Below the pieces are notes generated by a model. It did not search any database. It was not told the DNA's origin and saw only the letters and a list, made by a program, of their open reading frames with translations. The translations under genes were made by a program, and so were the position numbers. A stretch of DNA of 64,000 nucleotides. It comes from Terfezia claveryi. Taxonomy: Eukaryota > Ascomycota > Pezizomycetes > Pezizales > Pezizaceae. Where the stretch lies: assembly GCA_015179025.1 (NCBI GenBank), contig WHUX01000078.1, positions 62,001-126,000 of the forward strand, given 5' to 3'. Position 1 is the first letter of the stretch; each line of letters opens with the position of its first letter. Below are positions 1-64,000 of the stretch, piece after piece.

Positions 1-513
1 CCACGTACGTCTCGGTAATCGTTTGCTGACGCAGGGCAGGCAGCTGGAGCAGAAGCAGAAGCAGGAGCAGCAGCAGGAGCAGCAAAGAAGCAGACTACCC
101 CTCACTGCCTGCGGTGTGCAGAGCGACTCGGAGGATTTCGCTTCATATATCTCATACGTTGTTGTGGCTCGCCCCCCGCTCCGCTGAGATTCGATCGACA
201 TTGGTCGTGGAAGTGGTGGTCTGTTGAGAACCGCTCATCGCTCACTGGCACCGTTTGCCACCCATTCACACAACCCGTCGCTTGGATCGAGCTCGAGACC
301 GACCCGACCGGTGAACGTTGGTTAACGTACGCATACGTACGTCACGGCGCGGGGATAGCATACCACGGTTGGCCTACGAGTTCTCCAGATTCACAGCATA
401 TCACCTCTGCCTGCCTGCGCTACGGATACAGATCTCACCCACACGGCTACACTGCCAGTCGGTCTACACTGCTACCTATCCTGCTAGGAGAACCGACAAC
501 GGCATCAGTCATC
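1..513 (+). promoter_or_regulatory. Upstream region of the first gene with a GCAG-type purine repeat
   Basis: This stretch carries no convincing ORF of its own. Positions 37-113 are an imperfect repeat of GCAG/GAGCAG trinucleotides. The remainder leads into the ATG at 514, whose context ATCATGTC is acceptable for a fungal start. It probably holds the promoter and 5' leader of the gene at 514, but no core promoter element is clear enough to name. Confidence 0.4.
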
Positions 514-1941
514 ATGTCATTCACGGACTTTTCCCACCACCCCCCCTCACACCCCCGGGGTCTCTACTCCGCCTCCTCCTCCTCCACGACCACGCGCCGC
601 TTCCCCGGCGACTCTACCGACGACGATGACGATGATGGCGACCCTGGTTTCGATATCCCCCTGAGGATGAGACCGATAAACTCGAATATGGATAGGTTGT
701 TATTTGGCGCTGCCGGCGGTGGACGGGGTGGAGGTGGTGCGCCGGGGGGTATACCTGCTCGTTTGAATTATGGGTTTGGTATGGGCGGGGGTGGGTGGGG
801 TTCGAACCTTTCTGGAGGAGGAGGGGGAGGTGGGGGTGGGGTTGGGGGGTTTAATTGGACGCCGCCGCCACCCCCAGGGGCTGCAGCATCACAGGTGGCG
901 GAGTCGGTTCCGAGGGGAATGGTGGGGTTGGGGCAGGGGGGGGATGGGCTTGTCGATGCAATGGGAGAAGTGAGGCTTACTGGTACTGGTGGGGCAGCGG
1001 GGGAGAGTATGCGGAGGAGAAGGGTAGAGGCTGAGTTGAGGGAGCTGAATGATGCTGAAAATGATGGGGATGCGGATGGGGAGGATGAGGATGAAGAGGA
1101 GGATGTCCCGCTCAAGTTGAAGACTGGTGGTGGGAGTGCGTTTGACAGCTTACTTGCTGAGGTTCCCGCAACTGGGTCATCCTCCGCCCCACCCACCACT
1201 ACCGCGAGCGCACGACAACCCTCACAATCACCAATACCAACTCTACCACCACCGCTACCCGAAAATCAACCCCACCCCCACGATCCCACTACCCCAACCC
1301 CCGCCGCCTCCGCACCCACAATTGGCTCCACATCCCCGTACCCCACATCCACCGCACACCAACGTTCCACCCCTCAAACCCCAAAACACTGGAACGATCC
1401 CCCGCAGTCCCCTCGCGAAACCCCACTCACACCCCGCCCTATCCCCCTCCCACTGGACCTGTCACTCGCCGATCTTCCCTGCTCCGACTCCGACTCTGAG
1501 GGTGACAATAACAATAATAACAACAACAACACCGCAGCACAGGGGAATCTCGTCACGCAAGGCGCGGGATCTACTCCCGCGCCGGGGGTGATTGGGCGGG
1601 GAAGAGTCAGGAAGGCGAGGGGGCAGACTCCGAACCGGAGGCTGACCGCCGCAGAGCTCGAGAGTCTGCCAGATAGGGAGTTGCTGGCGCAGGCGTTGGC
1701 GGCGTTGGGCTATCGTGCGAGGAGGGAGGAGGAGGACGAAGAGGAGGGGGAGGAGGGGAAAAGGGAGGAGGGGGAGGAGGATGCTGGGTTTGGGAATGAG
1801 TTTGCGAGTAGGGGGGGCGGGATACCTGGTGTTGGGAGGAGGGAGAGGAATGCGATGGGACAGGATGAGGAGCCGCTGGCGGGTGGAGTGAAGCTGAAGA
1901 AGGGAAAGGGGAATTTTGGGATGCAGTGGGGTGTCGTGTGA
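514..1941 (+). CDS. Low-complexity orphan protein, 475 aa
   Basis: A single open frame of 475 residues starts at a well-placed ATG and ends at TGA. I do not recognise a family. Residues 1-45 are Ser/Thr-rich and end in a run of Asp. A short ordered-looking stretch, FDIPLRMRPINSNMDRLLFG, covers roughly residues 47-66. A Gly-rich block with several GGGG runs follows at about 67-125, then an acidic block, a Pro/Thr/Ser-rich block, and an Asn run (eight Asn) after a SDSDSEGD cluster. Near residue 375 a Leu/Ala/Glu-rich segment that includes LPDRELLAQALAALGY looks helical, and acidic and basic tails follow. The whole is mostly disordered. The antisense and +1 ORFs inside it result from its biased codons. 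The continuous frame and start support a real gene; the function is unknown. Confidence 0.75.
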   Translation: MSFTDFSHHPPSHPRGLYSASSSSTTTRRFPGDSTDDDDDDGDPGFDIPLRMRPINSNMDRLLFGAAGGGRGGGGAPGGIPARLNYGFGMGGGGWGSNLSGGGGGGGGGVGGFNWTPPPPPGAAASQVAESVPRGMVGLGQGGDGLVDAMGEVRLTGTGGAAGESMRRRRVEAELRELNDAENDGDADGEDEDEEEDVPLKLKTGGGSAFDSLLAEVPATGSSSAPPTTTASARQPSQSPIPTLPPPLPENQPHPHDPTTPTPAASAPTIGSTSPYPTSTAHQRSTPQTPKHWNDPPQSPRETPLTPRPIPLPLDLSLADLPCSDSDSEGDNNNNNNNNTAAQGNLVTQGAGSTPAPGVIGRGRVRKARGQTPNRRLTAAELESLPDRELLAQALAALGYRARREEEDEEEGEEGKREEGEEDAGFGNEFASRGGGIPGVGRRERNAMGQDEEPLAGGVKLKKGKGNFGMQWGVV

Positions 1942-4752
1942 GAGAAGCCCATTATTTTTGGAGACGGTGTGGTGGTATGTTAATTGGTATGTTGCAAAAA
2001 GAATTTTCGGGGGAGATTTTTTTTTTTTTTTTTTTTTTCTTATCCCCTTCGATTCGACCGGATTGATGATGGTGATTTATTCTTTTTTTTTTTTTTTTCT
2101 TTTTTTTCCCCCCTCATTATCCACTCACATATCAATTCTCCGCTTTCAAACTTTTCTTTTACTTTTTTTTTATTTTTATTTTTAATTATCTTGGCCTCGA
2201 AAGAGGTTTGATTGAATATGGCCTGAGGTATGTTTCTTCTTCGGTTTGTCTTCGAGGATGATTAATGATGTTATGAGTATCTTGTGTGAGTGAGTGTGTG
2301 AGCGTCCATGTGGACTTTATTGTTGACCTCTTCCCCCGCTAAAATCTTCAAGGATGAAAAATCGATTTAGTTGAGGAAGCTCTCCCACGCTATAGGCTAC
2401 TTACTGTACTTATGTCTGGGGGGCTCTGCAGAGGTACCTACCTACCTATGCTAAATACAGGAGGTTGCTGAAACTTAAATATTATGCATTAGGGGTAGCG
2501 AATTGTTCATACAATGGATTCCTATAGTAGAGCTGTTCACCCAGTGTAGTGATATATACTTTGAGCTCTGGAGCCATCTTTTCTCGGCATAGGCAATTGC
2601 ACATTGTCCAATTGTGCTTGCGGACAAAAATTGCTCTCGCCCATATACGGCATATAATGAGTTATTGATTTTCTTTCTTTTTTTTTTTTTTCTAGTTCTT
2701 TTGTTGAGAAATTCTCTTATGTTATTAATACCAATGGATTTTACCTCAAAAGAAGTTTTGAAAGTCTAAACTTTTGGTTTAAAAGGTTGGGGCTCCTCCA
2801 AATCAAATTTTGACACACCTTCACTTCAATGCAATTCAGCAGAGTGCAAAAAGATATCCTCTGCTGGCTTCTCGATGATATGGCTTCAATTCACCTCTGA
2901 GCCGGCTCGCCCCCACCCACCCCCCCAAAAAAAAAAAAAAAAAAAAAATGCCGTCGGGATAATGGGATCATACATACCTACATACCTACCCCCTATGTTG
3001 GTTATGGGGGTATTGAGTACGTATACCTATCGGTCTATTGGTGAGCATATTGATATCTGTGGTGTACAAGGTGCCTACAGGGAACAGTCCACATATGCTG
3101 TCGTCCCTTCAATTAGTTTTCCAAGTTTGCCTTTTGGGTATCTAAGTAAACCCGGTAGGTTCTCTAGATACTGTACGTAAGGAGGGGCTCACTGTGCAAT
3201 CGGAATGGGCTAAGTCCAGAGTCAGCATACCTAAGTGACAGTATTTATTTTGATTGAGTTTGCAACCACTTGTTTTGTTTTTGCCTACAGCTACAGGAAG
3301 GTGGGGGGGGGGAATCCAGTTGGCAAGTGATGCTGATAATCTTTACTTCAATGACTATGTAGTGAATCAACTGTGTTCTATATAAATGCCAACTAAAGTC
3401 CTCAAGCTCTTAGATTCTATCAGGCGATTCTTTCTTCAAAGTGCATCTCTATCAATATAACTGAGCTTCGGTACTTAACTGACAACCTTCTGATTAAACA
3501 GCACGACTGGATCCGGTAAGCTAAAATCATATTTGCATTCAAGCTGAACCAGCAGCCAATATAGATTAAGGTGTCCTAGAGCGTGATGAAAATCGCAATG
3601 AAACTCTTGGAATGGAATACAACGCAGGACTCAGTGGTTACCCTTCATATTTAACCTCCCGCTCACCATATATTTACTTGTATATCCACTACCGGGAGCT
3701 AACACGTCATGTCATCCTTCGATGTGACCAACTGGTGTGGAACGGGTAGGCAGATCGTCCGTCATGATCACAAGAATGTTAGGAAAGGGAACAGGTTTCC
3801 CCTAGCCAAAAAAAAAAACATTTGATTTGCAATAAAAAAAGAAAAAGAAAGTATCAACGTTAACAACGTACAATTATTACATGGACTTTAAATCCTATTT
3901 TCATGTAATCCATAAATCTATATCTAGAACGTTTCGTCACAGCCATGCCCAACAGCAATCAACCCACAGCCGCATTCCGAGTATCGCTCTAACGCAAAAC
4001 ATTATTTTCCGACAGTTTAATCGAATGCACAGGACACTAGGTAACCTTCATGCATATGCTTTTCAGAGGGCAATATACATTGACTTTTTTGTCATGGAAT
4101 GAAATCCAACAATCAATAACAAGTGGAGTCACCAGTGCTTTGGGGCGGGGGGCTCAACCTCCCTATCCGATACACCATTACTAGTAACAATTTGCAGTCC
4201 ACATGTTAAACTGCACATTAGCACAACTTGATTTTTAGTCAGTTGTAAGCTGATATCTGTTATGGCATCCCAGAGAGAGAGCACATGGTCATCTCTTAGA
4301 TGCAATACAATTCATCCCCAATGCCTTCGTATCCCTCTTATCCGCCACGAAAAGCTTCACCAGAAATATTCAGTACCTCTTACGGACTCTCAGTCGTGAC
4401 AAATGCTCAATACAGCCCGCCTCCACGGTCCATGCTGGCTCCCAATTTTTATTGTGTACTTTCAACCCTGACTGCATCATCATCATAAATACTAGCTATC
4501 TTATTCTGAAACGGTTGTTGTTTCAGTCACGACCTTTACTTGCTGTATGACTACGCTCTTTGCTGATATATTAATGTATGCCTTACAGTTTTAGCAACAA
4601 TGGCTTCTAAGTCACTGGAACAAAGCAAGTATGGCTCTGCTTTAACGTCAATGTGAAGATGTAAGACTCGATGTCATATTTCATAGCTATATGACCTAAA
4701 ATTTTCCAATTAAAATTAAAATCAGAATATAATTAATGGATGGCAAAAGTGA
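1942..4752. other. Intergenic region with poly-T and poly-A tracts
   Basis: No supported gene lies here. Long T runs sit just after the first gene at 2020-2038 and 2083-2105, and an A run of about 23 lies at 2927-2948. There are short TACC-type repeats near 2439-2453 and 2970-2990. The small ORFs in this stretch lack composition or domains that would support coding. The T runs downstream of the stop at 1941 may belong to its 3' untranslated or termination region. Confidence 0.5.
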
Positions 4753-4836
4753 AGGTCGAACTGGGAGTCGAACCCAGGTCACAAGAATGTTCTTAAGTGA
4801 TCAAAATCTTATGTGCTACCGTTACACCATTCAACC
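4753..4836 (-). tRNA. tRNA-Gln (anticodon TTG) with a 13-nt intron
   Basis: Read on the minus strand, the acceptor stem GGTTGAA pairs with TTCGACC (one G-U), and the D arm GGTGTAACGGTAGCAC and T arm with GGTTCGACTC are standard. The anticodon stem TAAGA pairs with TCTTG. The anticodon TTG lies at 4802-4804, and the 13 bases at 4788-4800 interrupt the loop one base 3' of the anticodon, the canonical eukaryotic nuclear tRNA intron position. The discriminator base is 4753. All arms pair, so this looks functional. Confidence 0.9.
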
Positions 4837-5956
4837 AAGGTGACAGTTAATGGTTAGAATGTCTCATATATGTCTCAATATGTCTGCAATGTTGGTAGGT
4901 AACCAAATTCCCACATATCGTAATCATTATGAACTTTAGACATAATCCTAAGCAAGCATTCCTAGATAGTATGATCTGTAGACAGGATTATGCAAATGAT
5001 AGCATCAGAGTTGTGCTTTAACATGAGTAATTTCCTGAACACAAATAATTTTGGCATTCAAGACACGCTAAAGTATTGTAATAGATCCTTTCGCGCGCTA
5101 CCTAGCTAATTCTGGATCCATTTATCAAATACTCTTAGATACAGCAATCAAATGTTCCAACTATGAAAAATTGCTCTTTTCCGAATGCCATTCTCGACCC
5201 ACGACTTAATTAGACTACCTACCATGATGTCTGGGATCACCGTAAAGTTTCTAATGTAAATATCGCGATCAGATATTATTTTGCAATACAGAGTCAAAGC
5301 CCTCACTCAATTTTGTTTGACCAACATTCTTTGATTTCCTGTGGACCACAAGAATCAATGGGGACAGGGGGGATATTTTCCCTTGCTCACAACTTCCTGA
5401 GTGTGCAGCTTGGATGGAATCCGAAATACTCCCTATCTAACTTCCATAATAAATATTGCCTTCGCCTGTTTGATCTACTGTACTCATCTTGATATTCTGC
5501 CCATTTGCACATGCACTGGATCCAGCAAGCTTTATTACGCAGGCGTCGGGACTCGGTACGCAGACAAGATCCTCAATGCTACGGTCAGCAAATAGCTGGG
5601 AGTTTAGCGTAGTCTTGAGGAGGCTTATTCAGAAGAAACAGCGAAGATTCGCAGTTTGGGGTAATGGACTTGCCATGCTCACTCGCTTAAACTTCCGGTA
5701 TATTAGGGCCATTTCGCTCAATATAGCTCACTGCAAGGTTAATCCAAGTCTTGCCGAATGTAGAGTGCTTGAGATCAGTACAGCAAACTGAAGAAACAAA
5801 CCCGGCTAAATATCCCCCGCTACATCGACGAATACACAACACCTCAGGGAGGAGTGAAAGTGTAATTTCCCTGACAAATCTCCAAATACCCACCTGTTGT
5901 GACTTTGACGTAAATCCTCGACACCTTCAGCTCTTTTCGTGCCTTCTTTGTTTGCC
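4837..5956. other. Intergenic region, nothing recognised
   Basis: AT-rich sequence between tRNA-Gln and the first ultrashort insert. The two ORFs at 5401-5791 have no recognisable features and overlap in different frames. I see no gene or repeat that I can support. Confidence 0.4.
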
Positions 5957-5984
5957 AATGATGCCTAGTCTGGTTAATGATGCC
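5957..5984 (+). repeat. Ultrashort insert TAGTCTGGTT between 9-bp direct repeats
   Basis: The 9-mer AATGATGCC occurs at 5957-5965 and again at 5976-5984. The ten bases between, 5966-5975, are exactly TAGTCTGGTT, the core found at the other sites of this family. Removing the ten bases and one repeat copy gives a plausible empty site. The arrangement is what a transposition event with target duplication leaves. Whether it is a footprint or a complete tiny insertion is not known. Confidence 0.7.
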
Positions 5985-5997
5985 CCCTTCGGTGACC

Positions 5998-6450
5998 GCT
6001 GATTCTGGTAGGGAGACCTGTCCTAGAGCCGAGTGGCCAAGGCAGCTAGCTTATCGGCTTTTTCGTTGCCATCAATGCTGATATGGGAGCGACCTAATTT
6101 CCTTTATCGTATGGTACTTGAGTCCGTTCGAGCGGTTTTATTGGTTTTGGACGGGGCTTAATTAGGCTTCTTTGGGAGCTCGATCGCCCCATATGGATAC
6201 AGGAGGAGGACGGGGACGAATGGGACGTGATGGAGGCTTGTTCAATTCTTATACAGACTGCTGGCCGGGAGGGGGGGTCTTTGATCATTCATATGTAATT
6301 TTCTGGCCAACACGCCCTCGAGTATTGTTTTCATTTTGAGGTTCGAAGTTTTTGTTTTGCCATTTCGGCACTTGAGTCTATTTGCCGCGTCGGTCCTGGC
6401 AGATTAACTTGCCTTGTCCGGAATCCACCCGGAAAAGAAAAAAAACTTCT
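5998..6450. mobile_element. Two decayed Tad1-like LINE scraps in opposite orientations
   Basis: On the minus strand, about 6010-6100 encodes an RNase H C-terminal motif with ISIDGNEKADKLA, the same GNEKAD motif seen in the intact copies at the window end. On the plus strand, about 6165-6270 encodes a sequence close to ELDRPIWIQEEDGDEWD, matching the last 40 residues of the LINE at 25.7-26.4 kb. The conserved 3' untranslated sequence (GGCAGATTAACTTGCC near 6397) and an A-rich end near 6434-6447 follow. Both are fragments with no coding capacity left. Confidence 0.65.
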
Positions 6451-6615
6451 ATCTTAATGGGAAACACAGCAATCTTCGTTAAGGAACAGTTGTTTATGGT
6501 CATGAGGTTGTAGATGGGCCGTGGAGGAGAAGAGTAAACACGTCAATATGGCATATCGCGGTATAGGAGTAATGAGTATCTATTTATATAAAAGGTAATA
6601 AAAAAAGGCATATCA

Positions 6616-6629
6616 CAGTCTGGTTGATA
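6616..6629 (+). repeat. Divergent copy of the TAGTCTGGTT unit
   Basis: The sequence CAGTCTGGTTGATA resembles the core of the ultrashort family. The flanks (left GGCATATCA, right CATGATCG) are only loosely similar, so a target duplication cannot be claimed. It may be an old member. Confidence 0.35.
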
Positions 6630-6849
6630 CATGATCGTTGATTAATAATGTTTTCTAGTTATATCTTCAGCGAAGTATATGAGACTAAATACATGGTGAA
6701 GTTCTTCTTAGACCCTATTTGATATAGGGAGCCTGCGCACCAACGTCAAGGTGATGAACTTCATAGCGCAGGTTCCGTTCTCTTTCTTCCTCCTTTCCCA
6801 TACGACACCCCTTTCCATTATACTTCACTTCCACGTGTTTGTTAACCAC

Positions 6850-7228
6850 GTCCAGCCCAACCTGAAAGTCTGCCTCAAGCGAGAATAACTTGAATAGAGT
6901 ATAATCAATTAGAAAGGCCTAGGAGTGCAGGCAGTTGAGAGAGATGGTTGATTAGGAAAAAAAGAAGTGTTTAGACAGGTTTAATCCGAGTAAAGGAGTT
7001 GATAGGTGCCAACCAGACTGAGTTGTCACTCCAATTTCACGTATATATTTGTTGGCCTTTTTTTTTGGCCCTAACTTAAACGTCAGCTTCAATTCAAATA
7101 GAGTATTGGTTCATTGAACAAAAAAAAAAGTTCAGTAGTTTCAACATAATATTGATTGACAAAGGAAAAGAGTTTAGATGGTTTTGAATGCGAGTATAAG
7201 AATCGTTGGATGCCAACCAGACTGAGTT
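6850..7228. repeat. Diverged tandem duplication, about 200 bp per unit
   Basis: Two segments, roughly 6850-7026 and 7065-7228, share an ordered series of short matches: an AATAGAGTAT segment, a TTGATT segment, a GTTTAGA segment, and a shared end TGCCAACCAGACTGAGTTGT. The ultrashort unit sits at the same place in both, so it inserted before the duplication. No ORF is supported in it. Confidence 0.6.
6996..7025 (-). repeat. Ultrashort unit flanked by a 6-bp direct repeat
   Basis: GAGTTG at 6996-7001 and 7020-7025 flanks a segment that ends in GGTGCCAACCAGACT (7005-7019). Compared as 9-mers ending at the unit, the two flanks agree at 7 of 9 bases. A diverged second copy of the same unit lies at 7211-7223 within the tandem duplication. 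Confidence 0.5.
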
Positions 7229-7269
7229 GTCAGCACACCAATTGTAAGCTATAGCAGGTGGCTTAGTCT

Positions 7270-8915
7270 GTAACGAGGCGGGAACGTTGTACTGGTTGCA
7301 CTACCCCTCGCAGAGGGGAACGTTGTGTCTATTGGGGCTCAAGGCCCTAGCGCTTGGCTATAAGGTGGTTGAAGAAAGAAGAGGAGTGGGAGGATTGGGA
7401 GGAAAGAGGGGTACTTATAGGATTTTTGGGACTCTGCCAAGGATTGGGAAGTAGTGTTGGGGGAGCGGGCTTGGCTCTGCGGGCTTGGCTGCTAGGTTTC
7501 CTGGTATATATGTAGTACAGTTGGGGCATGGCATTGCTAGTTGTTATAGTCAGATCCTAGACTCACCTACGGGGAGCATCACTCAAAATATGAAGGGAAA
7601 CCCAGACCTAGAAATAGAGGTTATATATGTACCCAAGCTACAGTTACTGACAGCGAACGAAATGGCTCACTCTGTACAAGCCTCCATGACAGCAAGGAGA
7701 AACGTTTTCGGGCGTATCTCACAACAAGAAAGCCCCCGAGCGTCAACTCAAGATCATTCGATAGAGCCCATCGATCTCTATCTCATATCCCAAATTCAGT
7801 TTCAGGAACCTCTTTACACACTTTTGCCCCGTCCCTGAGGCCTCAGAATCCCACGATATCGTGTGATTCTTCCCTACCATACTATATCGTGTGCTTGTCA
7901 GTCCAATACTCAGCACGCCATCACAAGCCAATCCAAAGGGAAATAATTGCCATACCTCCTGGGCCCCCAATCACCAGAGGGACTCGAATCACAGGTCCAC
8001 AGGTCAAATCGCCCCCCCAACCACACAGTCGCATCTCACCAGATATCGCCATCGCTATAACTCCCCCCCCTCAACCATATCGCCCGGTCATATTCCATGG
8101 ACGCAGCTATGGCAAGAGGGAGGCAAGGCCTTAAGAGCGAGGACCTACCGGTAGGAGCCTCAATTATATCACGCGACGGCTTTACAGGGAAACTCAACGG
8201 ATCAACGGCCACCGCACTCCTATCGCTAGACCTACCAGATCTCTAAATCGAGGAGTGATTATCGTCAGACCCCACCACCCAGCGGTCATATGCCACCGCC
8301 AGGATTACTGCAGCGCCTCCCCCCGATCCAGTTCATGCCCTCCAGGCCAATTGGAGAAGAAAGAGGAGGACGATCTAGACGAGGCATTGTTTTCAGATGA
8401 GGGATCGCAATCCACTTACTCGGAGGATTCCGACGATTCTCCCTACTCGGCCCACTCAATAAGCTCAGGAGGGACTACACCCCGAGCTCCCTTCCCCTCC
8501 CTATTCCCTACACAGTCACCGTCGCATTGCTCAGTGCAAGAACCAGGCTGTGACAGCAGATTCACCTCGGAGTGGGACAGTTCGAACAGCTGGAGCTTAA
8601 GGTAGCAAGCGCCATCAGCAAGGGCTACAACAACCTACAGCAGAGCTTAGAATCAAGCCTGGATCGGATTATGAGGAGGTCAGACAAGAGAAAGAGACCT
8701 TAATGGGCTATAACAGATACCTAGAAGAGAAGCTCGGGAAGCAGAGGGACAGCATGGACAAGAGAACGGAGGCGGTGGAGGCTGGCATGCTGGCACTCGA
8801 TAACCGTTATGCTGACATCAAGGGAGTTCAGCAACACCCACATGGGAGTGCAGGGGTCAGTATAAAAGCGAGCTCACCTTGTTCAGCAAGCTGTGTGCTT
8901 AGATTTCGTGCAATG
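7270..8915 (+). pseudogene. Cluster of broken ORFs, possibly a decayed gag-like or ORF1-like gene
   Basis: Several plus-strand frames remain open without a usable ATG-to-stop gene. About 8255-8605 is acidic and Ser-rich (contains EEDDLDEALFSDEGSQSTYS). After its stop, further frames encode coiled-coil-like pieces, including AISKGYNNLQQSLESSLDRI and, from 8703, YNRYLEEKLGKQRDSMDKR. The order of an acidic, disordered part followed by a coiled coil is compatible with a retroelement ORF1 or gag, but no zinc knuckle or polymerase follows. An unrelated decayed host gene is equally possible. Confidence 0.3.
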
Positions 8916-8917
8916 GC

Positions 8918-9020
8918 ATATGTCGGAAGCATCTTGAGTGGCGAGCCTACGTTATGTGGCAAGCATGCCTTGAGTGCCAAGCTCACTATATGTCGCAAGC
9001 ATCTTGAGTGGAAAGCATAA
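8918..9020 (+). repeat. Imperfect tandem repeat, three units of 34-36 bp
   Basis: Three consecutive units begin with ATGTCGGAAGC, ATGTGGCAAGC and ATGTCGCAAGC, and each contains CTTGAGTG about 15 bases later. The units differ at several positions, so the array is old. It lies directly after the broken coiled-coil ORF. Confidence 0.65.
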
Positions 9021-9025
9021 CTACC

Positions 9026-12000
9026 AGTGGTAAGCGGGTCTGATCACCTCTTGTGAGAGGTACTCTCACTTGCATATTGACAAGTTAGGTATTGTGAGGA
9101 GTCGCAGGGGTGCAACAGGGGCCGTGGTTGCTAGTGGTGCACGAGCTGCTGAACCATGGTCTTTGAAGGCTGCATAGCATTCCTAAAGTAACATTGAAGA
9201 CCCTTCCTAACAGAGCAAAGGGGAATAAGGTTATCCGTTTCCATCTTCTATATTTTGTTTTCTGAAGCCGGGCATTCAAAAGTGACCTGTTAAGTAAAAT
9301 CTCTAGCAACAAGTAGGCAGAAGTTTTAGAGTGCCTGGTGAGTTGTTAAGTTTCGTGAAGGTTGCAATTGTTTGGAGGAAGAACTACTATCATCTCGTTT
9401 CTTTTCGTTAACTAGAGGAAAGATTGAAAGATAATGCCATAGGCATTTTAATACGTCCGCTATCCCAGGCTGTACTAATCAACCTGACTCTAAGGAAAGG
9501 TATAAAGGCATGGTAGCTCCTCTTTGCTCCTCTGTTCTTCTCACAGTGTTTTTCATAGCTAGTTTCTGCACTGTCGGTCAACAGATAACTTGCTCTTTCC
9601 AAAGCATCCCATTATTGAATATCATATCCTTGATATTTCAACCACTTCTCTACTATGAAATTCAATCTGCTCTACAACATAGTTACCCTCAAACTATTAA
9701 TATCGACGGAATGTACAAATCCCCCTTGGCCTTGATGGAATATATGCCTTTCGTTACCAATATCTGTGCGGCCTGATGTAGAAGGTCATGATTTAGCGGA
9801 ACGATGTAATGTCTTGTGATAACACCCCAAAGCGCCTTCTCTATTACAACGCCGAAGTGATATCAGCTGTTGACAAACTCCGGTATATGTTTGCAGTAGA
9901 CTGGTCATGAGACAACCATCACTAGTTGGGGCACGAATATGCGTGGTCTGTTTAATGTGTTACCCTGGACTCGATTGACAAATAGCACAAACTTTCTATT
10001 TTTTTTAAGTAATACATTGCCCGTATTTATATTATTCCCGCAAATGCGGAGGGTATGTCCTTCCTATGGGCTGGTCCCCGCCTCATACCCGGAAAAATTA
10101 CGTACGATGCAAAACTAGAAGGAAATTCGCGCCACTCTGGAAAGCTATAACCCTCTTCCCGAGACCTCCACCCTCCCACCCATGGGCACTACAGCAATGC
10201 GCTTCATTCCGTACCGCCCAGTTGTCACAAACACAACTCGGGTCCCCTCAGCTCTCCCAATCTTGTGCCTCCACCACCTCTGCAGTCCCTAGTCGGTGAT
10301 CAAGCCTCAATGCTTGCCGGCTCCACGCTAGATTCATGTGAATACCACCAAAAACGAGTTCTACTCGTGTTGGTTCTCATAATTGGATCGATGCGGTGCA
10401 TGCTTTATCAAAGGTAAATACCATTCATCACGGGGTAGTGCACCCCTAGCAAGCTCTGTTTATCCCAGAGCAATGTTAAGCAGAAATCCTATGACTTCGA
10501 ACGTCACCTCAAGTTCTTCAGTTCGCCAATGTATACATTTAATAACTATCACCTAATCAAAGCTCGCCGTATCTATATCGCCTATTACCTATAGCTTACA
10601 ACTACGACGCCGGTCCATAATTTCTTTTATTCAATAGCCGCAATCAAGAGTTACCCTGAGACCGACACACTCGTGTTCCTCACGTGATATAAACGTATCT
10701 TTCTATTCTCGACCGTAGGAAAATACATGGTATCCTCCGCATGATCCATTTTGTCTCGGCACATCTCGGCAGTACTCGAGGTAGGTTTCTCACACCTGGG
10801 TTACCACCCTGATGCCAAGCCGGGATGCCGAATTCAGCCAAAGTCCACATGTTGAACAGCATAGGCTAGCTCATTCAAGAGTTTCTAGTAAATCAATAAT
10901 ATACATACCAGTAATGATTCACCAGGAAAAATACATACTAAACAAGCAAATCCCACCCCGAGAACCTATTTCAGGCGTATTCATGATATATATTCGTCAA
11001 AACATAACTACCTCTCCCAGTACAGCTAGCTAGGCCTCTACATTGACCAACTTCCGCACATATTAAACTCCACATGATCGATATTCATCGCAGCTATAAA
11101 ATTAACGAGTAAAGTCAACGAAAAAAGAGCTCAGAAAAAGACACAAACGTGCATACGATGCATTGGTATATCGTAACGAACATACAACGAGAATAAGGAA
11201 CCTGAAAATACAAAAACGTACACATGATTAATGTTGAGAGGCATCAAAGCAAATGTAAACAAAGAACCATTGCGGAATGACATCCAAAGTCGATATAGCA
11301 AGAGGCCAAAAAAAAAAAAAAAAAAAAAAAGGAAAATGAAACTCACCAATGTTCTCAGCAGGTGAGCAAGGGTGGCAAGAGAAGCTTCAGCAACGAATGG
11401 TTTGAAGGCCGCTCGGGTCTCCTCCCGCTCATCACTAATTCTACTCTCCACTATGTCACCAAACATTGAACATCATACAGGAAAGGGTATAGGCTACAGA
11501 ACCAAGTTCCAAAGATGGAACATCGGAAGCCAACTAAAAAAAGCTGAACCCCAATAACACAATGCCTAACGAGCGGTACTAGTGCGTGCATGAGCAGACC
11601 TAGAACAGCGGATGTATGAACACAAGACGCCTAGGAGAATAGATGGAGAACAAAACAGAAGAAAACAAATGCAATCCATCCCCAAAGAACTCCTAGTTCG
11701 AATGATAAGGTAAGTAATATAAGTAACTGCCTAAGATGGTAGCGAGTAAATCTTCATGAAAAACAAAATCGTCATAAAGGTATATGTATGCATAGTGTTG
11801 TAAGAGAGTGTAGCTTGTCATATACGAGTGCCGTTTACCGTGGTCGTTATATGGACATAGGAAAGTCGTTAGTAATTATCGTTTAACCCTTCTTTACTCG
11901 GTATGTGGTAGCGTCTTGGGGCCCTAGACTGTGAGACATGTATGAGAATATCCAGGAAAGTTGAGATATCAATCCCATCCGTGAGAATGAAGACGGGTAA

Positions 12001-12312
12001 CTGCACAAAAACATGCGAGTTGGAAAAAGGAAAAGTCGAGGAAGCCACGAAAATGGGGAGTGGATGTGTAAAGTTGTCGAGACTGGTGTCGCCGGATATC
12101 AAAGTTCAAAATCGAATATCATCCTCCAGCGTCCCAGTTTCTCCTTTAAGCAGGCACTCTGCCTTTGACATTTCTTCTTCGTTTACCCCTTGGTCCTTCG
12201 CATCAAATCTGCTCATATCGTATCGTCCGGTGATGGAATCCCCTAGTCCTCCCCCCCACCCGCATTCCCTCAACCCCTCACACCACAACAGTGCACTCCT
12301 CCCCTTATCACC
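9026..12312. other. Intergenic region, nothing firm
   Basis: There is no supported gene here. An 88-residue ORF at 9510-9776 begins with a signal-peptide-like segment (LLTVFFIASF), but nothing else supports it. An A run of about 20 lies at 11309-11330. The region upstream of 12312 is the 3' side of the minus-strand gene that ends there. Confidence 0.4.
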
Positions 12313-13680
12313 TTATGCGCGAACAGCAACCCACCCACCTCCAAACGGGTGTCCCTCACTCCTCTGGTACCCTCCCCGCAAACTTCTTCCCCTAATATCA
12401 TCCACAGCCCTTGCCCTCCTCAGCTTCTTCTCTCTCCCACTCCCATTCCGGCTACCACTTCCCCCACCTCGCGCTATACTCTCCTCCCTCTCTCTCTTTT
12501 TCTCCCCTCGGGAGCCTTCGGAGTTAATATAATGCCCCCCATCTCCCACTATGGTCCCCCGATGCTGATGCCTGTATACCGGTGGAGGTGCATAATATTC
12601 GGTATTGGAATTATATACCCCACTAGCATATTCAGGCGGTAGCCTTCCCCTGCTGCGTGTTTTCCCAGAAGGCTTTACCTGCGTAGTTCCGAGAGAGTGC
12701 AACGCAGGAAACGTTTCCGTGCCAAGGTAGTATGCAGATTCGGGAGTTGGTTCATACGTACTGTATGTCGGTGGATATTGATATCCGTATTGATTAGGAG
12801 TATATTGCGGTTGAAGTGGATATTGGGGATAGCTGCATGTATATGTATATCCCCCCTGGCCACGATGGGACGACGATGATGCCTCTCCAGATGCACCTCG
12901 AGATTGCCTTCGGGAGGTAAAGTATGGATCGTTGACTACGTATTGCGCATGATGAGGTTGCTGATCACGGGAACTTCGACGACGAGACTTTGAGCTAGAC
13001 CCAATTATGGGTTTTGAAAGCGATGAGCCCATGATGGCTGATGTTATTGAATGTCTCCTTCCTCCCTCTGACTGAAGATATCGATCGTCCCTACTCTTTC
13101 CCCCTCGAGATGATCCCTCCGCCGCCGGGATCTCAGTCGGCTGCGGAACGAATCTGACTCGTTTCCCTTTCTTGCGGAGCCGCTGTGCGTACTGCCAGAT
13201 GTATTCAGCGAATGTTCTGCGGGGGGGCTTATACGTATATGTAGGTTTAGATGTGGAAGAGGAGGAGGGTAGTACCCTTGCACTACTGCGATAATTTCCT
13301 GACGAGGTGGTTTTCGTGCTGCCGTCAGTCTCAGGGTCGGTTTCCCACTCGCGGGGCGTGGATGGGATTGTAGTGGAGGAAGTATCTCCTGCAACAGCGA
13401 CTGGGTAGTATATAACCCTACTATTCCCCTGGCGATTGCCTTTGGTCTGGCTTCTTTGGGTCGACGGGTTTCGGAGAATATACTGTGGAATTTTGATCGC
13501 TGGAGTTGGTGTTCTCTCAGTCGAGGAAGAGGGATAGTGTATGCCCCAGCGCTTGCTTGTCCTGCGGGAGGGGTAAATGTAAGCAGAATGCCCTGGCCTC
13601 AGGGAGGAGGTGCGTGGGGGCGGTTGGAGGGGATAATAGTAACTATCACCACCCCCTCCGTGGCTGCTTTGTTGCATATT
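12313..13680 (-). CDS. Tyr/Ser/Arg-rich orphan protein, 455 aa
   Basis: A long minus-strand frame. I place the start at the ATG at 13680 (MQQSSHGGGGDSYYY) because the extra 59 residues upstream are hydrophobic and Tyr/Ile-rich, unlike the rest, and look like untranslated leader. I do not recognise a family. The protein is mostly disordered: Ser/Thr/Arg stretches, a central basic segment with FAEYIWQYAQRLRKKGKRVR that could form an amphipathic helix or a nuclear-localisation signal, then a Tyr/Pro/Gln-rich region (repeated YPxQY-like motifs) and a Gly/Arg/Glu-rich C-terminus ending in GGGWVAVRA. The opposite-strand ORFs over this interval are shadows. The long frame free of stops supports a gene; the role is unknown. 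Confidence 0.7.
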   Translation of the reverse strand, partial: NMQQSSHGGGGDSYYYPLQPPPRTSSLRPGHSAYIYPSRRTSKRWGIHYPSSSTERTPTPAIKIPQYILRNPSTQRSQTKGNRQGNSRVIYYPVAVAGDTSSTTIPSTPREWETDPETDGSTKTTSSGNYRSSARVLPSSSSTSKPTYTYKPPRRTFAEYIWQYAQRLRKKGKRVRFVPQPTEIPAAEGSSRGGKSRDDRYLQSEGGRRHSITSAIMGSSLSKPIIGSSSKSRRRSSRDQQPHHAQYVVNDPYFTSRRQSRGASGEASSSSHRGQGGYTYTCSYPQYPLQPQYTPNQYGYQYPPTYSTYEPTPESAYYLGTETFPALHSLGTTQVKPSGKTRSRGRLPPEYASGVYNSNTEYYAPPPVYRHQHRGTIVGDGGHYINSEGSRGEKKREREESIARGGGSGSRNGSGREKKLRRARAVDDIRGRSLRGGYQRSEGHPFGGGWVAVRA

Positions 13681-16600
13681 TAGGGGTCGAGTGTACTTGG
13701 TATAAATATAGATTATGGAAAATATGGGTATGTATTTAGAGCCGTGGATATCAATATTCTGATAATGTACGAACACGAAATTGGACAAGAGGAGAAAGAA
13801 AGAGGGAAGAAAATAGAAAGATTTAAACTTACGACTCGAGTGGACCCTATATACCAACTGACAACTTCAAACTGCTTCGCTTGTCGATATTTCGAGAAAT
13901 GACTAGAGTCTCCCAAGATCAGGTCAGTATGGTAACTTTGAATGGACATTCGAGGTCAGATGAAATGGAACCCCTTTGCCCCAGTTTCAAATTTTACGAA
14001 CCAGCACGAAATAGGGAATATCTCAATCACGAAACCAGAACCAAGGACATTAAGCAATACACTATGACGCAAAAATCAGGGATAAAATCTAGTCCGTTTA
14101 GCAAGTCCCCCCTTTGCCACTTTATGCACATGCGTGTGATATTATGATATTCAGTGATCGGAAAGTCCTCCTTTATCAAATTTGCCCCTTCAGCTACATG
14201 GAAAAGCCACACCTCTAACCAATCACCAGAACTGAAAATAGAAACCGTGCATAGCCTCAGAGTCTTGGGTCCAGTATATGGTAGGGTGATGATGGATGAA
14301 TGACAAGAAATCTAGCCCACGCGTACCTGCTTTAGTCTGCCCCTCTGGGACGAGCAAAGAAGTATAAGACGGATATATAGATCTGGATCTCAACGTTGCG
14401 GATATCTGCTGTGTCTATATGCGTGCGACGTATGTATGGGTGTGGTTACTGTAGGTATGTTGTGCGTTATGTGCACCACGCGCGCAGGCGGAGCGGGAAC
14501 GACGTTGACGTTGGACGGCGTGGGTGCACAAGGATACCGGGGTTCTTTATAAAAATGGTATCGACCTATGACTTTTTGAAAGAAGCACAAGATCTAGATG
14601 CCTCCTCAGCCGGGTGCATCAGCAGATCTATAGCGGCAGCGAATGACGAATGACGTTGAGAGCTGAAAGGGGCGGAGGTCGTTAGTTGGCGCGCAGTTAG
14701 TCACATAAGCAACGAGTGTTGGTGATCTGATCTTGTCCCTGCTCTCCGATACAATGAATCTAAGCAAGCTGATAGAATATGCCTCCAATATTTTCCTTCG
14801 CCCTTATTCCTTCCATATATCTCGCCGTTGAAACGAACGATCGTTTTCTTGCGGTATACAAACGTAGAGCTGCAGATACAGATCGAAAGAAGCCCGCAGC
14901 CCAGTGCAGCGCAGCCAATACCTTAATAAACTATGTCGCCTCGCCGCCCCGCGCCCCTCGCATAACATGGGTGGCATGGAGGGGTGTAAGTAGATCGCGG
15001 TCACCCCTCGAACGTGGATCATTGTGACTTACTTTAGTGTGTTGGCCCCCCTGCATTCTACCCACACCATATGGCCGTAATAACTTACGGCAGGGAGGGC
15101 CTTTAGTAGCAAGAATACGTTAGTTAGGCAGGTATGCTCTCGGTGAGGATGTCTAACCTGATCATGAGTAATACACAGTCGTTTTTTCTCGTCATGGTCG
15201 TCAGCTACCCCAGAGCTCCAAGCTCCTCTAGTAAGATCTTTCTTCAATTTTTCATCTTCGCAGTTAAATCAGGCGGCATATATTTCTCGTATGTCCTCAT
15301 GCGGCAAACAAACAAAGGAGAAGTAAAAAAACTGTGACCTGTGAGCCTTAGAAATAATGCAAGAACTACCTGCCGCCATGGCAAAGCCCCGAGGCTCGTA
15401 TAATACCTGCATCCGATGTGATGTGAGACACAACTCGAATAATTATCAGCTGTGCTATGGCAAGTTACGGTACTACTGTAGCTGGCTGTACTACATAGCT
15501 CACCTAACGGTCAGACCGATTTATAATTATCTGCAGATCTAGGGCGTGGAATCTCTGATGACTGGGCCGTTTGCATCGGACATTTCAATACATGTACTTA
15601 ACTGAGCATAACAAACCTTCATTCAGATTTGATGTATCAGCACAAAGATTATGTACACTTTATCCATAACATTATGACTGGGTAGGTACTACAACCCCGA
15701 GCAGATATCTGGCTTCGGGTATGGACGAAAAGAAACTTGAACTACAGTACATAGTTAATGCAAAGACAGGGAAGACAGAGGCACATGCAGCCAAATTATG
15801 AGGCGTTCCTGCTCCCAATTTCGAGATCCCTACCAACAATCCCTTTCACATATATATAGTTGGTGCAAATAATATCCACTAAGATACTGAAAACCTCAAT
15901 ACGAATTCACCCCAACTTGCATACATCCTTCATTGGGATTCTGGGTTAATATAAAAGGTTTTTCTATTCCTTTTTCCCTTTTTAGTAGTCGACTGAAGGT
16001 AGAACCAGTGGAGTATCCAATCTCGTACAAGATGGCATCTATGTATGTATCATACTTTTCGTGGACTAGTGATGGTCGATGATCAGTCTTGAAAATTAAT
16101 CATATAGTACCGGAATTACCAAGTCCGGATGTCCCACCTTCAGCCCTCATTGTTTGTGGCTCTCTCCATTTCAGCCCCAGTGAGAAGGCTTCAGGTAAAA
16201 TTCTGTCATGGCCCCCTGCTTAACCTCATATAGAGCAAGCTTTGTAGCTTTGTTCTTTGGTGCAGTCAGGGCCGGGTGAGATCTCATAATAATGGAATAC
16301 GTGCCCGGAGCGGGTCGGAACACAACTTAAGGCTCAATGCGTGCAGACCTTGATCCACAGCCTCGCGAGTAGATGTCGCCATGCAGGTTCCTATTGGTTA
16401 GAAACTCAAATTATCACCGAAATCGCAAGATGTAAAGTATGCCTAGTCACACACTATACATACTGTAGCAGAGGAACCTCCTAGACCCCCTCTACTCACT
16501 ACAGTCCTGGAATATTCTTGAGTATCTTCAATTACGTAGCGCTGCAATCAAACTTAACTAACCCATAACTAGTTTCCCCTACAAATCAATATCCAAACTC

Positions 16601-19600
16601 AGCCTTCCACCTTGTAATCCTGACCTGCCATGGGTTTGCGTTACACCCCCTCCATAAGATCGCCTCCGCATTCCTCACACATGGCCATCCGTATCTCCTG
16701 TGCAATTGGATAACGGCAAATTTACATCCCTGTAGACTGGGTGCGTGTGACAAGAGTCGATCCACGTGAGCATGCAGAAGGAACCCTGTTACAGCCAATG
16801 GGATCGATTGGTGGAGGTGGGATGACATGATATGACTGAATTGTGAATGCTTGAGCATTATCCCTGTGAGTCATGGGGGGATATTGGAGCCGACATAAAA
16901 TAAAAATATCATGAAAGCCGATTTCATGAATAATGTACTATGTGGAAGAACTGAGTAGGAATAGGTAGGTATTCAGACTGGGGTCAATTGTGACCCTTTG
17001 ATTAAGTTGCCCGACTTTGATTTGATAGATCTCGATCCCCTCCAATATCACAGACATACTATATATTGTGCCCTGTGCAGGCGCGCCGGTACTTTCAGAA
17101 TATGGATGTACAGGAGGAAGCTTCATTTTATGTACTCGATGGGGTAATAACTGCAACTACCTGAACCTACCTGAACCTACCTGATAACCTACCGTACCGG
17201 GGGGGCCTGAATCACTGAATCTTCACCCACGGGAGAAGGTACCGGTAGGTATAATCGCCCTTGGCACGTACATATTATTTTTACAAGCCATTAACTGTTC
17301 AGTCCCCTCACCATGTTAACTTAGGTATCACAGTGATTCTCTCCGTACCTGCAGGTAGCATTTTTTCCTGTCAGGCCCCTGTCAAGAAGATATACACGAA
17401 TGGTGGAGCTCATGCGCAATCTTGCATTGCATCCGCATGCAGCTACCGCAGTCCATGCCATATGTATCTGCTTATCCTCCAATCTCGTTAAACTTGTTTG
17501 GAAGGCTGGCCTGCAGAAGCGGTTTTTCAATTTGGGGACTGAATCGACATGTGATCTGTTTAGGTAAATATATGGGGTGATTAAATCTGCAGTAGATCGA
17601 TGAATAAATTGCTGACGGTTCATTTCACCCAAAGCTGTATGAAACAATGGTTAATAGGAGTTTGAGCCTCGTACAATTTGTTTGTTCATTTTGTAGAATG
17701 ATCCATGATCGCCTGGTCGCGTGACTCTGATCGCCCTCGCTTCGACATAATTGGACATGCCGCACGGGTTCATCATCTCCGGAGACGAGGGATCGTCATA
17801 GACCTTAATATTGTTATAACTGTACGGAGTACTGTACATATGAGCAGATAAGGTAAGATCAGCCTCCTTTGCTCTAGTAGTACTTGTCACAAATAAAATC
17901 CGGGAGCCGATCTTCCTACAGGTAGTCAAGGGGAACAGAATATCCCCAGCTTTTGCGTCACCTAAAGAGCAGAGCGAAACGTATTCACTGCCAACTTTTG
18001 AGATCTTGCAACCAGTCTAATCAATCTTAGACTATTCGACATACTATTGAAGACGACCGTTTGCATCTGCCAATGTTTATTCTCACTTGCTCTAAAAATG
18101 GAGCCAAGTACAAAGAGGTCAGGTTAGTTCCGGAATTCTATTGGCAGCGAGATAGCTTGAAATGTCACATGCTTGGGAAAAGATGACTGGGCTGAAAAGG
18201 TAACTTTGGTGTACAGGAACGGGGCCTTTGGTGTACCGGAGGGAGGGCACTGAGCTTTTTGGAGTTGGTAGTTGATATAAAGGCTACTTATGCTATACAT
18301 CGTAAAGAGGACATGTTCCCAATTGCACGAAAACAAGGCTTGCTAATCCTCTAAGAATGGCTGCGTGACTTCTTTGGGTTTGATTTAGTTATTGATATCT
18401 TGGAGACTCTGATATTGTAGCTAGCAAGACATATGATCCATCAATAATTCGCAATAGCAGAAGTACCTGGATCTCACTTGCGTGACTCGAGCTCGAAGCA
18501 TTGGGTTCAGTTTGTGCCTCGGTATGGATCATTTCATTTCGTTGACCTTAACTGAGCTTGCATTTGATTATCTGCGAGTTTGTATTAGATTCATTTTTGT
18601 GATTTTTGGGTTTTACCACTGGTCATAGTATCTATTTTCCGACCACGTTGGGAGCTTTAGCGTTCGTCAGCTTCGGTAGCGGGGACAAGGACTCTAGTCA
18701 GACCATGATGACGTTGAACTGTGAAAATTGGCAGTGAGATTTGGTTTTCTAAATCGCCCAAGCTACCTCTGAAATACTGTACCAAAGTGTTCATGAACGA
18801 ATCCAAATGCCTGGGGCTCCTGGATTGAGACGTAATATTTCAGGCTTTGATCTTGCGAGCCTGACATTAAGCGTGGTCTAGATTTGGTTTGAATTTGAGT
18901 TTTTGCCAAAGGCGAACATTATATAGGAGCAGCTAGCATATAAAGATGTCATGTATGCAGGTTGGTGCAGTACATATACACAGTACATAGTCGTACACCG
19001 CATTGTTTTATCACCAAAACTGCCCCATTTGATATTTATGCAAATTTTCTACAACCCCAGATCATCAAGGAAACCTTTCACTAATTATAACCGCAGAATA
19101 TACAGACCCCCACAAAATTGACCTCCTGCATTCATCAATAGAACCGAATATTGGTTGTAGGTTTGTGATGGCCCTGACTCGCCTGATGTGACGCATATCT
19201 AAGTGTGTGGTGCATGGAGAGTCTCACCAAAGGCGTGCGTAAAGACCGTCCGATAAAATCAAGCATGTCAGGGCACAAAACTATACAAAACTATATTAAA
19301 AGAGTGCCTACTAGGTAATGCACGGCATTTCCGGCAACGTATCGGGTACGTGCAGGAATACCTCCACGCAATCAGAGGCTTCGGTTATTGTGGAGGTGGT
19401 AACTGTGTCAATAGGTATTAGGGCACTGAAAGCAGTTCTCGTGTGACTAGTATCTCGCATACAAATGCCAGAGTGAGTTTGCCACTTACGCAGTTTCATA
19501 CCAAATGTACTGTACGTATCCGCCATGCATGCCCTCAGCTGCGGGTACGAATTCGTTGTATCTATCGGCTACTTGTGTATGCCCGAGTTATGCCCAAAAA

Positions 19601-20031
19601 TCATTTAGCTGGACTAATTTTCTGGCCTCCTCCAGGGAAGCATGAGGTATTAGAGCAGCGTCAATGTCCTCTCACTGCTCAAGTATAGATATGGTATGTA
19701 GGTATAGGAATTTGTCAGCCCCGGTGTATAACGCCCCATCATCGTGGAATAATCACAATTGCAATATTAATAACAGGCTAAGAATATTCTATCTTGTCCA
19801 TACCACTATGGAAGCCCAGCGGAGGCGATACCGGTGGTGGGGTTGATCATCGAGGTGCAAATGATCCATTTAACATGGTCTATAGGGCAGGAGAGACATA
19901 CGGAAGCAAGGGCAAAATTAAAAGGGGGATGAGAAACCTTGATTGTATAACACGAATAACATATTTGGTAGTCACTACATAGTGCAGGAAGCAAAGCTAA
20001 AGCAAAGAGTTGGATCCGGACCTCAATCGCT
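13681..20031. other. Intergenic region of about 6.3 kb
   Basis: Only short ORFs occur, none with recognisable domains. A small tandem repeat of the decamer ACCTACCTGA type lies at about 17159-17196. There is no tRNA, rRNA or transposon end that I can support. Confidence 0.4.
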
Positions 20032-20064
20032 ATACTTCTCGTGCCAACCAGACTAATACTTCTC
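20032..20064 (-). repeat. Ultrashort 15-bp unit between perfect 9-bp direct repeats
   Basis: ATACTTCTC is present at 20032-20040 and 20056-20064. Between them lies GTGCCAACCAGACTA (20041-20055), the reverse complement of TAGTCTGGTT preceded by five further bases. The repeat abuts the unit on both sides with no spare base. Confidence 0.75.
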
Positions 20065-20157
20065 CGCAGATGCAAATTCTTGGGTTAGTCATGGCTCGAA
20101 CTCACATACTTATGCATCCGGGTCCACAATCAGATCATCCCCATTTCGATACTGCTC

Positions 20158-20187
20158 CTCCCCACCTAACCAGACTACTCCCCACCT
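20158..20187 (-). repeat. Ultrashort 10-bp unit between perfect 10-bp direct repeats
   Basis: CTCCCCACCT is present at 20158-20167 and 20178-20187 and flanks AACCAGACTA (20168-20177). The unit is the exact reverse complement of the one at 5966-5975, with an unrelated flank. It lies 103 bp from the previous member. Confidence 0.75.
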
Positions 20188-20651
20188 ACGAGTTCCAACC
20201 AGCCAGCCACGCATAGGAACACCGCACAAACCTGCCCTGTACCTCTCACTCTCGATTCCCCAGAACCGGGAACATTGACCACTACCATCAGCATCACCAC
20301 AAACACCACGGCTGCTACCAGGGAGCGCCCCCTTATACATCTAAACCTCCTCCTCCAAAACCAGATTCATCCCTATCTGTAGCTCAGACTATAGGTAGTG
20401 CTCGAGCTCATTCCACTTTCAACAACTACCGGACAAATACCAGAGCGTCGGCATCTGCACCCTCCTCTATCGATTATAACCACGGTACTGGAATTGTTCA
20501 CAACAAGCTCAAGCTTAAGACCCATACCTCAGATAGCTAGCACAGAAATAGTAGAACCCCCATTTCGGCAGCAGCACCTTTCACAAACACACAGACGAAG
20601 ACGGAAGACTGTGCAGGTGGGCAACATATCCACACAAAATTCAGCACAAAT

Positions 20652-23104
20652 ATGTTTCTCTCTGATACTGATCAAAATGAAAGTGAGCTGTCTAACACTA
20701 CCTCAGCATCTTGTGAGAGGAGTGGTAGTAATAGGATACTACGTAAAAGGAACTTTAAATGGATGAAGAAGACTAAGCACTCTGGGGTGGTAAATTTGAG
20801 TTCAAGCTCAAGTTCAAGTTGGAATTCTGGCTCATCTGATGCCAATGTATCTTCGGAGATGGAGGAAGCACCACCCCGAGGCAAGAGAAGAAGGAGTCAA
20901 AGAAAAAAAAGCTTCACCAAATCTCACTGGAGGCGTTTCCTATATATGCAGAAAGTGCCAGCTGGGTGAAAGCTAATCCTCAAAGTGAGCGTCATTATGG
21001 TGGAGGATTTGCTGCACATGAGGCAACCAAAAACACTACGAGGAAGGAGAAGGCGAAGGCGAAAAGTAGGAATAGTGGTGGTACTGGGGGTGGGGTGAAA
21101 TTAGATGGTACTATGGTGGATATGCCTCCGCCTGGCGCTCTCTGTGGTTGTGACAGCCTTTCAGCTGGTGCAAAAGCTCATATGAGGGCTAGCATTGACT
21201 GCCACCGGAATGGCAGCACAATGGCTAATACTAATATCTCGAGTTGTATTTCCACTTCGTCACCAACTGCCGCTACAAAATCACAATATATGGCAATTTC
21301 AGCATCCTCTTCCACGGAAGTTATGACGGATGGGGCTAAGTCCTTAGAAGCCTCAATTGCCAATACCAAAGCCCACCTGGCTGCATCAGCATCAGCATCA
21401 GCATCAGCATCAGCAGTAGTAAATCCTGCCCATGTTACTCCCATAGCCTTTTCCTGGGAAAATATGGAGGCAAAATGGGAGGGTTACCCTTACACGTACA
21501 GTCATATCGCTCCTGCCCCAGCTGGTCCAATTACGCAGCAGTATAAGAAAGTTCCCTCTGCTTCAGCATTTGCCTCCGGAAATACCACGAAGGCCAATAG
21601 TGCAGCTAAAAAAGTCAAACCGATTCTAAAAACCGGTACACAAAATATGTGCGGAACAGTATTTCTTAATGCCTCATCAGGAGGGGAGTATAAAGTAGGA
21701 TTCCCTGCAGAGGTTGTATCAGATGAGAGGGGGATATGGGTTGAAGAGGCCAAGGGGGCGCTGAAGAAGTCAAAGGTAGATGAAAAGAGAGCGAATAAGA
21801 GAAAGGAGAAAAAGGAGAAGAAATACAGAATAACGAAGAAGAAGGAGAAATCATCGTCATCTTCTAGTTCATCATCTATATCGGATTCAGATTCAGATTC
21901 AGATTCAGATGCATCTCATACAAGGAGGGAACTAGAGAAGCTGCGGAGGAAGTTGAGGAAGCTGAAAGGAGAAGTGGGGCGGGGTAAGACATTTCGGGTT
22001 GTTGGAGGCGGTGGAGATATGTTCACACATGCAACTAGAGCCACAAGCGAGGGAGTGTATGCGCAGGGTGGACTTGACATCAATGGCACTGGGTGGGAGT
22101 TAGAAAATGCTAACGCCAACGTGAATGTGTACGGGTATCTTGGCTATGCTGGAGGACACGCTAGGATGTCTGCAGATGAGAAGGTAGATGAGGATCCGGA
22201 AAGGATATTTGCAACTGGGAAAGCGAAGTCGAAAGCTAGAACGGGCAGATTATGGGACGAGGTGCTATCTCTAGGGGCCGCCAGTATGGATGCGGGGATT
22301 GAAGGTGCTGGCAGTGCTGAAGTAGATGCTTCAGCTGCAGCTCAGGCCCTGATCAATACTGTGAAACATGGGCATCGAATTCCACCTCCTTCGTTATCGG
22401 TACCACCGCCAATACAGTCGGAGGGAACCACTGGTACCAACGTGGATGCAAACATTTATACCTACCACGCGGAATCATCGGAGAAAAGTCCCGAAACCAA
22501 CGGTAACCCTCCGGCGGTCCCGCCGAAAATTCATTGGCAACATTATCAGAATAGTAGGGAGAAATCGGATCAAGAATTACAACACATACTTATAGATGAG
22601 GAATCTTCGCATCCTTGTGGAGGAGGAATAATCCCTAGCTTAGGGGTATCCAACACCCATGGTCCATGCACATTGATTACTGATACTAATGGCGGTGGAG
22701 ATGCACGCATCCAGTCCCAAGAGCAGCACCACGTACGCAACTACAACCACAACCACCCTCCAGCACCATCCCCTCAGTTACTCAGCTGCATACAATACAG
22801 CGCCATCCATTCCCACTCGCAGGAGGATTATGCTCAACAACAACACAGTTATCAATGCACCAATCCACATAGTCACACTCACACGCACACCCATAACTCC
22901 CCTTCGGAAGCTGATGGCCATACCCACACTGGGGCTCACGGCTGTCATGATCACGGACATGGGTTTTGTTCGTATACATATACATTGCCTGAGGGGTGGA
23001 ATACCGTGCAGGTTACGACTATGACATCGTGGTCACCTGTAGCTCCGGTTGCCGTTATGTGGGGGGGATGGGGATGGGGATTCGAGGATTGGTATGCACC
23101 GTGA
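20652..23104 (+). CDS. Ser/Asp/His-rich protein of about 815 aa, probably frame-broken near 20905
   Basis: Two frames together look like one gene. The first opens at ATG 20652 and encodes a Ser-rich and Lys/Arg-rich start (contains RKRNFKWMKK, then poly-Ser, then RGKRRRSQRK). The second is open from 20840 to the stop at 23104 and has no ATG near its start, but reads sensibly across 20905-20990 (LEAFPIYAESASWVKANPQ). The switch needs one missing base, most simply in the A8 run near 20902-20910, or a short intron. Downstream are Ala/Ser repeats (SASASASAS near 21390), a Lys-rich block, nine Ser, SDSDSDSDSD, a coiled-coil segment (RRELEKLRRKLRKLKGEV), and a C-terminal His-rich stretch (HTHTHTH, HGCHDHGHGFC) before an aromatic end, GWGWGFEDWYAP. 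The His/Cys tail could bind metal. The family is unknown. Confidence 0.65.
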
Positions 23105-23490
23105 ACGGAAATATCTTGCGAATATCGTTAAGGGAATTTAACAATGGAGGATGAGGTGGAGAAGGAGAGGGTCGGTAGGGGAGAGTGTCGGTAGGGAAGA
23201 GAAGAGGAGGCTTAAGGATGTGTGTCGGTACTGGATGTGAAGGGATGAAAATTATAGGTTAGATGATCACGGCATCTCAAGATGGCAGTTACCTATTTAA
23301 TCTATTTCTTGTTCTCCCTATCACTGTACAGGCGAGAAGCTGAAGAGGAGCAAAAGTCTGCCAATGAAGAAAGAGTACATTCAGCTAAACTTGTGCATCA
23401 AAATTTGTGACTTAAGAGCGGCCTGCTGGTTCTTCGTGCTATCCTGCTAATCCTCATACATAAAATTATCTTCATTTAAGATATAAGACA

Positions 23491-23573
23491 TCTTTGGTAG
23501 TATAGTGGTAAGTATTCCCGCCTGTCAATATGACTGAGCGCGGGCGACCGGGGTTCAATTCCCCGCCAAAGAG
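23491..23573 (+). tRNA. tRNA-Asp (anticodon GTC) with an 11-nt intron
   Basis: The acceptor stem TCTTTGG pairs with CCAAAGA, with discriminator G at 23573. The D arm GTAGTATAGTGGTAAGTAT and the T arm CCGGGGTTCAATTCCCCG are standard. The anticodon stem CCCGC pairs with GCGGG. GTC is at 23524-23526 and an 11-base intron at 23528-23538 sits one base after the anticodon. Pol III-type T runs follow from 23576. Confidence 0.93.
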
Positions 23574-23619
23574 TTTCTTTTTTCCTTTTTGCGATTTTCG
23601 CGGTCTGGGCTGGGGTACC

Positions 23620-23681
23620 AGCAAAGTAGTCTGGTTGGCACAACACCCTCCTGTGAGCAAAAGTAGTCTGGTTAGCAAAAG
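23620..23681 (+). repeat. Two ultrashort units sharing a thrice-repeated target
   Basis: AGCAAAG (23620-23626) is followed by TAGTCTGGTTGGCAC and 14 further bases. AGCAAAAG (23656-23663), the exact unit TAGTCTGGTT (23664-23673), and AGCAAAAG again (23674-23681) come next. The second unit is a perfect 10-bp member with an 8-bp direct repeat. The first carries the longer end GGCAC. Together they read as target, 29-29-nt-scale remnant, target, 10-nt remnant, target, suggesting two insertions into the same site or a rearranged larger element. Confidence 0.65.
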
Positions 23682-23918
23682 CTAAATATTAATGTCCTAA
23701 TTAGGTTTACTGCAATTACATTAGCTTGGCTCGTTTGCGTCGGACTATGCGTTATGCGCTACGTTATGCGTCGTAAAGTCAACACTTAGAGAAATGTCAG
23801 TTGTGTATATAGGTACATGTCCACATACTGTATTGGAAGCAGCAAGGAACTTCTATCTCATCCGAAACCACTAGAAACTGTGGGATGCGCAAGTTATAGT
23901 TGTCTTCAGAATATGCAT

Positions 23919-23950
23919 ACTATTTTGTAGTCTGGTTGACAAGTATTTTG
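23919..23950 (+). repeat. Ultrashort 14-bp unit between near-identical 9-bp repeats
   Basis: ACTATTTTG (23919-23927) and AGTATTTTG (23942-23950), eight of nine identical, flank TAGTCTGGTTGACA (23928-23941). The first ten bases are the shared core; the last four vary, as in the other longer members. Confidence 0.6.
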
Positions 23951-24822
23951 TTTGCTCTGCATACAATTGTTCGCTAGCTAGCAGGGGTTCTTATCGATAA
24001 GAATTAGTCCGGGTTTTAACATCAAATTGAGGGCTATTTATTAAGAAAAGTTCTTACATCACTCCTACAGTGCTGCCTATTTTTTGATCGAGACTACTAT
24101 TTTTGTGTGTTTTTAATGGTAAAAGCATATATTCGATATAAGCATACCTCCTTGGCAGCCAAAGATACTGGGAGAACTATATGCACAAACAATCATGTGG
24201 TAGCGTACCCTAATACGGATTTTATTTTATTTATATTTATATTTTAGTAACTTGGTACTCGTATTCAAACTATCTAAGTAGTTTTATACTCGGCCAAACC
24301 CTGGGCCGTTCCCCGCCCCGTATCTTCTTGTACAAGACGAGGTACCCCCCCGGAATCAAAATAACCAGGCTCAATAAAGAAAGAAGAAGCAATGCGAAAA
24401 ACTCCCACTAACTTGCACTGATGAACTGCCCACACTTTCTTACACCAATCTTTCCCCATCTCCCTGGGTTTCCTCCCTTTCCCCCAAGGTCAATCCATCA
24501 AATGCACTGCATTCTGTAGTCCGCTTTCCTGATTTGGTGCTGCCACGCCGACGTAAGTCAAGCCTTTATTTCGCCCTGTTGCCCCACCACCTCAGGTGCT
24601 TCAACTTTGTGTGAATACTGAAAATAAGGGGAGTTAACGGTATGAAGCAATTGAGTTTCACGTTCAAGTGGTGTTGGAGTGTTTTTTTCAACGCATATTG
24701 TAAGTATACTTGGCCAAGATTTACCCTCCTTAAGTCGCTGGCCATAGGCTTCCATGGTCAAAGATGTTAGATGGACAAGGCTAGTTTCACCGTGAAATAA
24801 ATCTAGTGGGAAGCCAAATTTC

Positions 24823-24857
24823 ACCATTGACGGGTGCCAACCAGACTACCATTGACG
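24823..24857 (-). repeat. Ultrashort 15-bp unit between perfect 10-bp direct repeats
   Basis: ACCATTGACG at 24823-24832 and 24848-24857 flanks GGTGCCAACCAGACT (24833-24847). It lies 90 bp upstream of the ATG at 24947, so it is in the promoter or leader of that gene. Confidence 0.75.
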
Positions 24858-24946
24858 TCACACTATTTACTTCAAGGTTGACATTATATAGTTCCAACCT
24901 GCAAATACCCGCTACGAACCCAAGCCCGCAACGTGAACAGAATTCT

Positions 24947-25558
24947 ATGTGCGTGACATCTTCACCTTCCCCAGATCAATCCGACTCAAGAAAGCCCACT
25001 ACAGGGAACAGGATTTTCAGCATCCCTACTCATCCTGGCCGCCCAAAAGAGTATAATATTGATGAACCCGCACCACTAAACGTTCGCAAGGTCCTCAAGG
25101 CACAAAACACAACCTCCCTGCCTCCTGCAGCGCCGGCGCCAAAGGGTAAGTCTCCAATAGAGATAGCAGTGCAAGAGTTTGAAAAGTCTGCAGCCGAGGG
25201 AGAAGAATCTGCAGAGATAGAGGCGGAAGTTGCGAGACTAGATCGACGAATTGCAGCTGCATGGGCGTATGTAGCCGACAAATCAAGTAAGAAAATGACG
25301 TCGGCTATGGTGCCTATCGACGCCCCAGCAACGGGGCGGAATCGCGAGAAAACAATCGCAAAACTGGAGGGACGAGAGTATATATCGCCCTTGGAAGTAG
25401 CGGCCGCTGAGGAAACGGTTATACCTGGGTATCTCGAGGGTGCACAGGTAGAACACCGTACAACGTTCGAAGATATCAACGAGGAGATAGATGATATGCT
25501 CAAGAAGGCCGCGAAAAGACAAAAGAAAAGGAAGGGCATTCTGAAGGAAGATGCTTGA
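24947..25558 (+). CDS. Charged coiled-coil orphan protein, 203 aa
   Basis: I start at the first ATG of the frame; the frame is open further upstream but only from a GTG. No family is recognised. The first 75 residues are Ser/Pro-rich and probably disordered. Residues from about 85 are Ala/Glu/Lys-rich and helical: IEIAVQEFEKSAAEGEESAE, then an AEVARLDRRIAAAWAYVADK helix, a short linker, and LEVAAAEETVIPGYLEG. The C-terminus is an acidic then strongly basic segment (DDMLKKAAKRQKKRKGILK) that resembles a nuclear-localisation signal. The opposite-strand ORF is a shadow. A small nuclear protein is possible but this is inference. Confidence 0.65.
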   Translation: MCVTSSPSPDQSDSRKPTTGNRIFSIPTHPGRPKEYNIDEPAPLNVRKVLKAQNTTSLPPAAPAPKGKSPIEIAVQEFEKSAAEGEESAEIEAEVARLDRRIAAAWAYVADKSSKKMTSAMVPIDAPATGRNREKTIAKLEGREYISPLEVAAAEETVIPGYLEGAQVEHRTTFEDINEEIDDMLKKAAKRQKKRKGILKEDA

Positions 25559-25704
25559 GATCAGGGGTATTGAGCTTTTGTATTTTGCATTTCAATAGGA
25601 TTGGAATGGGCACTTACGAGTAAACGAAAATGGCATGAAATTGACCGAGACAAGAAGTAGACTGATCGTGACTTTCGCAGGTTGGTGCGATATTCTTCGT
25701 AAGT

Positions 25705-26380
25705 CTGGTGATTATTTTATTTTAATTTTAATTTTAATTTTTTTATAATACTCATTGCTCCTATTCGGTCCCAGTACTGTAAGGGGACCATGAGGAGCCA
25801 CCCGGAAACCCAGGTGGATTCAGGACAAGGCAAGTTAGTTTGCCAGGTCCGGCGCGCTCAAGTGGCGCGGGGCCCCCGACGGAAGCCTGCGCCAGAACAA
25901 ACACTTCCCAAAGCGTAAGAACATCAAACATCAAAGAATCAAAGCGTAAAGCAAATATGATGTGAAATAAGATCTATGTCCAGCCAGCCAGACGTCTATA
26001 GAGGAAACTAAAGAAAGCCTCTACTGCATCCCAATTATCCCCGTCCTCCTCTCTGATCCATATTGGACGATCTAAGTCCTCCCAATCTTTGATACTGCCG
26101 AGTGCCTTGCGTTGCTCATGGAGGTTGGGCACTCGAAAGTGATATGCCATCCATCTTGTGTGTGATGACCACACTGGCAGTCGCTGGAGTCTGCCTTACC
26201 GATTTTGTGTAGCCAGTGTCGGCGCTGGTAGGATCCACGGACAAAGCGTGCCCCTTGAGTGGGGATTGGAGTAACCATTTTACGTACATGGGATATTTTC
26301 CGTTTAGGGCGGAAGAGCGTACCAGGCACTGGAATAAAGGCATGAATGATATGAGTCTTCAAGTTTTTAACTCATGCCCA
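25705..26380 (-). mobile_element. 5'-truncated, frameshifted Tad1-like LINE 3' end
   Basis: On the minus strand the sequence encodes the end of a LINE ORF2: a CCHC-type knuckle (DCQCGHHTQDGWHITFEC near 26140-26190) and, after a frameshift, a C-terminal segment with DLDRPIWIREEDGDNWDAVE and FFSFLYRRLA. The shared 3' untranslated sequence follows (25780-25860) and an A/T-rich tail at 25708-25748. The reverse transcriptase and RNase H parts are missing. No target duplication could be identified. Confidence 0.75.
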
Positions 26381-26544
26381 CCCACAATGTAAGAAGCTAA
26401 CTTCGCCTCAGCAGAAAAGCGAGAAAAAAGGAAGACGTATATGTATGTAGTTACATACTATTCGAAGGATGTTATGCAATATAGGTTGAGGCGGTCGGGA
26501 AAGCATCATGGTCATAGCCATGTTATGTTTGTACTGTCTACAGG

Positions 26545-27411
26545 CAAACCTCTATATTAGCATACTCTATAATTGCATAACCTGGCTATTAGCATAGATT
26601 CTACCGGCCCGAGTTTGGGAATGGGCATAACTTGTTAATTAGCATGCAAAGAATTTTGCTGGTCCCACCCAACCTGGTGACTGCTAACAATCCAACCTGC
26701 ACACCTAGTGGCATGGGGGCGGAGAAAATTTGTGATAAATATACGTACTGTGGATATCTAACAATATTATCTACTTTAATTTCCCAGTATTTATGATGGA
26801 TTCCGGTAGTGAAGCGTCTCAACAGCACACGTCAGTCCACAGATCGGGAAGCTGATCCAATAGAGAGCGAGCGATTTCAGCTGCTTTCCTACGCACAAGC
26901 ACATCAAAAGACAACGCAGCAAGAGTTGGTACAGTGGTTCAATGTTACGTTCAAGATACCAATAAAAATATATAGTATATAGTGAATCATACGGACACAG
27001 TTGATTGCTTAATTGGGTTCTTGAACGTAGCATTGAACCACTGTGCCAACTCTTGCTGCGTTGTCTTATGAGGAGCTAAACAGCTGAAATCGCTCCTGGT
27101 CGAAAAGCCACTTTAATTGCAGACTCTCGTCATTTTATCAGGCTTGATGATGAAGTTGTTGAAGATACTGGAAGAAGTTACTCTGCAATGGCTTTTAGAG
27201 CCATATCAACTATCCGCTATTGTATTGCCAGATGATGAAGATGATTCTGAACCCCCCTTACCCATTCCGCAACACTTCGAGAGTCCTTAACCAATGTGAA
27301 GCATTTCATTGCCCGTGTTCACGTGATTCCAAACAAAACCTCTATAAATGCATAACTCCTCGAATAGCATTGAAACTCCCGGTCACGACGTTATGCTAAT
27401 ATAGAGGTTTG
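26545..27411. mobile_element. Non-autonomous DNA transposon with 20-bp perfect terminal inverted repeats
   Basis: CAAACCTCTATATTAGCATA at 26545-26564 is repeated in inverse at 27392-27411. Near each end there are further related motifs (CTCTATAATTGCATAAC at left, CTCTATAAATGCATAAC at right). Short frames inside look like remnants of a transposase but no catalytic motif can be named. The TATA-rich ends resemble those of pogo/Fot1-type elements; a TA target duplication is not clear, so the superfamily is uncertain. Confidence 0.65.
26869..27095. repeat. Large imperfect palindrome inside the transposon
   Basis: The left arm 26869-26956 and the right arm 27019-27095 are inverted copies separated by about 62 bp. 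Shared blocks include GAGCGATTTCAGCTG and its reverse complement at the outer ends, and a run of about 45 bases with two or three mismatches (GACAACGCAGCAAGAG and on) toward the loop. The arms differ by small deletions. It could extrude as a hairpin or be transcribed as a fold-back RNA. Confidence 0.75.
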
Positions 27412-27822
27412 TTGGGGTTCGCTAGCTGGGGATTGGGGAAAAAAGTGTCTGTTAGATTTAACCTAGACTTGAGACAGAATCTTCGTATGAGCAGGCTCAC
27501 TTACCTCGCAGTTTGCCTCCAGTATGTAAATTATTTAATCCAGTCAACTTCTATGCAACGGGACCCACCCATTCACCCGCGTGTAATGTGGGTACAGAAA
27601 CAGAGTTTCATTCCATATTTGCACAGAAAGCGTACCTCTATATCGGCATTGATGTGATTTTGGCCACTCCTTGCCATGGAGCTGCCGCCACACCTCCTTA
27701 GCTTGTTCTATGCATGGCCATTTCTCACACTCTATATATGAGGCCAAGCTTAATTAAAGATGCTGCCCCATTAGTATATTCATCCAATCGAAGAAATATA
27801 CAATCACGAAAATCCTAGCATC

Positions 27823-28113
27823 ATGGAAAACAAGGGGAACGGGAAAACCTCTCTTGCTGTTCCCAGTTCGCGCTTAATCACCCCTCCCGCAACGAAGCTC
27901 GATCCACAAACCGTTCCAGGCAGCAAAGCTAAATCTCCGGAATCTGGGAAGCAAGCTGCGCCGGAAGGGGAACCCCCTGGAGAACCTTCTGAGCTCTCTG
28001 TGGGAGTTCAAGGTGCTCCTGGGCTTGATGAACTAGATGGAAACAATATGGATTGGCCCCCAATGGCTCCGAAATGGTTGAGTGAGGTACGCTATCCCGA
28101 TCTAGGCTTCTAG
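27823..28113 (+). CDS. Small Pro/Gly/Glu-rich orphan protein, 96 aa
   Basis: ATG in the context CATCATGGA, 96 codons, stop TAG. No family is recognised. The first two thirds are disordered (Pro, Ser, Glu, Gly), and the end has an ordered look: GLDELDGNNMDWPPMAPKWL then a short aromatic tail. A perfect donor-like GTAAGT lies 9 bp after the stop, so an intron in the 3' leader or an alternative exon is possible. Composition resembles the other small orphans nearby. Confidence 0.45.
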   Translation: MENKGNGKTSLAVPSSRLITPPATKLDPQTVPGSKAKSPESGKQAAPEGEPPGEPSELSVGVQGAPGLDELDGNNMDWPPMAPKWLSEVRYPDLGF

Positions 28114-30462
28114 TGAACGGACGTAAGTTGAGCTTGGAATGTTTGGCACTATTGAGTTGAATTTGGAATTAGAACAATTTTCGTGCTCGCTGGAAATTGA
28201 GTTTTGAAATTAACTATTAGCGGAGGTGAGCTCCCATGGACCTGAACTTTCTTCCCCTCGTGGGGGATTTAGCCTACGTGAGAATATCGTGTCAATTGTT
28301 CAATTGTTTCGATATCAAACAATGGAAATAAAAATCTGCAGATCGCACCTCTGGAGGCACTATTGGGAAACTAGGGATCATAATTTAGACTGGAAATTGT
28401 AGGAGAAATAGATATCGACCTTGTTATGCCGCAATTAGTTTAGGCAAGCAATGGAGAATTTTGTCAAGAGAATCCTCACAACACACTCTCCATCGCACAG
28501 TTTCCGCCGTCATTTCATCTTTTGTCTTTCGGCGTCCGAGGTGGACCATGATGTTACGGGATTGGCTCAATGATTGTAGTCGAAGAGCAATATTGGACGT
28601 AATGTAGCAATAATAAAAAGGGTTAATTTCTAGCTATTACCCTCTAGGCACTTCCGAGTGGGAGGGGTTATGGTTCTCGCTAGGCTGGAAGAATGTGCTA
28701 GCAGATATTTCGGTGAATAAAGGGTTTGTGTGGATATGATGGAAGCCTGAGCTCCCTGAGGAAGTCGGGTTGAGAATTGCAAATACGGTCTAAAGTCACC
28801 AAGAGTCAACAGCGCACGAGGGCTTCAAATGGGCGTTGGTGAGGCCAGGCTGGCATCTTCGCAATATTACTACTAATAGATCATTCCTCTTACGGGTCCC
28901 AGGACAGCAAACTTGCTAAAGATATATAGCTCTCAACGAGTTAGCTGCTTTATCGAGCTTCAAAATTCTCTATCTCATTCGCTTACTAGTATTTCTGGAA
29001 AGGGATTCTCGAGGGGATGTATCCTGCAAAATGGGTGTGGAAATTGTAAGATTCTGGCTGGGTGACAGTAATTTGGTTAGGGAACTTACCTTCCAGTTCT
29101 GGAGGCTTTTGGAGAACCGTCACGATCAACAAGGATAGTAAACTCCGGCAGCTCCGTACATTAATCCTGACGAAGAGCATGCTAAGAACGCCCCTCAGAG
29201 TAAGGTTGAAAAGATTAGTAGGGAAGGAGATAGTCTCATACTATAGCGGGAGTGAGCAATCGAGGCTAAGTCGGGTTCAATTGTTTCCAAATCCGGGGGC
29301 AGCATACTGTGGGAGCTTGGGTTGTGAGGAAAAGTCTGGATGTAGAATTGTATGGGTGATCTCATGGATAACCCAATCCCTTGCATGACAGATAAGATAT
29401 ATGCACATATGAGAGTGGGTGACAAAGGAGCGGGGAACTCGGAGTAATTGAAGGAATGCTTGGAGGGAGCTTCTACGTTAAATTGGCCTCGGGTAGCGGT
29501 CACCCTGAGAAATTCCAGGATGACTACAAGAGGCATTACAATAATTGTAGGGTGATATTCTCGTGCCTACAAGGTGGGGTGGGTCTGGGGATGGCTGTTT
29601 ATGCTCTCACCAGAGTTTGTCACATCCACATATATAATGAGGATCAATATATATATTGCTAGCTACATTTCAAGCAAGATTAAGTTATAGATTGCAAAGT
29701 GGATATAAGCGAAGGCATATGAATGAGTGACCTACGAGATGGCCATGTGAGGGGTGAAGGGGGGTATGAGAGGGGCCCTAGTGAACCAGGTAATACAACC
29801 TGGGGCATAACTTGCTATCAATCAAGGCACCATAATCCTTCCCGAACTCCTGTACCGGCTTGCTGCCAGTGTGCCTGTTTTTCACAATTTGGTCACGGTA
29901 GCTCGCTAAGAATGCCTATATCACTGTGATCTCAACACACTTCATACCTTCAATTATATACAAAAGCCCGCTTCTACTCGAAAAATACAACTTGATTTCA
30001 ACATCACGACCGCGAAAATCACCAGTTCCATAAAGGTATAAGGTATTGTTGTAGATGTGCCAACACAACTAACCTAAGTATTTATTTTCCCTTACAGTAC
30101 ATCTTTGATTGGGCAGTCACGTGGGCTAGTTTGCGGAAGCCAGTACGGGAGGCACAATGGTATTTTCCTTACCTTAACTCATTTGAGACAATTTGACAAA
30201 CATGAATGGCATATACTTGTGCGGCCTTGGGACATCGTGAGATATCATATCATATAAATTCAAAACATTTCAACAAACGCCAAATTCCGGAAATTTTTAT
30301 GTTAAGAGACAAACCAGTCCTTCCTGTTTGTTGACGCACCACCCTGGTCCAGCATCCTATGATTACCCCAAGCACCGCAACGCCACCTGCGAACTTACGT
30401 ACATGTAGTAAATACCGGGTAATTAGCCCATACAGCATACAAAGTAAACTAGAGGAAATAAA
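28114..30462. other. Intergenic region, nothing recognised
   Basis: Several ORFs of 60-113 codons occur on both strands but overlap each other and show no domain or composition that supports coding. No transposon ends were found. Confidence 0.4.
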
Positions 30463-31317
30463 TTAATCCGAATGGAGTCCTCGGTCGAAATTAGTACGGC
30501 GGGTGGCCAGTATACCGATAACGGGCGATGGCGGCACAGACCTAGCAGCAGTGATACTTTTGGCGATGTTGCTAGTGGTGGGCTTTCCGTTGTTTGCAGA
30601 CCCCCTCGAGGGCTGTCGAGATACTGACCAACTGCGCCCTGTAGCCCCAGGAGGCCCAACGGGTGAACTATTGCTGCGGCATCCGGTGGTGGGGGTCTTC
30701 TTCACCGGAGTTGATGCTCGTTTGCATTTGCTAACTTGCTGAGTATCCAAGCCTTTCTCTACATTTGTAATATGGGTTTTCCCAGCAGAAAGCTTGACTC
30801 CGAGAACTAAGGGTTTCATGAAGTACAATCCTGCAACATGTGACTCCCGCAAGGCTGGAGGCGTTGAACAGAGCACCGTAGCATGCGAAGGGACCTTGGG
30901 TGAAAATATCAGACCGGGACTGTTTGACCGTGAGGTGCAAGAACTCGAGATGAAACCTGACTCCGGGCTGCCTGACCTGGGGTATTTTCCAATTGGCGAA
31001 CTAGCAAATATCTCTTCGAATCCGTCGTCTGAGGAGGAGGTTGGGCTGTGGGATTCGTCGACGTCGTCCTCTAGTGGGGGCAGTGGATCTCGCCCTGGAG
31101 GGCAAGGAGATTGTTGGTTACGGGGGTTTTGGACGTGAGTTGTTTGTGGACTGGGGGGCGGAGATAGTGACAACCTCAGACTCGGAGGGGGCAATTTTGG
31201 TCTAAGCGGACGAGATCGGGGTGTATGAGGAGGGGTTGGAAATCGTGTGGAGCAGAAGGTGGTGCCGTCCAGGATCGGCGGTAGCGACGATGTGAACGAG
31301 GTTCGCCTTGGTGCCAT
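30463..31317 (-). CDS. Ser/Pro-rich orphan protein, 284 aa
   Basis: A continuous minus-strand frame from an ATG at 31317 to a stop at 30463. No family is recognised. The N-terminus is basic and Pro-rich (TPPHTPRSRPLRPKLPPPS), the middle contains an acidic Ser-rich patch (DDVDESHSPTSSSDDGFEEI) that looks like a phosphorylated linear motif, and the C-terminal half has many Ser/Pro and Thr/Pro pairs with Lys/Arg, such as SKCKRASTPVKKTPTT. Many SP/TP sites would suit proline-directed kinases. The opposite-strand ORFs are shadows. Function unknown. Confidence 0.6.
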   Translation of the reverse strand: MAPRRTSFTSSLPPILDGTTFCSTRFPTPPHTPRSRPLRPKLPPPSLRLSLSPPPSPQTTHVQNPRNQQSPCPPGRDPLPPLEDDVDESHSPTSSSDDGFEEIFASSPIGKYPRSGSPESGFISSSCTSRSNSPGLIFSPKVPSHATVLCSTPPALRESHVAGLYFMKPLVLGVKLSAGKTHITNVEKGLDTQQVSKCKRASTPVKKTPTTGCRSNSSPVGPPGATGRSWSVSRQPSRGSANNGKPTTSNIAKSITAARSVPPSPVIGILATRRTNFDRGLHSD

Positions 31318-32044
31318 AGTTTCGTTATGTCTTCAATTTGGCCAGGGAGTTCGTACGGATATTGATTCCAGTTGTGGAGTTGGTGATGTATATGCACTCG
31401 ATGGCGATAATTATATAAAACCGTACTCCGAAGTGATCTTGATAGAAATTTGCCCATCTATATGCTTTATATATACTGCTTCTTCACAACCCTCCATATC
31501 GCCTGTTGATCGCACCAGGACTACCGAATACCAAGTTCCCTAATTCTATACGCACTGGCAAAAATATTATCATCCTATCGCTTTATTACGTCCATATTCT
31601 TACATTCAAGACTTTGACACCTAGCATGTCAACGTGGACCTGAGCCCGATGAAGCTTAAGCAGCACGTATTACCTATGTCAGGTGCGTGTCAAATCCATA
31701 TGTGGAGGAATGGCTGTGGCTGCCATATACTTGTGAAACGTTAAACGCTTTCAATGTTGCATGCAGTGCTGATCTTGCCTTTTTGAGAAGCACCATTGCC
31801 CATATCGTAACAATCAGCTGCAGGACCAATTGGCAAATTTCATGATCACCTCACGGGACGGATAACATAATAAGATATTCTAAGGAAGGATACGGATTGT
31901 GCAAAACCAATAACAACAGTAGTCAATGGGCTCTACACCAAAGTGGTATGTACTGTACTCTATATGGTTTACAATAATATCATTTGTCAGTTTACGATTA
32001 TTGATATCGTGGCTGTTCATGCCCTACCAATACCAATCCATTCA

Positions 32045-32557
32045 TTACTTAAGCTCTTCCGATACCTTCTCCTCTATTTTCTGCACAGCAGCCTTGACCT
32101 TCGATTTTGGAGTTTCCTTGGACGGGGAACTCTCCTTGACCGTAGTTTTCCATTCAGTCTTTTTCGAGATAACCATGGATGGGAAATCCACTACGAGAAC
32201 TTTTATCTCGGGGTTCGAGACTTCCTTGTCCTTAGGAGCTTCAATTGGAAGTTCGGAAATTTTCATGGACTGGAAGGTCTCTATGGGAGGCTCTGGCTCA
32301 CATTTTGGATCTCCTTCCGACGGGATATCTTTAACTAGAACATCGATCTGGAGTTTTGACATTACTTTGGGGTGGTAGGGCTGGGGACTTGCTAGATCGA
32401 CTGGGAACGGGACGCCTCGATAGAGGCGTTCCCACTTGTCATCCGGTGAAGAATTACTGGATCTTGATCTCGGGGAGGCACGAGGTGAAGATCCAGTACT
32501 CCGGCGCAAGAAGTTCTGGGTGGGTGTGGTAGGGGACGTTGGTCGCTTGGCTGGCAT
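32045..32557 (-). CDS. Small Ser/Pro/Lys-rich protein, 170 aa, C-terminus shared with the gene at 34431
   Basis: I start at ATG 32557 (MPAKRPTSPTTPTQN); the frame upstream opens only from TTG. The N-terminal 45 residues are basic and Ser-rich with many SPR motifs. The middle is acidic with repeated motifs of the type IxVLVxDxPS. The last 25 residues contain PKSKVKAAVQKIEEKV, close to PKSKVKSIVDKIEKGT at the end of the gene at 34431-35249, 1.9 kb away on the other strand. The match of an ordered tail between otherwise different proteins suggests a small gene family or a shared binding helix. Confidence 0.55.
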   Translation of the reverse strand: MPAKRPTSPTTPTQNFLRRSTGSSPRASPRSRSSNSSPDDKWERLYRGVPFPVDLASPQPYHPKVMSKLQIDVLVKDIPSEGDPKCEPEPPIETFQSMKISELPIEAPKDKEVSNPEIKVLVVDFPSMVISKKTEWKTTVKESSPSKETPKSKVKAAVQKIEEKVSEELK

Positions 32558-34430
32558 TTTAAACAGCTTGGCTTTCTTCTGGGTTGTTGACTGCTTCAAT
32601 AGGTGGGCTGTTAGGGTAGTGAGGGAACCCCTCGTAGAAATATTGAAACAAGCGAAAATGGTGTATAAAGCAAGTGGAATCAGTTTACAAAAGCAGTTTA
32701 TTAAGTAAGTGGAATACGGCCATCATTATAGCTAATAGATAGGAAGGCCTTTAACATTCTTTGGCCATGACTTGTTGGTGTGTTGGCCAGAAAAAAAAAT
32801 TGCTTAGGAGGTAAATTACTATTTGGGATTATTGTTGATAGATTATAATACTTTTATCTAAAACCTCTCTCCTGCTGGAGAATAGCGACTAATTGTCTCC
32901 CAGGTATTATAGGTTTCTGATTTTATTGGAAGCTTACGCTCTCTACGGACTTGGACATACCTTCTATGGATCTAGAGATATTGAGAACGAACATTCCTCC
33001 GTGGTAATGCCAAGAATTAAGGGTGCAGGCCCTTTTTGGCGACGAAGTATGGAAGGTGATTGACCAGCCTACCTCGGCAATAATGAATGCTTCCTGCTTG
33101 GAGCGCTCGTTTTCTCCTAGCAGATGGCTATATTATGGTAGTGAAATTATATATCTTAGTAGTGGAGGCAGACGATTGGATCCAGTTGCATGATGGAGCT
33201 GCCATTGAGATTTCCAAACTCGAATACGGGCATAGCTCATAATGGCTACGAAACGATTTAGTGATTAGGACCGTAGGCCATGAATTTGCCTGACATGACT
33301 CTCTAGTTTATAATTGCACTCGCTTGCATGTTACTAGATTATGGCGATGGTGGCTAATTTCGGGCACGGAATATAGTATTAAATAAATTGGAAGTGAGTA
33401 TGTGATGGCTTAAAATCAATTTATGGAGAAATTATGTACTGGTAGGTGAGTCTGCATAGTTCCTTCAGATCGATATCCATTATTATTTAATCCGCGTGCA
33501 ACATTGAATTACGGCGTCAATGATAGCAGTGATTTCATGAGAACGTATCGTACATATGGTAGGGTCGGTGGGGAGCCCAGTACCAATTTGGGAGCTCGCA
33601 TGCATGACAGTCTCGAGATCCGAGTAAATCCGCTCGATGCCAGTACATGTGAGTGTCTCTAGAGGGTACCATACCTAGAATAGGAAGTGCGGTGGGGGAA
33701 GACACATAACTCCTTTCTTCCCTGGTTTACAAGTGCATCCATTTAAAATTAATGATGCTGCCTTTTTTGTTTGATATAAAAATGTCTGTACCGCAGTAAA
33801 CCTAAGATTTTAGGGGAGAGATATTCCACCATGCTACCTTAACCGCCGATATCTGCTCGCAAGTGCAAGCTTTCAATGCGTTGGACATGTTAATCTCCTG
33901 CACCGCAGTGCTGGAGATATTAGCATTTGATTGATATTGCTTTAAATTATGAGGACTTGTGACATACTTCATATCTCAAATTACATTCGGATTTTAGTCC
34001 CATATTTTGTGAAATTATTTTCCCGGTCTCCATCAGTAATTATATATGGTCTGCCGTCATATCGGAGCTTGATGTCGACTCACTCTCTAGTGAGGAAATT
34101 CAGCTAAATTGCAAAACTGTAATCTATCTAAATCTAAACACTCACTCGTGATGAAAACCAAGCAGTCAGTATATATATGTATGTACTAGACTATTCTGGC
34201 GAGAAACCAATGAGCAAACGAGAGAGGTCATGTCATGATCAGGCAAATTCATGGCCTACCTTTTTTACTATCACTTATTCGATTCGTGGCCATATGAATC
34301 ATACCCTAGATTCAAATCACAATGGCCTCCATGGAACAACTATATCTTCCGCATTGCCCTGGAGCTTATTTACCTCCACCATCCTAAACATTCAAGTTTC
34401 CCTTAGATCCTAAGCAAAACGAGACTAATT
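32558..34430. other. Intergenic region, nothing recognised
   Basis: AT-rich spacer between the two genes that share a C-terminal motif. No long inverted or direct repeat and no convincing ORF is seen in it. Confidence 0.4.
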
Positions 34431-35249
34431 ATGGCCGCAAGTCAAGAAAATTCCACCACTACACCCCCTGTTGGTGCCGGATCAGCCTCTAGCGAGGGTA
34501 ATGCAGGTCCTACACCTCTCGGTACCGGATCAGCCTCTGACAAGGGTAATGCAGGTCCTATACCTCCTCTCGGTGCCGGATCAGTCTCTGACAAGGGTAA
34601 TACAGGTCCTATACCTCCTCTCGGTGCCGGATCAGTCTCTGACAAGGGTAATACAGGTCCTACACCCCCTGTTGGTGCCGGATCAGCCTCTAGCGAGGGT
34701 AATGCAGGTCCTACACCTCCTCTCGGTGTCGGATCAGCCTCTAGCGAGGGTAATGCAGGTCCTACACCTCATCTCGGTGCCGGATCAGCCTCTGACAAGG
34801 GTAATGCAGGTCCTACACCTCCTATCGGTGCCGGATCAGCCTCTGACAAGGGTAATGCAGGTCCTATACCAGTCTCTGACAAGGGTAATACAGGTCCTAT
34901 ACCTCCTCTCGGTGCCGGATCAGTCTCTGACAAGGGTAATACAGGTCCTACACCCCCTCTCGGTGCTGGATCAGCCTCTGGCGAGGGTAATGCAGGTCCT
35001 ACAATCCCCAGTTCGGATAAACAACAAGGGGGGGCCCCCAAGCCTGACTCTCAGAAGGGTGCGATTCCAGGAAAATTGCCAGCCTCAAGTGAAACTTTGA
35101 CGCTTTCGCCGCTGACTATACACGTTGCAGTTCCACCAGCTGAGGGGGGGTCGAGGGGTAGCCCGCAGTCCAAGGTACCTCCGAAATCAAAGGTCAAATC
35201 TATCGTGGACAAGATTGAGAAGGGCACGATTGGGAAGCCAAAGAAGTAA
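34431..35249 (+). CDS. Repeat protein of 272 aa: about 11 copies of a 17-residue unit and a basic helical tail
   Basis: It starts at ATG 34431 and ends at TAA 35249. After 13 residues it consists of a 17-residue repeat of the type GAGSASDKGNAGPTPPL (variants S/V, A/T, T/I, D/S, K/E), about 11 units, one shortened. After residue 195 come a Gln/Lys/Pro linker, a Ser/Thr/Leu segment, and the tail PPKSKVKSIVDKIEKGTIG, which matches the end of the gene at 32045. The repeat is rich in Gly, Ser, Pro and Asn and probably extended and disordered. No signal peptide is seen. The repeat length is a multiple of three, so all frames stay open across it, which creates false ORFs on both strands. Confidence 0.65.
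   Translation: MAASQENSTTTPPVGAGSASSEGNAGPTPLGTGSASDKGNAGPIPPLGAGSVSDKGNTGPIPPLGAGSVSDKGNTGPTPPVGAGSASSEGNAGPTPPLGVGSASSEGNAGPTPHLGAGSASDKGNAGPTPPIGAGSASDKGNAGPIPVSDKGNTGPIPPLGAGSVSDKGNTGPTPPLGAGSASGEGNAGPTIPSSDKQQGGAPKPDSQKGAIPGKLPASSETLTLSPLTIHVAVPPAEGGSRGSPQSKVPPKSKVKSIVDKIEKGTIGKPKK
34473..35010 (+). repeat. Coding minisatellite, 51-bp unit, about 11 copies
   Basis: Units begin with GGTGCCGGATCAGCCTC or close variants at about 34473, 34521, 34572, 34623, 34674, 34725, 34776, 34827, 34908 and 34959, with one unit near 34872 missing its first part. Most are spaced 51 bp; the first is 48. Sequence between units is nearly identical, so unequal exchange or slippage is recent, and copy number is likely to vary between strains. 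Confidence 0.85.
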
Positions 35250-35658
35250 AATCTCAAGTGTGAGGATGCCCGTTAAATCTCCCTGAGACTTAGACATCAT
35301 AGGATAAGTTTGAATTTTTGAATTTTGAGTTTGATTAGCGAAATGAAGGAACTTATGAAATAGGTAAAGATTGCAAAGAACGATATTATCAGACAAATCT
35401 ATTGCAAGTTTCTAATGTGTGACAATTAGGGCTATAGTTGGATATGCATGCGGATGCATTCAATATTATCTATAGAGAGCCAGGTGAAAGTGATCTCCGA
35501 ACATGCCGCCAAAACAATAGCAATCTATGTATAATCTCTTTTAAGTTCGAATATATATCTCCCAATAGGGAAGTAACGTTGTTTTTAGAGTCCGTTTACT
35601 AATTCCACGAAACTACATGAGAAACCTCTCCCAACACCAATTTCTCACTTGGGCATTA

Positions 35659-36486
35659 CTATGCATGTCCTTCATCATTGCTATTACTAACGGCTCGCAG
35701 TGGACGAACTCTATAGCCTTGTATTTTGATACTCATTGGCTCCACAAAATCGCTATGGGCCATGGCAATATGCCTCTTCAGATCCAGCGTCGTATCGGAA
35801 TACTGATGGTATTCCGTACAATGTGGACACCACTTTGCCAGCATCAATCTTGTTCCCGTCTTCTTCGTCCGATGATCGACCCAGAGATGCAGCCAATTCG
35901 CAGCTGCACCCAAGACCCCCGAATGGCAATTCCCGAAATGTCTAGCCAAGGCCTGATTCGTCATAGGATGTTGACAGAAGTGTTGATCACCAATCGGGCA
36001 AAGATAGAGGTACTGTGGATCCCCGGTAACATTTGTTCTCGCACTCGAAAGCCAACCTATGTTGGCATTCGCATTCACGTACATTTCACTATCCTGGCCA
36101 ATCGTATAATGAGCTTTGATATTTTCCATTTCCGTCTTATTTGGTCCGAATTGCGTAAGTGTGCAGTGTAATTCATGCTTTAGAAAATCTGTATGTGTTC
36201 CTTTATGTCTGTTCACGGCATTAGCATCTGCAAACATCCGACCACATCCATCGAATGGGCAGTATAAAGCCTGCGCGAAATAAACGTTCGTAAGTTCGAG
36301 ATAAGTATCTTGGCAGATATGAACCCAGTTTTTGTACGGGACTGTGTCTTTAGGATGCTTCTGGCGAAGATGTGTTGCGTAGAGTTCGCGAGTACATTCT
36401 GTGTGACAGAACCGGGGAATACTTTGATCCTGGGGGTCAGGGACGAGGAGTGGACACTGAAACTTGTGGATACCTTCGCGCGGCAT
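35659..36486 (-). CDS. C2H2-type zinc-finger protein, 275 aa
   Basis: I start at ATG 36486 (MPREGIHKFQCP); the frame upstream opens only from TTG. Finger 2 is canonical, YCPFDGCGRMFADANAVNRH followed by KGTH, with C-x4-C-x12-H-x3-H. Finger 1 is long (FQCP, then C-HTEC, then HLRQKH), finger 3 reads CPIGDQHFCQHPMTNQALAR H x4 H-like, and finger 4 is CPHCTEYHQYSDTTLDLKRH with IAMAH. Four fingers in one small protein with no other domain suggest nucleic-acid binding. Plus-strand ORFs over the same interval are shadows. It could be a host regulator or a gene derived from a mobile element; no upstream exon is needed but one cannot be excluded. Confidence 0.7.
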   Translation of the reverse strand: MPREGIHKFQCPLLVPDPQDQSIPRFCHTECTRELYATHLRQKHPKDTVPYKNWVHICQDTYLELTNVYFAQALYCPFDGCGRMFADANAVNRHKGTHTDFLKHELHCTLTQFGPNKTEMENIKAHYTIGQDSEMYVNANANIGWLSSARTNVTGDPQYLYLCPIGDQHFCQHPMTNQALARHFGNCHSGVLGAAANWLHLWVDHRTKKTGTRLMLAKWCPHCTEYHQYSDTTLDLKRHIAMAHSDFVEPMSIKIQGYRVRPLRAVSNSNDEGHA

Positions 36487-37935
36487 CGGAGAAGATGTAA
36501 CGTAAAGTATTGTCCGTGGAATTGCTTTGTCCAACGAGTATTGCTAGTAGCAGTAATGAGGTACGCTAATAAATCATTCGTCTGGCTGATTACCTGACGC
36601 TTTGAATTTGGTTTTCCGAGGAACGTTCCTTTTGGTCCACTTTATAGTGAGTAACGTTGTAGTACGTCTAGGTACGTGGTTTCACGCTATATGGGAGGCA
36701 AACGGAGGCGAAATCCAAGTTTCACTTGGTTGCTAAAAAAGCTTTTTATCGCGTGGAACATAGTCAATTTACGCGGAACTGTATAATGTACATAATTTGA
36801 GACGCAGCGGGCACGAATAATAGCATGATCGCCTGTGGGTTCTTTCCGCCATTGTCGGGTCGTTATTGGTGGATTTCGATTCCATGCTTTGCAACCTACA
36901 TATAAAAATTTTGATGGTGGTGGCAACTGCGGCATGTGGCATTCCCTAGTATGGATAAGGGAGGCATAGCCGATGGTATGTGGTGTTTATTTATCAAACT
37001 TTGAACGGAACATATACATTGAAGGTTTTGGGGGGGACAATCCAGCCAATGTTATGCCAGTATTCCATTTCCAAAAGAATCAATCACTACTGAAATATGA
37101 TAGAACTTTAGTATTGATGAACCCTTAATCTTTCCCTAAATGTGGGTGGACATGGATTCATTGGATCTACCAGTCACCATTACGTTGTGGATCGGAAGTA
37201 CAAATATATGTATGGATGAGTTGCCGGTCGCAATTGGCAGCGACTAGATTTCACGGGTGTCCCTAAAACCCCACGCAGTAGGCATTCGTAGAGAACATTA
37301 CGGCTGGACCCGACATATATCCCAACTATCGCTATTTCCCTACTATAATCAAAACTAGAGACCATTTGCATCGCAAGCCCCTCCCATTATACCCCACAGT
37401 GAGGTTGAAGCTAGGTGTTTCAAGTCAAACACAGCGGACTTACCCTGAAAACAGTAAAACACAACACGCAAAGAGCCATGTCGATGTCACCTCAGCAACA
37501 GCATCAGCATTTGCATCGTTATCTTCTTCAGTTAGTTCCCCTACTCTTTCTTTTCTATTGTTTTACGTGAAATGTATCTAGACTATACTAGGTATATTAC
37601 TGTTGTGTTCATCAGATTGGGTCGGTGAACTAGCGCGACTGACGGCAGAACCGTCAATTGCGCGCCATTGGCCAATTGAACATACTTATTGATGAGCAGG
37701 TCAGGATAACTTATGTGACCTCATCCAAGTTAAACTTAGCCGCCATTGCGGACATTAACTGCAAATCATATCACATACGGTTGTGTAATATTACCAATTG
37801 GTGAACAGAGTCTAGGGCATCATTTTCATGACATAATTTCGCACTGCGTGAAAAATTTAAGGAGTGATGTCGCAAAAGAGTAGAGATCTACAGTAGGTAG
37901 AGTAAACACCATGAATGGCGAAATGGTTGGGTCTT
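36487..37935. other. Intergenic region
   Basis: No supported gene. An ORF of 82 codons at 36687-36935 on the minus strand has an ATG start but no feature to confirm it. The region ends at the LINE insertion site. Confidence 0.35.
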
Positions 37936-38023
37936 ATCGTGAGGCAGGTTTCCGGGTGGCTCCTCATGGTCCCCTTACTGGGACCGAATAGGTATTTAAT
38001 TTAAAAAAAAATTCATCGTGAGG
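37936..38023 (+). mobile_element. 70-bp, 5'-truncated LINE insertion with a 9-bp target duplication
   Basis: ATCGTGAGG at 37936-37944 and 38015-38023 flanks a piece of the Tad1-like 3' untranslated region (TTTCCGGGTGGCTCCTCATGG, then the hairpin and an A-rich tail). The insert is only about 70 bp, so reverse transcription stopped almost at once. The duplication and A tail are the marks of target-primed reverse transcription. Confidence 0.85.
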
Positions 38024-38120
38024 TAGTCTAGCCCATGACAGAGAGGCGTGCATGCACGTGCAGGTTACATAATGGAAACCATATTCTAGTCTCATGCCAG
38101 TACAATTCCTCTCACAAGAA

Positions 38121-38205
38121 GCCCGTTTGGCGCAATCGTAGCGCGTCGCCCTCCTATATGTACGTTGTATGTCGGAATAGGTGGGCTCGATCCCCGTGAT
38201 GGGTG
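38121..38205 (+). tRNA. tRNA-Arg (anticodon CCT) with a 13-nt intron; one stem mismatch
   Basis: The acceptor stem GCCCGTT pairs with GATGGGT (with G-U pairs), discriminator G at 38205. The D arm GGCGCAATCGTAGCGC and T arm GTGGGCTCGATCCCCGT are fair. The anticodon CCT is at 38153-38155. The anticodon stem TCGCC against GTCGG has one C-T mismatch and one G-U. The intron is most likely 38157-38169. A T8 run (38211-38218) is a good Pol III terminator. The mismatch may mean a decaying gene; the identity is inferred from the anticodon. Confidence 0.75.
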
Positions 38206-38652
38206 CTCTCTTTTTTTTATTATTCCAATCCAGTTAAGCATCAATCCTGAGGAGGTGGGCATCTAGCTCTTTCCCTCAATGTGGATGTACGCTTGTCGGG
38301 ACAGTTCCGTTCATTAGGATTGGGGGCCGAGAAATGGGCGAAAGAGGGGGAGCCAGGTACACCTAGAGCAGTACCTACCTACAAGCTGTAACTCGATATG
38401 TATTGTTGAAAGAAACATTCCTAAGTGGATGAATAACTATGTATTAACTAACCTACACGTATCAAACACAAGAGCTAATCTTCTCTGAATCAAAACCTGC
38501 TTAACGTCTTAACCGAGGCATCCGAGCTACCGTATATTTCAACTTTACTTGAGCAAAACCCTCATAAACCAACCGTCATTCTCGTTTTTTATGTTCACGC
38601 CCCTAATTCCGGAGTACTTTGTCTCCCGCAAGGCGTCTAGAGTTGGTGGACT

Positions 38653-38976
38653 TTGAGGGATCTTCGTATTAGGCAATTCGGGCCTCCGAATGGAAGCACT
38701 GGTGTTGGAGACATTGACTCTGATTCTATTTGTGTGGTTCGGACTACGCCCCATCGAGCTGGCCCGGATGGAGAAATTTCTGCCCAGGACAAAGAGGCCC
38801 AAGTTCCAGAATCTAAAGGCCTTTCAAGGGGTTTTAACGACACCTCTAGCTTTGTGTTCAACCCCAGTTCAGGCTCTGAAAACATGGCCATATGTTGCAA
38901 GTGCACCTCCGGCTCGATGGTTATTGCCAGTTCCTTTGGAGACAGGAGGCCAAATAGCCGACGTTGGGGTTTCTAA
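38653..38976 (+). CDS. Possible coding fragment, 107 codons without ATG
   Basis: The frame is open but begins only from TTG. It encodes a Ser/Asp-rich segment followed by SFVFNPSSGSENMAICCKCT, with a small Cys cluster, and ends at TAA. It may be an exon of an unrecognised gene or a decayed piece. The minus-strand ORFs over it are equally unsupported. I report it only because the composition resembles the small orphans in this window. Confidence 0.2.
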   Translation: MRDLRIRQFGPPNGSTGVGDIDSDSICVVRTTPHRAGPDGEISAQDKEAQVPESKGLSRGFNDTSSFVFNPSSGSENMAICCKCTSGSMVIASSFGDRRPNSRRWGF

Positions 38977-39137
38977 TCTTACTCTAGAGGCTGCGCTGCT
39001 GTAGCGGGTGACAGTTCCGTTAGAGTTGTTTCTTCCATGCGTTTGGAAGGCCCTTTCTTCGGCAGTAATTCCTGATTCGTTGAAAGTTTGTGTTGAAGAA
39101 TCTCCGTGACCCCCTCTACATATGACAGTGAAGTAGG

Positions 39138-40353
39138 CTATTTACATAAGCTCCTCCATTGCAAACCCCTCATCCAAATTACTCTTGTCCCGCTCCCCCC
39201 CCCCTCCCGCTTCCCATGACCCCTTTCCTCCCCCACCGACTCATTCTCTGCCTCACTCTCCCTTTTTGAATCCGAACTGTTGACACTCGATAGGCTACTC
39301 CTTCTCTCCCTGCGCTTCTTATCCTGCCTTGTTAGCCGAACCAACACCTCCCCTAACCTTCTCACCCCCTCTTCCATTACCTACAGTTAATACCTCGGTC
39401 GCTACTCTCTGCGGTAGGAATCCGGGGAGTGCTGTTGGGTAAATATTTGGTGGTAGGAAAGGATGATTTTAGTCCTGTGAGGGCCATGTGAGAATGCTCC
39501 GGACGTTAATGGGGTGTGGGGGGAGAGGAGAAGAGAGATGAGAAGGACACACAGGGGGCAACAGCGCTTAGAGACACCAATCCAGAGGTATGTGTTTCGG
39601 AATGGAGCGAGGATGGTATTGGGAGGTTGACGGCCACCAGTGGAGGGCGAGAGTGTAAGGAACCACATTGTTGCCAGAGTGGCCTCGGCATGGCAACAGC
39701 CGAGGAAGGAGTACCCGCTGTTACCGGGTGGGGGTGCGTAGGATGAAGTTCTTTCTAGTGTTGCGGCTTGCACCATAGGATGCCGTCGCCGCAATGACTT
39801 CATCTGCTGTGATTGGTGCATCATCACAATCAACATCACTGGAATCATGGCCAGCGACCACAGGTTTGCCAGGCAATATACTTCTTGCAACACTTCTCCA
39901 GTCATGCAGATCAGTTTTCCTTCCTGCATCCTCGTCATCTAACTCCTGAAGGGCATCATAATACGAGAAGTTGACTTTCTGCTTCGGGAGCACTTTGCTC
40001 CGAGTTACGATGTCAAGGGAGCTCTGGAGCTTCACTATCAGGCAGAGCGTCTCCCTGTCAATGCACTGTTCTTGTTGCACCCCAATCAACTCCAGTGTAG
40101 TGTCATCTTGGTATAATTCATCCTCACTTTCTTTGGTGTGCAAAGAAGCGGTTCAAGTGATTTGATATGCAGCTTTGCAAAGGGAGAGCGGTGAACTAGA
40201 CAACTGAGGATATGCATGATTTTCTGCGCAAACGATAGTTTCTGGGAGAACTCGTCGAGGGGAGAAGGTCGAGGCATCGTAGAGGCTAGAAAGTGTGGTC
40301 TGGGCAAGGTCAAGAATTTGGAGGAGGAGCTGGTGAAACTCCCATGATATCAT
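39138..40353 (-). pseudogene. Frame-broken gene resembling the fungal OTT_1508-like deaminase family
   Basis: Minus-strand pieces in several frames follow family order. From about 40313 there is a helical segment with FAQKIMHILSCLVHRSPFAK. It continues, in another frame from 40137, with LCLIVKLQSSLDIVTRSKVL and LDDEDAG. Frame three, about 39745-39500, has GCCHAEATLATMWFL followed by YLWIGVSKRCCPLCVLL; these are the HAE zinc-ligand/proton-shuttle motif and the CxxC pair of the deaminase fold. A fourth frame at about 39460-39390 has IYPTALPGFLPQRVATEVL, typical of the C-terminal part of that family, and 39138-39377 reads as a charged tail. At least three frame changes without good splice sites argue for a pseudogene, though undetected introns could explain some. 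Its neighbours are the hAT-like element and a LINE. Confidence 0.65.
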
Positions 40354-40583
40354 TGGAGGAGAAGTTCATTGGAGGAGAAGTTCATTGGAGGAGAAGCAGT
40401 CCCTTGGGGCTTAGTGATTACTTCATTTAGGCCCCGGGAATTCGTGGATGGAAAACTCGGCAAGCTGGAGTATGGGATAGAACAAAACCTGTTCTAACTT
40501 AGTAAGTATATGGCCTGCTGGGCCTGAATGGCGGGCTGCAATAATATCTGCTGGGACCAAGCTCCGGAGCTTCTTGAGGAGCC

Positions 40584-40981
40584 CCTGAAATTAGGCCTGG
40601 GCACGAGACGAGACATCTCGAGACTAAGTCTCGAGATATTTTGTGGAAATTTTTCAGTGGCTGCGAAAATCTTTTCATGGGTTGCGACAATCAGCACAAT
40701 GACCTAAATTTCCGTGTCGGCTGCTCATACTCCGGTGACTTTAGAGCGAGGTTTAGCGGAAGAGGGAATAGAAGAGGAAATTGACGTCGAAGGCGAAGAT
40801 GATGATGATGATTGATAATAACTAGGTAGCTAGCTAGCAAGTTCGAATATATATAATTATGATTGTGTTGGTTGGTGCTCGATATCCAAAAGTCCCGAGA
40901 CTACTGTCCCTACCCACGAGACGTCTCGAGACCAGGCCCCGTCTTGTCTCGAGACGTCTCGTGCACTGGCCTACCTGAATT
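40584..40981. mobile_element. 382-bp hAT-like non-autonomous element with an 8-bp target duplication
   Basis: The element runs from 40592 (TAGGCCTGGGCACGAGACG) to 40973 (its inverse, GCACTGGCCTA). The terminal inverted repeats are about 28 bp and contain the palindrome GTCTCGAGAC several times. CCTGAAAT (40584-40591) and CCTGAATT (40974-40981) are a duplication with one difference, and 8 bp is the hAT length. Inside, 40715-40813 keeps an open acidic frame ending EGEDDDDD and a stop, possibly the end of a transposase. Superfamily assignment rests on TSD length and the TAG start. Confidence 0.7.
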
Positions 40982-41299
40982 GCTGGGCATATTAAGTGGC
41001 GATGCATTTTTCCCACGGACCGTAGAGTGATGTATCGTGTCATTAACCTCTTGCGTAGATTAAATTGCGAGGCTAGTTCGTGCTCGCCACCATCTGTATG
41101 CTTTCCATAGTCATTCGAAGAGGCAATTAGCTCATTGAACAAGTACTCAATAGAGGCAACATGGGTTGCGAACGAGAGGTGGGAGTGGCGATGTAAATAC
41201 AGATCCAATTCACCCACGGGAGGAGACGAGCTTGAGTGCCTCCATGGGATCGTTGGATACGGATACAGATGCGATCATAGAGCCAAGTACTTAATCTTT

Positions 41300-42013
41300 C
41301 GGATTGTTGGCATAGCAACAGAAGGAGGCCTACGAGCAGCCTCTAAAGCGACACGGAAAATGGCACGCACAAGGGCAAGTTACGGCACAAGGAGGGTGGA
41401 ATGGGACCGACATGCCCTTTCAGCATATGCCTGGTTACGCACGAATCGAGGCCCACAGAAAAGCTGGCTTCATCACGTTAAGAAAGCAGAGTCACCAGAA
41501 TGCATATGCGGCCACCCATCAGAGACAGGAGATCACATCACATTCGCCTGCCCACGTTTTGGCCGCATCAGAAGACTACTCCTGGGTGGGAGGAGCAGTT
41601 GGGAGGAGCTCGACAAGCCGGAGTGGAGGAAAGAGGAGAAAGAGACATACGAGGCCACTGAGGCATTTTTCAAGCTCTTATATCATGAGCTTACTTAGTC
41701 ACAATCTGTTCGTCTCCTGTTATATCAGTTCATCATCTCACAGTTTCTGTCTTAGTCCTCCCTATTTCTATTTTAGGTCATATTTTTCTATTTTAGGTCA
41801 TATTTTTCTATTTTAGGTCATATTTTTCTATTTTAGGTCATATTTGTATCTAGATCGTTCGGGTCTGGCAGATTAACTTGCCTTATCCTTCAATCCACCC
41901 GGGTTTCCGGGTGGCTCCTCATGGCCCCTCCAACGGGGCCGCATAGGCAGTAACTAGTTTTTAAAAAAATAAAAATAAAAAAAATAAAAATAAAAAAAAT
42001 ACGGATTGTTGGC
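41300..42013 (+). mobile_element. 5'-truncated Tad1-like LINE with a 12-bp target duplication
   Basis: CGGATTGTTGGC at 41300-41311 and 42002-42013 flanks the insertion. It carries the last 125 residues of ORF2, open to the stop at 41698: GGLRAASKATRKMARTRASY, then YGTRRVEWDRHALSAY, then the CCHC knuckle CICGHPSETGDHITFACPRF and a C-terminal segment. A 3' untranslated region follows with the four 20-bp repeats below, then the conserved end and an A/T tail at 41963-42001. The copy looks young because the duplication is perfect and the frame intact. Confidence 0.9.
41763..41840 (+). repeat. Four-unit 20-bp tandem repeat in a LINE 3' untranslated region
   Basis: The unit TATTTTTCTATTTTAGGTCA occurs four times in a row, the first slightly shorter. 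It lies 65 bp after the ORF stop and is not present at the same place in the other LINE copies that I can see. Confidence 0.85.
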
Positions 42014-42946
42014 GGAGGGTAACCGGTGTTCCGAGGATTCTGCGAGAGAATATACCTGTTCTTTTGTATTGCTGCAGGCTATGTATCGGAGTCTGCGTCG
42101 AAACTGCTGTCTGTGCTGCTGTCTGTGGCAAAGACCATGCTAAAGCGCGCACCAGGGCCAGCAAGTTTCAAAAGGACGGAAACGAATTTCATGCTCTCTG
42201 ACAAGAAGTTGAGCAACAGAGTTCAGGCGCGAGAAGGCTTGTCCTCTTTGACCATGGCAGGACAGCAGCATTTTCAAGAGGAGAGGAAGTTACATCGTCG
42301 AGGATATCGGCAGGAAGGCCCCGAGTGACTGCCAGCTGGGGATTGATCTTGGAGTGAACCGGTTTTGATGAAACTGTAGTCAACAGCACAAAGAGCAGAT
42401 AGCAAGGTGCTGAGGGTGCGTGCACGGAGATCCTGCTCCCTTTCGTTGGGGAGAGCAAGAGTCGGGGTACTTGCGTGGTCAACGTTGCCACTCTGTGGCA
42501 CATCGCGACAGGCTGGCATTGCGTTTCTTGTGGAATGTGGTGGTTTGTGGTTTTGATATAATAGTGGCGGTGAATTCATAAACTGAGTTTTGATATGCAA
42601 TGCCTTGGCACAACTACACTAGCCTCAATACAGCACAACCTTGAAATTCTCTGCGCATCCTCTATATCCAACATGCGCCGATTGACCCAATGACGGCTAG
42701 GAGAACTTCTTGCGATACCACAACAGTGAATTTGGTTCTCCCAAATATATGCTTACCTCGAATGAGGGTGGACAATCTATACTTTTGCATCAGATCTTCT
42801 TATATCAAATATCCGTAAGGTAAGCTGGAGGATCTAGACTAAGTACTTAGTTATGCAAATTTTTAAGCTCAGCGCTGATATTTGTTGATCGGTGGTGCTG
42901 GAGCCAGCCAGACTACGAAGTATAAACAGTGTTAGGTATCTGACTT

Positions 42947-43004
42947 CCTCAATTAATAATACATTATTATTTCTACTGAAATAATAATTATAAATTAATT
43001 GAGG
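42947..43004. repeat. AT-rich palindrome, 27-bp arms and 4-nt loop
   Basis: The arm at 42947-42973 begins CCTCAATTAAT and ends TTATTATTTC. The arm at 42978-43004 is its inverse, with mismatches only in the middle six bases. The loop is four bases. It could form a stable cruciform or RNA hairpin. No gene is attached. Confidence 0.7.
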
Positions 43005-43366
43005 CTATTCCCAGCAGCATGCATGTCTCACCAGGGAACAAGACTAATATCAAAGTGGTAACCACACTACCAAAGTGGGACTAATTCCACTCCCCAAAAA
43101 GGTACGATTCCCCAAAACGGTAGCAACAAGTCCCTGCTTCATACTCTCGAAAAAAAAAATCTTTAAACAAAAAAAATAAATAAATACACAATACTCCTAT
43201 GCTGACTTCCTGCGAATAGATATAACAAGTAGATGGAGTACAAATTGGCTGCTTCAGCTTCAAATAAAAATCATATGCTGTTCACGTTCTTTGTTCCGGG
43301 TATCGCGCGCTTGTGTATATATAAACGAAAAGGAACGGAATCATAGCAGGCGGGAAAGATCAAATA

Positions 43367-43381
43367 GTGCCAACCAGACTA
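43367..43381 (-). repeat. Ultrashort unit GTGCCAACCAGACTA without direct repeats
   Basis: Identical to the 15-base unit at 20041-20055, but the flanks show no repeat. It may be an older member with diverged flanks or a fragment of a larger parent element. Confidence 0.5.
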
Positions 43382-43635
43382 CGGTACTCACAAGACAAAT
43401 ATAGGACATATAGGATAATCGGGGGTCTTGGCATGAGACTAAGATAATAAACAAAACCAACGAAAAATATTGAGCAACGCAATCTATCAAGAGCGACGAG
43501 ACCAAGTATATCGGTCTATATCATCTAAACGAAGTTGTACAATTAAATCCCCCGATCCCGCGGGTTTGGTTCGAACAACGATTGCGAGTCTCAAACTAGC
43601 ATAGTGGGAAATGCCTTTGCAACATTCGGTGCCAC

Positions 43636-44937
43636 TCATTCATTCATCATCTCGAGATCATTACCATCGGTCCCAACTGCCGGGTTAAGTAAACTCGCTA
43701 TCGAAATCCGGGTACAACGAGGTGACTCTCTTGCACGCCCCTGGCGCCACTCACCATAGTTTTTGTCGAGAGCATTAATTTCCGCAGCTTTAAGTAGTCC
43801 TGCGACAGGTTTTCCACGATAGCTAGTATCGCCTCTTTTTGCAACGAGATGTCGCTCCGGCTTGTTAACCTTCGCTAGTGGGAATGAGCAGGGCTTCTGT
43901 GTATGGGATTTCGTGGACAACCCATTTGAAGGGCGGCAAACAGAAATGTCAAGACATGACATCGCGTAAATGGGTGTTCGCCTGAATTTCTTGCAGGAGA
44001 CGGCATAAATTGGGACGGGGCGCCGTGCTCGGGGGCCACGTGTTTGTTCATGGGTCCTTCGGGGAGTATGTAGTTGCAAAGCTGGTGGAGAGGGTATACT
44101 AACGTCCTCCGTTAAAGAAGAAGGGGCTGTTGATTCATTATTAGCATTTTCAGGTCTGGAAGCAGACTTATCGACCGACAATGGAGTGGTCGCAAGAGAC
44201 CTTTTGGAAGCAGATGCAGGGCCGGGGATGGCACCAGCACCCTTGCTGTTTTTAGTTTTTACTCCCCCCGGTCGACGGCGTGCTATCACTATCGGCTCTG
44301 GAGTGTCTTCCACTCTTTCATCGTCGCCATTGCTCGGACTCGGAGTTCCTCGTAGCGCCTGCTTCTTGAGGTCCCACAATTGCGCCTCTTCCCATCTAAT
44401 TCCCTTCACAATCGGCATCCGTGGTTTACTTCCCCATATGAAAGTCTTCGGGATCATGTTCCCCAAATCTTCGTCATTGTAGAGGCTGTGCAAGCGTTTC
44501 AGACAAGCAATGGCCGCTGATCTATGATGGTTTACCAACCGTGCCATAGCCGCGCACGAAATAGATTCAATCTTTTGCTCCTCAGTTGGCCAGACCAACT
44601 GTTCACCGCAGGTAGGACATTGACCGATCTTACTGGTGCTCAAGGCAAATCTGTTTCCAGTACTGTTGACAGTAACGTTAATCTGCATTTTTCCACGTAT
44701 TTCGCTATGATGCCAAGAGAAGTGACGTCGAATGCGTGAGACGAGTTTCAGCTGGAGTCGGTAATCTGAATACTCTACATCATCATGAGCTTTATGCATC
44801 CTCAGGGGAGTTGCCCAAATTTTGCGACACTGAGACTTCAATGGGCAAATCACGGAGTCGGAGAAGAGCTTCATGCGTGTTGGCCGAGAAGGCTCGGCAG
44901 ATGCTGTCCGTGGGATTAGCCGGGATGTTGACATCAT
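43636..44937 (-). CDS. Zinc-finger-like orphan protein, 433 aa
   Basis: I choose ATG 44937 (or 44934 beside it); the frame goes 22 residues further but those are hydrophobic leader-like. The N-terminal region contains ICPLKSQCRKIWATPLRMH and KAH, a C-x5-C-x10-H-x2-H arrangement near the C2H2 pattern. A second Cys pair, GQCPTCGEQLVW, follows about 80 residues later, with C, HH and C spaced after it (SCAAMARLVNHHRSAAIAC). The rest has a conserved-looking stretch (IPKTFIWGSKPRMPIVKGIR), a Ser/Pro-rich middle, and a basic C-terminal third. It may bind metal and nucleic acid. The family is unknown to me. Confidence 0.6.
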   Translation of the reverse strand: MMSTSRLIPRTASAEPSRPTRMKLFSDSVICPLKSQCRKIWATPLRMHKAHDDVEYSDYRLQLKLVSRIRRHFSWHHSEIRGKMQINVTVNSTGNRFALSTSKIGQCPTCGEQLVWPTEEQKIESISCAAMARLVNHHRSAAIACLKRLHSLYNDEDLGNMIPKTFIWGSKPRMPIVKGIRWEEAQLWDLKKQALRGTPSPSNGDDERVEDTPEPIVIARRRPGGVKTKNSKGAGAIPGPASASKRSLATTPLSVDKSASRPENANNESTAPSSLTEDVSIPSPPALQLHTPRRTHEQTRGPRARRPVPIYAVSCKKFRRTPIYAMSCLDISVCRPSNGLSTKSHTQKPCSFPLAKVNKPERHLVAKRGDTSYRGKPVAGLLKAAEINALDKNYGEWRQGRARESPRCTRISIASLLNPAVGTDGNDLEMMNE

Positions 44938-45586
44938 GGAATTGTTGAATTTTGTTACAGTATAGTATGTTAAAGTATGAAATATAATACTTATGTATGC
45001 CAAACTCCAGGTTTAGGAGGAATTCTGTCCAAGGAAACTGTGCTGGGTGTGTGACTTGATAGTGAAAACACTCCAGTTAAACCCATGCTATGGATATAGG
45101 TCCATGGTCTAGAGCAGGAAGATGGGAATATATAAATTGTATTCTCTGCCAAGAGTATTAGGTATGAAACTCGTCGCGTTATTTTATTTGTCCGTTCATT
45201 GTGAGAGTTTAAGCTTTGGAAAGGTCATCTTGAAACGCATGAAGGAGTGTCAACCATTTAATCTTTGTATCTTGTGTTTTGCCCACTTTATAACCTCACA
45301 ATTTGACCTCACTTTGATTGTTTTGCAGAGCCTCGCATGACCATCCTAGATGTTCTTCCGTACGAATCGAGCCCCAAAGCCTTACCCGCCGCCAAGTTTT
45401 TCAGCCAAGATGGCAAAAACTCGGTTTTATTAAGAATTTGCAGTTCCCGATTACGAAAGCATTCTCTGATTTCGTGTAAGATCAAATACAGGATAAAAAG
45501 TGCCCCTTGACCCGAATTTTCCTTCTACTCTTCTGTGAATGCTCGAGCTTTTATCTTTCGAGACAAGCCGGTTCGTGCCCAAGCCT

Positions 45587-45735
45587 AGTCTTTCGTCACA
45601 TTTCGCGCGGGTCTGGCAGATTAACTTGCCTCACCCTTGGGTTTCTGGGTGGCTCCTCATGGCCCCCCTGACGGGGCCGCATAGGAGTAGGTAACAAGTA
45701 TTAAAAAAAAATAAAAAAAAAAAGTCTTTCGTCAC
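45587..45735 (+). mobile_element. 123-bp LINE 3' end with a 13-bp target duplication
   Basis: AGTCTTTCGTCAC at 45587-45599 and 45723-45735 flanks a copy of the Tad1-like 3' end (CTGGCAGATTAACTTGCC, the hairpin GGCCCCCCTGACGGGGCC, and an A tail 45702-45722). Only 123 bp were copied. The perfect duplication makes this a clear target-primed insertion. Confidence 0.9.
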
Positions 45736-46016
45736 GATCCAAGTCTCTGGACTTGATTGAAGGTTCGGACGGAGGTGGAGCAATAAATGAGTGGATATCG
45801 GGTTGGTAGTTGCCGGATTGAGACCGCAAGGTTCATGAACAGTACCTGCAGTATTATATGGCCCTCCTCTAGTAAGTACTGTAAGTTTTGGGCCATGAAG
45901 ACAGTCAATTTCATCCCCAAATTTCTGTATGATTACCGGTATGAATCTCAGTAGGTAGGCTATCGTCGGGACTACATAGCAATATCTTAACCTAGGTGGA
46001 TGTACCTATACCAATG

Positions 46017-47503
46017 TTCTGGCCTGCCCGGAAATCGACTGATCCGAGAATAGGCCAGTTCCCTGGGAGGCCAGGAATTGGGTCAATACAAGAACGATGG
46101 TCAGTTAAGGTAGGCTCACCGGTGGATATGCGCAAAAAGGCCAGTTAAAGTAGGGTTGTGAACTCTGGCGAGCTAAGGTAGGCTTGCCACATGATACATA
46201 TGCAGGCCAGTTAAGGTAGGCTCACGGTAGAAAATGAAGAGTCTGATGGAGAAGCTTCACAACCTCTACCGGGCTGTGGGGACTCGGAGTCTGATAGAGA
46301 AGCTCCACAAGCTCTACAAAACTGCGAAGACCTACTCCGACGTGTTCAAAAAAATACCACTAAAGCTCGTCCAAATATGGTGAAGCGGTATGAACAGTAA
46401 CATAAAAATTGAGGTTTTTGCTATTGGAGATATCTTTTGTTCACATATACTCGACAAGATAGATATGGTACTGAGACCAGCTGCGTTGTGGTTTTTTTTT
46501 GGAAGTAAGCCATTGGAAGTCACCTGAAGAAGAGGGGACGCTGGCTCGCAATTGAAGCTTATGACGTTGACAGAGGAAAAGCGGCTGGATTTGTGCGGTG
46601 ACCGGTATTGGATGTCTTTATGAGGGTTTTTATCATGTGTCTTTACCTTATTTGGCATTTCGCACCTCCATATAGTTCTTACAGAGGGCGGGTCTTTCAC
46701 AGTTGTACCAGGATAGTTGTTATTTGCCCGTTTTTCCGTGAGCGTACCGAATCTTTTAAGATGAGGGAACGGGGCTGTCCCATAGCCTGAGGCTCCACAG
46801 ACGTATAGACTTTTTGAAAAAAAAGAAAACCCCAACATTCGAACTTTAAAGGGATTTAATATTTCTACTTCTGAGTGTGCATGGCCTGCCATTGCGCGAC
46901 AATATATCACGCTTCGTGAAGGTGCTTGCTATACTGCTCTGAGTTCATATCCTGAAGTATTTCTTCCACATTCTCAATTAATATTTCCCCTAGCTTTACA
47001 TTTATTATGATAGAATTCCTGCAAGTGCAAGGGGAAATACCAAACCCAACAATAGAGCTGTATTAAATCCGATTTGCATTGCAGAAGGCGCTGCCACCCA
47101 TCACATAGCTGCCTGAATACTCCTATCGACCAAGAGATACAAATTGAATTTGGAAGCGGAAGCGGAGGAGTCTATGCTACACTTGAAACCAAAGCATGGT
47201 GATATTTCATTATTAACTACAATTTAAGTTTGTCCACACTGATAAGCATGGTAGTATTTTTATTATTGAGTACTTACAAAACATGTTTGTTAGGTCTGAA
47301 GTATTTTTCACCCTCCATGTACCGGCACTAAATTACTACGTTTCCGGGGAGGCCAACCGATGATCTGGCCTCCGGAGGAATTTCATTTGTGGATTCCCAG
47401 GTGGGTTTATAATCGTGCGTAGGCCAGCCCTCCCAAGAATCGTGTGGCTTCCCGGGCAGGCTGGCCTATTCGCGAATCAGCAAAATTCCCGGGCAGGCCA
47501 GAA
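46017..47503. mobile_element. DNA transposon copy A, 1487 bp, long GC-rich inverted ends
   Basis: It begins TTCTGGCCTGCCCGGAAATC at 46017 and ends with the inverse, GGGCAGGCCAGAA, at 47503. About 45 bp of each end pair, with an ATTCGCGAAT-like palindrome inside. The flanks TACCAATG and CACCAATA agree at 6 of 8 bases, a possible old 8-bp duplication. Internally there are four copies of CAGTTAAGGTAGGCT-type repeats (46098-46226) and a doubled block at 46240-46330. It shares long stretches with copy B at 55608. No intact transposase remains; the minus-strand ORF at 46332-46910 has no known motif. Confidence 0.7.
46098..46226 (+). repeat. Four direct repeats inside transposon copy A
   Basis: Related 20-22 bp units start at about 46098, 46139, 46168 and 46206, each of the form GGCCAGTTAAGGTAGGCTCA with a few changes. 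Copy B lacks them at the equivalent place. Subterminal repeats of this sort often bind a transposase. Confidence 0.6.
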
Positions 47504-47960
47504 CACCAATAGCATAAGATACACCCGCATTGGCCTCGCAATAATGATCAATATACAGGGAGGCTATGCATACATATCGTTTGATGATGTTGGCGGCAGC
47601 TTAGGGTAATTTCACCGATGTTTCACAATTTCAATATCATGATTTCACATATTCCGGGTAACAAGGCGCCAACACACTGTCATTGAAGAGATATAAAATG
47701 GAATTTAAGACAGGTTTGACAGTAGTCAGTGCAGGTTTGTTTAAGTTTGACTGTTGGTAATTACTTTAAAATACAAGACCATGTTCGAAATTTCAGGTAC
47801 GACCCCCTTAGTAGATGAAACTAGAGAAATTAAAGATTAGGAAAAGTAAGATCTTGTTCAAGAGCCTTCTGTTATTTCAAGGTATCTTCTGCAATGGGAT
47901 TTATTGAGCATGCCTCCATGGCCCCATCATGCACTAACTTGCCCATCCGAGAGAGGGAGG

Positions 47961-47962
<2 letters not shown>

Positions 47963-48010
<48 letters not shown>
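47963..48010 (+). repeat. GA dinucleotide microsatellite, about 24 units
   Basis: An uninterrupted GA run ends just before an ATG and lies 72 bp beyond the stop of the minus-strand two-exon gene. It is probably polymorphic. Confidence 0.95.
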
Positions 48011-48013
<3 letters not shown>

Positions 48014-48082
48014 TTGGTGCTATGTGGATGGAGTATAGTTGGTGCTATGTGGATAGAGTATACTCGGCGTACCATCAGAGGA

Positions 48083-48903
48083 TTACAAGATCGCCTCGGC
48101 ATCACTGCGAGTATACACAGCATCCCCAAACCAGAACAACTCTTCCTTATCATATTTGCTTTGGCCCTTTGGCATCCGGCGAGGAGGACGCTTTGCTGGG
48201 TCTGAATCCAGGATTCGTATAAGCTCCTCTGCAGGCGGGAATCTCCAACGCCTAACCCCATCTTCGTCCACGTCAAGGTATGCAATTGGAGCATATGCAC
48301 CGAACCGGCTGTTGAGCGCTCTAAACCGAGCTTGGGATTGCTGTGGCATGTGGACGGTGGGAGGGGCCATCCCGAAATACCTCCAAGCGGGGACTGATGG
48401 TGCCAGTGACATCACCCATTGGTCTTTATAATTCGCTAGATCTAGGAATGGAACCCGGGGAGGCCTAGGCTCAGTTTGGGACATGGTGTCACTGTTGCGG
48501 ACGGGGGTTGTTTCTACTGCTAGAAGGTCAGCTTCTCTTATATATCCTGATTTGCTTGAGGCTTCGACTCACGTGCAGAAGTAGATGTTTGGGTGAATGG
48601 GCCCTTCCCACTGCTAAACAGGTCGTCGTCCTGGGGTTCACCTATGGCTGGCGGTTGATCAACTTCTGGAGGATCACAGGGGTTTGACAGCAGCGCGGCA
48701 TATCGTGTATGAAGGAGATGAGCGTCGTACAAGTCGATCATGCCATTCCTATCGTTGGTATCAAACTGCATAGATGAAACGGCGGGAATCGTGTTGGTAT
48801 CCGGTGCACGGCCCACAGGGATTCGTGGGGATGTGTCTGAGGCTGAAGCATCTTCGGCTGGACCCATGGACCCTGAAATCGCCGTTTCCTCCTTGTTTGT
48901 CAT
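48083..48903 (-). CDS. Two-exon orphan gene, 254 aa, one 56-nt intron
   Basis: Exon 1 runs from ATG 48903 to 48573 and exon 2 from 48516 to 48083. On the minus strand the intron 48517-48572 starts GTGAGT, has GCTGACC as a branch-point-like sequence, and ends CTAGCAG. The frame continues across it (GCAC joined to TAGAAACAACC) into what otherwise looks like a separate 133-residue ORF. The protein has a Ser/Thr/Asp-rich first half and a second half with an ordered look: LDLANYKDQWVMSLAPSVPA, YFGMAPPTVHMPQQSQARFR, FGAYAPIAYLDVDEDGVRRW and a basic PPRRMPKGQSKYDKEE segment. I do not recognise a family. The ORF in the other frame at 47872-48300 is a shadow. Confidence 0.7.
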
Positions 48904-51900
48904 TTCGATTTTGATGATGGCTGAACTGGACAGCGAGGATTCCACCTCAAGACGTGCGAAGATACAGATGAGGCTCACTTCGAGGCTTTTGTGCCTTAAT
49001 CCTTGGCAGGAGAGAGAGCTCGAATTCGAAAGGCATAAAGCGGCACGAGAATTCTCGTTTTGCAGGTAGGCCTAGGTAGCTAGGCCTGCCTCTGGATAAC
49101 ATACACACTCGGTGGCGGTCTAGACACTTCGATTATTAGGGGTCCTGCATTGCGAAACAAATGGTTGGATACACTGGAGCCGATGCTGTGGTGGAACAGC
49201 GGGCATATTCGGCCAATAAAGCCTCAATTCAGCCTATTTCGCACACAAAAACTCTAAGGAGCTCACAGGCACCTGGCTTGAATTCTTGGGTGGTCAGCTC
49301 CAGTGACACGACCGGCTAGTTAGCCTATACTCCGCCTGAGAGGTGAGGCATTTGAAATGTCAAATCAAGGGGGATGTTTGGTGGATCTCATGCCATCTAA
49401 GCTGTGTCCCGTGCGGCAGATCATGCTGCAGATACACGGCACTCCCCCAAACAGCCGTAGGTATCTATGCGAGGGGGATACTAACATCGAGCGAGAAAGT
49501 ACCATCGATTAAAATAGCATACCCCCAAGGTACCTTCTGAAGGCCACTATATATATAAGATAGTACGCAAAAGTGATATGTTAGCGGGCCTACCGTAGTG
49601 GGCAGTGTTGGTCAGTTTGGTCTTCCAGAAGGCTAATGCTGCTGCTATAGCAGTATTTGGTCCAACGTTGTAGCGTCCAATTGTTGGGTATACCTGTAGT
49701 CATATGACGCAGTTACCACATATGGGCGCGACTTAGCAAATATCACGCATCGCAAGTTGACATTTTGTCCCATTTTTGTTTTTCCAGGAGTTTTTCCTAT
49801 GTAGCTAATTTCAGCAATAGGCGGCCAGATGATCAACCCAGATTTCAGTCAGCGGCGAAATGCGCCCGAGGTTCACAAAATACTTACCGGGAAAGGCTAC
49901 AGCGTTTTCTGCACCATAAAGCGAAGATGATACGATGCCCATATCCAAGAGCTAGTTTCAGTTTTCTGTTCATGGATATATGCTCTTTGTAGAATCGCAA
50001 CCTTTCCGCAAAAGCACCTATTGACCAAACATTTTTCGACCCAAGTCCACCATTGTTTTGGACACTAGGCAGGTATGCTCGTATTTCACACAGCCTCTTT
50101 CGTGGTTCGTTACCCTGAATTAGTCACTGCACCTGTGCCGTTGTATTAGTAACTATCCGTAATGGACTATAGGTAATACTGTGGGAAGATCCAAATAATC
50201 GGGCGTGGTGCACCCGAGCCAAGCTGAAGTTGAGACTTCCTGACGTTCGAAAAGACGAGTAGGATATTCTCTCCGTCGGCAATGTAAAGTGTGCTAGACA
50301 GAGGTCGTCAAGGTAATGGAAATCTCCTCTTCCACTTCTATGCTTTCTGAATGTCCGCTTTCAGATTCTTCGACTGTCCGTAGATATGTGGTATGTTCTC
50401 CATTGAGTACTTTGAGTCCAGCAAACCCTGTGTCAGCAGAGCGAGTTCTTGAAGACAGTAGGGTAATCTGAATCCTAACGGGGATTCCGTCGTGCATACC
50501 AGGCTCTCGGAGATCGCTAGCAATGTTTTATCACTTCAAGAAACAACAATAGTTGCAAGATTAAAGAAAAATCACTCAGCGAACCAAAATTTCCCATTAG
50601 TACAGTGCGTTCATGGCAAATGCGGAACCGAGGGAACATTCACCGGGACAAATGAAGATCCCGCTGGCCTGCATTGCAAAAAGTCCTCGACGGTACATGT
50701 GGCGTTACGGACATCCAAGAATCTAAATATCCCTTGTGACATCAATCGTTATGATCAGGCAATTTTAATTATTTGCGCTTCGCATTCTCTGTATTTGGAT
50801 AGTCAGTATGAGAGGCTTTGTCCGACTTCATTGATTCATATAAGAGATGCCAAACGTCCAAATATGTGAAAGTAAGGCCAGAGGCACGAATGGATGTAAT
50901 TTTCACTATATAGAAGCAACCCGTGGGAAGGTCTCAGAGTATATCGTTACGAACGAGAGGCGAGCTCGAGAAATCTCTAGCGACATAGAAGAAAAGACAA
51001 GCAGTTTCCGTAATCCGAATATCTATATCGAATGGTAATTCCGTGACAAGAGCTTGAATAAGCGGATGTTAGGTGAGCAGAAGGATGTAGATAGCGATAG
51101 TGGTGGAGTTACGTTTGACATATGTACCGGTCAAAGACTGGTCATCCTGAATACTATACCTAGTTTCAAATCAAATCTCTTCCCAACGGTGGATTACGTA
51201 CTTAGAGAACTCTTATTCTTTTCGTCATTACTCTGGCAGAATTGCTGTTATTTGGTGCTCTGAGAGATATTTACTGAGCACCGTGCTTGAATTGGGTTGA
51301 TTGGATGGTAATTGCCTTGATTATCTTGTACTTTGTTGCATTTTCAAGATGAATGAAGCCTGCAATTGATATATGTGTCGGCATCCTGCCTCCTGCCTAG
51401 CACAGCCCACGTACCTGTGCAAAAGAAGGCAAACTAGAAGTTCCATTGCTGTTTTTTTTGATTTTGCAATCGAATTCAGCCTAAGGGTAAAGTAACCTGC
51501 AGTATGGCAAGATCCGATTGGTTGTATTTGCTATTCTGGAACCTCAGGACAACCAACAATTGTAAGTAATATCCTCACTGTGCTTCGTATGTCATCAATG
51601 GAATTAAGGTAGCGAGTCTAACTTATATAATGGTGATAGGGCTTTCTACAGCGAGAGTATGCGAAATCTGATGTGGACTCGCATGATATTCATGGCATTC
51701 TAGTTTAGTATTGATTTTTATTGCTAGGGTTAACCAGTTTGTTTAAATCATCCCAGTCTGCCATACAGCGAAGTAACGAACAACAGCATGAATTCAGAGG
51801 TTAAAATATTGAGATATCCCGATCGAACAGTTGATTGCGTTGTAGACCGCAGGCGCCAAGTGAGTCCTTGTAATATCCCTACATCTGATATTGGCCTTTA

Positions 51901-51956
51901 TAGGAAGGTGCGTCCACCATCCCCTGCGGATATCAAGTCAAAACACTTGCGCTCTA
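48904..51956. other. Intergenic region, no firm gene
   Basis: The longest frame, 50492-50869, lacks an ATG start and has no domain; a few Cys (CVHGKCGTEG) are the only feature. The remainder shows nothing I can support. Confidence 0.4.
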
Positions 51957-52214
51957 TCAAAACCCATAACGTCCCAGGTTTCTCTCTAACCGCACCATCT
52001 CAAGCCTTTGCCTGAGCTCCAGATACCACGGGTCATTTTGAGTCGCTGGTTGCGATTTTTCGCCACAATAAGGCTTGGGTTCGGCTTTCTTCGAGGAATT
52101 CTGAGCGAACGTAACTTTTCGGTTGTTATCAGTATTGCGGTTGAATCTTAGAGGATTGCACATAGTGTAATCCAGGCCCTTTGCATGCTCGAAAGGGTTG
52201 CGCGTGTCGGACAT
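51957..52214 (-). CDS. Small orphan protein, 85 aa
   Basis: ATG at 52214 (MSDTRNPFEHAKGLDY) and stop TGA at 51957. Hydrophilic with many Asn, Lys and Arg, ending in an amphipathic helix (DPWYLELRQRLEMVRLERNL). There is no known domain and no upstream exon that I can place. The composition and ATG support coding only moderately. Confidence 0.35.
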   Translation of the reverse strand: MSDTRNPFEHAKGLDYTMCNPLRFNRNTDNNRKVTFAQNSSKKAEPKPYCGEKSQPATQNDPWYLELRQRLEMVRLERNLGRYGF

Positions 52215-55200
52215 GGCGTTTATGTCCAACGGTGTTGGTAGACAGTCAGTGTAGGCACGCAAAGCTTTCTAGATCTGAAACCTCTCCTCGTTCTTGGGGT
52301 ATGAAAAAAACGTATGGCCTTGTCCAGAAATTGTGATCAACGTTCCTTGAGATTTGGCGAAGGTTCAAATAATAAAGCATCATTGGGAATTGTGCAACGT
52401 GAACATTTTGGGCTGGGATTGGTCCCATCAGCGATAATGGCAGCTTGATAGATAATCATCGGATGATAAAATGCCCATTCTACATAGCTATCAAGCTTCT
52501 TAACCTCGGTAGCACTAATTACCGTCGATCATATCTATACAACCACCCACTTGATGTGCCATAAGGCTAAGATGACCCATTTGCCACCAAACGGTTATTG
52601 TTTGATCTCACCCAATAGGAGAAAATCATGACCTTGAAATACCAGTATTTACATACCTATCGCCGCACATGCAAGGGGCACAGTGGAGCCATATTGATTC
52701 AAGATACTGTCCCCGGGGATATTGAAAACTAAGTGCACCTGTGCCCAGATGACAGATGAACCTTCTTCTTGTTACTCGTCTGGTATCTATCTCATATTAT
52801 CAGGGAGGTAGCCGGTAATGTTTGTAAACATGTGCATCAAACCCACCCGTGTCACTACTTGAATATTCATGGTGGTGGACGGTAAGTAATCTGATATAAA
52901 TATTTTATTGTCTGAGAATGGTGCGGACATGCATCTTTGTGACAGTCACCGCACGTGGAAACTATGACATACTCCATGATGATTTTAATATCAATGCGTA
53001 TCTGAATTTCAATGTCTGGCTTTTAAGCCCACTTGGAAATCGTGACTAGATTGTAGACCATAATAAACACAACAAATAAGAGCCTTTTCCCTACTTCCGT
53101 ACGCTATGGAAGTAGTTGCTGCATGTACAAGACATTTTTGGAGCAGCTGCAGGTCAAACGTTCAAGCTTCCATAGTCTTAAATTTGACCGACAAATATAG
53201 ATCAATATAGGACAGTACTCGAGTGCGACATTCCAGGTATATTCTATGCGATAATCTCCCGTCTCTCAGCCAGTGTCAATGTGTTTTACAGCCGTGTAAT
53301 AGAGCTGCCGTTACCTACGAAGCTTAAATTTGATAATAGTTAGTTTGACATGCCTCTAGAGGTCACCAGGCTCAGGCGGTTTACTGGTACAGAAGCTAAG
53401 GCAATCCTATATACCACTGTACCTTTACATAATCATGCCACAAAGGTGCTAAAAAGATAATAGTACAAACAACCACATCATATCAAAACCTCAGGCATAA
53501 GTCTCATCCAACTCTGTGTATCCTACTCCGTACTTGTAATCGTCTGGCCAAACATACCCGTGCCATATACCACACATGTCAAATCTAGACCAGCATCAAA
53601 AATATTGGAAGGGATTGCTTTAGAGCGAAAATTGATTATCCAGAGGGGATAAAAGTACATCCAACTCCTCATACAAGTCCTGCCATACAGCTTATCATGG
53701 AAGTATGGTATACCCTCCTTTCAAGCTCTCTTCCTCTCACAACCCAATCTAAGGCGTAGCAGGCGATGATGAAGGTAGTTTCACCTATGGTTGACATCAT
53801 GAGTGTCAACATTTGCCAGGGGTGCACAATACGGAAGCCCTGGGCCTTAATGTTTGAATTGTGGATTGTGGCTGTAGATTTGGTTTGCGGTCAAGAAGTT
53901 ATTGAGTTCTTACAATGACTGCTGGCGGATTTTACAGTATGGTAGAGGTTGCAGTGGGGCTTGTGGGAGCCAAGGGTGCATGAAATAGAAACCAAAAAAG
54001 TATCTTTTGCGCTTTGGTTTTATTTCGCTTTGGGGGGGGGGGTAAGGTAAAACGATTGGGTTATTCCATTTCAGAATGCCATTTTTTGGGGTGGCTTTAA
54101 ACATTCTATAACATAAAGTACGTAGGATATCAAAGTTTTGGATTCAATGCTTTTCCACGTTACCTTCGTAGTTGTACAACATCGGACGGGGGATAGCATA
54201 ATTCTAGAGGTAAGCGGACTTTAGGTGGTTATCTCTTCACATTCCATGCAATGGGATCCGGAGCTTGCATGATAGCTTGGGATCCGGAGCTTGCATGATA
54301 GCTTGGGAAACCTGGGAGGCACTGCTGGGTGGCACTGCCGACCCCTTTAAAAGTCACTGCAACATAAATACCAGGTCGCTTTCTTCAGGAGCGCGTCTCC
54401 GGGATACAGTTAAAAATAAACATCACTAAACAAATCATAAGCTCCACATAGCCTAACGCTAAAAACAAAAATAGTGAGCCTAGTATACTCCTTATAGTTA
54501 TGCCCTGTAATAAGTTACTACAAAGTATACAAAAATGGTGCCCTGAAACCTCCATCAATGCAGGTTGATTACATAGGAGTTCAGAACCTGAAAGACATCC
54601 TACACGAACTAGCTTACCGAAATCCCATGCCCTGTTCAACCATTAGTCCACATTAAGGCGTCTATTGATCAATAAACAACCAGGTCATAAGTCCCCCCTA
54701 CAGCCACCGAACAGGTTATGCAGGCATCGGTGGCTGCACGGCATTTCGTCAACCACAAAATAAACGTATTTTCCCGGACCCAATTGAAGCAGGGGTGCGG
54801 GCAGGAAACGACCACCCCATTCTGAGACAACACATGCCTTTGCTTATGACGTTGAGTCTCAAGGAGGGCCCCACTCTTTGAAGAATTTCAGGGAAGCTCA
54901 GGCTGCAACTATTGAGCTGTAATAGGGATTCATGAGACCAGCATTTTTGGCACATGTGCAAGGAGCACTAAGGGTGGTTAAAAGAACAAACAATCTAGTG
55001 GATCGTTGGTAGTATGCCCTGTGGCAAAGCTAAACAATCGGAACCAGTGCCTACATGCTCCTCAGAAGCTTAAGATCAATAAATACCAATCAAAGTGCTC
55101 TCAGAGGAATTCAAGTCCTAAAGTCATAATTTCTACCACAACGTCCCCTCAGAGCCAGCTGATGTACCCCAGATACCCATGTAGGAGGTAGCCAACAGCG

Positions 55201-55607
55201 CCTTTCTGGAACCTGATATAGACAATTCTAGAAAACCGGTGGCTAGAAATTCTACCCATCGATACCCGAAAGACTGCTGGGCCCTGCTGTTCGTGTGGTT
55301 TCCATGCCAACACTGCAGAATACCATCCCGCGAGTCAAATGACCGGTTGCCCCTACCCGTGTCATCATTGATTAAGGAATGCTCGCTGCAGTTCATCGAA
55401 AACTCCGTCAAAAATTGTGGTCCCACAGGGATTCTGTCAAGTAGATCCTATCATTGTGCTTCTCCATCATCTGCACCAACAGTATTGGTCAGACCTACAT
55501 AGTACACTGCTTGTTGGAGAATTGCTGGCCTGTTCGCGAAGGGCCCAGTTACATAGGGAACTCGTGAGCGGTGAAAGTTAAAAATAGGTGACCTCGTGAT
55601 ATAGATG
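52215..55607. other. Intergenic region, nothing recognised
   Basis: About 3.4 kb without a supported gene. A duplicated 25-bp phrase GGATCCGGAGCTTGCATGAT recurs at about 54255 and 54281. The ORFs of 60-97 codons overlap on both strands and are not supported. Confidence 0.4.
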
Positions 55608-57639
55608 TTCTGTCCTGCCCGGGAATCGGCTAATTCGCGACTGGGACGGTTCTCGGGCAGGACAACCCGCCCAAGAATACCCAATTCCTAGGTACGATGT
55701 ATTGTCCCATTACAAGGCTCTTCACCTCAATCATCTGTAGATTCTGAGCCCCAAACCCACTACCGTATTAATTCGCAACTAAGAATGCTGTCTTATTCAC
55801 AAACGGGCGGTCGGAGGGGCCTTAAATTTACTGTCTTATATGCGATACTAGCTTAAACAGGAGATACTTTCTTATAAAAGAAACTCCAAAAAAGACGACA
55901 GTGGCATAATTGATATCTTTTTACACGATCTCCTCTCCAAGCGTAATTGTAGCATATTGCATGGCCTCTTCTTCAGTAATGTAATCTCCCTGCTCATTGT
56001 CACTTCCATCCGCTTCCTCCTCATCAAATCGCTGTACGCCTGCTAGAATTCTGCAGTTTCAATACTGAGGTTGCGCGAGGTTTTTGACTGGTGGTTTGCG
56101 CACTGGGTCCAGGACGAGGTGCCTGCGGAATTGAAATTGTAACAAGTGATGGTGATGAGTGAAAGAAACCGGCAGCACCAGTCTACGTTGGCATTCCTAT
56201 ACTACTGTCCTATAAGAAAAATTTGCTGTCTTAAACACGATTCGGATATCTCGGCCAAAATTAGGCTGTTTTACCCGTCTTATACACTAATCTGTCCTGC
56301 CGAGTAGTACTTTCTTAGTTGCGAATTAATACGGTCTTCTATTCGCCAAATTCGAACTGCCTCAGATCCAGCTTCTAAGTCTTCTCGATTATTAAATTCT
56401 TCTAATCAAAATAAAGAGTCAGATCGAGAAGCTTCACCTGCTCTACCAGTCTGTAAAGACCACCCGAACAGTGAAGAAACAGTGAAGACTAACCGAATCG
56501 CTTATCTTTTTTTTCTTTCGCCTTTCCATCAAGACCGATTGAACCACACAGACCAACCGAGCTCCAAAGACCTACTCTGACATGTTCAAAAAATACTACT
56601 AAAGCTCGCCAAAATATGGTAAAGCGGTATAAATAAAACATTAGATTGAGGTTTTGCGATTGGAGATATTGTTAGTGTATATATCCTTCCTTCGACAAAA
56701 TAGACATGGCACTGATGACCAACGACTCTATTGTCTTGTAGTACGAAAACCTCATCCTAACCGCCATGCTTTATTAACAGAGTCGGTAGTTGGCCCTTTG
56801 TTCTGTGGGCGTACCGAGTCTTTTAGGATGAGGGAACGGGACCGTCTCATTGCCTAAGGCTCTACAGACGTAGACTGCAAAAAAAAAAAAAAAAAAATTG
56901 CTTTATTAACTACGTATGGCTTATTGGATCGCCACTATTCAACTCGTGGGCTGCTACGCACTCCAGGATCATTGGATGCACCTAATATTCGGATTCTAAA
57001 GGGGTTTAATATTTGTACTTCTGTGGGTGCATGGCCTGATAGTACATTTTTCCACTTAGACTTACATTTATTACAGAATTCCTACAAGTGCAAGGGCAAA
57101 TGTCAAACCCGATAATGTAGCTGTATTAAACCTGATTTGCATTGTAGCAGCCGCTGCCATCCATCTCATCACTGCTTGAACAATTGTATCGACCAAGATA
57201 CAGAGTCGCAATTGGACTTGGAAGCGGACTTGGAAGCAGACTTGGAAGAAGACTTGGAGGACCATGGTAATGTTTCATTACTAAGTAACCATCCATATCC
57301 GCTGGTACTGATAAGGAAGCATAGTTATATTCATTGTTGAGTACAATTCATATCTGTATGCGCTGATGTATTTTATATTCCTTTTTTTTTTTTTTTTTAA
57401 AACTCATTTTTCACTTCCGTGTACCTTCACTAAATTAATACATTTGGTTATCGCATTCCCGGGGAGGGCGACGACCCATGGTCTGTCCTCCGGAGGAATT
57501 TCATTTTTTCATTCCTGGGCAGGACAGTATTTGTGGGCAGAACATCCCTCCCAAGAATCGTGTGGCTTCCCGGGCAGGACATCCCAGTCGCGAATGGGAC
57601 GTCCCATTCTCGAATCACTAAAATTCCCGGGCAGGACAG
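55608..57639. mobile_element. DNA transposon copy B, 2032 bp, interrupted by a nested element
   Basis: The ends TTCTGTCCTGCCCGGGAATC (55608) and GGGCAGGACAG (57639) match those of copy A except that GGCC motifs read GTCC or GGAC. The interior matches copy A over the 56440-57400 region (doubled AGAAGCTTCAC block, the AAGCTCG and CGGTAT stretch, the ACCGAGTCTTTTAGGATGAG stretch). Subtracting the nested 574-bp element leaves about 1460 bp, close to copy A. A 12-bp coding-like repeat (GACTTGGAAGCG type, four units) lies at about 57204-57261. The right end lies directly against the LINE at 57640. Confidence 0.7.
55762..56335 (-). mobile_element. 574-bp nested element with 24-bp perfect terminal inverted repeats
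   Basis: The 24 bases at 55762-55785 recur exactly in inverse at 56312-56335 (sequence includes TTCTTAGTTGCGAATTAATA). Inside, minus strand, an open segment near 55925-56045 encodes an acidic stretch with RFDEEEADGSDNEQGDYITE and EEEAMQYATI before a stop, possibly the end of a transposase. TGTCTTAT-like motifs recur five times near both ends. No target duplication is visible. Its position explains why copy B is longer than copy A. Confidence 0.8.
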
Positions 57640-59220
57640 TCCATGGCCTCGAAGACCTCCTCACACTCCTTCCTCCACTCCACTTTGTCTACGTCCTCCC
57701 ATGTGCTCTTGACCCTCAGAAGGCTGGGTCTCTCGTGTGTGAACCGCGAACACTCGAAAGTGATGTGGTGTGAATTTTCTAAGGGGTGTCCGCAATCACG
57801 CGCTGTGGTCTCTGCCCTGCCAATCCGGTACAGCCAGCCTTTCTGGGGCCCTTGGTCCGTTCGCATCCAAGTAAACCGAGAGAGCCTCTCGTCCCATTCG
57901 CATCTTCTGGTCCCGAACTGGTCTTCCTTCTCATTCCCTTCGATACCTATGTGGCCCCTCATCCATGCGATCCTGATGTCCCTGATGTCGGTGTACTGGA
58001 CTAGGGCATCTTTGATATCCGCCTCGATGGTCGATCTCGGGGATGCCCCAGGACTCATATTGGAGACCCCCTGAATTGCTGCTTGTAAATCCGAGAGGAT
58101 CATGATCATGGTTGAATCCTCCGTGCTCAGGGCCAGGTCGCATCGCATGTAGTTCGCCATCCATCACGGTGGCTACAGCCCCAGGTGCTATAGCCCCCGT
58201 AGGTGGACTCTGGGTGGCCTGTCCGTACTATGGGTTGCACTCGCGACCATCCCTTCTCTCCCCGTACCATCGGTATAGCAAACTCTCCATCCTTCATCCA
58301 CAATCTCCGCGGCCCATATCCGAAGTGTTTCGATTTCTCGGAGCTCGGGTCGATAATCATCTCATGTGTGATCGGAAATATTCTCGTATTCTCCCTATTC
58401 CCATATGAGAGCTCGTGAGGTTCTACTACGGTTAGGTAAAATGCTTCTGAGATAGGGCTGTCTCTTTGGAGATATGGACTGGAGCCATCATGCCATGATG
58501 CCTGACCAGCTGTGTGCCGTGGCTCTCGATGAAGGCTTTGACTTGTGTGTCCCTAGTGTGGAGGCAACCGGCTGCCTGTCATATATAGGTCATCTAGCTT
58601 GTCCTATATTGATTCTACATTAGCAATCCAACCTGGTTATTCGTGACTGCTGCCATTGTAGGCCGGCCCCCGTAATCTTCCTTAGGGCCTGGTATTCCAA
58701 CCTCCGCATTGTTAGAATAATTGTCCATTTACCCCATCTACGTCAATTGTTGTTGTTAATGTTATAATAGCCGGTACGTCTCTGTTCGCAGTATGCTCGC
58801 ATTTATCCCTGTACGTTCTCCACTTAGTGCACATCTCACGAGATATCCACACTTCATGTATTTCCCACATTGTTTCAAGCTTGTTTTTCACCTACAATCA
58901 TGTATTTAAAGCTCTCGCTTTCCCCGTACAGATCTAGACAGATAGATCAATACAATTAATTACCTCGGAATATCCTCGCTCTACTGCCTTACTGCCACGA
59001 TAGGACTTCTTCACATAGTTCCGCTCATATCTCCACCTTGTTTCAATTGTGCATCCCCCGATCGGCCCCTTGTGAAAGTCTAGTCTGCTTTCTTTGCCAG
59101 GGTCCCATTTGAGGTCGTACTTGAATGCCGCTTCTTCTAGGGCCTCGTCGACACACTTTACCACTTAGTAATATTGTGCTTTCTCGTGCGTAGGTTGGTG
59201 ATCACTAGGGGGTAGCGAGT
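57640..59220 (-). mobile_element. Decayed Tad1-like LINE copy (copy 4), reverse transcriptase to knuckle
   Basis: Minus strand. A reverse-transcriptase connector piece is at 58934-59164 (KYDLKWDPGKESRLDFHK), YQALRKITG near 58680, and RNase H residues at 58020-58160 (LSDLQAAIQGV, IAWMRGHIGIEGNEKEDQ). About 40 residues are missing before GTRRCEWDERLS. The knuckle reads DCGHPLENSHHITFEC, with its first Cys lost, and the ORF runs into EVFEAMD and then out into the end of transposon B. The 3' end of the LINE is therefore lost at the junction with that transposon. Confidence 0.7.
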
Positions 59221-59267
59221 GCACGGATATTCAATGTAGTAGTCTCAGAATGTGCCATCATGGTACT

Positions 59268-59961
59268 ATTTTTTTTTTTTAAAACTAGTTACTACCTATG
59301 CGGCCCCGTTAGGGGGGCCATGAGGAGCCACCCAGAAACCTGGGTGGATTGAAGGGTAAGGCAAGTTAATCTGCCAGACCCAAACGAGATAGATACAAAC
59401 TCCGAGCGAGGCCCCATTCTGTCACTAACGAACTAGCCGATGACCCGGAGGCCTGACTGAGCCTCGGTCACTAACCTGGAAAAGGAGAAAAAATTGAAAT
59501 AATGAACTAGAATATTGGAAGACTGTGAACTGACTGATAAGGAGACTCGTGATAAGTGAATTGAAAACTGATATGAATTGTCACAACGCTGAACTGTGAA
59601 AAGACCGAAAAGAACTTTGACTAGGTGAGCTCGCGATATAAGAGTTTGAAGAAGGCTTCAGTGGTCTCATATGTCTCTTCCCCCTCCTTTCTCCACTCCT
59701 GCTTGTCCAGCTCCGCCCAACTGCTCCTTCCTCCTAGGAGCGCTCTTCTAATGTGACCGAAACGTGGACAGGCGAATGTGATGTGGTCTCCTGATTCTGA
59801 TGGGTGGCCGCATGCACATCCTGGCGACTCGGCTTTCTTGACGTGGTAGAGCCAGATTTTCTGTGGTCCTCGATTTGTGCGCATCCAGATGTAGGCCGAC
59901 AGAGCATGCCGGTCCCATTCTACTCTTCTTGTGCCGTAGCCTACCCCTGTTCTCGCAAATT
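59268..59961 (-). mobile_element. Downstream half of LINE copy 2, split by copy 1
   Basis: It encodes on the minus strand FARTGVGYGTRRVEWDRHAL, the knuckle CACGHPSESGDHITFACPRF and the terminal segment to the stop at 59621, then the shared 3' untranslated region and an A tail at 59268-59284. Its upstream half is at 62144-62898. The join is through TCCGTGCAGCTTT at 59962-59974 and 62144-62156, which is the target duplication made by copy 1. Confidence 0.9.
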
Positions 59962-59974
59962 TCCGTGCAGCTTT

Positions 59975-62143
59975 TTTTTATTTTTTTATTTTAAATACTC
60001 AGTACTCCTATGCAGCCCTGTTAGGGGGGCTATGAGGAGCCACGCGGAAACCCGGTGGATTCAAGAGAGAGGCAAGTCTGCCAACCCCACGCAAACTCAA
60101 ATACACGAACTTGCAGAAGGCCCCATGCTGTCATTAACGGAACTAGCCGATGACCCGGAAGCCTGACTGGTACTCGACTGCGAAATGATGAACTTGAAGG
60201 ACTAGAAGCTGAGATAAACTGGAAATAACCGCGTAGAAAACTGACGGAACTGAGATAAATGGGACTGAAATGCAAGGGAACTCGTGAAAATTCGTAAATC
60301 TCTCTCTTCATCTCCAGCTCCCGACGGCAACGGCATTCCCGACAGCTCTCTACATAAGCTCATGGTATAGAAGGCTGAAGAAGGCCTCCGTAGCTTCGTA
60401 TCTCTCTTCTCCTTCCCCTTCTTTCCTCCAATCCAGTTCGTCGAGCTCCTCCCAGCTCCTCCTCCCCCCAATAAACCGCTGCGTATCCGGTTGAAGCGTG
60501 GGCAATCGAAGACGATATGTTCTCCGGTCTCAGTGGGGTGACCGCATGTGCATGCTGCTGATTCCGCCTTGCCGATATGGTGAAGCCAGCTCCGTTGCGG
60601 GCCTCTGTTAGTTCTTAGCCAGGTGTAGGCTGACAGGGCTTGTCGATTCCACTCCACTCTTCTTACCCCGAAGCCCGCCTTTGTTCTTGCTTCCTTTCGT
60701 CTCGCTTTAGAGGCTGCGCGTAGCCCTCCTTCGGTTGTTGTCTGTTCCTGGCATGTGAATTCCCCCAGGTGGGACTGTAAGTTAGCGAGCCGGTCCGCCT
60801 TTTCATTGCCTGGGATGCCTAAATGGCCTCTGACCCACGAGATCTGGAGGTCCCTATACGGGTTCGTGGTGATAAGGGACTTGATGCCTATTTCGATCCC
60901 GGATCTGGGTGGGGAGCCTGAGCTCATATTGAGGACTGCTTGAATTGCGGCCTGGGAGTCCGAGAGGATCGATATCATGGGTGAGTCTTCATTGAGTAAT
61001 GCCAGTTGCATCGCGAATAATTCGCCATCCGCTACTGTGGCGTGGTCTCCCAGATAGCCCCCGTAGTCCTTAGGGGTGCCTCCTATTTGATCCTCACTGT
61101 GGATTCCGCTAGCTACCACTCCTTTTCGTCCCGTACCATCGGTATAACAGACTCTCCATCCTTCTTCTCGTATTGAGCCTATACCTGCTGCCCAAGGACC
61201 TAACTGCTTAGAGCGTTCTGACTTAGGGTCTAAAATTACCTTCTGAGTGAGAGAAGGGTGTTGTATCTTCTCTGTTGCCCCATAAAAGCCCTTCTATGTC
61301 GGCTCCATTTAGAAAGAAGGCTTCCGAGATTGGGGTCCTTGTCCGGTGTAAGTCATTGCTGATTTGCCATAACGTGTCCCCTTGAACATAGTCCCTTATT
61401 CGTTGATCGCCTGTCTTAACTGCTCTTGCTGCCCAACAGCGCTTCATGTCTGCTATCTTATCTTGTAATGGTTCGATATTGGAGATATAACCTAGAGTTT
61501 GGTGGCTTGAGCCGTGGTAACCTCCTGTGATTTTCCGCAAGGCTTTGTACTCCAGGTGTTGCATGGGTGATGGTGTTGTGGTTTCCATAGCTCCGCTCCC
61601 CATGTGAAGATGCTTCGAATGCAACCGGTATATAAGGATCTCAAAGCCAATGGGCTCATGCCTCCGTTCTGGTTGCCTAGACTCATGAGGACCTTTAGTA
61701 CGCTTGCCGCCTTGGAAGTCCTTTGTTTGATGTGAGTTTTCCAAGAGAAGTTGCTCGAGACCATGATTCCTAGAGTTTTGCAGTGTTTTACCTTGCCTTT
61801 CTTATGGAAGTCAAGTCTGGATTCTTTGCTTGCATCCCATTGGAGTTCGTCCTCTTTTGCCGCTGACTTGAGTATGTTATTTATCTTATGTACTAGCTTG
61901 TCGTGCGTTCTGGTGCTCAGGCTGCTGATAATGAGGGGGTTTATGTCATCCACATATGAGAATAGCTGGATACTGCAGGGTAGGGGTTTTGCGGTTCTAG
62001 CAGCTAGTGTCCTTGTCCTTGCGTCTCTGGGTGAGGTTGTTTGTTGGATACTCGAGCAGGATGTTGTTGCCTTATTGAGAGTGTTACCTATGTAGATGAG
62101 CCATAACACCGGTGAGAGAGGGCTGCCTTGGGGAGCTCCCTGG
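59975..62143 (-). mobile_element. LINE copy 1, reverse transcriptase to 3' end, inserted into copy 2
   Basis: The minus strand starts at the reverse-transcriptase motif DQGAPQGSPLSPVL (62140 downward), followed by the catalytic FSYVDDIN, the connector, then RNase H with residues D, E (ADGELFAMQLA), D (LSDSQAAIQ) and D (GNEKADRLAN), the knuckle CTCGHPTETGEHIVFDC, the 3' untranslated region, and a tail at 59971-59994. Frame changes near 61540, 61230 and 60450 make it non-functional. The N-terminal endonuclease is missing, so the copy is 5' truncated. It is flanked by a perfect 13-bp target duplication. Confidence 0.9.
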
Positions 62144-62898
62144 TCCGTGCAGCTTTGGACGCTGCTCGTACGCCCCCCTTCTGTTGCTGTATGGACTTTG
62201 CCTGATACGACGCCTAAATGCGACTCCCAATTGGCGGTGCGGTCCGCTTTCTCATTGCCTTCGATTCCTAGGTGTCCTCTGATCCATGAGAGCCTGAAGT
62301 CCCTGTGCGAGTTGGTGGAGAGCAGGCTTTTGATCTCCTTTTCTATGCCGGATCTCGGAGGTGACCCTCGACTCATGTTTAGGACTGTTTGCACTGCTGC
62401 TCGGGAATCCGATAAAATGGCGAGCAAGATCGAGTCCTCTTTTTGTAAAGCCAGCTGCATCGCATGTAGTTCGCCGTCGGCTACTGTCGCCTGATTTCCT
62501 AGAAAGCCCCCGTAATCCTCTGGATGGCCGCCTGTGCGGTCCATGCTGTGAACTCCGCTTGCTATCTCGTTCCCCCGTCCTGTGCCATCTGAGAAGCCGA
62601 CCCTCCATCCTTCCTCTAGTATTCCCCCTATTTTTGCTGCCCAAATGCCTAAGACCTTGGAGCTTTCAGACTTGGGGTCGAGGATTTCCTCGTATATGAT
62701 CGGGAAGGGTGCTCTATCGTCTCTATCGCCCCAGGACAGGTTCTCTGGGTCGGTGCCGATAGAGAAGAAAGCCTGGGAGATTGCCGTTCTCGTGAGGTGG
62801 GGGTCATTAATCTGGAGCCAAGAGGGGCCATTAGCTAGGTAGTCTTTGATTGTCTTGTCTCCTGTTTTGACTGCTCTGGCTGCCCAACAACGTCGCAT
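62144..62898 (-). mobile_element. Upstream half of LINE copy 2 (connector and RNase H)
   Basis: The minus strand from 62898 reads RRCWAARAVKTGDKTIKDYL, then RNase H: GFSDGTGRGNE, NQATVADGELHAMQLALQ, LAILSDSRAAVQTVLNMS and RGHLGIEGNEKADRTANW. It is interrupted at TEGG and continues at 59961. Upstream of 62898 it is cut by the A tail of copy 3. The long ORF 61492-62898 is an artefact of this nesting: RNase H of copy 2 joined in frame to reverse transcriptase of copy 1. Confidence 0.85.
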
Positions 62899-64000
62899 AT
62901 TTTCTTTTTTTTTTTTTTTCTTTTTTTAAAATACTTAGTACTCCTATGCAGCCCCAATAGGGGGCTATGAGGAGCCACACGGAAACCCGGTGGATTCAAG
63001 GGTGAGGCCAGTTAATCGGCCAGACCCACGCGGAATAGATACAAAGATAAAGAACTGAACTAAAATGGGGACTAGAACGAAGGAAATTCGTAAAGAATAA
63101 TGGACTAAACCGTGAACTGAACTGCTCCTAATGAACTAACATGCGGATTAGAACGAAGGAAATTCGTAAAGGATAAGAGCTGGACTGCTCCTAAGTGAGT
63201 TCTTTATATAATAACCCGAAAAAGGCCTCCGTGGCCTCGTAACTATCTTCCCCTTCCTTTCTCCAATCCGCCTTGTCGAGCTCTTCCCAGCTGCTCCTTT
63301 CCCCCAACAGGGTTCTCCGGTGTCGGTTGAAGCGTGGGCACGTAAAGACGATATGCTCTCCTGTCTCGGTGGTGTGTCCACAAGCGCACTCTGCTGATTC
63401 TGCTTTGCCGACGTGATGTAGCCAGCTCTTCTGTGGGCCTCTGTTCGTGCGCATCCATGTGAAGGCTGAGAGGGCGTGTCGATTCCACTCCGTCCTTCTG
63501 GTCCCATATCCGGCTCTCGTTCTCGCTTCCTTATGGGTGGCTTTGGAGGACGCGCGGAGACCCCCTTCTGTAATGGTCCGTTTGTGGCCTGTTACTTCTC
63601 CTAGGTGGGACTGAAAGCAAGCAATCCGGTCCGCCTTCTCATTCCCTGGGATGCCGAGGTGGCCTCTAACCCATGCTAACTGGAGGTCTCTGTGCGGGTT
63701 AGAGGTCAACTGAGCCTTGATTCCTTTCTCGATACCGGAGCGGGGAGGGGAGCCTGCGCTCATGTTGCATACTGATTGGATTGCCGCTTGTGAGTCCGAG
63801 AGAATGGTTAGCATGTCTGCGTCTTCGTTGCTTATTGCCAGTTGCATTGCATAGAGTTCGTCGTCCGCTACTGTGGCCTGGTCTCCCAAGAAGCCGCCAT
63901 AGTCCTCGGGGGGGGTCCTGCCCGTCCTTCACTATGGACCCCGCTCGCCACCACCCCTTTCCGTCCTGTACCATCGGTGTAGCACACTCTCCAACCTTCT
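62899..64000 (-). mobile_element. LINE copy 3, 3' half, running off the window
   Basis: The minus strand from the window edge encodes RNase H (YTDGTGR region, ADDELYAMQLAIS, LTILSDSQAAIQS, RGHLGIPGNEKADRIA), the knuckle CACGHTTETGEHIVFTC and the C-terminus to the stop at 63191. The 3' untranslated region and an A tail (62906-62935) follow. A run of eight G/C near 63905-63912 breaks the frame. The catalytic D, E, D, D residues are present. Its tail lies against copy 2, so copy 3 inserted into copy 2 and is younger. The 5' part is outside the window. Confidence 0.85.

Follow-up and report, generated by a model that had tools for sequence, protein, structure and literature searches.

Short repeat-framed units in a 64-kb window of the Terfezia claveryi genome

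The 64-kb window, by which we mean the whole stretch of Terfezia claveryi DNA that was analysed, contains remains of a reverse transcriptase and RNase H as well as eight exact copies of the ten-mer AACCAGACTA. The best named matches of the reverse transcriptase fragment (61495-62925) are to Tirmania nivea (61%) and Terfezia claveryi (64%), over about a quarter of it. Five of the eight ten-mer copies are framed by a direct repeat of at least 8 bp (Table 1). These are the five units that the first-pass annotation had reported, and all were present at the places it gave, except that the repeat assigned to 24823 starts at 24824, one base later. By eye, the stretch 23620-23681 has the appearance of two units stacked on AGCAAA(A)G. 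The sequence CAGTCTGGTT at 7011 and 7215 is part of a separate 49-bp duplication.

Table 1. Units in the 64-kb window and the sequences that flank them.
Feature	Unit position	Span	Strand	Flanking sequence
One-ended unit TAGTCTGGTT	5966-5975	5957..5984	-	Two copies of AATGATGCC, 9 bp
One-ended unit GTGCCAACCAGACTA	20041-20055	20032..20064	+	Two copies of ATACTTCTC, 9 bp
One-ended unit AACCAGACTA	20168-20177	20158..20187	+	Two copies of CTCCCCACCT, 10 bp; taken as a 9-bp repeat lengthened by a chance match
29-nt unit TAGTCTGGTTGGCACAACACCCTCCTGTG	23627-23655	23620..23655	-	AGCAAAG / AGCAAAAG, an imperfect repeat by eye, no exact repeat; stacked on the target of the 23664-23673 unit
One-ended unit TAGTCTGGTT	23664-23673	23656..23681	-	Two copies of AGCAAAAG, 8 bp
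One-ended unit TAGTCTGGTTGACA	23928-23941	23919..23950	-	ACTATTTTG / AGTATTTTG, 8/9 by eye; 7 exact bp
One-ended unit GGTGCCAACCAGACTA	24833-24848	24824..24857	+	Two copies of CCATTGACG, 9 bp
GTGCCAACCAGACTA (ten-mer copy at 43372)		43367..43381	+	No recognisable flanking repeat

On both strands of the window, an 8-mer repeated over a spacer of 8-16 nt was found at 362 of 127,880 positions, and at 137 of 127,880 after removal of low-complexity cases. At the latter rate, the binomial tail for five framed copies among eight is 8e-14. The first-pass annotation had put the chance of such framing at 4^-8 to 4^-10 per site; this was overoptimistic, as the measured value is ~1e-3 (spacers 8-16), but its conclusion that the framing is not due to chance holds. 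Its proposed control with shuffled ten-mers pointed the same way. Allowing up to one mismatch, 53 of 141 motif sites were framed in the window and 20 further stretches of 10 kb (L009-L028), compared with 1 of 111 sites for six permuted ten-mers. Because these stretches were picked for containing listed 15-mers, densities in them do not stand for the genome as a whole, and the sample under-represents units of less than 15 bp.

Copy number and stacking across the genome

Scanning the 72.56-Mb genome (794 contigs) revealed 7,569 exact copies of AACCAGACTA compared with 161 for the reversed control, 2,885 copies of TAGTCTGGTTGGCAC (control 0) and 125 copies of the 28-mer CTACGAGAGGCTTGTGCCAACCAGACTA (control 0). 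Sites with up to one mismatch in selected stretches often lay close together: 24 of 119 neighbours were at most 50 bp apart, compared with 3.9% under uniform placement. Near 8459-8483 of stretch L013, one unit is nested within another unit plus that unit's flanking repeat, indicating that insertion happened repeatedly. At 8323-8413 of stretch L025, overlapping 9-mers of a single stretch, AACAAAAATT, carry a stack of three units, and one of the three has a related end type. The extended end sequences had no matches in viral and prokaryote collections. Among the matches listed (titles and starts of abstracts), searches with the motif sequence returned no transposon literature, and those for footprints, the P element, truffles and Pezizomycetes returned no such system.

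A fixed outer end and a 9-bp duplication

When oriented so that the fixed end comes last, units read [0 to about 34 nt]...AACCAGACTA; in many cases a 9-mer follows directly, and its other copy lies just before the unit. The outer end (...GTGCCAACCAGACTA) is fixed and the inner end is variable. Unit anatomy was analysed at 139 exact [AG]CCAGACTA sites from the window, L009-L028 and L105-L124, with repeats sought within 45 nt. A repeat of at least 6 bp was present at 64 of these sites, and 75 had no such repeat. Repeat lengths from 6 to 14 bp were represented 3, 7, 6, 37, 7, 2, 1, 0 and 1 times, respectively, with the mode at 9 bp. This peak with its falling tail fits a 9-bp duplication extended by chance matches, and repeats shorter than 9 bp may be mutated 9-bp duplications. 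Among the 20 exact 15-mers of L105-L124, which were chosen regardless of repeat, the two 9-mers agreed at 9/9 positions in 7, at 8/9 in 4 and at fewer in 9. Corresponding counts for 40 fetched copies of the 125 28-mers, two of which represent one duplicated locus, were 19, 10 and 11.

The inner boundary was compared in 79 one-ended units, a sample that includes loci picked for the 28-mer or for inverted pairs. It starts with TA, the first bases of the opposite end, in 14 of the 79 (p 1e-4), and TAG occurs there in 6 (p 6e-4), both p values being calculated from base composition. Symmetry of the target site was only suggestive (p 0.08). A hairpin at the inner boundary was suggestive by eye, but folding of eight sequences was no better than that of their shuffled versions (z -0.03 to -1.32).

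Length classes and two-ended units

Fifty-four distinct units in the anatomy sample have an exact 9-bp repeat; 52 are one-ended and two are two-ended, a term used where 8 nt or more of the opposite end are present. The one-ended units fall into separate length classes, with 28 at 8-17 bp, 20 at 26-36 bp and three longer, as found by searches that reached 70-80 nt inward at most and are therefore blind to longer remnants. The sole unit of 18-25 bp (window position 7884) is spurious and not the motif proper. Lengths of 15 bp (11/52), 10 bp (5), 31 bp (5) and 28 bp (4) were most frequent, and units of 31 bp made up 15 of the 79 in the second sample, which was partly selected on the 28-mer.

A minority of units keep both ends, many of them as near-palindromes of 30-60 bp. 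Genome-wide, exact 15-mers separated by 0-30 bp formed 46 inverted pairs (control 0). Their centres are mostly distinct and four occur twice; in some pairs the centres are unrelated, and these pairs are probably neighbouring units. In 20 fetched pairs, the outer repeat matched at 9/9 positions in 10 and at 8/9 in one, was 8 bp long in two and was absent from seven. Together with 27 further pairs spaced 32-91 bp apart, this gives 73 pairs of up to 118 bp, most frequently 45-49 bp long (14/73), and pairs longer than 60 bp persist, with 1-5 of them in each 5-bp bin as far as 118 bp. Six of the 27 measure 103-106 bp in total, two of which share their internal spacing; these six could reflect clustered units, short elements that are intact, or duplication of one repeat. 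Among two-ended units that have an exact repeat, 14 are distinct, and 13 of these resolve into a left end joined to a right one, the filler or overlap at the join amounting to -4 to +5 nt. The remaining one has the variant end TAGTCTGGCT, which is without a reference sequence for comparison.

Search for a source element and its transposase

The first-pass annotation had also proposed looking for a full-length element with these ends. No such intact element was seen in 264 kb (the window and 20 stretches of 10 kb), considering pairs up to 3 kb apart and distant repeat copies up to 10 kb per stretch. Only two inverted pairs within 3 kb have an outer repeat of at least 6 bp: one is a palindrome of 30 bp, and the other, of 91 bp, is a composite formed by stacked units. 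One end in L017 lacks a repeat close by and has its 9-mer matched at a distance of 777 bp; we read this match as chance. In a comparison of 333 ends that extended 110 nt inward, end-anchored alignments between different loci reached at most 82 nt at 73%, one duplicated locus excepted, and no shared interior beyond this was seen. Among the matches listed, a 170-bp identical stretch common to L017 and L025 lies near units, but its distances from the ends differ and it provides no anchored interior.

Genes that might encode the transposase were sought by domain. The MULE domain PF10551 had 21 matches in the genome, and 10 of these loci were read with 1.5 kb on each side. None of the 10 is bounded by the ends described here. 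At L094, a motif with at most one mismatch lies within inverted arms that are unrelated, measure 333 bp or more and reach the edge of the fetched stretch, and was called chance; five other MULE loci have motif copies only with 2-3 mismatches. The Mutator attribution made in the first-pass annotation is not supported, except by the 9-bp length of the repeat. KDZ (9 matches in the genome) and hAT domains (at least 150 matches) were rejected as the source because their duplication lengths do not fit 9 bp. P-type transposase domains (PF21787, PF21789) had no match in the genome, and control searches were equally without a match. A search for paralogous empty sites with a 1.8-kb stretch of the window returned, among the matches listed, the stretch itself, tRNA-containing stretches (8 places, positions 189-292) and short stretches mostly over the 23627 unit.

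Comparison with known transposon systems

In the junctions reported for P-element excision in Rad51-lacking flies, two target repeats enclose a portion of each end, and the two portions meet at a short overlap or insert (PMC2895639). By our own count of the junction table in that source, 44 of 66 junctions keep both ends in part, 19 keep 5-8 nt of one end and 3 pass the target repeat. The P element is described as being cut 17 bp inside its ends (PMC7776569). The units of T. claveryi resemble these junctions in their target duplication on both sides, their variable terminal-repeat lengths and their near-palindromic joins, in which the ends overlap briefly or are separated by a few additional bases, and some junctions in both systems retain a piece of one end only. 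In contrast to the 8-bp duplication of the P element, the repeat here is 9 bp at 37 of 64 sites and 8 bp at 6 of 64; up to about 28-34 nt are kept per end compared with at most 17 there; and both ends are kept in 2 of 54 units compared with the two-thirds of tabulated junctions (44/66) in Rad51-lacking flies. Given the longer remnant, the 9-bp duplication and the usual loss of one end, we do not file the units under the P element.

Target duplications of MULEs range from 8 to 11 bp, and the 9 bp found here fall within this range. For the MULE Muta1, a duplication of 8-9 bp is reported; its excision is described as ~90% precise where target repeats are present, and constructs lacking them retained up to 13 bp of an end (PMC5225508). 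Part of an end may thus stay behind in that system too, there when target repeats are missing. Unlike the units here, Muta1 is described as leaving mostly precise excisions when target repeats are present, and none of the 10 inspected MULE loci (of 21) in T. claveryi is bounded by these ends. Duplications of 8 bp are given for hAT elements, with 5-7 bp in subgroups (PMC12730594), and of 4-8 bp for KDZ (Kyakuja-Dileera-Zisupton) elements (PMC12810828, PMC12730594). The 9-bp duplication in T. claveryi differs from both. Two-ended units share inverted ends and a target duplication with MITEs as these are generally defined, whereas most units are one-ended and have no shared interior; sizes of 10-60 bp are below those of any MITE known to us.

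Origin of the units

The units are probably excision footprints of a cut-and-paste DNA transposon. From the repeats, the fixed outer and variable inner ends, the two-ended forms and the copy number of the motif, we infer an intact element, its transposase, a staggered cut and the subsequent repair steps. A transposon with the inverted ends TAGTCTGGTTGGCAC...GTGCCAACCAGACTA would insert through a 9-bp staggered cut and thereby create the 9-bp repeat. On excision, up to about 28-34 nt of the transposon ends would remain on the flanks; their simplest source would be long single-stranded tails, left when the element is cut with a stagger within its ends, as the P element of Drosophila is (17 nt). 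End joining would then seal the gap. As the usual outcome, one tail would be lost back to the target repeat while the other would stay intact (26-36 nt) or be trimmed (8-17 nt), and more rarely parts of both tails would be retained and form a near-palindrome. If T. claveryi is haploid, as we assume, and lacks a template for restoring the element, each jump would leave one scar, so that a few elements could leave thousands of scars.

Both target copies are kept around one or both end sequences, as in footprints, except at the sites without a recognisable repeat. The latter speak against footprints, as they account for about half of those sampled (75/139; 9 of the 20 15-mers chosen regardless of repeat match at fewer than 8/9 positions). 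The lack of an intact element in 264 kb, the predominance of one-ended units (52/54) and the persistence of inverted pairs longer than 60 bp also count against footprints. The first-pass annotation had suggested excision footprints that hold one end of a larger element. This is the best-supported reading in light of the variable joins of the two-ended forms, the fixed outer and variable inner ends and the 9-bp duplication, while no intact copy of the larger element was seen in 264 kb. The copy number of thousands genome-wide, the 9-bp repeat length, the 26-36 bp class and the two-ended units are new beyond that annotation.

The first-pass annotation had also considered the smallest insertions of some other system, which we regard as less likely than excision footprints. 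Here, the units themselves would be mobile, as ultrashort insertions of one end plus up to 31 bp or as a foldback of ~50 bp, moved by a transposase with a 9-bp cut. The failure to find an intact long element in 264 kb and at 333 ends agrees with this, as do the preference for 31 bp among one-ended units (15/79, partly 28-mer-selected; 5/52) and the four palindrome centres that are present twice genome-wide. However, a one-ended unit of 10 bp would give a transposase no second end to join, the inner ends are variable and show the TA or TAG of the opposite end above the base-composition expectation, and the centres of two-ended units mostly differ. We therefore regard mobile units as unlikely.

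Internal deletion or aborted gap repair of resident elements, instead of end joining of an excision break, would likewise leave element ends between target repeats. Aborted gap repair should produce a broad range of lengths including long remnants, whereas the inverted-pair search (up to 3 kb, 264 kb) gave only the 30-bp palindrome and the 91-bp composite, and this origin appears quite improbable. Least probable of all are extremely 5'-truncated retroinsertions, in which a short RNA ending in GTGCCAACCAGACUA would be copied at a nicked target: one-ended units do have a fixed 3' end and a variable 5' end, and the window does contain the reverse transcriptase and RNase H remains, but two outward ends and the gap at 18-25 bp do not suit gradual truncation, and the duplication peaks sharply at 9 bp instead of varying as in target-primed insertions, which for CNL1 are described with duplications of 0-13 bp (PMC12810828). 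The two-ended forms, the length gap and the TA and TAG starts that match the opposite end are better explained by end joining than by truncated retroinsertion.

As a tentative suggestion, the source of the units could be an undescribed lineage of DNA transposons with 9-bp duplications, a cut about 28-31 nt inside the element (nearly twice the P-element stagger), breaks that are mostly sealed after one tail has been lost as far as the target repeat, a very low copy number and several thousand scars. Standard repeat annotation would probably overlook units of 10-31 bp. As footprints, the units would document, thousands of times over in this one genome, how end joining naturally resolves one defined kind of break. 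They would form a record of how a fungus repairs transposon breaks, together with a count of the jumps of a possibly near-extinct element, and would suggest a transposase whose staggered cut is unusually long.

Shared or duplicated stretches and stacked units

Two loci fetched around 28-mer copies of the unit end, L076 (contig C72) and L079 (contig C94), share at least 172 bp of identical sequence surrounding one unit; this identity across the two contigs is a duplication or a redundant contig. On a single contig, two 10-kb stretches chosen for holding 15-mers of the motif (L017 and L025) have an identical 170-bp stretch in common near the units, and its distance to the unit ends differs between the two places. 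L025 also carries three units stacked on overlapping 9-mers (8323-8413), the central one being of a related end type, TAGTCTCGTGCCCAGACCCTCCAGAGAGG. In the window itself, GCCAACCAGACTGAGTTGTCA is present within a 49-bp direct duplication, framed unlike the units.

Other features of the window and of one MULE-domain locus

The inverted arms of L094, a locus with a MULE domain (PF10551), reach the edge of the fetched stretch and measure at least 333 bp. Both tRNA genes were detected in one scan, and another returned only that on the minus strand. The frames at the window end, one of three with an additional reverse transcriptase domain, are apparently degenerate LINE remains; for frame 61495-62925, the one searched, the nearest named matches came from Tirmania nivea and Terfezia claveryi.

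Coordinates of features in the window and in L094
Feature	Position	Strand	Detail
tRNA gene	window 4753-4836	-	84 nt
Direct duplication	window 6980-7028 and 7184-7232		49 bp, 82% identical
tRNA gene	window 23491-23573	+	83 nt
RNase H-domain reading frames (3)	window 60205-63928	-	
Inverted arms	L094 357-689 and 2947-3279		99% complementarity
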